The notes beneath the pieces were generated by a model. It made no database searches and was not told where the DNA came from. It worked only from the letters and a program-made list of their open reading frames with translations. The position numbers and the translations under genes were made by a program. From Pseudohongiella sp. (GTDB lineage Bacteria; Pseudomonadota; Gammaproteobacteria; Pseudomonadales; Pseudohongiellaceae): DNA of 42,863 bases. This document shows, one piece after another, positions 1 to 42,863 of this stretch. The stretch spans positions 1-42,863 of the forward strand of contig JABMOK010000160.1 in the NCBI GenBank assembly GCA_013204155.1, given 5' to 3'. The number at the start of each line of letters is the position of its first letter. Position 1 is the stretch's first letter.

Positions 1-40
1 AAGGTAAGGCAAGGTAAGGCAAGGTAAGGCAAGGCAAGGT
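1..40. repeat. Short tandem repeat, eight 5-bp units
   Basis: Eight consecutive copies of AAGG followed by T or C fill the left edge, mostly alternating as a 10-bp unit. The array probably continues outside the window. It lies upstream of the first gene; no function can be assigned. Confidence 0.9.
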
Positions 41-161
41 TAATGAGCTTGGGTTTGCGCTATACAGGCTGTCTTATTCCAGCAAACCATTGCACAAGTT
101 TGACGAATATTGATAAACCCGTTGTAGTGAATAATTAAAACCGATTCAGATGGAGTGAGCA

Positions 162-953
162 ATGCCAATAGCGAACATCAATGGACAGAGTATTGCTTAC
201 GACGATACCGGTGGAGAAGGCATGGTGCTGCTCTTCTGTCATGGATTTTTAATGGATAGAAGCATGTTCGATGCGCAGATCGAATTTTTTCGTGACGACT
301 TTCGCTGCGTTAGCTGGGATGAACGAGGGTTCGGAGAGACGCCTGCCGAGGCATCTTTTACCTATTGGGATTCCGCAGACGATGCGGTTGCCTTAATGGA
401 TCATCTCGGCATAGACAAGGCCGTGCTGCTGGGCATGTCCCAGGGTGGATTCCTTGCTCTACGCGCGGCGCTGCGTTACCCCGAGCGAGTACAGGCCCTG
501 GTGTTAATCGATTCGGGAGTGCACATTGACCCGGCGCAAGTAACGGCGGGTTACCAGCAGATGATCAGTCACTGGATGAGTGAGGAACCGCTTGGGGAAG
601 TGGGTGTTCAGGTTGCCAAGCTGATTATCAATGAAGCTGAATTGTCCAGAAAATGGATCGATATATGGGAGTCTCGCGACAGATACAGTATCAAATACCC
701 CGCCGAGGCATTGCTTACGAGGGACGATATTACGCATCGGGTGGCCGAGATCGAGTGCCCTGTGCTGATCGTGCATGGCGAGGAGGACCAATCGATAACG
801 ATCGATAGAGCAGAGCTTTTGAGTGGACAGATTTCCGATTGCAGAGGATTGCTAAGAGTGCCTGGCGCGGCACATGCGTCGAACATGACGCACCCGGAAA
901 TCGTCAACCCCGGCATCGCTGCCTTTCTGCAAGCGCTGGCTCTGGAAGAATAG
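162..953 (+). CDS. Alpha/beta-fold hydrolase
   Basis: A 263-residue soluble alpha/beta hydrolase. The oxyanion segment FCHGF is at about residues 25-29, the nucleophile elbow GMSQGG puts the catalytic Ser at 93, the acid is probably Asp209 in HGEEDQS, and the His is 238 in GAAHAS. The length is typical of the family that includes 3-oxoadipate enol-lactonases, haloperoxidase-like enzymes and small esterases. There is no signal peptide, so it should act in the cytoplasm. An SD (GGAG) lies about 7 bases before the ATG. The substrate cannot be told from sequence. It appears monocistronic, facing the convergent MFS gene. Confidence 0.85.
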   Translation: MPIANINGQSIAYDDTGGEGMVLLFCHGFLMDRSMFDAQIEFFRDDFRCVSWDERGFGETPAEASFTYWDSADDAVALMDHLGIDKAVLLGMSQGGFLALRAALRYPERVQALVLIDSGVHIDPAQVTAGYQQMISHWMSEEPLGEVGVQVAKLIINEAELSRKWIDIWESRDRYSIKYPAEALLTRDDITHRVAEIECPVLIVHGEEDQSITIDRAELLSGQISDCRGLLRVPGAAHASNMTHPEIVNPGIAAFLQALALEE

Positions 954-1244
954 GTTTAGTTTAGTGACAGAAAATATCCCTGCGCTTTTCAGGGAGGGAT
1001 TAGTTAGGGGGAAGAGCAGCAAACTAGTGTGGGCTAAAGCCGATAGTCAGTGTTTCTCTGGTTGTGGAAAATATTGGGTAGCAGGGCGTAGAGCGACATT
1101 GCATATCTTTTCTCGTCCAGGTATCACTATCCCCTTTCGTCAAGAATGGATTAGATTGGTAATTGAGTTTGCATCTAAGGTTGGTCATTGGAATTGATTC
1201 CAATGAGCCCACTAGTTACATCCTGTATTTATTGTTTCGACAGA
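954..1244. other. Convergent intergenic region
   Basis: About 290 bases lie between the hydrolase and MFS stop codons. Open frames on both strands here are short, lack an SD and resemble no family I recognise. I see no clear hairpin with a T-tract. Confidence 0.5.
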
Positions 1245-2708
1245 CTAGTCTGGTTCTTTCGGCGTGTCCTGTTGTGACAAATCTCTTTTTGTGCGCTTTC
1301 GGCTTACACTCATCCAGTCTAGAGAGACACCCGAAATCGCATTGATTCGCGCAACCCGAAAGATAACTTCGAGAAATTTTGGTCGCTTTCGAATTTTTGG
1401 CTCTTTCAACAATGGCAGGAAATAGGCGACTACAGCGGCTCGCAGAATTGCTGTGGTTATAAATACGATATACAAATCACTGCCAGGTTCCCAAAATTCT
1501 GCTATAGATGTGGCGATCTCGGGGGCATGAGTGGCCAGATAGCCACCAAGCAAACCACCACAGAACACCATTAATGCACCTGTGCCTGACTGGATCGCAG
1601 CATAGAGTGAAAAATTGGTTTGATGGGGACGAATATCGTACAAATAATTTGCAGTACTTAAGGTGAATCCGCTCCAGAAAATACCGGATACTACTTGAAC
1701 AAATAGCAAATAAACCGGATCTGGCGATACCAGCCATAGCAGCGGGATAATCGGAATCATGCAACCCGATATCACCATTACCAGATGATTGCCAAAGCGG
1801 TCACTGAAGCGACCCCAGAAATGCAACATCAGAAACTGGGTGGCAATCGAGGCAATACTATTCAAACTGAATTGAAGATAAGTAAACTGCAGATCGCGCA
1901 GTAAATACACGGCAAAGAATGGAGCGGATAGTGCTACCGCTCCTTGCAGGCAGGCCACCAAAAAGCTGTAGTGACGAAAGGTGGGATCTTTTAGTGATTC
2001 CCTCACGTGCAACCAGCTGTCACGCAGACGCATGGCATTTCGCGAAGACTCTGGCTCAGGATCATGCATGCGCCATAATAGAAAACTGGAAATAAGGCGG
2101 CCGCTGGCGGCGGCTCCGAATAACAGAGCAAAGCCAAGCCAGACGCGATTGTCAGCATCGGTGTAGGACAACACAATGCCGCCACTGATAAATACCAGCA
2201 GCGAAGCGGCCATAGTCAGTCGCGAGCGAGCCGCGAAGAATACGCCTCTGCGCGAGCGCGGTACCAGGCTACCCATCCACGCGCGCCAGTGCGGTTGAAT
2301 GATGTTAATACAGGAGAAGTAGCCGACGGCAAGAATGATAAGCCAATGAATCCGACTAGTTTGTAAAGCCCCCCTGCCATAGGCGACCGCAAGGAGCGCT
2401 AACAGCCCCACGATCACACTTTGCAGCAACGCTATGCCAACAACCAGTGATTTACGCTTGGCGTGATTACCCATCCAGACCGAGACGATCTGCCAGATGG
2501 CCCCAAACAGTTGAGGAATGGCAGTAAGCCAGCCCATTTGCAGAGCTGTAGCCTGCAGGGATATGGCGAAGGCATTCAGAAAATTGTCGTTGGTCCCGGT
2601 CATGGTCGCCGAGGCAACTGCTTCCTGATGCGAATAGCGCAGAGTCTTGCGAAGTGTATCTTTGCGATCCCTGCGATTCTGATCCCGATGGGGAACGGAG
2701 TTTTCCAT
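1245..2708 (-). CDS. MFS transporter
   Basis: A 487-residue polytopic membrane protein of the major facilitator superfamily. After a charged N-terminus of about 30 residues come hydrophobic segments consistent with 12 helices. The loop WMGNHAKRKS after the second helix is the MFS motif-A region, and HFWGRFSDRFGNH is the matching loop in the second half. The ATG follows GAGG by 6 bases. The C-terminal ~50 residues are basic and cytoplasmic. It is divergent from the sodium:solute symporter gene across about 144 bases that must hold both promoters. The substrate is unknown. The pattern resembles permeases annotated only as 'MFS transporter', so I give no symbol. Confidence 0.8.
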   Translation of the reverse strand: MENSVPHRDQNRRDRKDTLRKTLRYSHQEAVASATMTGTNDNFLNAFAISLQATALQMGWLTAIPQLFGAIWQIVSVWMGNHAKRKSLVVGIALLQSVIVGLLALLAVAYGRGALQTSRIHWLIILAVGYFSCINIIQPHWRAWMGSLVPRSRRGVFFAARSRLTMAASLLVFISGGIVLSYTDADNRVWLGFALLFGAAASGRLISSFLLWRMHDPEPESSRNAMRLRDSWLHVRESLKDPTFRHYSFLVACLQGAVALSAPFFAVYLLRDLQFTYLQFSLNSIASIATQFLMLHFWGRFSDRFGNHLVMVISGCMIPIIPLLWLVSPDPVYLLFVQVVSGIFWSGFTLSTANYLYDIRPHQTNFSLYAAIQSGTGALMVFCGGLLGGYLATHAPEIATSIAEFWEPGSDLYIVFITTAILRAAVVAYFLPLLKEPKIRKRPKFLEVIFRVARINAISGVSLDWMSVSRKRTKRDLSQQDTPKEPD

Positions 2709-2852
2709 GTCAGCCTCGTGCTAGTGATTTTCCACAGATCGTTACTCTGAATTGATTATTATCCGCCCCTATTAATCCTTTATCGATCTTTTTGTCTTCG
2801 TCCATTGAGTTGACCTTTTTACTATCGGTCAAACTTCTGTTAAAAAGCCTGA

Positions 2853-4286
2853 TTGAAAGTGCTATTGGGTTTGGAGGACTTGACTATCAACTGGGTTCTA
2901 ACTTGTATTCTGGGCTATGTGCTGTTGCAACTGCTAATTGCCTTCGTCATCATGAGTCGGCTTAAGAGTGAACAAGATTACTTGCTGGCGGGACGGAAAT
3001 TGGGCGTGCCCCTGGCGGCGATGACAATTTTTGCGACATGGTTTGGCGCCGAAACATGTATCGGTGCGGCTGGATCAATCTATGAACATGGTCTGGCCGG
3101 TGCCCGCACCGACCCACTCGGATACTCCCTGTGTATTTTTTTCATGGGGTTTTTCTTTGCCCGCAAACTGTGGTTGCTTAAGCTGACTACTCTGGGTGAT
3201 TTTTTTCGCCTACGTTATGGCGCAGGAGTGGAGAAAGTTGCTGTATTGCTTTTGGTGCCTGCGTCGGTGATTTGGGCGGCTGCCCAAATTCTTGCCTTTG
3301 GTCAGGTGCTCTCGGCATCCTCCACTTTGGCGGTAGATATATCCATAGCCTTTGCGGCCGCAATAGTCATCGCGTATACAGTGTTGGGTGGATTACTCGC
3401 CGATGTGGTTTCAGATTTTATTCAGGGAGGAGTTTTGATTGTCGGTCTGCTGATATTGTTGGTTGTAGTGCTTCTTAACTTGCCTGATGTCGGTGTTATT
3501 TCTCAGGGATTTAGCGCCGAGAGATTACAGTTCCGGCGAGATGACGAGAACTGGTTTGCCGTTATTGATGGCTGGTCCATTCCTATCATTGGTTCGCTGT
3601 TTGCGGCAGAATTGGTCACTCGTGTGATTGCATCGAAATCGGCAGCGGTGGCTCGTAGAGGGGCGATGTTGGGTGGAGCACTCTATTTTGTTGTGGGCAT
3701 GGTACCGCTGTTTCTAGGCATGATCGGTCCAGTGTTGGTGCCTGGACTCACCGATGGCGAGCAAATTTTACCTGTGCTTGCTCAGACTTATTTACCGACA
3801 GGTTTGTATATAGTATTCGCCGGTGCGCTCATGTCAGCTATTCTCTCCACTGTAGACAGTGCACTATTGGCAGCGGGGGCACTTGTCTCACATAATCTGA
3901 TAATGCCGCTGCTGCGTACGGAAGGCGAACGTTACAAGATACGTGTCGCCCGTATATCGGTATGCTTCTTTGGCATAGTGGCCTACTTTATGGCGCTTGA
4001 GGCGGACAGTGTTTTAGGCCTTGTAGAGGAAGCCTCCGCCTTCGGATCCGCTGGTATTTTTACCTGTGCCCTATTGGGATTGGCCCAGCAACGGGGTGGT
4101 AAATATACCGCAATCGCTTGTATGTCTGTCGGCATGCTCAGTTACGGCATTCTCGCCTATGGCTTTGCCAATGACTATGCTTACCTGCTCTCCCTGGTGT
4201 TGGCGTTCAGCACCTTTGTCGTGCTGATGTGGTTTGAATCAGCCGAGGATAGACTTTTTGAAACCAGGACAGAACAAGCTTACTAA
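2853..4286 (+). CDS. Sodium:solute symporter (SSS family)
   Basis: A 477-residue inner-membrane protein with about 13 hydrophobic helices. Family hallmarks are the N-terminal DYLLAGRKLG followed by ATWFGAETCIGAAG, and the region SAILSTVDSALLAAG, which matches the conserved Ser/Thr-rich sodium-site helix of PutP/vSGLT-type carriers. The TTG at 2853 gives a short leader before helix 1. A second in-frame TTG at 2880 has GGAGG only 2 bases upstream, which is too close. The gene ends 28 bases before ptsP on the same strand, so the two are probably cotranscribed. The substrate is not predictable. Confidence 0.85.
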   Translation: MKVLLGLEDLTINWVLTCILGYVLLQLLIAFVIMSRLKSEQDYLLAGRKLGVPLAAMTIFATWFGAETCIGAAGSIYEHGLAGARTDPLGYSLCIFFMGFFFARKLWLLKLTTLGDFFRLRYGAGVEKVAVLLLVPASVIWAAAQILAFGQVLSASSTLAVDISIAFAAAIVIAYTVLGGLLADVVSDFIQGGVLIVGLLILLVVVLLNLPDVGVISQGFSAERLQFRRDDENWFAVIDGWSIPIIGSLFAAELVTRVIASKSAAVARRGAMLGGALYFVVGMVPLFLGMIGPVLVPGLTDGEQILPVLAQTYLPTGLYIVFAGALMSAILSTVDSALLAAGALVSHNLIMPLLRTEGERYKIRVARISVCFFGIVAYFMALEADSVLGLVEEASAFGSAGIFTCALLGLAQQRGGKYTAIACMSVGMLSYGILAYGFANDYAYLLSLVLAFSTFVVLMWFESAEDRLFETRTEQAY

Positions 4287-4314
4287 ATAAGCAGACTGCT
4301 TAGGGTGCCGCAAG

Positions 4315-6567
4315 ATGAAAAAAGCCATTATGGAATTGACCCGAATCGTGCAGGCGGTATCGATGCTGGATACGCCACATGATCAAGTAACTTATATCGT
4401 GGATTCCATCAGCGCAATTTTGAAAGTAGGTGCCTGTAGCCTGTACCGGGTGGATAGCAATTTCGAGGCAGAGCTGTTGGCAAGCCATGGACTCGTTTCC
4501 AAGGAGCAAATCAAGTTACCCGCAGGGGTTGGCTTGGTTGGTCTGGTGGCCAAGAGTCGTCACCCGGTAAATGTTGCAGACGCCGCCAGTCATCCCAATT
4601 TCTATTTGTTAGACAATTCAAATGAGGAGAAATTTAAAAGCTTTTGTGGGGTTCCTTTGGTTCGCTCGGGGAAAGTGATTGGGGTCCTGGTAGTACAAAG
4701 CAAGTTCCAGAGGCAGCTTAGCCAGGAACGCGAAGGCTTTCTTGTTACTCTGGCATTTCAGTTGGCCATGATAGTTGCCAATATCCCTTCTCTATCCACT
4801 CAACCTTCAGTATGGGATAAACATAGCTCCGGAATAGTGGGATCTCAAGGTATCGGGATAGGCAATTCACTCTTATGCATGGGAGCACAACTCAAGGACG
4901 TACCGGATGCTGAATGCGAGGATACGGAAGCGGAAATTCAGAGTTGGCAAGACCTCCTGATCCGAACCCAGGCAGAGATTTCGTCAGAAAGAGAGGCTCT
5001 TGGTAGTCAGATTCCCGAGAGCGTGGCGCATATCTTTGACGCGTATTCCATGTTGCTTTCCGATCAATCCTTAATAAACAAAGTTAAAGAGGAAATTCTT
5101 TTAGGGCATTGGCTGCCAGGGGCATTGCGGCTGAGCATTAATTTCTATTGCGAAATATTCAAGGCAATGGACGATCCCTATTTGCGTGCGCGTCATGAGG
5201 ATGTGCAACATCTTGGAAATAAACTGTTTAAAACCTGGATTGGAAACGATGAGTCGAGTGCAAATTTGGCCGCAAACTATGCAGCCGTTGTCTTGGTCGG
5301 AGCGCAAGTTAGCGTTTCGGACATAGCCATGATTCCTGCGCAAAAATTGGCGGGGATCGTTTGTTTCGAAGGATCGAGTCTATCCCATACGGCAGTGCTG
5401 GCAAATGCTCTGGGCATTCCTGCCGTGATGGGAGTGGGAGAACCGAAGGGGCTGCATTCGGGTGATTTGATCATCGTTGACGGTTATAACGGAGAGATCA
5501 TTCTGCATCCCAGCAAACTGGTTGTCAGGGAATATCGACAATTACTGAAAAAGAACAAACTTCATCTACAACAGTTGGAGTCATTACGCGACAAACCAGC
5601 GATAAGCATCGATCACGTTTCCATCTGCCTAATGGTCAATACTGGATTGTTGGCTGATATCTCCCCTGGGGTAAAAAGTGGCGCTGAAGGAGTTGGCCTG
5701 TACCGCACCGAGATACCTTTTATGGTCCGCGATAGCTTTCCGAATGAAAACGAACAAGTAGAAGTCTATGAACAAGTATTCGCCGCCTATGCTGGAAAGC
5801 CTGTTTACATGAGGACACTGGACATTGGGGGTGACAAGCAATTACCTTACTTTCCTATACATCACGAGGAGAACCCGGCGCTCGGTTGGCGCGGCATTCG
5901 GCTTACTCTGGACACGATACAGCTACTAATAACCCAGGTTAGGGCAATGATTCGCGCCTCCGGGAACGGTAAGAATTTAAGCATTGTACTGCCTATGATA
6001 TGTTCGATTACCGAGGTTGATGCCTTCAATGAATTACTCGATGATGTTTGTGAGCAGTTGCAGAGTGATGGTTTTGAGTTTCATCGGCCGCAAGTTGGAA
6101 TCATGGTTGAAGTGCCTGCGGTCATCTCACAAATACCGTTCTTGAGTAACAAAGTTGATTTTCTGTCCATTGGTTCAAACGATTTAAGTCAGTACCTCCT
6201 GGCGGTCGATAGAAACAATGCCCGTGTTGCTAATCGCTTTGATCACGTTCATCCGGCAGTTCTGCACGAAATAAACCGCACGATCTGCTCGGCAAAGAGT
6301 GCGGGGCTAGGGCTGTCGCTGTGTGGCGAGATGGCGTCCGATCCTGTGGCGGTGGTGATTCTGTTGGGGATGGGTCTTCGTCAATTGAGCATGAGCGCCG
6401 CTATGCTGCCAAGCATAAAAAGCCTGATCCGATTACTGCGGATTTCGCGAGCGGAATCTCTTTGCGAGCAGGCCTTACGCCTCGATAATGTCAGCGCAAT
6501 TCGTCAGCTGATTAACATCGAGTTACGTGAAATTGGCTATCTGAATAAACCTCTCCCTGCAATTTAA
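4315..6567 (+). CDS. ptsP: PtsP, nitrogen-PTS enzyme I (GAF domain + EI)
   Basis: Phosphoenolpyruvate-protein phosphotransferase of the nitrogen-related PTS, which phosphorylates NPr from PEP. A GAF domain occupies about residues 1-165, the EI N-terminal domain about 175-300, and the swivelling domain carries the phospho-His in SSLSHTAVLANALGIPAVMG near residue 360. The C-terminal PEP-binding barrel shows GLYRTEIPFM, RTLDIGGDK, SIGSNDLSQYLLAVDRNN and the catalytic Cys in LCGEMASDP. The length of 750 fits PtsP. AGGG lies 9 bases before the ATG; a second ATG at 4330 is possible. In many gammaproteobacteria ptsP follows rppH; here the upstream partner is a sodium:solute symporter instead. The other PTS-Ntr components are not in the window. 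Confidence 0.95.
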   Translation: MKKAIMELTRIVQAVSMLDTPHDQVTYIVDSISAILKVGACSLYRVDSNFEAELLASHGLVSKEQIKLPAGVGLVGLVAKSRHPVNVADAASHPNFYLLDNSNEEKFKSFCGVPLVRSGKVIGVLVVQSKFQRQLSQEREGFLVTLAFQLAMIVANIPSLSTQPSVWDKHSSGIVGSQGIGIGNSLLCMGAQLKDVPDAECEDTEAEIQSWQDLLIRTQAEISSEREALGSQIPESVAHIFDAYSMLLSDQSLINKVKEEILLGHWLPGALRLSINFYCEIFKAMDDPYLRARHEDVQHLGNKLFKTWIGNDESSANLAANYAAVVLVGAQVSVSDIAMIPAQKLAGIVCFEGSSLSHTAVLANALGIPAVMGVGEPKGLHSGDLIIVDGYNGEIILHPSKLVVREYRQLLKKNKLHLQQLESLRDKPAISIDHVSICLMVNTGLLADISPGVKSGAEGVGLYRTEIPFMVRDSFPNENEQVEVYEQVFAAYAGKPVYMRTLDIGGDKQLPYFPIHHEENPALGWRGIRLTLDTIQLLITQVRAMIRASGNGKNLSIVLPMICSITEVDAFNELLDDVCEQLQSDGFEFHRPQVGIMVEVPAVISQIPFLSNKVDFLSIGSNDLSQYLLAVDRNNARVANRFDHVHPAVLHEINRTICSAKSAGLGLSLCGEMASDPVAVVILLGMGLRQLSMSAAMLPSIKSLIRLLRISRAESLCEQALRLDNVSAIRQLINIELREIGYLNKPLPAI

Positions 6568-6948
6568 ATATTATAAATAGGCCGCCAGCCAACTCTGTAG
6601 GGGAGTCATGGCCGCCCAATGCCCCATACTAAAGGCCTTTATTTTTTTGCGGGGCTGGTTCATGTGATTGCCTATCTAGTCGTGTTTGCCACGAACCGCT
6701 GTTCTCTCGGAACAAGGGGATGCGCTTTTTAGGGGCCAGGATTTTGCTCTTGCCGAAGGCTAATGGATTGACTGAAGTTGATTAAAATTCGGGGGCTGTT
6801 TGATGTCTGGAATATAGCCATTTTGGCCGGGCTGTGAGGGGCTTGAATTGAGTAAATTATTTTTCTTTCGACCTATTGCTTTTTCTAAAATTAGGGATAT
6901 TATCGCTTCCGCATCACAACGGGTGATGTATATTTTGGAGTTAACCAA
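6568..6948. other. Intergenic region with a possible ptsP terminator
   Basis: The 380 bases after ptsP hold a perfect 12-bp palindrome TAAAGGCCTTTA at 6630-6641 followed by seven T, nested in a GCCCC/GGGGC pair. This could end ptsP transcription, but the stem has no proper loop. The rest should contain the promoter of the histone-like gene. I see no coding support. Confidence 0.35.
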
Positions 6949-7116
6949 ATGACAAAATCAACAACAGCCAAATCTGTTGCTAAAAAACCAGCTGCGCAAA
7001 AACCAGCTACCAAAAAGCCGGTTGTAAAAAAGGCGGCTGCAAAAAAATCCGCTCCTAAAAAAGTCGCTAGCGCAAAGCCAGCGGCAAAACCGGCAAAAGC
7101 CGTAAAGAGTAAGTAG
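6949..7116 (+). CDS. Lys/Ala/Pro-rich histone H1-like small protein
   Basis: A 55-residue, extremely basic protein. It consists of imperfect repeats of the type KKPAA / KKPVV / KKAAA / KKSAP ending in KAVKSK, with no hydrophobic core. This is the composition of eukaryotic H1 C-terminal tails and of bacterial H1-like proteins (AlgP/Hc1-like), which bind DNA without sequence specificity. GGAG lies 8 bases before the ATG, and a textbook terminator follows 14 bases after the stop, so it is very likely a real monocistronic gene. A DNA- or RNA-binding role is inferred from composition only. Confidence 0.8.
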   Translation: MTKSTTAKSVAKKPAAQKPATKKPVVKKAAAKKSAPKKVASAKPAAKPAKAVKSK

Positions 7117-7130
7117 TAATTCGAAAGATA

Positions 7131-7168
7131 AGGGCCGGAATCCTAATCAGGGTTCCGGCCCTTTTTTT
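7131..7168 (+). terminator. Rho-independent terminator of the histone-like gene
   Basis: AGGGCCGGAA at 7131-7140 pairs perfectly with TTCCGGCCCT at 7153-7162. Three more pairs (one G-T) close a 6-base loop, and seven T follow. Confidence 0.93.
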
Positions 7169-7238
7169 GTCCACGCCGTTCTTCAAATTTGACCCATTGG
7201 TATTTATTCTGGCCGCAACGACAGGAGCCATTCGATAA

Positions 7239-7733
7239 TTACTTTTCTGCGATTTCTTTCATCGTCGCCAGAGCGGCTTCAAATGAACCGCGCCGTCTTG
7301 CGACATTGGCATCTTTGGCCGCCTGGTCTTCCAGATTAGAGACATCCAGAAGCAGGGTGTAGATCAGCTTCGAACGATTGGCGCTAACGGGCCTTGCCTC
7401 GAGAAAGCCATGGTAGAGATTGTAGAAGGATCCTTCCTGAGCGGGCTGGGTATAGCCATAGGAAAGTTCGGTTTGTGCAACCAGAATTTCAAGTATCCGT
7501 CCGCCTGCCAGCGCACGTACCGTGCCCATGCCGCCATCGCCCGAGGTGAGCTCGCAGTCAAGGTTTAGCCATTCAGCGATATCACAGTATTTCCCGACTT
7601 TACTCCATACCTCGGCAGCCGGTTTGTTGACGTCGATCTCCATGTCGATGGTGACATACTCCGGTTCGGCGAATACGGCGGTCGTGGCCAATAATGTTGG
7701 TAAAGCGGCAAAAGCCAGCAGAAGGCGTTTCAT
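7239..7733 (-). CDS. Exported SRPBCC (START/Bet v 1-like) protein
   Basis: A 164-residue protein with a clear Sec signal peptide (MKRLLLAFAALPTLLATTAVFA, cleavage near residue 22). The mature part begins VTIDMEIDVNKPAAEVWSKV, typical of SRPBCC/polyketide-cyclase-like folds that hold a hydrophobic ligand in a helix-grip cavity. GGRILEILVAQ and LEARPVSANRSKLIY fit the later strands, and a long C-terminal helix closes the fold. AAGGA precedes the ATG by about 8 bases. The ligand is unknown. Its stop lies about 70 bases from the H1-like terminator, so the two genes are convergent. Confidence 0.75.
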   Translation of the reverse strand: MKRLLLAFAALPTLLATTAVFAEPEYVTIDMEIDVNKPAAEVWSKVGKYCDIAEWLNLDCELTSGDGGMGTVRALAGGRILEILVAQTELSYGYTQPAQEGSFYNLYHGFLEARPVSANRSKLIYTLLLDVSNLEDQAAKDANVARRRGSFEAALATMKEIAEK

Positions 7734-8094
7734 AGGGTTTTCCTTTTGTGTTAAGCGCTGGCTTCAGTACCAGCTGTATAAAATGACTCTTGGTCGAAGC
7801 ACTGAGAATATTACGATGCATGGGTGGTGTCAAAATCCTGGGTAACAGGAGATGGACTTATTAATGGAACCCGGCATAATTTTGCGCTGATTCAGCTTGG
7901 ACGAACACCGTATTTTACTCTGCCCCCCAATTCTTCAGGAGGGCCATAACGCTCATTATATCTGATGGGCTCGGTCAGAAAATGGAGAGGCTGACGAAAT
8001 CCACGCACCGTTTAATCTGGCCAAATACCCTCAAGCTTCATGTTGCCCCCTTAATCACATTAGCCAGTGGCAAACTGTGGGCGCAGGCGACTAT
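7734..8094. other. Intergenic region without a supported gene
   Basis: About 360 bases lie between the SRPBCC start and the VOC stop. They presumably hold the SRPBCC promoter (minus strand). I see no convincing ORF, RNA or terminator. Confidence 0.5.
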
Positions 8095-8130
8095 TCAGGT
8101 CATACGTTAGGCCATACGTCAGGCCATACG
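8095..8130. repeat. Three tandem 12-bp repeats over the VOC stop codon
   Basis: Three consecutive units of the form TYAGGYCATACG run from 8095 to 8130. The last unit contains the stop codon of the minus-strand VOC gene, so copy number could change the end of that gene. Confidence 0.85.
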
Positions 8131-8499
8131 ATGTAAAGCACAAAGTTTGTTGCCGTCGGGATCGCGTAAATACGCCAGGTAAATCTTGCCCGCCCTGCCT
8201 TCGCGTACGCCCGGAGGATCTTCACAGCTCGTTCCACCATTGGCTATCCCGGCTGCATGCCAGGCGTCCGCCAGTTCTGGATTTTCTGCCGAGAAACCGA
8301 TGGTGCTGCCATTACCACGGCAGGCGGGTTCGCCATTAATGGGTTTGCTTATGCAGAATATGCCGGCTTTTGTGATGTAGAAGCAACGACCCTTATCATC
8401 GATTACACCGGGTTCGTAGCCCAGGGCGCCCAATATCGCATCGTAGAAAGTTTTCGATTTCTGCACGTCGTTGGCGCCAAGCATAATATGACTGAACAT
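8119..8499 (-). CDS. VOC family (glyoxalase/dioxygenase-fold) protein
   Basis: A 126-residue protein starting MFSHIMLGANDVQKSKTFYD, the classic first beta-alpha-beta unit of glyoxalase/bleomycin-resistance (VOC) proteins. It ends with YLRDPDGNKLCAL, the usual second-half metal-ligand region. I chose the ATG at 8499 because AAGGA lies about 8 bases upstream and the family starts there; a further in-frame upstream extension adds residues that do not fit the fold. The expected metal ligands would be His4 and a Glu/Asp near the C-terminus. The substrate is unknown; small one-domain homologues are often annotated only as VOC family protein. Confidence 0.82.
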   Translation of the reverse strand: MFSHIMLGANDVQKSKTFYDAILGALGYEPGVIDDKGRCFYITKAGIFCISKPINGEPACRGNGSTIGFSAENPELADAWHAAGIANGGTSCEDPPGVREGRAGKIYLAYLRDPDGNKLCALHRMA

Positions 8500-8646
8500 T
8501 CTTATTTCCTTATTCCCAAAATCAGAAGGCGCCAGAGTAGCACATACCAATAGGGCTTAGCGTAGTTTGCTTTGCTTGCCTGATTCTAAAGTATCCCTCT
8601 ACTGTGAGCCCTTTTGTTCATGATCCTCTTGTGATTCATCGAATGT

Positions 8647-8691
8647 AAAAAGGGGACGGAGGAATTTAGCTATTTCCTCCATCCCCTTTTT
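8647..8691. terminator. Long hairpin, bidirectional terminator or REP-like element
   Basis: An 18-base arm at 8647-8664 pairs with 8674-8691 with one mismatch around a 9-base loop. Both ends carry A5/T5 runs, so the hairpin can terminate transcription from either side. It sits just past the stop of the minus-strand NHL gene. The GGGGAC core recalls the other REP-like elements in the window. Confidence 0.8.
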
Positions 8692-8724
8692 GCGATCTCT
8701 TTTGTGTGTTCGATCGGTGTATTT

Positions 8725-9867
8725 CTAGCGAATCGAGTACTTGGTGAATGCACCACCCGCCTTACCCAATGAGTTTGGACCCTCTGCCGCATACACGTTA
8801 CCGTCCCCATCGACCGCGATGCCTTCGCCGGCTGTGCCCTGATAGATGCGGTCTTCACGCTCGAAGGGAGGAATGAACCCGGTGACGCGATCCTCGTGGA
8901 TAGAACCTATACGTACCCCGTCGCGCCAGTTCGGATGGCTGGTGGGGCTGGACTCGGAGTCGATAGTGTACAGTGTGTCGTCGGCGGTGATGAACAGGCC
9001 GCTGATGCGACTGAATTGGTAACGGGACTCGAGGTAATTGCCGTCCTGGTCATAAATCTCAATGCGGTGGTTGCCGCGGTCGGCTACCCACAGACGTCCC
9101 TGGGAGTCGAACTCCATGGCGTGGGGAGTACGGAATTCACCGTGGCGCACCCCGATCTGGCCCCACTGCTTGATGAAAGTGCCATCCGCGGTGAACTTCA
9201 TGATGCGGGAGGTATCGCCGTTATCGCGGCCTGCCTGCATCGCCTGATTGCTGATCATGCCCTGGGCATTGTGACCGTCGGAAACAAAGATGCTGCCGTC
9301 GGACCCGATGATCACGTCATTGGGCTGGTTGAAATGGCTGGAGTCATTGCCTGGCTTTCCGGCGGTGCCCAGACTCATGAGTAACTCGCCGCTGGGGCTG
9401 AATTTGTGCACTTGATGGCCCTTGGTGCCAGCCGGATTTACTGCAAAATCAGTTACCCACACATTGCCTTGATCATCCACGTGGATGCCGTGGGGTGTCT
9501 GCATGATGCCGGCACCAAAGTTTGCCAGCACCGCGCCGGTGTGGCGGTCGAACTTGAAGATTGGATCCACCGGGTTGGTGTCGCAGGTGACGGGAGTGCC
9601 TGCGCCGAAGTTACCTGCGCCGCAGCGCTCATAGGCGACGATGTTGCCATCCGTAGGATCGATATCGATGCCGGCGGTCGAACCCCAGGTCCTTCCTGCC
9701 GGGAGGTCGCCCCAGGCTTTGCTTACAATCGGGTTCGGGTTTGGAAAGCCCTCACCGGTGATGGCGTTGCCGGCGGCATTGGCCATGGAGCCCGAGTCGC
9801 TGCACCCGGTCAACAGGACAGAGGTACAGGCGGCGAGGGTGGATAACAAGATTCGTGATGATGACAT
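8725..9867 (-). CDS. NHL-repeat lipoprotein, PAL-like
   Basis: A 380-residue exported lipoprotein with lipobox LLTGC, lipidated Cys22. The mature part is an NHL beta-propeller. Its blade sequence parallels the peptidylamidoglycolate lyase (PAL) half of eukaryotic PAM: TPHGIHVDDQGNVWVTD, then HFNQPNDV, FVSDGH, KQWGQ and TPHAMEFD, against PHG / QPTDV / VSDGY / TQWGE / VPHSL in PAL as I recall it. Two of the three metal-binding His positions are present, but the third blade reads AGEGIAVD instead of PHD, and the Tyr position reads His, so lyase activity is doubtful. A strong SD (AAGGAG) precedes the ATG. It lies 123 bases downstream of the TonB receptor on the same strand and may be cotranscribed with it. 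Confidence 0.85.
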   Translation of the reverse strand: MSSSRILLSTLAACTSVLLTGCSDSGSMANAAGNAITGEGFPNPNPIVSKAWGDLPAGRTWGSTAGIDIDPTDGNIVAYERCGAGNFGAGTPVTCDTNPVDPIFKFDRHTGAVLANFGAGIMQTPHGIHVDDQGNVWVTDFAVNPAGTKGHQVHKFSPSGELLMSLGTAGKPGNDSSHFNQPNDVIIGSDGSIFVSDGHNAQGMISNQAMQAGRDNGDTSRIMKFTADGTFIKQWGQIGVRHGEFRTPHAMEFDSQGRLWVADRGNHRIEIYDQDGNYLESRYQFSRISGLFITADDTLYTIDSESSPTSHPNWRDGVRIGSIHEDRVTGFIPPFEREDRIYQGTAGEGIAVDGDGNVYAAEGPNSLGKAGGAFTKYSIR

Positions 9868-9990
9868 GCTAGCTCCTTGTTTTAGTTTGCGTGTAGAGCG
9901 AAAGAAAGTATTGAGAGAATAAGAGCTATAGGCGCCCGTGTCTACCGGGCGTTGCTGAGTAAAGGAGAAAGATATCTGTCGTTGATTACT

Positions 9991-12195
9991 TTAGAAAGAC
10001 CCACTCACCTTAACCGTATAGGTAGTTCCAGGCCGTGAGCACTGATGCTCCACCTCTTTCAGAATTCCACTGGATATCTTGCCCTCGAAGCGTTTGCGGT
10101 CGCGGCACTGGGCGCCGTCGATAAGACCGCCGCCGTCAAAGCGCCAGGTGAGACCGAAACTATCTACGTGCTCGACGAACAGATTAATTCGCGGGTCCCG
10201 TACGGTAGATTCGATATCGTCGATGTCAAACCTTTTCATATTGCGGTCTACCCGGTTAAACAGATCCATGCCCCAGTTCATTCGCCAGACGGGAATATCA
10301 TGGCGAAACTGGATACCAAAACGGCCACGCTGGTAATTCTGAAAACGTCGCTTGATGCCGAGAAAAGGATCGGTGACTGCTGAATCCTGTAAATTCAGGG
10401 TGGAGGACACCAACAGATTGGGTAGGCCGATCATGCTCATGCGCATGCTGACGGCGAGGTTGGTACCATATTCCCAACCGTCGCCGATGTTGCCGTTAGC
10501 CGACAGCAGCTGGGTAGGGGAAGGGGACACATCCATGCGATCGATGACATCGTGATGATCGAAGTAGAATACTTCCGCCGTCAACACGCCCACATCATTC
10601 GGTAGCCGGTACTCAGAATTGAACAGGTATCGCAACATCCATTGTTGCCGTAGTTGGGCGTTGCCTGCCTGGGTGTTTGCGTCATTGTCCTGCTCGTCAA
10701 TGGCGGCAACGAAATCGGAAAAACTTAACTGGTTCACCACTTTTTCGATACTGCCACGCAGTTGCAACAGGGGTGTCACATCGAATCGATAGTCCAGCTT
10801 GGGCTTGAAGAAACTGAAATCGCGCTGGTTGCGCACGTCGCCAGTCTGGGTAATCTCCGAGCTTTCGTACAGCAGGGTTGTCTCCAGTGACATACGCGAA
10901 TTGATGGACCAGTTATGGATAGCGAAGGGCTCGTAGCGGAGTTCTTCTACCGAGGAATTGGCATTCGCCACAAACTGTGGCACCAGTCCTCCCAAGGCCG
11001 CAGAGGGAGTGCCCGTGCTGCTTAACAGGCCCAGAGACAATTTCGAATCCAGCGTCGTCTGGGCGCGCTCGATACCAAATTCCACATCCTGTCCGCTAAA
11101 TATATCGAAGGTGTAGGAACTGCGGACAATGCGTTCCTCGGTTACGGCGTCAGTATGCAGGTGCAGATTTTTCTCTTCGCTGTTGTCTGTCAGCCATCTA
11201 TACCGTTCCTTGGTAGTTATGTTGTTATCCTGGTTGGCGATGAGCAGCACCTTGAAGCGATTGCCATTGGCGAGATCAAGCTGGTAGTCACCACCCACTT
11301 CCCACTTGTCTTTGGCATTGGGTATATCCTCACGTTCTGTCGTTATCGGGTGGAGCGGAATCCTCAGGTCGGTGGTATACCGTATAACGTTAGTGGGGGA
11401 GTCATTGATGGCATACAGTCCGTTCATGCGCAGGCTGCTGTTGGCACTGATCTCATAGGCCAGATTCATGCTCAATTCGTTATTGCGCTGATCACGAATA
11501 CGTTCCTCGTGTATCAGATCATTGGGAGAAATATCGCCGAGAATACTTTCTTCATTGCTGACGGAATGTTCGTAGCGGGTGCGACTCGTGGCGCTGATCT
11601 GATAGGTGATATCGCCGGATTGACCGCTGAGAGCCATCGACCCGCCGGGCTCTACCGTATCATCTTTGAACAGCTCGGCACTGAGTTCGTAGGCGATGCT
11701 GCTGGAGGCGAGCTCCTCGTACAGCACAATATTCACCACCTGCCCGCTGCCGCGCACATCCAGTTCCCCGGACGTGCCACGAATGATCTGGATTTCACGC
11801 ACCTGGCTGGCAGAAATACGGCGCAGCAAGTCGCTGGTCCGGTTGTTCTTGCCAGCGGTGCGTTTGCCGTTTACCAGCACTTCATTACCACCGCTGCCGG
11901 CGCCGAGGCCACGCCCCCCTGAAGAGGCACTGCCACCGCTGCTGCTGCTCAGTCCCGAACTACTTCCGCCGCTGCGTCCTCCGCCACCGGTGTTCTGCCC
12001 CTGTCCCGGAATGCGGATCAACATGTCCTGGGCGGTGATAGGGGCATATTCGGCAAAATAGTCTGCCGGGTAGATGACGGTGGAGTCTTCCGCCGTGCTG
12101 TCCTGAGCCAGGGCGGCAGGGAAAGAAAGGCTGGCCAGTGCCAGAGTCGTCAGGGTAGAGAGTGCAAATAATCGGAAACGCTTAAGAACTGCCAT
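9991..12195 (-). CDS. TonB-dependent receptor with Gly/Ser-rich plug
   Basis: An outer-membrane receptor of 734 residues from the ATG at 12195; an in-frame TTG at 12225 would add 10. A signal peptide ends at ...FPAALA. The plug begins TAQDMLIRIPGQ and continues NEVLVNGKRTAGKNN and EIQIIRGTSGELDVRGSGQ, as in TonB receptor plugs. Between them is a low-complexity Gly/Ser stretch of about 40 residues (66-103). The rest alternates as beta strands and ends in YTVKVSGSF with the terminal Phe of outer-membrane barrels. I do not see a clear TonB box. The ligand is unknown; the downstream PAL-like lipoprotein suggests the pair works on the same compound. Confidence 0.85.
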   Translation of the reverse strand: MAVLKRFRLFALSTLTTLALASLSFPAALAQDSTAEDSTVIYPADYFAEYAPITAQDMLIRIPGQGQNTGGGGRSGGSSSGLSSSSGGSASSGGRGLGAGSGGNEVLVNGKRTAGKNNRTSDLLRRISASQVREIQIIRGTSGELDVRGSGQVVNIVLYEELASSSIAYELSAELFKDDTVEPGGSMALSGQSGDITYQISATSRTRYEHSVSNEESILGDISPNDLIHEERIRDQRNNELSMNLAYEISANSSLRMNGLYAINDSPTNVIRYTTDLRIPLHPITTEREDIPNAKDKWEVGGDYQLDLANGNRFKVLLIANQDNNITTKERYRWLTDNSEEKNLHLHTDAVTEERIVRSSYTFDIFSGQDVEFGIERAQTTLDSKLSLGLLSSTGTPSAALGGLVPQFVANANSSVEELRYEPFAIHNWSINSRMSLETTLLYESSEITQTGDVRNQRDFSFFKPKLDYRFDVTPLLQLRGSIEKVVNQLSFSDFVAAIDEQDNDANTQAGNAQLRQQWMLRYLFNSEYRLPNDVGVLTAEVFYFDHHDVIDRMDVSPSPTQLLSANGNIGDGWEYGTNLAVSMRMSMIGLPNLLVSSTLNLQDSAVTDPFLGIKRRFQNYQRGRFGIQFRHDIPVWRMNWGMDLFNRVDRNMKRFDIDDIESTVRDPRINLFVEHVDSFGLTWRFDGGGLIDGAQCRDRKRFEGKISSGILKEVEHQCSRPGTTYTVKVSGSF

Positions 12196-12628
12196 TGCTG
12201 CGCCTGTCGTCGGTTTCGCCCGCAAATCGGGCAGGCCATGGAGAAGATGGGCTGGAATTGTACAGAATTAATGCACAGAGGAGAGGTCTTGTTACAAAGT
12301 GACAAACTTTGCTTACGGCGTATTTCTCTTGTCTATAGAGACAGCTTCTAGCTTGAAGGCTTCGGTGTACGTTTTGCCGGGACTTCTTATTCTGATTAGT
12401 TAGATACACCTTGAGCAACGTTGTTACTGAGTTAAAGTATCCGTTAAATCAGAGGGAGGTTCACTCCGCCCCTTTTAATAAGTAGAGTCCCCCGAAGCCT
12501 GGTTAGCAGCCAGTTGCTAGTGGAGATGTGATTCTCGGGATACGAAAATGGTCGCCTCATAACAGCTTTTTAATCATGGCGAGTTCTAACTAGACTTTGC
12601 TACGGATGATCTCTATTCTCTCTCCATT
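12196..12628. other. Divergent intergenic region with a small inverted repeat
   Basis: About 430 bases separate the TonB receptor and the next plus-strand gene. CAAAGT at 12295-12300 and ACTTTG at 12306-12311 form a 6-bp inverted repeat that could be an operator for either gene. No ORF here looks real. Confidence 0.35.
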
Positions 12629-13333
12629 ATGCATAAAAAATTACCTCTCCTACTGATTTTCCTTGCCTGGGCAGGCAACGGCTATACACAGGGATCCACT
12701 GTTCCAGATTCGGTGCGTGCCATGATTGAGCGCAGTCAGGCAACTAGCCAGTTTGAGCAAACGGCGCGCATGCAGATGAGTGTGCAATTCGGGGATTTCC
12801 TGGACGCCCTGACAGGCGGCCCGCAGAGGAAAAGCCAGGTTGAAGCGGCGCTTGTTGAGGTGCTGAGAGAACGCGCCGAGCTCAGCGACCGGGTAGTCAA
12901 TGGCCAGGCCAGCGCGGCTGAACTGGGTGTTGTTGGCGATTTTGCGTATCTTCGCGCTCACCTTGCGCCATTGCTGAATGCCACTGAACTGAGCGTGTTG
13001 GACCGCCAGAGTAGTGGCCCATCACATGCGCAGCTGAAGAAAGAATACGCCGAGGACTTGTCGCGCACGGCAGGCGGCCTGACTGCAGCGAACCGCGAAT
13101 TGGTGCTGGATACCCTGATTAAATATCTTCGGTCTGACAAGGGCGATACTGCCGGGCTGGGCCGATTGAGCGTGGATGATCTGGTGAATCAGCAAAGCCG
13201 TTCACTCATGCGGGCCTCAGAGGAACTGCATTCGCAACTCAGCGGTGATCAGTTGCAACAGGTGAATGCTTTCCTGAATCAGTTGCAGAGTAATCTGACT
13301 ATGAATCGATCGATGTTAGACGCCCCACAATAA
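12629..13333 (+). CDS. Exported helical protein of unknown function
   Basis: A 234-residue protein with an N-terminal signal peptide (MHKKLPLLLIFLAWAGNGYTQ). The mature part is predicted almost entirely helical and rich in Gln, Leu, Arg and Ser, for example SQFEQTARMQMSVQFGDFLD and SLMRASEELHSQLSGDQLQQ. The second half has a chaperone- or coiled-coil-like look. It has no Cys, so it is neither a lipoprotein nor a heme protein. There is no obvious SD, so the start is chosen for the signal peptide. I do not recognise a family. A REP-like element follows the stop. Confidence 0.6.
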   Translation: MHKKLPLLLIFLAWAGNGYTQGSTVPDSVRAMIERSQATSQFEQTARMQMSVQFGDFLDALTGGPQRKSQVEAALVEVLRERAELSDRVVNGQASAAELGVVGDFAYLRAHLAPLLNATELSVLDRQSSGPSHAQLKKEYAEDLSRTAGGLTAANRELVLDTLIKYLRSDKGDTAGLGRLSVDDLVNQQSRSLMRASEELHSQLSGDQLQQVNAFLNQLQSNLTMNRSMLDAPQ

Positions 13334-13342
13334 AAAAATATT

Positions 13343-13404
13343 AGGCAGGGACAGATTTAATTTCGTTGGCCCCGGTCATAAAAAATAATTCTGTTCCCCC
13401 GCCT
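13343..13404. repeat. REP-like inverted repeat (GGGACAGA type)
   Basis: AGGCAGGGACAGATTTAATTT near 13343-13363 and an imperfect complement AAAATAATTCTGTTCCCCC plus GCCT near 13382-13404 form an interrupted stem. The same core recurs at 14200, 33379, 36123 and 36590. Confidence 0.65.
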
Positions 13405-13441
13405 CAACTAACCCGAGAATGAGAATAACAAGGAGACTGAA

Positions 13442-14140
13442 ATGAAGAAGCGGCAACTCGAAGTGATTTCGAGCCTGGTTATAGTGGGCCTTGCCTTCGC
13501 TTCCGGACCGCTCTGGGCGCAACACAAGCACTCGGTGGATGATCAGAGTGCCGATACTGCCCAGGGACAAAACGATGGGTCCATGAATCGAAATGACAAT
13601 GGCGTGTCTGCTGACATGGGAGAGATGATGCAGCATATGATGCATGGGAATGAGGCCCCCTCTCCAGCCAGTCAGGATGTATTCACTGTGGTTAAGCAAG
13701 TGGTCGATCAACTACGGGCTGATCCGAATACAGACTGGGAGAAAGTTGACATCGATGGGCTGCGAGAACATCTGATAGACATGAATCAGCTAGCACTCTA
13801 TGCCAAGGCGGAAGGCGAAAATATCAACCTGGGAATTCACTATCTCATCACCGGCGAGGGCCGTGTTCTTGAAGCTATTCAACGCATGGTTGCCAGCCAT
13901 GCCGCTCAGGTAACAGAGGAAATAGGTTGGCTAACTAAAACTCAAGATCGACGAAAGGGAGTGAGTCTGACAGTAACTTCTGACGACCCGGCTCAGATTG
14001 CGCAGATTCGTGCGCTCGGTTTCATGGGGTTCATGGTGCTGGGAGAACATCATGAAGATCACCACCTTATCATGGCGGGTGGAGCGTCCGATCACTCGCA
14101 ATCAATGGATCATGGCAGCATGCATCATTCCGGCAATTGA
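13442..14140 (+). CDS. Exported Met/His-rich protein, possible metal binder
   Basis: A 232-residue protein with a Sec signal peptide ending near SGPLWAQ. The mature N-terminus carries HKH and the cluster MGEMMQHMMHGNE; the C-terminus has GEHHEDHHLIMAGG and MDHGSMHHSGN. Such Met/His clusters typically bind Cu(I)/Cu(II) in periplasmic copper-handling proteins. The middle part (about 70-190) is helical, with HLIDMNQLALYA and IQRMVASHAAQV. A strong SD (AAGGAG) precedes the ATG. REP-like elements lie on both sides. A role in copper supply to the nearby copper monooxygenases is inference from composition and position only. Confidence 0.7.
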   Translation: MKKRQLEVISSLVIVGLAFASGPLWAQHKHSVDDQSADTAQGQNDGSMNRNDNGVSADMGEMMQHMMHGNEAPSPASQDVFTVVKQVVDQLRADPNTDWEKVDIDGLREHLIDMNQLALYAKAEGENINLGIHYLITGEGRVLEAIQRMVASHAAQVTEEIGWLTKTQDRRKGVSLTVTSDDPAQIAQIRALGFMGFMVLGEHHEDHHLIMAGGASDHSQSMDHGSMHHSGN

Positions 14141-14199
14141 CTTCACTGCCAGATTGGAGGCTCTGCTACCAAAGGTTGAAGTAGAGCTAAAAGGGCGTT

Positions 14200-14241
14200 A
14201 AAAGGGGGGGGCAGATTAATTATAAATCTGTCCCCCTTTTT
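14200..14241. terminator. Bidirectional terminator with REP-like core
   Basis: AAAAGGGGGGGGCAGATT at about 14200-14217 pairs with AAATCTGTCCCCCTTTTT at 14224-14241. A-runs on the left and T-runs on the right let it serve both the plus-strand Met/His-rich gene and the minus-strand cytochrome gene. It has the GGGACAGA-type core. Confidence 0.8.
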
Positions 14242-14269
14242 AGTCCTTTAAGAGGGCTTTTACCCGGTG

Positions 14270-15637
14270 TTAATCCGAGCCAGCTTGCGCACTTACATTG
14301 CGTTCGGCAAGCAACTTTTCGTATTCCTCCTGACCAAGATAGGTCACATCCACCCAGTTATGGGCCATCTCGTCCACTGTGCGATCACCCCAACCGACCC
14401 ATTGATTCGGATCCGGGTTATAGGGGTTGCTGGCGGTGTTGTCGTGCCAGGCGCGGGTGATAATCATCGTGCCCTTCGGCACTAGCGGCGCGGAATCTTC
14501 ATCGAAGATATAGTTAATCTGCCAGTTCCACTGGAAGTTATCGACGAATGCCAGCACTTCCCGATTACCGTCGGGATAGATCGCTTCCATGGACATGGCC
14601 TTGCCGCGCATGTGCATATGCGGCTGGAAATTCTCCAGTCGAGCCGGCGCAGACAATACGAAAGTACCCTGGGTAACCGCGATCTCACCCGGCGGGATAT
14701 CGAGGCTGTGGGGACCCTGAGCATCGAGCATGGACAGGATCGTGCGGTGTTGCGGAGGTTCGTCATGGAACCAGATACCGATTTCGACCTGGGTCTTCTC
14801 TACCCGCTCACCATTGGCGTGCAGGTGCATCTCCCACATAATTTGCGAACCGGGCATCATCAACTTGCCGGTGTCGGGTCGGAAGACCTGACCCGCCTTG
14901 CCGACTGCCCATTCCATGAACAGGCTCGGGCCAGGTTGCACATCGACGCCTTCGGGAATTCCGGCTTTGCCGTCGTCGTTCTGCAGCAGAAAAGCCAGTG
15001 AATGGTGGACTACCTTACGGCTTTCCGGGTTTTTGGGGCGAATCTCGATAGCCTTCACCCACTTCTCCTCCGTCAGTCCTGTCGGCGTGACCGGACGGAA
15101 CCATTTGTCCTGGCTTACCGCGGGCAGATCGAAAACATCCGACTCCACTACCAGGTCAGGGGGATTGCCGATCTCATCCTGTAGGCGCCAGATCAATGCT
15201 TCAGTGAATTGGCGCGGCGCCGGAGCCAGGCTTTCATCACCCTCCTGCGCACCCTGATCCGCCCAGGCAAGGATTGTTTGCCGCTCTTCTTCGGTCAGTC
15301 CGCGGTCATTGGCAAAATCCTGGATGCCGACATCGGGATTGATATGCCAGGGTGGCATCACCCGATTGGCCACTCGATAGCGGATCACCGGGGCAAACAC
15401 CTTGGCCTGCTCATAGGTCAGCAATGACATCGGCGCGATGGAGTCTGGCCGGTGACACTCCTGGCATTTTTCCTGGAATATGGGCGCCACGTCCTGCGCC
15501 CAGGTAACTGCGCGATCTCCCTGGCTTGTGGCATCCTGCGCCATCGTCAGGGCAGGGAAAGCCAGCACTGTAATCGCCACTACCAGGCTGTTACGCCCTT
15601 TCTTGTTGTCTTTAACCGTTTGCATAATTCCAAACAT
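14270..15637 (-). CDS. Cytochrome c / type II copper monooxygenase (PHM-like), copy 1
   Basis: A 455-residue exported protein; GAGGAGG precedes the ATG. The signal peptide ends near residue 33. A c-type heme domain has CQECH at 58-62. The following PHM-like region keeps all copper ligands of peptidylglycine alpha-hydroxylating monooxygenase: HH at 211-212 and H271 or H273 (CuA/CuH), HMH at 340-342 (CuM), and Met424 in RTVDEMAHNW, which parallels the CuM Met motif DEMCN. PHM normally takes electrons from ascorbate; the fused heme domain suggests cytochrome-delivered electrons instead. It lies 80 bases downstream of the beta-sandwich-like gene in one transcription unit. The substrate is unknown. 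Confidence 0.85.
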   Translation of the reverse strand: MFGIMQTVKDNKKGRNSLVVAITVLAFPALTMAQDATSQGDRAVTWAQDVAPIFQEKCQECHRPDSIAPMSLLTYEQAKVFAPVIRYRVANRVMPPWHINPDVGIQDFANDRGLTEEERQTILAWADQGAQEGDESLAPAPRQFTEALIWRLQDEIGNPPDLVVESDVFDLPAVSQDKWFRPVTPTGLTEEKWVKAIEIRPKNPESRKVVHHSLAFLLQNDDGKAGIPEGVDVQPGPSLFMEWAVGKAGQVFRPDTGKLMMPGSQIMWEMHLHANGERVEKTQVEIGIWFHDEPPQHRTILSMLDAQGPHSLDIPPGEIAVTQGTFVLSAPARLENFQPHMHMRGKAMSMEAIYPDGNREVLAFVDNFQWNWQINYIFDEDSAPLVPKGTMIITRAWHDNTASNPYNPDPNQWVGWGDRTVDEMAHNWVDVTYLGQEEYEKLLAERNVSAQAGSD

Positions 15638-15717
15638 CAGACCTTGCCTCCTCGAGACTGTTTCGCCTCAAATTGATTCTCAAGCATTCAAATATTTTCA
15701 GCTACTCTCTACTACTC

Positions 15718-16599
15718 TTAATTGCTCACATTTACCTTAACGAAACTATTGCTCCAGCAACACTGGGAATGACCGGCCGTTTCAGGGCCGCCAATTTCGG
15801 TCAGCCGAACCCGCAACAGGTAATCGCCAGCCTGGCTGAAAGTGACCTCGGTGCTTGCCTTGCCGCCGGCGACGGGCACCTTCGCGCTGGGCTCGCTGAA
15901 TGTTACTTCGCCCGGGCCCTGGTGCTGGAACCACGCCAGGTCTAGCGGCGGCGTGTCCGCTGCGCCACCGAGAAACAACGCAATCAGTCCGCCGCCGACA
16001 CCGTCATCTTTAGCCCAGGCATCGATCGTTAGCGGCTCGCCAACCTTGGCTCGTAGCGGACCAGTCGTGATGCCGCCCGGGCCGTGACCCATGGGGCCGC
16101 CTTCCTGAAAGCGAATTTCCGGGGGGAAGTTGCCGCTGGCATCGCCGGCTATGGCGTCGATGATGTAGTCGGCTTTTAAGTTGGCGGGAATATGAAAGGT
16201 TTTGCCCTGGTTCTGCAGGTGCCACACTACTTGCTCTTTATAGTCGGCAGGGATTTTCACGGTAAACACGCCCCAGTGCCGTCCAGTGACGAAGTGGGTG
16301 GCTTGGCCCTGATTGGCCTCACCGTCGGGCGCGCCGATAATGCGGTTCGCCGGACCCGTGGGAATATCGAGTACTTCCTGCGTATTACGGTTGTAGTAAC
16401 CAAATGACAGCGCAATGCTGCCGTCTTCAGTTTCGTACCAGCCCTCATAAGCCGGCGTCACCGTCTGCCCTCCGGTGATACCGAGATCTTTACCTAGCGG
16501 CAAGAGTTCAACCGCTAAAGGTGTGCCTTGTGCTTGCACAGCGACTGCTGCCAGCATCGCGACTGACGCCACGATTAAATTTGTGAGTGTTTTCTGCAT
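15718..16599 (-). CDS. Exported module partner protein, copy 1
   Basis: A 293-residue exported protein with signal peptide (to about residue 23) and a perfect SD (AAGGAGG, 4 bases before the ATG). It is a paralogue of the protein at 21409-22404: shared pattern AYEGWYETEDGSIALSFGYY, LDIPTGPAN, QATHFVTGRHW, VVWHLQNQGKT, LKADYIIDA, and an Ig-like C-terminal domain ending in a strand pattern (GDYLLRVRLTE...FVKVNV). No heme, copper or catalytic motif is visible, so it is probably beta-rich and structural or ligand-binding. It is first in the operon with the PHM-like cytochrome. Function not recognised. Confidence 0.75.
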   Translation of the reverse strand: MQKTLTNLIVASVAMLAAVAVQAQGTPLAVELLPLGKDLGITGGQTVTPAYEGWYETEDGSIALSFGYYNRNTQEVLDIPTGPANRIIGAPDGEANQGQATHFVTGRHWGVFTVKIPADYKEQVVWHLQNQGKTFHIPANLKADYIIDAIAGDASGNFPPEIRFQEGGPMGHGPGGITTGPLRAKVGEPLTIDAWAKDDGVGGGLIALFLGGAADTPPLDLAWFQHQGPGEVTFSEPSAKVPVAGGKASTEVTFSQAGDYLLRVRLTEIGGPETAGHSQCCWSNSFVKVNVSN

Positions 16600-17061
16600 T
16601 CGTCCTCCTTGAGCATGGTCAGTTCTGGGCTACTTCTTTAACTAAAACAATTACACCCCTGGGGCATCATATCGCAACCAGGACCCGATGTGACCCCCTT
16701 ACTTCAGTAAGGGGCTCAGGATTGCGGGCTTAAGCATTAGAGCCATCACCAGTTAAATCATCACCAGTTAGAACTATCCATAGCCAAGAGAGATTTATGG
16801 TTTTAGGCTTATAGAAATGCAAACACCAGCCGTGTTCACCGACTCGGCTTCGCGTGCAGAGCATATAAATGCCTAATGAAATCCATCGCGAGCTATTGAA
16901 ATTTGCGGGGGATATCTAGGGTAAGCGTAGATAGCCGAAATCAGCGTGTGCTATAGATAGAATGTGCGTTGGGTGGTTAGCCGAAGCGGCTAGACTCTAA
17001 TTCCAGAATCTGGATTAAGTGTTCAGGAACTACTGCCTGGTTACCCCCTGATCCCGCTTAA
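16600..17061. other. Intergenic region with hairpin and short direct repeat
   Basis: This region should hold the promoter of the 16599-14270 operon. CCCCTTAC at 16695-16702 and GTAAGGGG at 16707-16714 form a perfect 8-bp stem with a 4-base loop but no T-tract. A short direct repeat, CATCACCAGTTA, occurs twice near 16744-16768. No coding support. Confidence 0.5.
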
Positions 17062-18583
17062 TCAAGATACCAGTTCCAGAGTTAATCTATCCTTCTCGGC
17101 CGGAAGATAAAAACTTAATGTCGTACCAAAGCTGGTACTCGCAGTAACTTCGATATGTCCTTTGTGCATTTCTATAATAGATTTCGCGCTTGGCAGTCCC
17201 AGGCCGCTAGCATTCGCTTTACTGGTAAAAAAAGCAGCAAAAATCTTGCTCTCAGTTTCCTTGGGAATTCCTGTTCCCAGGTCAGTTACCGATACCTGGA
17301 TATAACGTCCGGGCTTGAGCGGTAAATCAATATCCGATTCAGAGAGAATATTCTGCGCGGTAATGATAATGCCCCCTCCGTTTGGCATGGCCTGCTTTGC
17401 ATTGATAACAAGATTGTTAATTACCAGACTAATCTGTTCACAGTTTATGTTAACGCGCCACAAATCTGGCGCTATATCGATTTTCGGCGTTACAAGAGGG
17501 CCTTGCAAACAAAGAGACACACTCTTCCTTAACAATTCTCCGACGTCGGCATATTCCAGCTTCGGTCTTGCAATTTCGGAAAATGCCAAGAGTTGCTGAG
17601 TCAAGTCTCTTGACCACGCGGCGGCGGCTTCAGTCTTATCCAAATATTCTTTGCTCGCCGATTGCGATTCCGCAGTTTTGGCCAAGCTCAAATTGGTAAT
17701 AATGCCTGTCAATTGATTGCTAAGTTCATGAGCGACGCCGGCAAGCAATAAGCTTGCGGATTCGAGCTTGGCGACTTTCAATAATTCTCTTTCAATTCTC
17801 TCGTTACTCGAATTATCAACAATCGATGTGAATACCCGCTCAACCCCAGCGATATCAACGCTGAAACTGGTTACACTACAAAGTTGTTCCTCTCCTGTTT
17901 TTGTTAGAACCTTTAAATTGCTTTGTATCGGATTGCTGCTAGATCTAACTCTGTTAATAACATCAGCTAACTCAGCCTGGCTCGTATTGCCAAATATCCC
18001 CAAATTTGAAAGAGTGCAACCCACGACATCGTCTAATGAACAGTCAAAATTGTTTAACCAGGAATCGTTAGCATACATAATTGCACCGGTTGACAGGTCG
18101 GTCATGCAGCACGGATCAGTATTCGAATGAAAAAAGGATGAGAACAATTCTATAGAGTTTCTTAATTCATTGATCAACAATTTATGCGCAGTCATGTCGC
18201 GCGTAGTGCCTTGTATTGCAATCATCTCCCCCTCTGGAATTCAACACTGGCGTTGAACACATTTCTCCGATGAACTCTGAGCCATCCTTTCGTTTATAAA
18301 CCAGTTCAAACCTTCTGGTTTCGTTGCCAAATTTCCCCCCATTGCGATTGCTGAGGGACTCAATAACCATTTCGATACTTTTCTCGGTAAGTAACAACGG
18401 AGAATAGACATTAAAAGGTAAGCCGATCAGTTCGGCTGAATCGAAGCCGGTCATCGTTTTAACTGAGGGGCTGAGGTAGGTGAATACCGCCTCCGGTGTC
18501 GCGCGCCAAACCCAGTCGATTGACGCATTTAGCACTTCGTGGAAGAGATCTTTTTTAATATCCTGAACAGCAAAAGGTTTCAT
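17062..18583 (-). pseudogene. PAS-PAS sensor histidine kinase with a frameshift
   Basis: Two overlapping frames together read as one kinase of about 500 residues. The upstream frame, from the ATG at 18583, encodes a PAS domain (IDWVWRATPEAVFTYLS ... VYKRKDGSEFIGEMCSTPVL). The downstream frame resumes with GEMIAIQGTTRDMTAHK, a second PAS domain, HisKA with the phosphoacceptor in LAGVAHELSNQLTGIITNLS, and HATPase_c (NNLVINAKQAM, DLGTGIP, GLGLPSAKSIIEMHKG). The frame break is a run of five G on the coding strand at 18228-18232; four G would restore the frame. It is a soluble kinase with no receiver and no adjacent response regulator. It may be a true mutation, a phase-variable tract or a sequencing error. 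Confidence 0.8.
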
Positions 18584-19099
18584 AATTATTGCTACTCTAT
18601 GTTTAGAACAGGGCGAAGAGTTTTGCCTGCTAGCCTGTATTGTCAGAAACCGCAATTCCGCTAAAAAACTGGCCGGATTTATAGGGTTTTCAAAGCAATT
18701 TCTGCGATCGCAATTGCCAAATTGCTCTACCATTTCAATTCATTACACAATGGCCATGTAGCACCAATAACAAGAGCTAGGCGCGGAGTCAAGTCTCTAA
18801 TCGCAAATCGTGAGTGTGGAGTATACAGCCCAGGGTGGCGCGGCTGATGTGATAAATGTCATCTATGCCCATTTATGTCCCATTCACTGTAATAGTCACT
18901 TTTCTCGTGGGATTTGCTAGTTTGCTTGCGAGTCAAAGGAATGTATTCGCAGACCTCCGCATCATGGATGTCATCTGTGACCTGGCGAATTGGCCAAATA
19001 TTCGACACCCGAATATTTCCTCGAATTACCATCTTCATTTTTCTGAATGGTTTTTGGAGTGTCGAGCATGCATTCTGTGCACGCTCTTTTCTCCAGAGG
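18584..19099. other. Intergenic region with an AT-rich inverted repeat
   Basis: About 500 bases lie upstream of the kinase. AAATATTCG at 18996-19004 and CGAATATTT at 19010-19018 form a perfect 9-bp inverted repeat. Its centre resembles the repeat at 20362. A short plus-strand frame here starts hydrophobic but then degenerates; I do not accept it. Confidence 0.5.
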
Positions 19100-19534
19100 C
19101 TAGCGGGCTCTCGTTGGAATCCACGCGATAATGAGTGGCTCTGTACCGATATTTCGTGTCTTGTGGCCTATTCCTTTGGTGTCCTCAATTAGTAATATAC
19201 TGCCCATTGGGAATTCCCTGACCTCGCCGTCTTGCACTTCTATTTCTCCGCTGCCCGCGAGAACAATTACCCACTGGGGTATTGGAGTCGGACTCCAGTC
19301 CTGAGTGAATCCTGGAGGCAGTAACAAGTAGCCGATTGAAGTTGCAGAGGTAAAAGGGCTAACTCTGGCGCCCATTGCGTTCTCTTCTCCGAACGGGATT
19401 TCACCTTCAGCAAAGTGCGACACACCGGTTCCATCGGAATACATTCTGGTGAATGGCATTGCGCGGGGAGAACTTTCCGAGGACACAAGAGGTGCCAGCA
19501 GGGTGACGATTAACAGGAATATGAGTCGAAACAT
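19100..19534 (-). CDS. Exported cupin-domain protein
   Basis: A 144-residue protein with a signal peptide (MFRLIFLLIVTLLAPLVSS). The mature part has a single cupin fold: GYLLLPPGFTQDW, then VIVLAGSGEIEVQDGEVREF (first cupin motif) and FPMGSILLIEDTKGIGHKTRN (second motif). The first-motif metal ligands are weak because GFTQDWSPTP lacks the usual HxH, so it may be non-enzymatic. It is exported like the surrounding oxidation genes. The substrate is unknown. Confidence 0.75.
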   Translation of the reverse strand: MFRLIFLLIVTLLAPLVSSESSPRAMPFTRMYSDGTGVSHFAEGEIPFGEENAMGARVSPFTSATSIGYLLLPPGFTQDWSPTPIPQWVIVLAGSGEIEVQDGEVREFPMGSILLIEDTKGIGHKTRNIGTEPLIIAWIPTRAR

Positions 19535-19918
19535 TTTTAGGCCGCTCCCTACGTTCTTTTCCTTAGAGAGTGAGCATCTATACTATCCAGTCGTGAACAC
19601 AGAATCGTGTTGACGCTCAGAATTGAATAGAGGATAGGCTCCCATGAAGGACAAAGCCTAGCAATATGCCTCGGGCAATAACGGAACTGGTTCGAGTTTT
19701 GGGGAGATAAACAGGGAGGGAATAGTTGCGCAAAAAGTTTTCTGGAGAGACTTTTGGGTCGAACCTTGGAGCAGCTTTAGGGTTGGGTCTCGGCTCATGG
19801 CACGAGCATTAACAATGCCTTATTCAATCGCCAATTGCTGGCAGGAAGGGCCTGCCCTTATGAATTCCTGGCGGAGAGGACGAGGCGCTTCGAAAGAAAA
19901 GCTCTTTTCCTGAAGCAG
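19535..19918. other. Intergenic region, no supported gene
   Basis: About 380 bases separate the cupin start (minus strand) and the next minus-strand stop. They contain the cupin promoter but no motif I can name. Confidence 0.45.
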
Positions 19919-20251
19919 TCAGGCTTCTCTGATATAGCTGGTCCTGGCCCACAATTTCTTTGTATTACCCCCAACAGTTGTTTCAAACTGGGAGTATTTG
20001 CCATCGCCAGGCATCATGACAGTGCGCAGCACTTTTACTCCAGCTCGCCGGGTCAGATTTGAACACTTGCCTTCGCTGATAAGAGAATTTCTAATAGCCG
20101 GGACTTCAGAAACCGCAGCGAGTGTTGGCAAGTCATTACATACCAAGCCTGAAACGGTGCCAGATTTCGGCCCATCCATACTGTTTAAACTGTCACTGCA
20201 GGCAACACCTGAAATAGCAATACACAGCAATAGACAAAACTCTATTTTCAT
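19919..20251 (-). CDS. Small putative lipoprotein of unknown function
   Basis: A 110-residue protein from the ATG at 20251, chosen because GGAGG lies 5 bases upstream and a signal peptide follows (MKIEFCLLLCIAISGVAC). The Cys at residue 18 in a GVAC lipobox-like site may be lipidated. Two further Cys (CNDLP and GKCSN) could form a disulfide. The C-terminal half is basic with a VKVLRTVMMPGDGKYSQF pattern. No family recognised. A longer upstream extension in the same frame is unlikely. Confidence 0.65.
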   Translation of the reverse strand: MKIEFCLLLCIAISGVACSDSLNSMDGPKSGTVSGLVCNDLPTLAAVSEVPAIRNSLISEGKCSNLTRRAGVKVLRTVMMPGDGKYSQFETTVGGNTKKLWARTSYIREA

Positions 20252-20361
20252 AAAAGCCTCCGAACTAGAAGTGGTTAGACGCCGATTAAGCCGGTATCCA
20301 CATTCCTTTACGACACTTCCAGTAAAAACATTTAGAGAAAGATTTGGATGGCTAAGCCCGC

Positions 20362-20439
20362 AAATATTGGACGCCCGCATATTTCACCCATTTCTTCGAG
20401 TTAACTTCTTCACTCAATTGAATATTTATGCGGGTGTCC
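20362..20439. repeat. Inverted repeat pair, GGACRCCCGCATA type
   Basis: GGACGCCCGCATATTTC at 20369-20385 and, inverted, GAATATTTATGCGGGTGTCC at 20420-20439 form a BIME-like pair with about 34 bases between. The preceding AAATATTG at 20362 resembles the element at 18996. Probably REP-like or remnants of a small mobile element. Confidence 0.65.
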
Positions 20440-20441
20440 AG

Positions 20442-20472
20442 TAACTACTTCATTAACTACTTCATTAACTAC
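20442..20472. repeat. 12-bp tandem repeat
   Basis: TAACTACTTCAT is repeated twice and then partly a third time (TAACTAC), immediately after the inverted repeat pair. Confidence 0.9.
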
Positions 20473-20496
20473 AGGTCAATATCCAGTTCCTCAAAA

Positions 20497-21039
20497 CTAT
20501 TGCAACAATCTATAGTCAGGCGACATGATATGATCCATCTGCTTTATTTGATTCAGATAAAAGGACGGCGGCCTGGCATTCTCTCCGAAGGAGAAGTTAA
20601 AACTCCCCTTGACGAGCACCCCATTCGCATTAAGAGTAGCCCATTCAACAGTGAAGTAATCCGCCTCTTCGAGTTCTGGTAAGGCGTGCATAAAGTGCAG
20701 GCCAGTCACCGGCTCATAACGAAAATCGATATCAATATAACCCCGCTCCGGATCCTTTAATGCCAGCTTCACTAGTCGCGTCTCATTCTCAAAATGTAGC
20801 ATGAGCGATTTGGGCGCTGCAGCAAGCACTTCATCGTTCGCCGGCATAGTCTCTACTTGCGCTGCAACCGCCATGTTGTGCATCTCATGCTGAGCCAGCA
20901 CCAGAGGACTCCATAAGACAAGAAAAAGAAACTTGATTAGCAGCCCTTTGATAGAAAAATTATTGTCGCTATTGTTGTCGCTAGGACGATCACTACGATT
21001 CGATATTTTAAGTCCCGTTTTACACTTTGACTTGCTCAC
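20497..21039 (-). CDS. CopC-domain periplasmic protein
   Basis: A 180-residue exported protein. I chose the GTG at 21039 because GAGGAG lies 6 bases upstream. A hydrophobic export segment (LLIKFLFLVLWSPLVLAQ) is followed by HEMHNM and then a CopC/YobA-like domain: DEVLAAAPKSLMLHFENETR, ALKDPERGYID, ADYFTVEWATLNANGVLVKG and a final SFNFSFG. CopC proteins bind Cu(II) at the periplasm and help its delivery or resistance. The N-terminal His/Met cluster would fit copper binding. It lies among copper monooxygenase genes, which supports a copper-supply role by inference. The long N-terminus before the export segment is unusual. Confidence 0.8.
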   Translation of the reverse strand: MSKSKCKTGLKISNRSDRPSDNNSDNNFSIKGLLIKFLFLVLWSPLVLAQHEMHNMAVAAQVETMPANDEVLAAAPKSLMLHFENETRLVKLALKDPERGYIDIDFRYEPVTGLHFMHALPELEEADYFTVEWATLNANGVLVKGSFNFSFGENARPPSFYLNQIKQMDHIMSPDYRLLQ

Positions 21040-21340
21040 GCCATTCTCCTCAAAATTGACTGTTACCAATCTGTCTTCACTATAAAATAATTTGATCACT
21101 GGGTTCGGAGATTGAGCCGCAGCCCGCTCTCATCGAATTCAGTACCAGGTAATAATAACTCGATAACTAATTGGCTTAAATCCTGCGAATGAAAGTAACT
21201 CAGAAATAAGTGACGAAGGCTGTTTAAGACACTGGTGGGCAGTATGCCCCGCAAGGTGTGGAACAAGTTGCACTCTCACTTAATGGAAAATAGCGCTCAA
21301 GGTATCTGAGATGCAGCGCGTTATCTTGCTCTGCAGATAC

Positions 21341-21375
21341 AAAAAAAACCAGGGAAAGAATTTCTTCCCCTGGTT
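21341..21375 (-). terminator. Rho-independent terminator
   Basis: AACCAGGGAAAGAA at 21347-21360 pairs with 21361-21375 (one mismatch) with almost no loop. On the minus strand the stem is followed by eight T (the A-run at 21341-21348). It ends the 23984-21409 transcription unit. Confidence 0.88.
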
Positions 21376-21408
21376 CTGCTTTCGTTCTAATCCATTTTTA
21401 TACGGCGG

Positions 21409-22404
21409 TTAGCGCGTCACATTCACAGTCAGGTACTGATCTTGAAAAAGCCCGCCATCATCCGCTCGACCCCAGAGCAGGTAGGTGCCGGGTTCGTCGA
21501 AGCTGACAGTTACTTCATAGATGCCATCTTCGGGTACGGCTGGGGGTACCCACAGCCAACTCCAGGGTGAATTAGCCGAAGGGCGCGTGTCTTCCCACGG
21601 TTTGATTTGCGGCGGATCGAAATGGACGGCATCTTGTACCGCTGTCGCGGTTTCGGGCGCGCGGTAAACATTCCAGGACAGGAACAGCCCATTATTTTTG
21701 GCTACAGTAGGCTTCGGCGGAGGCATCTTCATCATCATATTGCGAACCGTTTCAGGCGTTATGAAAGCCGCGGCTGCACCCCCGATTCGCGAGGCAAGCC
21801 CCATGGGGTTATGGGGTTTAGGAACGCCATCATCGCTTACCCGGGTCTGAAAACTCAGTGGCTGTCCCACCTTGACCGTTCGAATCTCGTCTCCGATTAA
21901 TTCCGCAACCGGTGGTATATTAGCCCTGATTTCTTCAGTGGACGTTCCCGCGCCCAGAGAACCGGTCTCCGACATGATAGTTACATTGTTTATTTTGTAA
22001 TCGGCCCTCAGAGTGGCATAGGCTTTTCGCGTCAAACCATTGGGGGAAGTCACTTCCCATACCAGTTCCTTGTCTCCAAAATCGCCAGGCACGACCACAT
22101 CAAACGTGAAGCGATTGCGGCGCGGCAGGAAATGCGTAGGCTGACCCTGGTCCGCTAGTCCTGGTGAAAAGAAGTTACTTTCACCCACTGGAATATCCAG
22201 CTCTTCTTCCCAGTTATGATTGAAGTAGCCGAATGTGAGGGTAATGGTCCCGTCGTCATTTGGACGCCAGCCTTCATAGGCCAGGTCGGTGTGCTGCCCG
22301 GTTTGGTAGGTATGTTTGGTGTATTCGTAGGGCTGCTGCGCAACCGCCAGATTAGACAGCAATGCCAAGGCCGCTGTCGATAGCACTAATAGAGTTTTTA
22401 GCAC
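21409..22404 (-). CDS. Exported module partner protein, copy 2
   Basis: A 331-residue exported protein from the GTG at 22404, chosen because AGGAG lies 7 bases upstream and a signal peptide follows (VLKTLLVLSTAALALLSNLAVAQ). It is a paralogue of the protein at 15718-16599: LAYEGWRPNDDGTITLTFGY, LDIPVGESN, QPTHFLPRRNRF, LVWEVTSPNG, LRADYKINNV, and the Ig-like C-terminus GTYLLWGRADDGGLF...YLTVNV. It has an insert of about 40 residues that copy 1 lacks. No catalytic motif is visible. It is second in the operon, after the PHM-like cytochrome, whereas copy 1 is first. Confidence 0.78.
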   Translation of the reverse strand: MLKTLLVLSTAALALLSNLAVAQQPYEYTKHTYQTGQHTDLAYEGWRPNDDGTITLTFGYFNHNWEEELDIPVGESNFFSPGLADQGQPTHFLPRRNRFTFDVVVPGDFGDKELVWEVTSPNGLTRKAYATLRADYKINNVTIMSETGSLGAGTSTEEIRANIPPVAELIGDEIRTVKVGQPLSFQTRVSDDGVPKPHNPMGLASRIGGAAAAFITPETVRNMMMKMPPPKPTVAKNNGLFLSWNVYRAPETATAVQDAVHFDPPQIKPWEDTRPSANSPWSWLWVPPAVPEDGIYEVTVSFDEPGTYLLWGRADDGGLFQDQYLTVNVTR

Positions 22405-22482
22405 GTTGTTACTCCTAAATTTAACATCTTGCATTTCTTACCTTCAGAGGGAATTTCCCAAGATTAATAGCTCGTTCGTTTG

Positions 22483-22520
22483 TGAGCGGCGAGGCTCCAT
22501 TTTGAGAGCCTCGCCGCTCA
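22483..22520. promoter_or_regulatory. Perfect 15-bp inverted repeat inside the operon
   Basis: TGAGCGGCGAGGCTC at 22483-22497 and its perfect complement at 22506-22520 flank an 8-base loop between the two module genes. There is no T-tract on either strand, so it is more likely an mRNA-stability or processing hairpin than a simple terminator. Confidence 0.75.
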
Positions 22521-22574
22521 GTTACTTGATAACTCGGAAGCTGTTCTCGCCTCCGTCAACGCTGAATTCTTCAG

Positions 22575-23984
22575 TTACTCACTGCCACCTGAAGAATCTG
22601 CAATTGGCCATACCAGAGGTGCCAGACACAGTGGGCATCCTATGACGTGATCGTTGGGTCCGAGGTTAAGGACCGTGCGCCGCTTTTCCATTTCTTCCTG
22701 GAATTGTTCATCGGTCATAGTTACCCGGATTCCCAGGTCGATAAACATATTGGTAACCGAGCGGTTGCCAGAACCCTGCCAGTTACGTGCATCTGGTACA
22801 TTGGGATTGGCTGTAGTGTTATCGAAATAGCCGGTGATGTGCATGATGGTGCCCTTGGGCAACAACGGGGTGTAGTTGTCAGCGAAGGGATAGCCTCTCA
22901 CCCAATTGTGGTCATAGCCCACACAGGAGAGTGTCTCGACTGAGTAGCCCCAGATAGCCTCCAGGCACATACGCTCACCAGGGGCATGCAGATGCGGCTC
23001 GAAGGTGATGACCTTGGTGTTTTCAGTCAGTACCGTGTAGGCATGTAACTCCTGATCTTTTGCGTCGCCTTCGACACTGATATCAACGCCATTTCCCAAG
23101 ATACTGATACCAGTCTTGTACTTCGGCTCATAGCCTTTCGGATGGAAAGTGAAGCCTAGCTGTAGATGACCGACGGTATCACGTCCGTTGGAGTGCATGT
23201 GCACCGAATCGGTAAAGAAGGCGGAATTGGCTTTGAGTAAGGGACCTGCGTCCGGGTCGAATACATCGCCATTGCGGCCCACTTCGTGTACTGGCCAAGA
23301 GACAGATTCACCTTGAACCACAGTATCATTCTCGTCTAACACCTCAGTACGCCAAATCATGTGGTGAAAGATAAACAGGCCACCGACGGTGTCGGAAGCC
23401 GCAGGGCCGGTACTCACATCGTTCACTTCCACTACTTCTATGGATTTCACATAGCGATCTTCTTTGAGGCCAGTTTTAACACTGGGAAGCTCGCCCCACC
23501 AGTCGGGTCTGTCACCCGCCATGGTGAAATCTTCGAGATTCACAATCAGGTCTGGTTCGCCCAGCTTCCACTTGGTAGTGTCATCGAAGGACAGTGGCGC
23601 CGGTGCATCCGCCACATTACCCTCGGGTGTACCGCTTCGGGCCCAGGTAGAGATGGCCGCAATTTCTGCGTCGCTCAGGGATGGGTCACTCTTGAAATGT
23701 TGAATGCCAATCTCTTTCTCGGCGTACCAAGGCGGCATGGCGCCTGCGCGGTCACGAAGGCCTGTCTTGTATTCTATGAGCCCGGCATAGGGAGCGACCT
23801 CGTCATAGTTGGTCAATGCCATGGGCGCCACGCCACCAGGGCGGTGACAAGTCTGGCAGCTGCGCTGCAGAATTGGTTCGATATCCTTGTGAAACGTGAC
23901 TTCCTGAGCCTGGATCGCCGGTGAAAGCGCCATAGCCGAGAAGGCCAGTAGTAAACTTTTGTTCATTAATGCTGAAATTCGCAT
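22575..23984 (-). CDS. Cytochrome c / type II copper monooxygenase (PHM-like), copy 2
   Basis: A 469-residue exported protein; GAGG lies 8 bases before the ATG. The signal peptide ends near residue 26. The heme motif CQTCH is at 43-47. PHM-type ligands: HH at 207-208, H262 or H264 in VHMHSNG, HLH at 331-333 and Met413 in RSVTNMFID. It differs from copy 1 by TNM in place of DEM before the Met, a longer middle insert and a C-terminal tail with an extra CPLC pair (450-453), which could form a disulfide. It is first of the second two-gene module and divergent from the AraC-type regulator, about 350 bases away. Confidence 0.85.
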   Translation of the reverse strand: MRISALMNKSLLLAFSAMALSPAIQAQEVTFHKDIEPILQRSCQTCHRPGGVAPMALTNYDEVAPYAGLIEYKTGLRDRAGAMPPWYAEKEIGIQHFKSDPSLSDAEIAAISTWARSGTPEGNVADAPAPLSFDDTTKWKLGEPDLIVNLEDFTMAGDRPDWWGELPSVKTGLKEDRYVKSIEVVEVNDVSTGPAASDTVGGLFIFHHMIWRTEVLDENDTVVQGESVSWPVHEVGRNGDVFDPDAGPLLKANSAFFTDSVHMHSNGRDTVGHLQLGFTFHPKGYEPKYKTGISILGNGVDISVEGDAKDQELHAYTVLTENTKVITFEPHLHAPGERMCLEAIWGYSVETLSCVGYDHNWVRGYPFADNYTPLLPKGTIMHITGYFDNTTANPNVPDARNWQGSGNRSVTNMFIDLGIRVTMTDEQFQEEMEKRRTVLNLGPNDHVIGCPLCLAPLVWPIADSSGGSE

Positions 23985-24210
23985 GGTTATTTCCTCTCTT
24001 TAAAACACAGGGACTAATTGCAGAAGGTCTGAAATTAGATTACTTAAATCGGAACGAGCAACATTCTATGATCAATTAAACAGGATTTGCCGATGAATTT
24101 CTTCCTGATAATTAATGGATACTGATTAATTTGCAAAATTTTCTAAAAATTGCGCGTAAGCTCTACAGGCTCCTATTGAGGGAGATTGAAGGAACTGGTT
24201 TTCAGAATCT

Positions 24211-24240
24211 GTCAGAAATTTCAATAATCCGTCAAAAACT
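24211..24240. promoter_or_regulatory. Candidate AraC-type direct-repeat operator
   Basis: GTCAGAAATT at 24211 and GTCAAAAACT at 24231 are direct repeats spaced exactly 20 bp, two helical turns, the usual geometry for AraC/XylS dimers. They lie between the divergent regulator and PHM-like cytochrome genes, upstream of both. Confidence 0.4.
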
Positions 24241-24337
24241 TACTCGGAAATCAGCCAAAAACCCGTTGTTTTCTGGGTAGTTAGCTGAATATTGTGGATA
24301 AATTCCAAAGCCTGAGTAACTATAAAATTTCTGTAAA

Positions 24338-25531
24338 ATGGGGTATGCTGAGCGACTCTCTGCACGGCAAATCCCTACTCGCTGTTTCATTGCTATGCAG
24401 GCGACTAATACTCTCTTAATGAGCCCAGTTATGGACAACCTTACTGCCCTTTTTTCAGGTCTCGCTATTTCTCAGCTCATATTTCTGCAGTTTTTCGCTT
24501 TTTCGAATTTCCGCCATCAAAGGCAAGCCCGGATTCTAATGTTGTTCTGCACTTGCCTTATCGCCTTTCTCCTTGGCGGAATACCCGTAATCAGTTCCTA
24601 TGCATTAATTGATCTAATTTTGTCACTTTTGGCCATTTTGACACCCGCCAGCCTGTGGATATTCTCGTTACTATTTTTCAGGGACGACGAGAAGCTACCA
24701 CCCTACGGCTTAAGCTTAATACTTTTCTATTTCATACTACGGTCATTATCTCTTTCTCTTGAGTATCTAGATTATGATCTCGGTCAATTTATTGGCTATT
24801 ATATTGGTTATATGATTCCAGTCCTAGTGATGCTCGGCTTGACTGTTCATGTGGTTTATATGGGTATCGAAGGGCGCAAGACCGATTTGATTGAGGAAAG
24901 GCGAAAAATCCGAATTCCCTTCGTGATCAGTAAGGGCGTTGTGGTTCTTTTCACCTTGGTCTTCAGTGCGCTGTCAACGCTGGTAACTCTACTGTCCCCC
25001 TCGAATGATTCCTTGCCCTATTTTGATGTAATTACTCTCGCGATTGTCGCTTCTGTGTTTTTCTGGACGCTGGGTTTAAACCTTGCCGTTTTTCGGGCCA
25101 GCAACAATGTCGAATTATTGCTACAGAATGCCCCCACCATAGATTTGGAGCAGGGTTACGGGGAAGACGAAGCGGGCATGAGCATGCTTAGCAAAGAAGA
25201 GAAATTGATGAGAAAAATCAATGAGGCGATGGACGAGCAAAAACTTTATCAAGAGGCAGGCTTCACTATAGCAATGCTGGCCAACAAACTGTCAACATCT
25301 GAGCAACGATTGAGAACGACAATCAACAAAGCCATGGGATTTCGAAATTTTAATCAATTCCTCAACTACTATCGGATTCGAGAAGCCACTCATTTGATCG
25401 CGAAAACGGAAGAGCCCATTGCCAGCATAGCAATGGACGTTGGCTACAATTCGCTGTCTTCATTCAATAAGGCATTCAAGGAAAATCTTGGATTGCCTCC
25501 GCGCAAGTTTCGAAACACGTCACAAGCTTAG
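24338..25531 (+). CDS. Membrane-anchored AraC-family regulator
   Basis: A 397-residue protein with an N-terminal membrane domain of about 7 hydrophobic helices (roughly residues 30-250), a cytoplasmic linker and a C-terminal double helix-turn-helix of AraC type. The HTH region reads FTIAMLANKLSTSEQRLRTT and IASIAMDVGYNSLSSFNKAF, followed by KENLGLPPRKFR, the standard family ending. Such 7TM-AraC regulators sense a membrane or periplasmic signal directly. None of the possible starts (24338, 24395, 24431) has a clear SD; I keep the longest. Divergent position and nearby direct repeats suggest it controls the PHM-like module. Confidence 0.85.
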   Translation: MGYAERLSARQIPTRCFIAMQATNTLLMSPVMDNLTALFSGLAISQLIFLQFFAFSNFRHQRQARILMLFCTCLIAFLLGGIPVISSYALIDLILSLLAILTPASLWIFSLLFFRDDEKLPPYGLSLILFYFILRSLSLSLEYLDYDLGQFIGYYIGYMIPVLVMLGLTVHVVYMGIEGRKTDLIEERRKIRIPFVISKGVVVLFTLVFSALSTLVTLLSPSNDSLPYFDVITLAIVASVFFWTLGLNLAVFRASNNVELLLQNAPTIDLEQGYGEDEAGMSMLSKEEKLMRKINEAMDEQKLYQEAGFTIAMLANKLSTSEQRLRTTINKAMGFRNFNQFLNYYRIREATHLIAKTEEPIASIAMDVGYNSLSSFNKAFKENLGLPPRKFRNTSQA

Positions 25532-25621
25532 CGCCTTAATAAATAGGGAGTCGCTTGGCAGCGACGACCATTCGTTCAGTTATTATTTAATTTGTGCCCC
25601 TTCTGGATTTGAAATCACGCT

Positions 25622-26854
25622 TTATTGATACAGCGCTTCTCGAGCGGCCGCATGGACCTGAAGGGAATATCGGGTGTTGGAATTCTGAATCATCCCGATC
25701 ATCACGATGTTTTCTACCGGGTCGATCCAGAACCAGGAGCCGGCGATACCCCACCACCAGTGGGTGCCTTTCGGCGCACCGTTGTATTTTTCAGGTTCGT
25801 CGACAATGGCAAAATCCACACCGAAGACATTGCCTGGATACAACCCGGCAATATTCCCCACAGCTTCTGGCAACTGATTACTGCGCATAATCTGCACAGC
25901 TTTTTCAGAAAGAATGCGTACGCCATTGAGTTCGCCACCATTGAGATGCATCTGCGCAAACTTCATATAATCGCTCGCAGTTGAAGTCAGACCGCCGCCA
26001 CCGGAAAAGAACTTCGGCTTCTGCAGAAATGAGCCGTTGTCGACACGGCGCAATGTGCCGTCGGCAGGGAGATACTGTCGGGCCAGGCGATCCGCCTTGT
26101 CGGCTGCTACGAAGAAACTTGTATCGACCATGCCAAGTGGAGCAAAGATACGTTGCTGTAAAAACTGATCGAAGGTTTGACCCGACAAGACTTCAACCAG
26201 GTATCCCTGGACGTCGACGGAAATGCTGTACACCCATTGGGTTCCGGGTTGGTAACCCAGCGGAATATCACCCAAGGCAGGAATGGATTCGGCCAGGGTG
26301 TAATTGGGCAGATCGTTAATCCCGGCAGCCGAATAGGCTTCTGCAACCGGGCCTCTTGAGAGGGGCGGGGTATACAAGAGCCCGCCGGTATGGCTGACCA
26401 GTTCGCGAATCGTCATTGCATGCCCTGCCGGTTCGGTTTTGAGACTGCCATCGTCATTCTCAGAGACGAAGACTGTCATGCCCGTCAGTGCCGGTATGTG
26501 CTTCTCGAGGGGGTCGTCCAACTGAAACTTCCCTTCATCGTGGAGAATCATCAGCGCTGTCCCGGTGATCGGTTTGGTCATGGAAAAAATTCTGAAGATT
26601 GAATCTGCAGCCATGGGCACTTGATCTTCAACGTTCTGATAGCCGAACGTTTGATTCATTTGAATTTTTCCGTCCTGTGCAACCATTACCACTGCTCCGG
26701 ACAGCATGCCTTCATCGACGCGCGCTTGTAGATCGCTGGCAATAGCATCCAGCCTGGACTTCTCGATTTCTGCCGAGGCAAACGTGGAGGTCAATGTCAG
26801 CAGAATGGCTGCGACGGCGACTCTTACTGAACGAATATTGACTGTCGATTTCAT
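25622..26854 (-). CDS. Exported serine hydrolase, class C beta-lactamase family
   Basis: A 410-residue exported enzyme (signal peptide ending near TFASA). The catalytic motif SMTK is at 91-94 and a Tyr209-Ser motif in GTQWVYSISVD matches the second active-site element. A late HWWWGIAGSWFWIDP occupies the third-motif region typical of EstB-like esterases and AmpC-like transpeptidase relatives. These families hydrolyse esters or D-amino acid peptides rather than beta-lactams in most marine bacteria. GGGG lies about 9 bases before the ATG. It faces the regulator convergently across 90 bases with no strong terminator. Substrate unknown. Confidence 0.85.
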   Translation of the reverse strand: MKSTVNIRSVRVAVAAILLTLTSTFASAEIEKSRLDAIASDLQARVDEGMLSGAVVMVAQDGKIQMNQTFGYQNVEDQVPMAADSIFRIFSMTKPITGTALMILHDEGKFQLDDPLEKHIPALTGMTVFVSENDDGSLKTEPAGHAMTIRELVSHTGGLLYTPPLSRGPVAEAYSAAGINDLPNYTLAESIPALGDIPLGYQPGTQWVYSISVDVQGYLVEVLSGQTFDQFLQQRIFAPLGMVDTSFFVAADKADRLARQYLPADGTLRRVDNGSFLQKPKFFSGGGGLTSTASDYMKFAQMHLNGGELNGVRILSEKAVQIMRSNQLPEAVGNIAGLYPGNVFGVDFAIVDEPEKYNGAPKGTHWWWGIAGSWFWIDPVENIVMIGMIQNSNTRYSLQVHAAAREALYQ

Positions 26855-27051
26855 GAGCGATTCCCCATTGCTTGATCAATGTTTAATACTAAGTCGCTCA
26901 TTAGAGCAATTCTGCCTGACTACTTCCAGCTATCCATCTCACTTCTGCTTCAACCTGGCGAATAGGTAGTGGCTTGAATCAGGGGGGGGGAGGGATTACA
27001 AAAATGTGCTATGGCGTTGTGGCGCTGATTCGTTTCATTTCCCCGGCCAAA

Positions 27052-27088
27052 CAAAACGCCCCAACATAGTCTATGTCGGGGCGTTTTG
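27052..27088. terminator. Terminator hairpin downstream of the third PHM-like gene
   Basis: CAAAACGCCCC at 27052-27062 and GGGGCGTTTTG at 27078-27088 pair perfectly, with an inner ACATAG/CTATGT extension separated by one mismatch. The minus strand reads GTTTTGTTT after the stem, giving a modest U-rich tail. Confidence 0.82.
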
Positions 27089-27159
27089 AAACTACGCTGC
27101 GAGCTTCTGTACAAATTCGCCGAGCGGAATTGTACAGGGCTCAGGAAATGGCAGGCAGG

Positions 27160-28899
27160 TCAATCATTGCCACCATTGTCCTGGTTAAGTTCTTTCCAGC
27201 GCATGGAACCGAAGAACATCTCATCCCAGCTCTGTTCGCCCCAGCCCACATCAATAGACGGGTCGGGATTGGCACGGTTCTGAGCAGAATTATCGAAGGC
27301 GCCCACGGCTGTCAGCTTGGTCCCCGCCGGCATGAATTTCGGTTCTTCATAGGTATAAGCCCACTGCCAGGCGTAATCATACTTGGCGATGTTGATCAGT
27401 TCCTCGTTAGTGCCGTCCGGATAGTCTGCGTAGAAGCGCATGTACTTACCACGGAAATGCATGTGCGAGAGGAAGCTGTACAGCTCCGCGTCCTTGGTCA
27501 GGGTTACGCTGGCTGTCTGAATAAACTCCGGATCATAGGCCGGAATGTCAGTCCAGGTAGGGGTGAATATGCACGCACACTGACCGGACATTCTTTCTGC
27601 GGGGACCTCACCTTCTGGATAAAACCAGACTCCGACCTCACCGGCGTCTACAGTTTCCCGGCCATTGGTGGTGTAGTGCAATTGCACCGCAAGTTCGGAA
27701 CCGTTGCGTAGCAGTCCCCCGGTATTAGGAGGATTCATACGTGGTTCGGCGCCAGGCACATACGCCACGAGACCCGGGCCATTTGCACCGCCACGATTGC
27801 CAGAGTTTCTGTAGCCGCGGCCCTGGCCGGCAAATTCCGGTTCGATGATGCGGTTCAGGGTATGGTGCAATACCGTGCGGTCACCGGCAATATACTGGCT
27901 GGCACGTACCCAGCGATCCTTGCCAATGTCGATGGGCTCGCTGACGGCATAGATATAATCCAATACACCGGTGGCGGGTATGGATTGGGGTGGAATCTTG
28001 ACGATGTAGTCGGGTTCACCAAAGGCCCATTTGCTTGCTGGCCAGGTCTTTTCTGCCAGTGGATCTGAGTCGCCGTCTGCTGGTGAACCTGCAGCTATCC
28101 AATGCAATATTTTCTGGATATTGTTGTCTCCCACCAAACCGTCATTGATGAAGTCTCCGATGTGCGGGTCGAGCTGGCCGGGCGGCATGCGCTTGGTCAT
28201 CAACACCTCGCGAATCATGGGTGACCAGGCCTGCATCATGGCATGACTGTTCATCGCGAATGGTGCGATGCCGCCCTCACGGTGGCAACTGGCGCAGTTA
28301 TCCAGAATGAGGGGGGCGATCTCTTTCTCGTAAGAAGGCGTGACTTGATCGTGGGCTAGTTTGGCCGGATAGGCTATAGCCTCTCCGGTGCTCGCTACAA
28401 CCGGATTGGCAATAGGCTGCCCAGCCAACTTGGCCTCCAGGGCCTTCTCAAGCGCGGTGCCGACCGGGCCTTGAAACTCTACGGTGAAAGATTTGGGATT
28501 AAAGAGTAAGACTTCCCCGGTTTTGTCCACCCCCAGGGCTTCGGAAATCAGCTGTGTATCGTCCATCAATACCTTGACGCTGCTGCCAAGGCGGGCAATT
28601 TCCGCCGCCACCGACGCGCGATCCTGATTGCCGGTCGGATTGATCATAAAAAACGCGATTCCCTGTTCTGCATAGCGAGCCTGCAGTGCCTCAAACCCGT
28701 CTATTGCATTGGCAGTGGCTGCGCTACCGTTGGCCTGCACCAGAAAGGCGATGGCGGCATGATCGTCATACCAACTCATCTGGTGGGCATAACCCTGCTG
28801 ATCAAGCAGGGTGAAATCACCTACTCGATCGGCGGCGCTGGATAATGCTGGCACCAGGGCCATCATCGTATACAAGCCTATGGTGAATAATTTTCTCAT
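27160..28899 (-). CDS. Redoxin-like domain + cytochrome c + PHM-like copper monooxygenase, copy 3
   Basis: A 579-residue exported three-domain protein; GAGGAG precedes the ATG by 6 bases. After the signal peptide (to about 23), residues 25-160 have a thioredoxin/redoxin-like sequence (VGDFTLLDQQGYAHQMSWYD, AFLVQANGSAAT, VDKTGEVLLFNP), but the CxxC position reads NGSA, so it cannot do dithiol chemistry. The heme motif CASCH is at 202-206. PHM-type ligands: HH at 345-346, H408 in AVQLHYTTNG, HMH at 479-481 and Met561 in QSWDEMFFG. It is the longest of three paralogues and stands alone. A perfect FNR-type palindrome lies about 130 bases upstream. Confidence 0.87.
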   Translation of the reverse strand: MRKLFTIGLYTMMALVPALSSAADRVGDFTLLDQQGYAHQMSWYDDHAAIAFLVQANGSAATANAIDGFEALQARYAEQGIAFFMINPTGNQDRASVAAEIARLGSSVKVLMDDTQLISEALGVDKTGEVLLFNPKSFTVEFQGPVGTALEKALEAKLAGQPIANPVVASTGEAIAYPAKLAHDQVTPSYEKEIAPLILDNCASCHREGGIAPFAMNSHAMMQAWSPMIREVLMTKRMPPGQLDPHIGDFINDGLVGDNNIQKILHWIAAGSPADGDSDPLAEKTWPASKWAFGEPDYIVKIPPQSIPATGVLDYIYAVSEPIDIGKDRWVRASQYIAGDRTVLHHTLNRIIEPEFAGQGRGYRNSGNRGGANGPGLVAYVPGAEPRMNPPNTGGLLRNGSELAVQLHYTTNGRETVDAGEVGVWFYPEGEVPAERMSGQCACIFTPTWTDIPAYDPEFIQTASVTLTKDAELYSFLSHMHFRGKYMRFYADYPDGTNEELINIAKYDYAWQWAYTYEEPKFMPAGTKLTAVGAFDNSAQNRANPDPSIDVGWGEQSWDEMFFGSMRWKELNQDNGGND

Positions 28900-29292
28900 G
28901 CTTAGCTCCTCGTCAAGCTTTAGATGGAATCAATTTACTGGCATGGCTATCTTGTTGTGGATAAATAATTTCTTGGATTCGAAACCGCATTTACATGCAC
29001 TAGCAGTTTAATTTGTCGTACATCGATGTTATTGATTCAGATCAAATTGCGGACAGACCCCGTTGCCGCCGAGTAACTTCTGTAATCAAAAGGAGCAATT
29101 CAAAAGGGGGAGTAAATCAAAAGAGGAGTACTTCGGTTCCCTACGTCTTGTTAATGAATTGAACGTAGTGCTGACCTAAATTTATCATCATTAAAGAAGT
29201 TGATTCTTTCTCTTGGGGAGTAATCCGCCGACGTCGAAGATTTGTCATTAAACAATACCCAGGGACAAGACCGCCGATTAAATGTTCCCTAA
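28900..29292. other. Intergenic region with FNR-like box and REP-like fragments
   Basis: About 390 bases, including the minus-strand promoter of the third PHM-like gene. Besides the palindrome at 29032-29045 there are GGACAGACCCCG near 29052 and AAAAGGGGGAGTAAATC near 29102, decayed relatives of the REP-like elements. No gene is supported. Confidence 0.55.
29032..29045. promoter_or_regulatory. Perfect FNR/Anr-type palindrome
   Basis: TTGAT-TCAG-ATCAA matches the full FNR/Anr/Dnr consensus TTGAT-N4-ATCAA without mismatch. It lies 133 bp upstream of the start of the redoxin/cytochrome/PHM-like gene. Oxygen control would make sense for an O2-using copper monooxygenase, but the distance to the promoter is not known. 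Confidence 0.5.
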
Positions 29293-29895
29293 TTAGGACG
29301 ACTGCGGCGTGGCCAGCACATTGAAGGCGATGCTGACCCGGTCTCTGTCGCTGCGATTGACCTCGACTCCGTGTTCCAGCCAGCCAGGGAAGACGTACAT
29401 CCGGCCCTCTTCCGGCGGCATATACACTTCTTCAGCCGTGAAATTGGTTTGCTTATCGGCGGGGTAGGTTAGCATTCTGGAAGCCACCCGTGGGTCCCGA
29501 AAGAAAATGCTCCCGCACTCCGGGGCCTTAAGGCTCATGTAGTAGACGCCGCTGAAATGGCAGTTTGCGTGGAAGTGGATCTTGTTGGAAGCGCCTGGCG
29601 GGCTGATGTTGACCCACGCCTGATGCTGGTAGATCAAGTTCGGCTTGAAGTTCTGCGATTCCCCGATACGCTCGCATACTTGCAGGATCCTGCGGTTCAT
29701 CTCCTCGAACTCACCCAGGTTTTGGAGAATATTGGGGCTCTGCCACCCTTCTACATTGGTATTCGCCACGCCAGCAGGATCACTGTTTCTCATCCGATTG
29801 GCCGCGTCCAGCAGCCTGACGTTGAAGCTTGCCCGGTCGTCGAACAGGGTAGTCCAGACGAGGCTGGGGAATAGCTGTTGATTGGTAATTTCCAA
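29293..29895 (-). CDS. TIGR02466-type putative 2OG-Fe(II) oxygenase
   Basis: A 200-residue protein. I chose the TTG at 29895 because GGAGG(GG) lies about 8 bases upstream; the family normally starts near this ITNQQLFPSLVW segment. It shows IHFHANCHFSGVYYMSLK, CGSIFFRDPR and FPGWLEHGVEVN...RVSIAFNV, the pattern of the TIGR02466 double-stranded beta-helix family, with His/Asp/His metal-ligand candidates in HFH and LEHGV. No signal peptide, so it acts in the cytoplasm. Substrate unknown; proteins of this type occur in many marine bacteria and phages. Confidence 0.82.
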   Translation of the reverse strand: MEITNQQLFPSLVWTTLFDDRASFNVRLLDAANRMRNSDPAGVANTNVEGWQSPNILQNLGEFEEMNRRILQVCERIGESQNFKPNLIYQHQAWVNISPPGASNKIHFHANCHFSGVYYMSLKAPECGSIFFRDPRVASRMLTYPADKQTNFTAEEVYMPPEEGRMYVFPGWLEHGVEVNRSDRDRVSIAFNVLATPQSS

Positions 29896-30081
29896 GGAAT
29901 TTTCCCCTCCGTGGTTTATTAGTAAGAACAAAGCTTATGGGAAGAACAAAGCGTACAGGTTATACAAAAGATATCTTTGAAGCGGGCAATAGTCCAGTTT
30001 CGTGAATTGCGTGCGCAATACAAGTCTGCCACTGACTCCTTTGATTCCATTTAACTTGCACTGATAAGCGCAGCGGAAGAA

Positions 30082-30999
30082 TTATTTATGCAGCGAAGAA
30101 GAATTGAGCCCATGCAATGATAATTCGGTAGCACCGCTAAATACTCTGGGACGCTGGGACACCGGATCGATAAATCGCAGCCCTTTTGCCAATAGCTGTA
30201 GTGGGCGGGCGTAATTGTCGGGGGATTTTGGCTGCAATATTGGGTAGTAGTTATCGTGCAAAATTGGCCAGCCCAAGGCCTGCATATGAAGTCGCAACTG
30301 ATGGGTTTTCCCGGTAATCGGATTTAATTCGAATAGCGCCCTGTCTGCGTTTTGCTCCAGACAGCGAATCACAGAATAGCTATTCGCTTCACCGTCGACA
30401 ATCTGCATGCGAAAGCGGATTGGCGATGGTGCCAGGCGATTTTTGACCTGCCATTCTTGTCCCGCTAAATTTTCTTCCCCGGTGACCTTGGCAATGGCGT
30501 GATAGGTTTTGTGTATTTGCCGGGTTTTAAATAGCGTGTGGTAGTACTGACGCGTGTCCGGATTAACAGAAAACAACACTAATCCTGCCGTTGCCCTATC
30601 CAGTCGGTGCAAAGCTTGCAGATTATCCATGCCTGTTTTGTCGCGCAATCGATTTTGCAGGCATTCATTGACATAGATGCCCCCTGGCGTTACCGCGAGG
30701 AAATGAGGCTTGTACGCCAGCAGAATATGCTCATCCTGAAACAGAATTTTCTCTTCGAATGGAATGATCGGTTCGCTATCAACTTCGCGGTAATAGTAGA
30801 CGCGCTGCTGCGCTTGATAGGCGGACGTGGCTGTAATTAGTGTTCCGTCATGCCAATGCACCTTGCCGTCAGTCATGCGCTGGCGCCAGAGCATGGGTTC
30901 GATGTACGGAAATTTAGCGATAAGATATTCCAGCACAGTGAATACGCCGGGGTTTGTCTGCGGCAGGCTGAGCTTTGAGGGATATTTGGATATGCCCAT
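30082..30999 (-). CDS. RluA-family pseudouridine synthase
   Basis: A 305-residue RNA pseudouridine synthase. The catalytic Asp lies in ALHRLDRATAGLVLFSV (the HRLDxxTSG motif). It is followed by KTYHAIA and, near the C-terminus, LNPITGKTHQLRLHMQALGW, the conserved substrate-binding motif. An N-terminal segment of about 85 residues precedes the catalytic core, with the S4-like RMTDGKVHWHDGTLI rather than a full S4 domain. Subfamily (RluA, RluC, TruC or a YqcB-like type) is unclear, so no symbol. Housekeeping gene unrelated to the neighbouring oxidation genes. Confidence 0.9.
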   Translation of the reverse strand: MGISKYPSKLSLPQTNPGVFTVLEYLIAKFPYIEPMLWRQRMTDGKVHWHDGTLITATSAYQAQQRVYYYREVDSEPIIPFEEKILFQDEHILLAYKPHFLAVTPGGIYVNECLQNRLRDKTGMDNLQALHRLDRATAGLVLFSVNPDTRQYYHTLFKTRQIHKTYHAIAKVTGEENLAGQEWQVKNRLAPSPIRFRMQIVDGEANSYSVIRCLEQNADRALFELNPITGKTHQLRLHMQALGWPILHDNYYPILQPKSPDNYARPLQLLAKGLRFIDPVSQRPRVFSGATELSLHGLNSSSLHK

Positions 31000-31166
31000 G
31001 TTGTGGCCTGTATTGGAAACGAAAGGTAAACGAAAGGGCTCAGAATGGTTTGATTCTGGGTGTATTGCAAATTTGGGCCGCAGGCCCCTCCACCATCTTC
31101 CCTGACAGCAATCAGCTTAAGTTGAGCAAGCAGGCTCCAATGACAGAGGTGGAAAAGGCAGTCAAC

Positions 31167-31206
31167 AAAAAGGGCGGAAGGATTAATCCCCTTCCGCCCT
31201 TTTTTC
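31167..31206. terminator. Bidirectional Rho-independent terminator
   Basis: AGGGCGGAAGG at 31171-31181 pairs with 31190-31200 around an 8-base loop. A4 on the left and T6 on the right allow both directions. It ends the PQQ dehydrogenase transcript on the minus strand. Confidence 0.9.
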
Positions 31207-31246
31207 GGACCTGCTGTTTTTCGATCTCGCTAGATCGAGCTGCAGT

Positions 31247-33304
31247 TTAGTGTGATGCACCGCCTTCAGCTTTCGCGCCAGGCAATGCCATGGCAGTAAG
31301 CTTGGAGCCTGTCTGCAAGATGATGTACTGATGTCCATCATGCTTCCAGGAGCTCATGCCGTAGCGGCTTTGTGCAGGCACTTCGATTCGACCCACTTCT
31401 TCACCGGTCTTCTTATCGATTGCATAGAGAAGTGCAGTCTCACCGTCGTGATCCATGTCTGAATAAACCAGCATGTTAGCGGTAGTTATCATGGTAATAG
31501 CATTTCCAGTGCCGGTATTACCCACATCAATGCCAGCCAGAGCAGGATTGTTGCGGATACGATCAGGCGTTTCACCCGTTGGAATCTGGAACGCAATCTC
31601 ACCTGTGTTCATATCGTAGCCAGTAATAGTGCTATACGGAGGCTTAAAGTAAGGCAAGCCTGAATCAAGGCGCGGCGGACGAGGGCGGGCACCATTGGCA
31701 TAGGCGGCGAAAGTAGATCCCGTTGGTGCAGCGATGCGAGCATCTGCCTCTTCGCCAGGAATAATTCGCTGCCAGCTACACGCCTTTCTGGACGAAACAT
31801 AGAGGAAGCCTGTAGTAGGATCTGCTACCGGTGGGTTATTGATATTTGCACCACCACCGTCACCCGGACACATAGCAGAAGCTATTTTGCCTGATGGATC
31901 ATCGGAATGGATTGGCGGATTAAACAGAGGCCCCATGTCGTAATTAGCCATCACTTCAAGTGCTTCCCGGCGCAGTGCAGGCGTGAAGTCGATTAGGTCG
32001 TTTTCGGTAATGCCCTGCATTTCGTAAGCAGGCGGCTTGGTTGGGAAAGGCTGTGTTGTTGACAGTTTCTCGCCAGGAACTTCTGAGGCGGGAACGGCGC
32101 GTTCTTCCATTGGCCAAATTGGCTCACCCGTCATGCGGTTGAAGGAGTAGACAAAGCCCTGTTTGGTTATCTGGTGCACAGAAGGAACTATTCCTCGCCC
32201 GGGAATATTCAGGTCCAGCTGTATCGGTGCCGCCGGATTATCATAGTTCCACACATCGTGGTGCACCGTCTGGAAGTGCCAGCGACGTTCGCCAGTTTCT
32301 GTATCCAGCGCAATCAAGCTAGTGCCAAACAGACCGTCGCCAGGACGGAAGCCGCCAAAGTAATCGATTGTGGGCGGATTGGTTGGAACATAAACAATAT
32401 TGTTCTCAGGATCGGCAGTCAGTGGTGCCCAGGAAGACACATCGCCGGTCCACTGCCAGGCATCATTTTCCCAGGTCTCATGACCATACTCACCCGGCCG
32501 CGGAATTACATTGAATTTCCATTTGAATGCGCCGGTGACTTTGTCATAGGCCAGAATATCGCCAGGAACGTTTTCCACTCTTGACTGAAGATAGCCCTGT
32601 TCGGCAGAGTTACCGACAATGATGGTGTCATTGACTACGATTGGCGGAGAGGACGTAGTGATATAGCCAGTTTCCAGCGGAATGCCTTCATAAGGGTCAT
32701 AGGGATGTCCCAGATCAGCGAGCATGTCTACCACGCCAGTAGCAGGGAAGCCATCTATAGGCACCTGTCCACCGAAGCCCTCAAGAGGTGCACCTGTTTC
32801 GGCATCTAATGCCACCAGGAAGAAGCCCGGTGTGGAGATGTAGACCACGCCTTTGCCGTCAATTCGTGAGTAAGTTATTCCCTTGCCGTAAGAGGCGCGC
32901 ATGGAATATTCCCAGCGAGGTGTACTGGGCAGACGAGAGGCCCACAGGGTCTCGCCAGTCTTGGGATCGATGGCAACCACAGTTCTGTGAGGGCCAGAGA
33001 CGGTGAATAATTTGCCATCGACATAAGTAGGCGTTGAGCGGCCACTGGTGCCGTTGAAGCTGGAGCCATCCCATTCCCAGACGACTTCCAGTTCATCGAA
33101 GTTTTCTGCCGTAATTTCATCGGCAGGGGTATAGCGGGTATGGGCGTAGTCACCACCAAGGGTGAACCACTCGACGGTATCGTCGGTGACCAGATTTTGA
33201 CTCAGACCTATCTGAGGGGTTATCCCCAGAATAGCCGCCAGACAGCTCAAGCTAGCAAGCTTCTTGGCTAGGGAGCCGGATGTTATTGCAGTACGTGATT
33301 TCAT
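31247..33304 (-). CDS. PQQ-dependent dehydrogenase (quinoprotein)
   Basis: A 685-residue exported protein from the ATG at 33304 (GAGG 8 bases upstream; an earlier frame start at 33349 is unlikely). After the signal peptide come WFTLGGDYAHTRYTPADEIT, the conserved start of PQQ quinoproteins, and repeated DxxTGExxW propeller tryptophan motifs (DPKTGETLW, DKVTGAFKW, DTETGERRW). VHHDVWNYDNPA carries the active-site Asp region and QITKQGFVYSFNRMTGEPIW is characteristic of the membrane-GDH/quinate-type subgroup. There is no heme c domain, so electrons must leave to quinone or a separate cytochrome. It oxidises an alcohol, sugar or polyol in the periplasm; substrate unknown. Confidence 0.88.
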   Translation of the reverse strand: MKSRTAITSGSLAKKLASLSCLAAILGITPQIGLSQNLVTDDTVEWFTLGGDYAHTRYTPADEITAENFDELEVVWEWDGSSFNGTSGRSTPTYVDGKLFTVSGPHRTVVAIDPKTGETLWASRLPSTPRWEYSMRASYGKGITYSRIDGKGVVYISTPGFFLVALDAETGAPLEGFGGQVPIDGFPATGVVDMLADLGHPYDPYEGIPLETGYITTSSPPIVVNDTIIVGNSAEQGYLQSRVENVPGDILAYDKVTGAFKWKFNVIPRPGEYGHETWENDAWQWTGDVSSWAPLTADPENNIVYVPTNPPTIDYFGGFRPGDGLFGTSLIALDTETGERRWHFQTVHHDVWNYDNPAAPIQLDLNIPGRGIVPSVHQITKQGFVYSFNRMTGEPIWPMEERAVPASEVPGEKLSTTQPFPTKPPAYEMQGITENDLIDFTPALRREALEVMANYDMGPLFNPPIHSDDPSGKIASAMCPGDGGGANINNPPVADPTTGFLYVSSRKACSWQRIIPGEEADARIAAPTGSTFAAYANGARPRPPRLDSGLPYFKPPYSTITGYDMNTGEIAFQIPTGETPDRIRNNPALAGIDVGNTGTGNAITMITTANMLVYSDMDHDGETALLYAIDKKTGEEVGRIEVPAQSRYGMSSWKHDGHQYIILQTGSKLTAMALPGAKAEGGASH

Positions 33305-33378
33305 CGTTATAGCCTCTACAGATGCAAGATTTACCGGATCATACAACAAAAGAGGCCATAGTTATAATAGGGAAAATA

Positions 33379-33442
33379 ATCAGGGACAGACTACGCTCCC
33401 AATCCGCTGGCGCATTGGCTTTAAAGGGGGTCTGTCCCCGAT
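33379..33442. repeat. REP-like inverted repeat (GGGACAGA type)
   Basis: ATCAGGGACAGAC at 33379-33391 and GTCTGTCCCCGAT at 33430-33442 form the ends of an imperfect hairpin of about 64 bases between the PQQ dehydrogenase and the next gene. Confidence 0.75.
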
Positions 33443-33554
33443 TTCCTCGTGGATTTTGTTCATTGTCTAAATCCTATGCAGATTCCGCATCAAATGACTC
33501 TGACCCCTTTGATTCAGGGCCTGGGGCTTGTGTTATTCAACAATAACGCCACCC

Positions 33555-34625
33555 CTATTTCCCAAGAAGCAACTTCTGCGCGCGAGAATTAGAGGTCTCT
33601 GCCACATACAACACGTCTTCAGACGGACAGGCGAGGCCATGAACGCCAGAAAACTCTCCCAGGTTCCGGCCCGAATTACCAATGACGCCCAACACTTCTC
33701 CCTGCAGGGTCGCTTTGATAATGCGGCCTGGAAAGGTGGTTTCCCCGACGAAAATCACGTCGCTGCCTGGTGGGATACACAAGGCATTGGGGGCGCCGTT
33801 GGCGCTAATCTCGGTCAGGTCGGCAGGCGTGGGTCCGTTAACCGCCTTTGAGCCGGGACGCACCGGGGTGGCTACCCGGAATTCACGCAGGTAATTGCCA
33901 TCGGTGTCGAACACTTGAATGCGGGCATTGGAACGGTCCCCCACATAGATGTTGTCATCCTTGTCGATGGCGATGCTATGGGGGAGTCGAAACTGTCCGG
34001 GGCCGGTGCCGGGTTCGCCCCAGGATTTTTCCCAGTCACCGTTGTAGTCATATTTGGCGACGCGGGAATTGATATAGCCATCGGTGATGTAAATGTTGCC
34101 TGCGGAATCAAACGCCACATCGGTGGGCTCCCGAAATCGGCCGTCGGCGTGAGGTCGGGGTGTGTCCACATGCTCAAAGGGTCGGGCCTCTTCGGATACG
34201 GACTCTGTCTTTCTGCCAAACACCCACACGACTCTGCCGGCAGGATCCATGCGCACCACCATGTTGGAACCCTTGTCCACGGTCCAAATGTTGTCGTTGC
34301 TGTCTATGCGCACTCCGTGTGCAAACGACCAGGCATATAAGCCTCGCCCGAGTTCTCGTTGGTAGCGGCCGCTGGCATCGAATTCAAATAGCTGCGCCGC
34401 ATGTATGCCGTAAGCGGGCCCACCCCCGGAGGGGCTGGATCGATGGAACACGAAAACATGGCCCTGTGAATTCACGGCAATGGCGGAGACTTCACCAAAA
34501 TTCATGCCCTGGGGTAGCTGAAAGAAGTCGGGGACGGATTCAATCGAAATCTGCGGGGCATATTGAGCGAACGCGCAAGGCGCAGCAATCAGCAAGCAGG
34601 CTATGAAGCTTATTAGTCTTCCCAT
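33555..34625 (-). CDS. NHL-repeat protein, PAL-like, all metal His kept
   Basis: A 356-residue exported NHL propeller from the ATG at 34625 (GAGG 9 bases upstream), signal peptide ending at ...CAFAQ. Its blades match eukaryotic peptidylamidoglycolate lyase: FAHGVRIDSNDNIWTVD, FREPTDVAFD, YITDGYINSRVAKYD, QFRLPHSIAIDKDDNIYVGD and GVHGLACPSEDVLYVAE. The three Zn-binding His positions of PAL (AHG, LPH, VHG) and the active-site Tyr (DGYxNSR) are all present, unlike the 8725 homologue. If active, it would cleave an alpha-hydroxyglycine-type carbinolamide. There is no lipobox, so it is periplasmic or secreted. It lies upstream of the PQQ dehydrogenase on the same strand, about 250 bases apart. Confidence 0.87.
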   Translation of the reverse strand: MGRLISFIACLLIAAPCAFAQYAPQISIESVPDFFQLPQGMNFGEVSAIAVNSQGHVFVFHRSSPSGGGPAYGIHAAQLFEFDASGRYQRELGRGLYAWSFAHGVRIDSNDNIWTVDKGSNMVVRMDPAGRVVWVFGRKTESVSEEARPFEHVDTPRPHADGRFREPTDVAFDSAGNIYITDGYINSRVAKYDYNGDWEKSWGEPGTGPGQFRLPHSIAIDKDDNIYVGDRSNARIQVFDTDGNYLREFRVATPVRPGSKAVNGPTPADLTEISANGAPNALCIPPGSDVIFVGETTFPGRIIKATLQGEVLGVIGNSGRNLGEFSGVHGLACPSEDVLYVAETSNSRAQKLLLGK

Positions 34626-34893
34626 CGGGATATTCCTCGATTTCAGCATAACTAGATTTCTGTAGTTTATCTCGCCTTACTAAAAGGCGCGATCAACCCG
34701 GCAAGCTGGGACGATAACCCATCCATGCCTCGCCGTCCTCAATGTTCAGCTCGGGAAACAGAGCGGCCGACGAACAACAGCGGCCGGCGCAGCTCGATCC
34801 AATGGGCGTCTCATATGCTTTGACGGCTTGGCTTATAGCCAAAATTTACGGATCAAAGTATTCTGACCCCCTTTGGCGGTATAGGGTAAGACC

Positions 34894-36057
34894 ATGATTA
34901 AGAAAATTGGCTTTGGCGTGCTGGCGTTGATTATCCTGTTAGTCATATTTGTCTTCATATCTCTGTTGTTTACAAGGCCACAACTTCCTTCAAAAACTTC
35001 CAATAGCTATGCCTGGCTGCAACCGGGCCCTTATACCGTTGGCCAAACCGATTTTGTGTTTGTGGACAATTCGCGCTCAACTAATGCGAACAGAGATTTT
35101 CCCGGCGCCCCGGAGCGGACTCTCCCAACTACGATCTGGTTTCCAGAGGATTTCGAAGGACCCTACCCGCTGATTATTCACTCCCATGGATTCATTTCAT
35201 CTCGCAACGAAGTGGTGTATTTATTGGAACAGTTGGTGAGCTATGGTTACGTGGTTGTCGCCGCCGACTTTCCCTTGACTAGTGGTGGCGCACCGGGCGG
35301 GCCGAACATCAATGACGTGTCCAGTCAGCCTGGAGACGTAAGCTTCCTGATCGACTCAGCCCTGGCACTGGCCGGTACTGACAAGCCCTTCAGCGGAGAA
35401 ATCGACCCGGATCGAATTGGTATTATGGGTGTGTCACTCGGTGGTTTCTCAACCTCTTTGACCACCTATCACCCACGCTTGCGTGAGCCGCGGGTGAAGG
35501 CCGCTATTTCTATTGCTGGCCCTTCGGCTAACCTGACGAAGCGCTTCTATGCGCAGAGCCAAGTCGAGATTCCTTTCCTCATGATTGCTGGCACCTCCGA
35601 TAGGCTCATTGACTATGGCTCGAACGCCGCTGTCATTCCGGAGAGAGTGCCTAACGGTGCGTTGCTGACGGTCGAAGGGGGGAATCACATCGGCTTCGTC
35701 GGAATATCCGAGCCTGCTTTTCGCCTTGTGTACAATGCTGATTCTCTGGCGTGTTGGTCGGTGCAGTCCAATGTTGATCAAGCAGAAGGAGAACTGTTTC
35801 CGGATTTGTTTTCGGAGAAAGACGGTATTGTTCTGGACGTCAACGCGCCTCAGCGATGCCAACAGGTCTCACCGCCAGAAGCGGGGCATCCAGGTCGTCA
35901 GCATATGATTACTCAGATCGGGGTATTGAGCTTTTTCGAATCGGTCTTCGCGGCTACTGATCGGCGTAGAGTCGAAGCAAAAGAATTATTGCGAACGCAT
36001 CTCGCGCGAGACTTTGTTGAAGCGCAATTTCGTGCGGCTGCTATCCTTTCAAATTAA
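34894..36057 (+). CDS. Membrane-anchored alpha/beta hydrolase
   Basis: A 387-residue protein with an N-terminal membrane helix (about 5-27) and a periplasmic alpha/beta hydrolase domain. RTLPTTIWFPEDF and the oxyanion segment IHSHGF precede the nucleophile elbow GVSLGGFS (Ser181), with acid Asp236 in AGTSDRLID and His265 in EGGNHIGF. The RxLPxxIWxP entry resembles PAF-acetylhydrolase and cutinase/chlorophyllase-like esterases. A C-terminal half of about 120 residues is additional. Substrate unknown. The region before it carries a TTCTGACCCCC motif of REP type. No clear SD. Confidence 0.82.
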   Translation: MIKKIGFGVLALIILLVIFVFISLLFTRPQLPSKTSNSYAWLQPGPYTVGQTDFVFVDNSRSTNANRDFPGAPERTLPTTIWFPEDFEGPYPLIIHSHGFISSRNEVVYLLEQLVSYGYVVVAADFPLTSGGAPGGPNINDVSSQPGDVSFLIDSALALAGTDKPFSGEIDPDRIGIMGVSLGGFSTSLTTYHPRLREPRVKAAISIAGPSANLTKRFYAQSQVEIPFLMIAGTSDRLIDYGSNAAVIPERVPNGALLTVEGGNHIGFVGISEPAFRLVYNADSLACWSVQSNVDQAEGELFPDLFSEKDGIVLDVNAPQRCQQVSPPEAGHPGRQHMITQIGVLSFFESVFAATDRRRVEAKELLRTHLARDFVEAQFRAAAILSN

Positions 36058-36122
36058 CTGACAGCGACAAAATTTATGGGATCAGTATGACTTAAATCAA
36101 CGTGTGCTACCCAGTTACGCCG

Positions 36123-36138
36123 AAAAATAAATCTGTCC
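36123..36138. repeat. REP-like half site
   Basis: AAAAATAAATCTGTCC, the left-hand orientation of the GGGACAGA-type element, lies about 65 bases before the small secreted protein gene. The matching opposite half is at 36590. Confidence 0.55.
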
Positions 36139-36202
36139 TTATTCCTGCTACACGAGAGTACAATCGAGTAGCTTTATTACATGAGATTACGGAGAAGACG
36201 CG

Positions 36203-36580
36203 ATGCAAAGACTCGGAAAATTTATATTAATGACACTTTCGACAACAATACTATTGGTATCGATGACCATGCCAGCAATGGGAGCAGATGTCACTGGAAG
36301 TTGGGCCATGACGGTGGTGACAGATGCGGGCTCGGGAATGATGAGTATTGTTCTGGAGCAGGAAGGGGATGTAGTAAAGGGTAGTATTACAGGTGACGCC
36401 GGTAACGCGTCCGTAAATGGGAAGGTTGAAAACGAAGTGGTTACATTTGGCCATAGCCTGCCAGAATATGGGGTATCTGCTAACTATAGCGGAGCGTTAG
36501 CGGGCAACACGATAAAAGGCACAGTTGATTTTGCTGATGGCGCGGCTACAGGCACTTTCACCGCTGAACGAAAAGAGTAA
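36203..36580 (+). CDS. Small exported beta-rich protein of unknown function
   Basis: A 125-residue protein with a signal peptide (to about residue 28, AMGAD). The mature 97 residues are short alternating strands with many Gly, Thr and Val: DVTGSWAMTVVTD, GDVVKGSITGDAGNASVNGK, GNTIKGTVDFADG. It looks like a lipocalin-like small beta-barrel, a pattern often found in uncharacterised periplasmic proteins. GGAG lies 8 bases before the ATG. It is flanked by inverted REP-like half sites, so it may have moved as a unit. No specific function. Confidence 0.7.
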   Translation: MQRLGKFILMTLSTTILLVSMTMPAMGADVTGSWAMTVVTDAGSGMMSIVLEQEGDVVKGSITGDAGNASVNGKVENEVVTFGHSLPEYGVSANYSGALAGNTIKGTVDFADGAATGTFTAERKE

Positions 36581-36589
36581 GGGTAAATA

Positions 36590-36607
36590 GGGACAGATTG
36601 ATTTTCG
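36590..36607. repeat. REP-like half site
   Basis: GGGACAGATTGATTTTCG, the right-hand partner of 36123. Together they flank the small secreted protein gene in inverted orientation. Confidence 0.6.
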
Positions 36608-36662
36608 TTTTTAGGCCTTGAGTCTGCCTGTCATGGAATAAGAGTGGGAGTACGAAGAGAAA

Positions 36663-36725
36663 GATGGTGCCCAGAGGCGGACCAATCTGCCTGGAGCAGA
36701 TTTGTGCAGCTGGAAGCTGGGCGTA
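36663..36725. repeat. Structured repeat, partial copy C
   Basis: GATGGTGCCCAGAGGCGGAC and the following two hairpins (through GGCGTA) match the first ~65 bases of the direct repeats at 41142 and 41818. The hairpin stems differ by paired substitutions. The copy breaks off at 36725, where a higB fragment begins. Confidence 0.8.
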
Positions 36726-36728
36726 AGT

Positions 36729-36819
36729 TTAGAGAGATTCTTCGCCAAAGGCGGCACCTCAGGTATTCAAGCAAGCGACGCCCGAAAAATAGCGGCGCAG
36801 CTTGCGTTCTATGCATGTA
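36729..36819 (+). pseudogene. Truncated higB toxin fragment
   Basis: In one frame this reads LERFFAKGGTSGIQASDARK and then IAAQLAF, matching residues about 10-36 of the intact HigB at 40544. Both ends are missing: the start has been replaced by the structured repeat and the 3' part by an IS3 remnant. Not functional. Confidence 0.85.
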
Positions 36820-36833
36820 GACGAACTTGTACT

Positions 36834-37135
36834 TTACAGAAGTTCCCTGGCAAGCAACGTTGCAGCCTTTTTTGCATTTGATTCTCTTCTTGTGAGCGCT
36901 CTAGCTCGCGCTTAAGGCGAGCAATTTCAGTTACTTGTGTGTCAGCGGATGTTCGCCTGCCATGACCCGAGAAAGCACCCTCTCCATGAGCATCAATCTG
37001 CTCTTTTCACTTGTAGAGCGGGTTCCTTGGTATCTCCAGTTCCCGAGCAATATCAGTTGTTGGTTTCTTTCCTGCATTCAGCAGGCGCACCGCTTCTAGC
37101 TTGAACTCTTTACTAAACGATTGTCGTTTATTCAT
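36834..37135 (-). pseudogene. IS3-family orfA remnant
   Basis: On the minus strand, from an ATG with AGGAG upstream, the reading frame is MNKRQSFSKEFKLEAVRLLN and later IARELEIPRNPLYK, the HTH start of an IS3-family OrfA. A TGA then replaces the expected Trp codon, KEQIDAHGEGAF follows in the same frame, and a +1/-1 slip near the A-run leads to KKAATLLARELL and a stop. With one nonsense and one frameshift it is a dead remnant; orfB is absent. Confidence 0.85.
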
Positions 37136-37148
37136 TGTTCACTCCTAT

Positions 37149-37162
37149 GGGACAATTGTCCC
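37149..37162. other. Palindrome at IS remnant end
   Basis: GGGACAATTGTCCC is a perfect 14-bp palindrome just upstream of the IS3 orfA remnant. It may be part of the element terminus; no terminal inverted repeat could be matched. Confidence 0.5.
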
Positions 37163-37344
37163 TAAATAGAAGCGTCCGTCAAACAGGGAGAGCTATACAG
37201 TGTCCCCTACTTCTGTAACGGGCAAGCAGGACCATTTAACTAGCTTGTGTTGCGAGCGGCAGAGACGGGTAGTACCATCGGTTAGGTTAAATCGGCCGCA
37301 GATAATTTTGGAGAGTAACGTGCTGGGGAAAAGGAGCAAGTTTA

Positions 37345-38304
37345 ATGAATGATTGGGACCACGCGTTCACCGGTAAACCAAAACAAGGGCTCGTTCAGGC
37401 GCACAGTTTTGCCGGTGCAACCAGTTTTTTTCGGGCCCCTTATCGGCGCGATCTAAGCGGAATTGATGTGGCAGTAACTGGCATTCCTTTGGATATCGCG
37501 ACTACCAATCGACCCGGAGCGCGACTCGGACCCAGAGCGATCCGTGCTGCGTCTATCTCTCTGGCATGGGAACGTCCATGGCCATGGACTGTAGACCCCA
37601 TGGAAGAACTGGCGATTGTTGATTACGGAGACTGCGAAATACCTCCGGGCTCTGAGCTGTGTAGTGTTGCTCATATTGAGGCTCATGTTGCACAAATTTT
37701 ACAAAGCGGTGCCGCCGCCTTGTTACTGGGTGGAGATCATTTTATTTCCTACCCAAGCATTTGTGCCCATGCAAAAGTTCATGGCCCACTGAGCCTGATT
37801 CATTTTGATGCGCACACGGATACCTGGCCGTCTTCCGGTGCGGGAATTAATCATGGCACTATGTTTTACAAGGCGGCCAAAGAAGGTCTCGTTCGACCCG
37901 AGACTTCGATACAGATCGGTATTCGTACCACCAATGAGGATACTCTGGGGTATGAGATCCTGTCTGCTGCCGATGTCCACACTCGGCCAGTCTCTGAGTT
38001 GTTACAACAGATTAAAAAAAGAGTCGGCGCAACACCAGTCTACCTTACCTTTGATATCGATTGTCTGGATCCTGCATTTGCGCCCGGTACCGGTACGCCT
38101 GTTCCTGGTGGTCTATCATCCTTTCAGGCTCTAAATATCATTCGTGGCCTAACCGGTATCAATCTAGTAGGCATGGATGTGGTAGAAGTGGCACCTTCCT
38201 ACGATCATGCGGAAATTACCGCGCTAGCAGCAGCGCAAATTTCAATCGAATTATTGTGTTTGTATGCGGAATCAAGCAGAGCAAATTCAGGTGGCTTAAA
38301 TTGA
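37345..38304 (+). CDS. speB: Agmatinase
   Basis: Agmatine ureohydrolase, converting agmatine to putrescine and urea in the cytoplasm. 319 residues. Di-manganese site motifs: GGDHFISYPS, LIHFDAHTDTW and LTFDIDCLDPAFAPGTGTP, all as in E. coli SpeB, as is the run NLVGMDVVEVAPSYDHAEIT. The SD AAGGAG lies 8 bases before the ATG. Its stop overlaps the TTG start of speA by four bases, so the two steps arginine to agmatine to putrescine are translationally coupled. In E. coli the order is speA then speB. Confidence 0.95.
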   Translation: MNDWDHAFTGKPKQGLVQAHSFAGATSFFRAPYRRDLSGIDVAVTGIPLDIATTNRPGARLGPRAIRAASISLAWERPWPWTVDPMEELAIVDYGDCEIPPGSELCSVAHIEAHVAQILQSGAAALLLGGDHFISYPSICAHAKVHGPLSLIHFDAHTDTWPSSGAGINHGTMFYKAAKEGLVRPETSIQIGIRTTNEDTLGYEILSAADVHTRPVSELLQQIKKRVGATPVYLTFDIDCLDPAFAPGTGTPVPGGLSSFQALNIIRGLTGINLVGMDVVEVAPSYDHAEITALAAAQISIELLCLYAESSRANSGGLN

Positions 38305-40274
38305 CTGACCGTGCAAGTACTACTTTAGTAAATAGAACCTGGAGTTCCAGTGATGCCCAGGAATTGTATGCCATGGATGTCTGGAGTGATGGGTTTTTCT
38401 ATGTCAACGAGAAAGGCCATGTTGCCGTCAAGCCGGTAAGCGAAGGAGAGCTGAGTGTTGACGTGACGGATGTGATTGCGGAGGCGTTGGCAGAAGGTTC
38501 TACGTTGCCACTTTTGATTCGCTTTCAAGATATCATTAGCTCACGCGTGCGTCGTTTGAATCACAAGTTCCGTGATGCCATCGCTGAAGCGTCGTACGAC
38601 GGTGAGTACCGCAGTATCTACCCAATCAAGGTTAACCAATTGCACGAAGTAGTGGCGGAGGTGCTTGAAGCAGGTAAGGAATTTAATCTAGGACTAGAAT
38701 GCGGTTCCCGCGCTGAACTGATCGCAGCCTTGCCACTTGTGGGCGATGTGCATCTGCTGCTGTGCAACGGTGTGAAAGATCGTACCATGCTGAATCTTAT
38801 GCTTAATGCGCAAGTGCTGGGGCAACAGGTGCTGCCGGTCATTGAGAAGTATTCCGAGTTTGAGCAATTGATGTCGTTAGCGGATCAACGCGATATGGCT
38901 CCGCGGATGGGAGTGCGGGTAAAACTTTCCACCAGAGGTTCAGGTCGTTGGTTTGAGTCGGGGGGTTCCGGCTCGAAATTCGGACTGACCGTTCCCGAAT
39001 TGATGCATATGGTGCACGAGTTAGAGCGTCGTGGTATTGCTGATAAACTCGAGCTGTTGCATTTTCATCTGGGCAGTCAGATTGCGGACATTCAGGTGCT
39101 TCGCGCTGCAGTCAGAGAAATTACACAAATGTACGCTGACCTTTGCTTGCGAGGCTTACAGATTCGTTTTCTTGACGTGGGTGGAGGCTTGGGTGTTGAT
39201 TACGGAGGAGACGGCGATAATCCTGAATCCTCAATAAATTATGGTCTGCGAGAGTATGCAAACATCGTCGTCTTCGCTGTTAAAGAAATTTGCGAAGAAC
39301 GCGGGGTACAGACGCCGGTTTTGCTCTCGGAAAGCGGCCGCGCATTGACAGCCCATCACTCAATGCTGGTGGTGCCGGTACTGGGAGTGCATCGACCCGA
39401 CAGTCCTCCGATGTCGCAAATGCCAGTTGATCCCCATGCTGTTGTTAAGCGCATGAGGCAAGTGTCAGATGCAATCAAAAATATTAGAAACATCGGCATG
39501 CTATTTGAAGTTTTTCATGATGCCCAGGAAATCCGTGAAGAATCTGAGCAACTAGCTCGTCTAGGCTATTTGCCGCTGGATCATTTGGCTCAAACTGACA
39601 GTTTATACTGGACTATTTGCCGCGAGGTGTTGCGACTTCTTCAAATAGAGGATCTGAATCCGCCGCCCAATGAGCAGTTGGAGTTGGAGCGACAATTAAC
39701 AGATTTATACCTTTGCGATTTTTCTGTATTCCAGTCCATACCTGATCATTGGGCAATTAAGCAGGTTTTTCCCGTGATGCCACTGGACAGGTTGGATGAG
39801 GAGCCCACGCGGCGTGCGCAATTAGTTGACCTGACCTGCGACTCCGATGGCAAGATTAGCGAATATGTATCTTCAAACGCGAACCGAAGTTGGTTGCCAC
39901 TGCATAATTTTAAACAGGGTGAACCCTATTATCTGGGGATATTTCTGGTGGGTGCTTACCAAGAAATTCTTGGTGATGCGCACAATCTGATTGGCCGTGT
40001 TGGGGAGGTACATGTCTACGCCAGCGCAGACGAGCCGGGTAATTTCTGGATAGAAGAAGTAATCAAGGGGATCAGTATCAAGGAGATGCTGTCGCAAGTG
40101 CAGTATTTCCCCAATGACCTGGATCGGCGGATGTCCGAGTTAATCAGGCAAAAAATTGCTTCAGGCGCGGTAAAACCCGCAGAGGGTATGCGAATTCTTA
40201 ATAATTACGTCAAGCGCCTGGATGACTTTACTTACTGCGATGCTGATTCGAGTCCTGGCCAGGTGTCGCCGTAG
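38301..40274 (+). CDS. speA: Biosynthetic arginine decarboxylase
   Basis: PLP-dependent arginine decarboxylase, arginine to agmatine and CO2. From the TTG at 38301 the protein has 657 residues, close to the 658 of E. coli SpeA; the longer frame upstream is noise within speB. Motifs: SIYPIKVNQLHEV with the PLP Lys, LLHFHLGSQ, LDVGGGLGVDYGG, SESGRALTAHHSMLV, LTCDSDGKI and VGAYQEILGDAHNLIGR. It overlaps speB by TTGA, so expression is coupled. Both enzymes together give putrescine for polyamine synthesis. Confidence 0.95.
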   Translation: MTDRASTTLVNRTWSSSDAQELYAMDVWSDGFFYVNEKGHVAVKPVSEGELSVDVTDVIAEALAEGSTLPLLIRFQDIISSRVRRLNHKFRDAIAEASYDGEYRSIYPIKVNQLHEVVAEVLEAGKEFNLGLECGSRAELIAALPLVGDVHLLLCNGVKDRTMLNLMLNAQVLGQQVLPVIEKYSEFEQLMSLADQRDMAPRMGVRVKLSTRGSGRWFESGGSGSKFGLTVPELMHMVHELERRGIADKLELLHFHLGSQIADIQVLRAAVREITQMYADLCLRGLQIRFLDVGGGLGVDYGGDGDNPESSINYGLREYANIVVFAVKEICEERGVQTPVLLSESGRALTAHHSMLVVPVLGVHRPDSPPMSQMPVDPHAVVKRMRQVSDAIKNIRNIGMLFEVFHDAQEIREESEQLARLGYLPLDHLAQTDSLYWTICREVLRLLQIEDLNPPPNEQLELERQLTDLYLCDFSVFQSIPDHWAIKQVFPVMPLDRLDEEPTRRAQLVDLTCDSDGKISEYVSSNANRSWLPLHNFKQGEPYYLGIFLVGAYQEILGDAHNLIGRVGEVHVYASADEPGNFWIEEVIKGISIKEMLSQVQYFPNDLDRRMSELIRQKIASGAVKPAEGMRILNNYVKRLDDFTYCDADSSPGQVSP

Positions 40275-40368
40275 CGAAATTTTCGATACTGTCAAATTCA
40301 CGCCTCTTGTTTGATAACGAGGCTATGAATACATCAAAACCATTGTACAAGCGGCACAGTGTCTGAGG

Positions 40369-40403
40369 TTCCCCCAATAAAACGATCCGTTTTATTGGGG
40401 GAA
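40369..40403. terminator. Perfect 16-bp inverted repeat after speA
   Basis: TTCCCCCAATAAAACG at 40369-40384 and its exact complement at 40388-40403 surround three bases. It is stable enough to stop or pause transcription, but no T-tract follows, so it may act as an mRNA 3' end stabiliser or be a small mobile-element relic. Confidence 0.6.
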
Positions 40404-40447
40404 GATCAGTGTGCCATGCAGTTGAATCTAATTGATGCCATTTTGTG

Positions 40448-40464
40448 AGTATTTGACAAATACT
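40448..40464. promoter_or_regulatory. Candidate HigA operator/promoter
   Basis: AGTATTTG-A-CAAATACT is a perfect 17-bp odd palindrome 80 bp before higB. TTGACA (40453-40458) inside it would serve as a -35 box. HigA-type antitoxins repress their own promoter through such palindromes. No obvious -10 hexamer at 17 bp. Confidence 0.5.
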
Positions 40465-40543
40465 AATCCCTGTTGCGCATCACGGAACACCAGGCTATCA
40501 TTCGTCAGGTGAATAACAAATAGTGCTGACTGGGATTTTGTTG

Positions 40544-40822
40544 ATGATCAAAACTTTTAAGCACAAAGGCTTAGAGAGATTTTTCACCAAAGGCAGCACC
40601 TCAGGCATTCAAGCGAGCCACGCCCGCAAAATAGCTGACCAGCTCGCGTTTTTGCATGCGGCCCAAGAAATTGGTGATATCGATAAACCTGGCTACAAAT
40701 TGCACGAGCTTAAAGGAAAGTTAAAAGATCATTGGGCGATTAGTGTTTCTGGCAATTGGCGAATTGTTTTTATATTTAAAGACGGCGATGCATACGTTGT
40801 TAATTATGAGGATTATCACTAA
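40544..40822 (+). CDS. higB: HigB toxin (RelE/HigB family mRNA interferase)
   Basis: A 92-residue toxin. The ATG at 40544 gives the usual family length; an in-frame GTG at 40523 adds 7 residues that do not fit. Family pattern: MIKTFKHKGLERFFTKGS at the start, LHELKGKLKDHWAISVSGNW in the middle and FKDGDAYVVNYEDYH at the end. It should cut ribosome-bound mRNA. Stop and higA start share one base, so they are coupled. A truncated relative lies at 36729. Confidence 0.92.
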   Translation: MIKTFKHKGLERFFTKGSTSGIQASHARKIADQLAFLHAAQEIGDIDKPGYKLHELKGKLKDHWAISVSGNWRIVFIFKDGDAYVVNYEDYH

Positions 40823-41127
40823 TGACTTTACAGCAGCATAACCCACCGCATCCAGGTGCATTGATTCAAAGGACATATATCGAGCCATTTAATGAAGTCA
40901 CCGGCAATAAAGTCGCTGATCGACTCGGTGTTGCACGTAGCACTTTTAATCGGTTGCTAAATGGCGTTTCTGATGTGTCGCCTGAAATGGCAGTTAGGCT
41001 TTCTGGAGTTCTAGGTGGGTCAGCTGAAAGCTGGTTAATGCTTCAAGATAGTTATGATTTATGGAAAGCTCGTCAATCAATCGACGTCAAAAGTCTTGAG
41101 CTTATAGACTTTAATAAAGTGGCCTGA
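40822..41127 (+). CDS. higA: HigA antitoxin
   Basis: A 101-residue XRE-type helix-turn-helix antitoxin. HPGALIQRTYIEP, then VADRLGVARSTFNRLLNG (HTH), SPEMAVRLSGVLGGSAESWL and MLQDSYDLWKARQS are diagnostic of HigA/VapI-like antitoxins, which sit after the toxin, as here. It neutralises HigB and likely represses from the palindrome at 40448. Directly followed by structured repeat A. Confidence 0.92.
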   Translation: MTLQQHNPPHPGALIQRTYIEPFNEVTGNKVADRLGVARSTFNRLLNGVSDVSPEMAVRLSGVLGGSAESWLMLQDSYDLWKARQSIDVKSLELIDFNKVA

Positions 41128-41141
41128 ATGGGCTGAGAATA

Positions 41142-41415
41142 GATGGTGCCCAGGGGCGGACAAGCTTGCCCGGAGCAAGTTTGGACAGCCGAAGGCTGGG
41201 CGTAGCCCGAGCCCATGGATGGGCGAGTCACTAATCCAAATAGCCTAAGGGCTGTTTGTCCCCTTCGCGCTGTCGCGCTCGTTGAAAACTGCTGTCGCAG
41301 TTATTCGAACCAACGATACGAGGATTTTCAGTAGACAGCACGTCCGATTCCTTAATTGAATCAGTGAGTTAAAATTGATAAATCAGAGTGTGCTAAGAAG
41401 TGTGCTATAGATTTA
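41142..41415. repeat. Structured direct repeat, copy A
   Basis: About 265 bases nearly identical to copy B at 41818-42086. It contains a chain of small hairpins: GCTTGC/GCAAGT, AGCC-GAA-GGCT, GGGC-GTA-GCCC, GCCCAT-GG-ATGGGC and AACTGC/GCAGTT. It starts right after higA. The first bases TGGTGCCCAGGGGCGGAC resemble the complement of a tRNA 3' end, a weak hint of an attachment-site origin. Confidence 0.88.
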
Positions 41416-41482
41416 CGGTCTAATCGTACCCTTTACTCTAACCCCATTTCTTCACATCCTACATTTGCTCTGCAGTCATCTT

Positions 41483-41698
41483 CTACTTCACCTGCAATGG
41501 ATAAATTAATTTTTCTAATCCATTCACTTTAATTTCATAAGTTAGTTGTAGCAATTCGCCGATTTGGCCTTGTGGAAATCCCTGTCTGGCAAACCAAACC
41601 AAATAGGGTTCTGGTAATTCGATCAGTGTTCTGTCCTTGTACTTACCGAAGGGCATTTTCATATTGGCGACCTTTTTGAGGTTTTCTGGATCGAACAT
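41483..41698 (-). CDS. DUF3820 family protein
   Basis: A 71-residue protein from the ATG at 41698; the upstream in-frame extension reads through repeat B and is not real. It shows MKMPFGKYKDRTLIELPEPY and LVWFARQGFPQGQIGELLQL, then YEIKVNGLEKLIYPL, the recognisable DUF3820 pattern. Function unknown; some relatives are annotated as quorum-sensing-regulated virulence factor, which I do not rely on. It lies between two structured direct repeats, suggesting cassette-like movement. Confidence 0.88.
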   Translation of the reverse strand: MFDPENLKKVANMKMPFGKYKDRTLIELPEPYLVWFARQGFPQGQIGELLQLTYEIKVNGLEKLIYPLQVK

Positions 41699-41731
41699 CT
41701 TCTCAAGTCTTTTCCGAAAGATAAGTGTCGT

Positions 41732-41783
41732 GAATAAATAGGGTGAATAAATAGGGTCAGAGTAAATAGGCTCAGAGTAAATA
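41732..41783. repeat. Short tandem repeats with GGGTCAGAGTAAAT core
   Basis: GAATAAATAGGGT is repeated twice (41732-41744 and 41745-41757), followed by two copies of a CAGAGTAAATA unit. GGGTCAGAGTAAAT is a REP-like core also seen, inverted, near 33491 and 34864. Confidence 0.75.
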
Positions 41784-41817
41784 TACAGTAGTTTTGGGAG
41801 TGAGGTGATTATTCCCC

Positions 41818-42086
41818 GGGGCGGACAAGCTTGCCCGGAGCAAGTTTGGACAGCCGAAGGCTGGGCGTAGCCCGAGCCCATGGATGGGCGAGTCAATAAT
41901 CCAAACAGCCTAAGGGCTATTTGTCCCCTTCGGGCTTCGCGCTGACGCGCTCGTAGCTAACTGCTTCGCAGTTGGTCGAACCACCGACACGAGGATTTTC
42001 AGTAGACTGCGCGACCGATTCCTTGTGCTAATCAATGAGTTAAAACTGCGAAATCAAAGTGTGCTAAGAAGTGTGCTATGGATTTA
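41818..42086. repeat. Structured direct repeat, copy B
   Basis: Second full copy of the repeat at 41142-41415 with the same hairpin chain. It differs by scattered substitutions and small indels mainly in the loop region near 41935-41985. Together they bracket the DUF3820 gene. Confidence 0.88.
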
Positions 42087-42147
42087 AGGAAAACTCTTAC
42101 TCATAACTACTGTATTTTTACCTTAACCCCTTACTCGTGCGCATCCT

Positions 42148-42863
42148 TTAATCAACTCCCTCATAGTAGTCTTTCCGGAAGTGATTCAACGCAACTTCTA
42201 CTTCCTCGCCTTCCGCACCCATGTGAAGCAATGCGGCTCGAGCTAGTTCTGCGCTGGCCTCAAGAGTCTCGGAAACGGTGAAGTACGCGCCGAGTTCTCT
42301 AAGATCTCGACACCTGGCCAGATCATGTGCGCGAGCAAAAACGGTAATATCCGGAAAAGCAGAGTGAAGGGTGGAGACAACCCGTTCTGCTGCATCCAGA
42401 TCATCAATTGAAACTATCACAAAGGGTGCATCAGCTGCGCCAACCGCCCGCAGAACTTCGGATCGCTGAGCATCTCCGAAATATACAGGCCTGCCGTCGG
42501 CACGCTCACGTTCCACCGTAGATGCATTGTGATCGATTGCCAGATACGGTATCTCCATCAAATTCAATATGTAGGCGATCCTCTTACCCATTCGGCCGAA
42601 TCCAGCGAGAATCACTGGCCTGCTTTCCTTCAATGTTTCGTTAATTTCAATATTGAGCATCCCCTTACCACTACTACGCGATAACAAATATATCCGGTAT
42701 GCCAATTTCTCGAGTATGGGAGTTATCAACATACTCAGCATGACGATAATAAGAAGTTGCTGGAATAATATTTCATCCAAAAGACTCAGACTATAAGCCA
42801 ATGTAAATAACACTAATGCGAATTCACCACTTTGTGCCAGTAATAAGGCAACGGAAAGGGCGG
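42148..42863 (-). CDS. KefB/KefC-type monovalent cation:proton antiporter (partial)
   Basis: The reading frame is open to the right window edge; the 5' end is missing. The visible part starts LLLAQSGEFALVLFTLAY, the last part of the CPA2 membrane domain, followed by a cytoplasmic TrkA-N (RCK) domain: VILAGFGRMGKRIAYILN (NAD-binding Rossmann motif GxGxxG) and SIDDLDAAERVV, FARAHDLARC. The C-terminus EVEVALNHFRKDYYEGV is not a known extra domain. It exports K+ or Na+ in exchange for protons, gated by NAD(H) or glutathione adducts in Kef relatives. A GTG at 42813 is internal. Confidence 0.88.
   Translation of the reverse strand, partial: ALSVALLLAQSGEFALVLFTLAYSLSLLDEILFQQLLIIVMLSMLITPILEKLAYRIYLLSRSSGKGMLNIEINETLKESRPVILAGFGRMGKRIAYILNLMEIPYLAIDHNASTVERERADGRPVYFGDAQRSEVLRAVGAADAPFVIVSIDDLDAAERVVSTLHSAFPDITVFARAHDLARCRDLRELGAYFTVSETLEASAELARAALLHMGAEGEEVEVALNHFRKDYYEGVD

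Follow-up and report, generated by a model that had tools for sequence, protein, structure and literature searches.

What are exported proteins that join a cytochrome c motif to the copper core of animal hormone and neurotransmitter synthesis doing in a gammaproteobacterium, in several copies on one contig? The question is raised by the window analysed here, a stretch of 42,863 nucleotides from Pseudohongiella sp. (contig JABMOK010000160.1 of assembly GCA_013204155.1), in which the original prediction had recognised three paralogous fusions of cytochrome c with a PHM-type copper monooxygenase. The three open reading frames exist at the stated coordinates, but on the minus strand, the plus-strand translations being broken by stops: copy 1 (14270..15637, 455 aa), copy 2 (22575..23984, 469 aa), and copy 3 (27160..28899, 579 aa). 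Each begins with a hydrophobic, signal-like N terminus (judged by eye) and carries, as had been read from the sequence, a single CxxCH followed by the PHM copper ligands. In copy 1, CxxCH starts at residue 58 (15452-15466) and is followed by HH at 211-212 (15002-15007), the CuH ligand His271 (14825-14827), HxH at 340-342 (14612-14620), and Met424 (14366-14368). The corresponding positions in copy 2 are residue 43 (23844-23858), 207-208 (23361-23366), His262 (23199-23201), 331-333 (22986-22994), and Met413 (22746-22748); in copy 3 they are residue 202 (28282-28296), 345-346 (27862-27867), His408 (27676-27678), 479-481 (27457-27465), and Met561 (27217-27219). The single His had been left ambiguous between 271 and 273 in copy 1 and between 262 and 264 in copy 2; it is H271, equivalent to H262 and H408 and present in 103/103 full-length family members, whereas the H273 column is His in 91/103. 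The count of three paralogues was too low, as the genome (3.48 Mb in 202 contigs, 94.65% complete) holds at least 21 places with a heme-fused PHM gene, 19 of them full length. Copy 3 additionally features an N-terminal AhpC/TSA-like (thioredoxin-like) domain that had gone unmentioned (residues 24-140, 28480-28830). It scores 26.6 bits against a Pfam cut-off of 26 and contains no cysteine; five own-genome kin of copy 3 likewise have an AhpC/TSA domain in front (566-609 aa).

Do these proteins belong with PHM and DBH, which PMC4846438 describes as a small eukaryotic class? The structural match to the PHM fold that had been proposed as a check was found for the predicted model of copy 2 over residues 142-427; its best Foldseek match is DBH (PDB 4zel, E 3.5e-10), and structural identity to PHM is about 12%. 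The profile searches proposed alongside gave a more graded answer: in copies 1-3, PF01082 and PF03712 as well as the heme domain profile PF13442 stay below the Pfam cut-offs. At E up to 10, PF13442 matches 19/20 own copies (best 6.9e-5), and across the own genome one paralogue passes the cut-off for PF03712 and none that for PF01082. In 14 control genomes, PF03712 and PF01082 match 3/14 and 2/14, respectively, at E up to 10, none over the cut-off, and PF03712 matches 0/14 at E 1e-4. The gap is bridged by the relative L142, which passes the cut-off for both copper profiles; its sequence search of the PDB has DBH as top match (E 1.4e-12) and reaches PHM, which none of the searches with copy 1, the family profile A1, or the paralogue L011:16813-18528 did. 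Aligning L142 to the DBH and PHM chains on one side and to copy 3 and the family on the other, together with conservation, places the ligands of both coppers in register: HH plus H for CuH, HxH plus Met for CuM. The differences from the known members lie around this core. PHM, the catalytic core of PAM (PDB 1phm, 1opm), has no N-terminal cytochrome, whereas here a c-type cytochrome, and in copy 3 the AhpC/TSA-like domain, precedes the core, and the family is bacterial and phage-borne, rich in paralogues, and accompanied by an Ig-like partner. DBH has the same six ligands, but the domains attached to its core, as PMC4846438 describes them, do not include a CxxCH cytochrome. The heme part shares CxxCH and a later invariant Met with the cytochrome c domains of the cbb3 oxidase subunit III type (PF13442), but here it is fused to a copper oxygenase core.

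The ligands are conserved far beyond chance. Across 103 full-length sequences (19 from the own genome, 84 from other genomes), CxxCH, M94, H211, H212, and H271 in copy-1 numbering are present in all 103, H340 and H342 in 102, and M424 in all 101 sequences with a letter at that column, two being truncated. In full-length ORFs of IMG/VR contigs, CxxCH, Met94, and the copper ligands recur in 105/105, the Met ligand standing in 103 with two gaps. The same holds within alignment A1 of 20 own-genome paralogues, one of which (L021) is cut by a contig end: H211, H212, H271, and M424 are invariant, and C58, C61, H62, M94, H340, and H342 are conserved to at least 90%. The sole exception among the 103, L010:10736-12436 on own contig 58, has RxN for HxH with its other ligands intact; without the two CuM histidines it is CuM-less, and perhaps degenerate or altered in function. 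A Met 32-38 residues after CxxCH is invariant across both sets (208 sequences), a pattern suggestive of a His/Met electron-transfer heme, and with CxxCH, an exported protein, and Met94 as candidate distal ligand, the domain is a predicted heme-binding c-type cytochrome. The CuH spacing from H212 to H271 has a median of 53, shorter than the 70 of DBH. The residue two before HxH, which we take to be the equivalent of Arg240, the anchor of the peptide carboxylate in PHM, is Glu in 89, Gln in 86, Leu in 27, Arg in 3, Gly in 2, and His in 1 of the 208 sequences. Because 205/208 thus have no Arg there, we do not file the family as PHM proper; the substrate is probably something other than a peptidylglycine.

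How widespread is the family? Among 29 genomes searched for relatives, the own genome and 18 others of the genus have 10-33 matches each, and the ten genomes taken from the order's other families have none. With a phage protein as query, every one of the genus's 61 genomes, the own one among them, gives 2-30 matches. Across the phylum, 2/397 other genomes match, at no more than 31% identity. In the class, 61/370 genomes match at E<0.001, mostly over the short heme domain; with at most four candidates scored per genome, full-length matches are found in the own genome and four others. PF03712 at E 1e-4 picks out 6/369 class genomes, own included, with CxxCH in 6/6 proteins. The best 80 of 101 confirmed loci of copy 2 relatives come from records titled Gammaproteobacteria, Pseudomonadales, Pseudohongiella, Gemmatimonadetes, Acidobacteria/Vicinamibacterales, and Palauibacter, nearly all metagenome-assembled. 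A tblastn search of 72,556 plasmid records with copy 1 (E 1e-5) gave no match.

Two of the window's copies have a partner gene encoding an exported protein of tandem Ig-like domains, on the minus strand like the copies themselves: that of copy 1 (15718..16599, 293 aa) lies 80 bases upstream of it, and that of copy 2 (21409..22434, 341 aa) yields a model with pLDDT 92. Copy 3 has no partner gene within 1 kb. The partner family has 12 entries in the own genome and stands by 10/19 full-length copies; the nine copies without it comprise all six with a thioredoxin-like fusion, two of the contig 58 tandem trio, and L017. In other genomes, 76/84 copies have a partner on the same strand within 1 kb, five lie at a locus end, and three are without, a linkage that speaks mainly for copy-2-type genes, because queries of that type were used to find the relatives. 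The partner profile has no match in the 80 phage-collection (IMG/VR) loci. For the partner, the structure search returned mostly Ig-like chains of low TM-score, and we dropped the idea of a particular enzyme fold; the protein is probably a binding or docking subunit.

Other neighbours recur over the 95 loci of the own genome, the relatives, and the window. A CopC-domain protein with a putative role in copper handling (20497..21099, minus strand; PF04234, 37.6 bits) belongs to a family with 22 ORFs at 15/95 loci, and large PQQ-type dehydrogenases like that at 31247-33349 (PF01011, 505 bits) recur at 18/95, the window included in both counts; NHL/PAL-like propellers account for 15 ORFs at 13/95. 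An exported-looking family, mostly of 270-360 aa, occurs near copies with 19 ORFs at 17 loci (L010:18575-19666 and 16 others); two members were scanned and gave no Pfam match over the cut-off. The contig 58 cluster is surrounded by genes for an amidohydrolase, a dipeptidase, a gamma-glutamyltranspeptidase, cupins, an MFS transporter, and CstA. In the window, a PAS-histidine kinase at 17062-18733 shows up as two overlapping ORFs in different frames, possibly through a frameshift or an assembly error.

The family also occurs on phage contigs. An IMG/VR scan with profile A4 found 179 relatives, of which 80 were kept; loci that are 25-28% identical to copy 2 have T4-type phage genes in their flanks, among them those for a major head protein (L162, E 6.8e-160), a clamp loader (L166), NrdB (L195), a tail lysozyme (L177), and a baseplate hub (L179). 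Of 134 eligible flank ORFs, 87 were scanned, giving 12 NrdB, 8 head protein, and 7 clamp loader matches at E 1e-10. Among the IMG/VR loci L157-L227, contigs with T4-type genes (e.g. L162, L177, L223) carry one to three heme-fused PHM-family ORFs each. A small cytochrome c of about 105 aa stands beside the PHM-family ORF in L177 and L223, and by motif in 9/80 loci; one phage-type contig has a CopC gene (L162:5066-5410). In a tree of 213 sequences (FastTree, one method, midpoint root), 71 phage-collection sequences form clade A (support 0.96), whose neighbours are three own contig 58 copies and one relative (parent node 1.0). Another 25 form clade B (support 1.0), which groups with copy 3 and two own paralogues (parent node 1.0). 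After greedy clustering at 95%, 38 A and 14 B sequences remain, and A is followed by B in 25/71 loci. The other nine sequences of the phage collection may be on bacterial contigs: L148, a six-member clade with L149 and L153, and a pair with L155. The nearest non-phage sequence in the tree set is always an own-genome copy, at 68-77% identity for phage A and 51-54% for phage B, and genes of the same genus reach 83% identity to the phage A protein L164. By the flanks examined, taken together rather than locus by locus, these are candidate auxiliary metabolic genes: they stand among phage genes and are related to genes of the presumed host. The simplest reading would be that phages of the genus took both genes from their hosts, but a closer cellular source outside the genus may exist, because cellular sampling was seeded with copy-2-type genes. 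These large phages probably infect this lineage. Among 50,697 INPHARED records of isolated phages, a tblastn search with L177:1968-3281 (E 1e-5) found no match. Viruses are known to carry copper monooxygenase subunits, namely amoC and pmoC. In those cases a phage likewise holds part of a host copper oxygenase, whereas here it is another enzyme family, the proteins are whole and have their own heme motif, and the phages are of the T4 type.

How might these proteins work? For PHM and DBH, PMC4846438 ascribes electron transfer to CuH (three His), and O2 binding and hydroxylation to CuM (two His and Met); DBH takes two electrons from ascorbate, and how electrons cross the distance from one copper to the other is posed there as an open question. 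We put a probability of about 0.68 on the reading, in line with the original prediction, that copies 1-3 belong to a bacterial branch of the PHM/DBH dicopper monooxygenases, with a c-type cytochrome fused before the two-domain copper core, and that the heme feeds them electrons. Counting against it are the sub-threshold copper and heme profiles of copies 1-3, the low identity to PHM, the paralogue that has lost both CuM histidines, and a CuH spacing shorter than in DBH. We infer that the proteins would be exported to the periplasm, where heme c would be attached and CuH and CuM loaded. Single electrons would then move from the pool of respiratory cytochromes to the His/Met heme, on to CuH, and finally to CuM, which would activate O2 and hydroxylate a small external substrate at a C-H bond. 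The attached heme would take the place that ascorbate has in the animal enzymes. Because the roughly 20 paralogues have varied neighbours (hydrolases, PQQ dehydrogenase, TonB-type receptor, CopC), they may form a panel of enzymes for different dissolved-organic-matter substrates.

Could the heme instead sense redox state, serve a structural role, or let electrons out, on a PHM/DBH-like core that is reduced by ascorbate, another small molecule, the partner, or the PQQ dehydrogenase? The ascorbate and the non-cytochrome fusions of DBH would fit, as would the partner and dehydrogenase genes nearby. However, across the 208 sequences CxxCH and the Met that follows it vary no more than the copper ligands do, and the phage B proteins, at 374-437 aa too short for a thioredoxin-like domain, keep the heme domain, so that we regard this as unlikely. 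Slightly less likely still is a non-oxygenase with the PHM fold, i.e. a periplasmic copper-heme oxidase, a nitrite- or NO-handling protein, or a copper-homeostasis protein: CopC-domain proteins do recur nearby, and solved PHM structures can, by their titles, hold nitrite or azide, but the two copper sites, with the CuM Met, stay intact even where identity drops to about 25%, which fits a conserved O2 chemistry, and copper storage would hardly need some 20 diverged copies.

And what about the PAL-like propellers of the window? The NHL beta-propeller at 33555..34649 (minus strand) matches PAL (PDB 3fvz, E 1.8e-23) and is only a candidate member of the system; a second one, at 8725-9867, does so at E 1.1e-24. 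TRIM NHL propellers outscore PAL for both. The former has three His at PAL-like positions, one of these His presumably matching the third zinc ligand of PAL, plus DGY and DRSNARIQ; the latter has Glu in the column of that His and lacks the Tyr. With 25 rows merged, the own genome has about 21 PAL-like places; six of them have a PHM copy within 10 kb against about 1.7 expected, and three within 5 kb against about 1.0. Copies 1-3 themselves have no PAL/NHL match, and PAL is neither fused nor always linked to the family. A PAM-like pair amidating peptides, despite the PAL matches and this clustering, is very improbable and was set aside, given the better TRIM scores, the weak linkage (15/21 places are farther than 10 kb from any copy), the presumed zinc ligand replaced in 8725-9867, and the rarity of the presumed Arg240 equivalent.

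Finally, we would like to consider what the heme-reduced monooxygenases would mean. In the open-access PMC literature, searched by titles and abstract openings, we recognised no report of a heme-fused bacterial PHM or of a phage copy. The dicopper core, whose enzymes PMC4846438 describes as a eukaryotic class, occurs with a built-in cytochrome in records titled Gammaproteobacteria, Gemmatimonadetes, and Acidobacteria and on phage contigs. A heme in the same chain would be a visible one-electron donor and would make copper-to-copper electron transfer directly testable. There is perhaps an even chance that uncultivated T4-like phages carry the A-B pair as self-contained heme-reduced copper monooxygenases from two host paralogues, that infection thereby adds periplasmic O2-using oxidation, and that the family is a large enzyme system with which aquatic bacteria oxidise dissolved organic matter; the phage enzymes would then support the metabolism of the infected host. 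Should the proteins indeed be monooxygenases, one bacterial lineage devotes about 20 genes to a chemistry that we found assigned nowhere in the literature searched, and its phages carry two of them. An exported cytochrome joined to the copper core of animal hormone and neurotransmitter synthesis points to an O2-using chemistry that is important to bacteria and phages alike.
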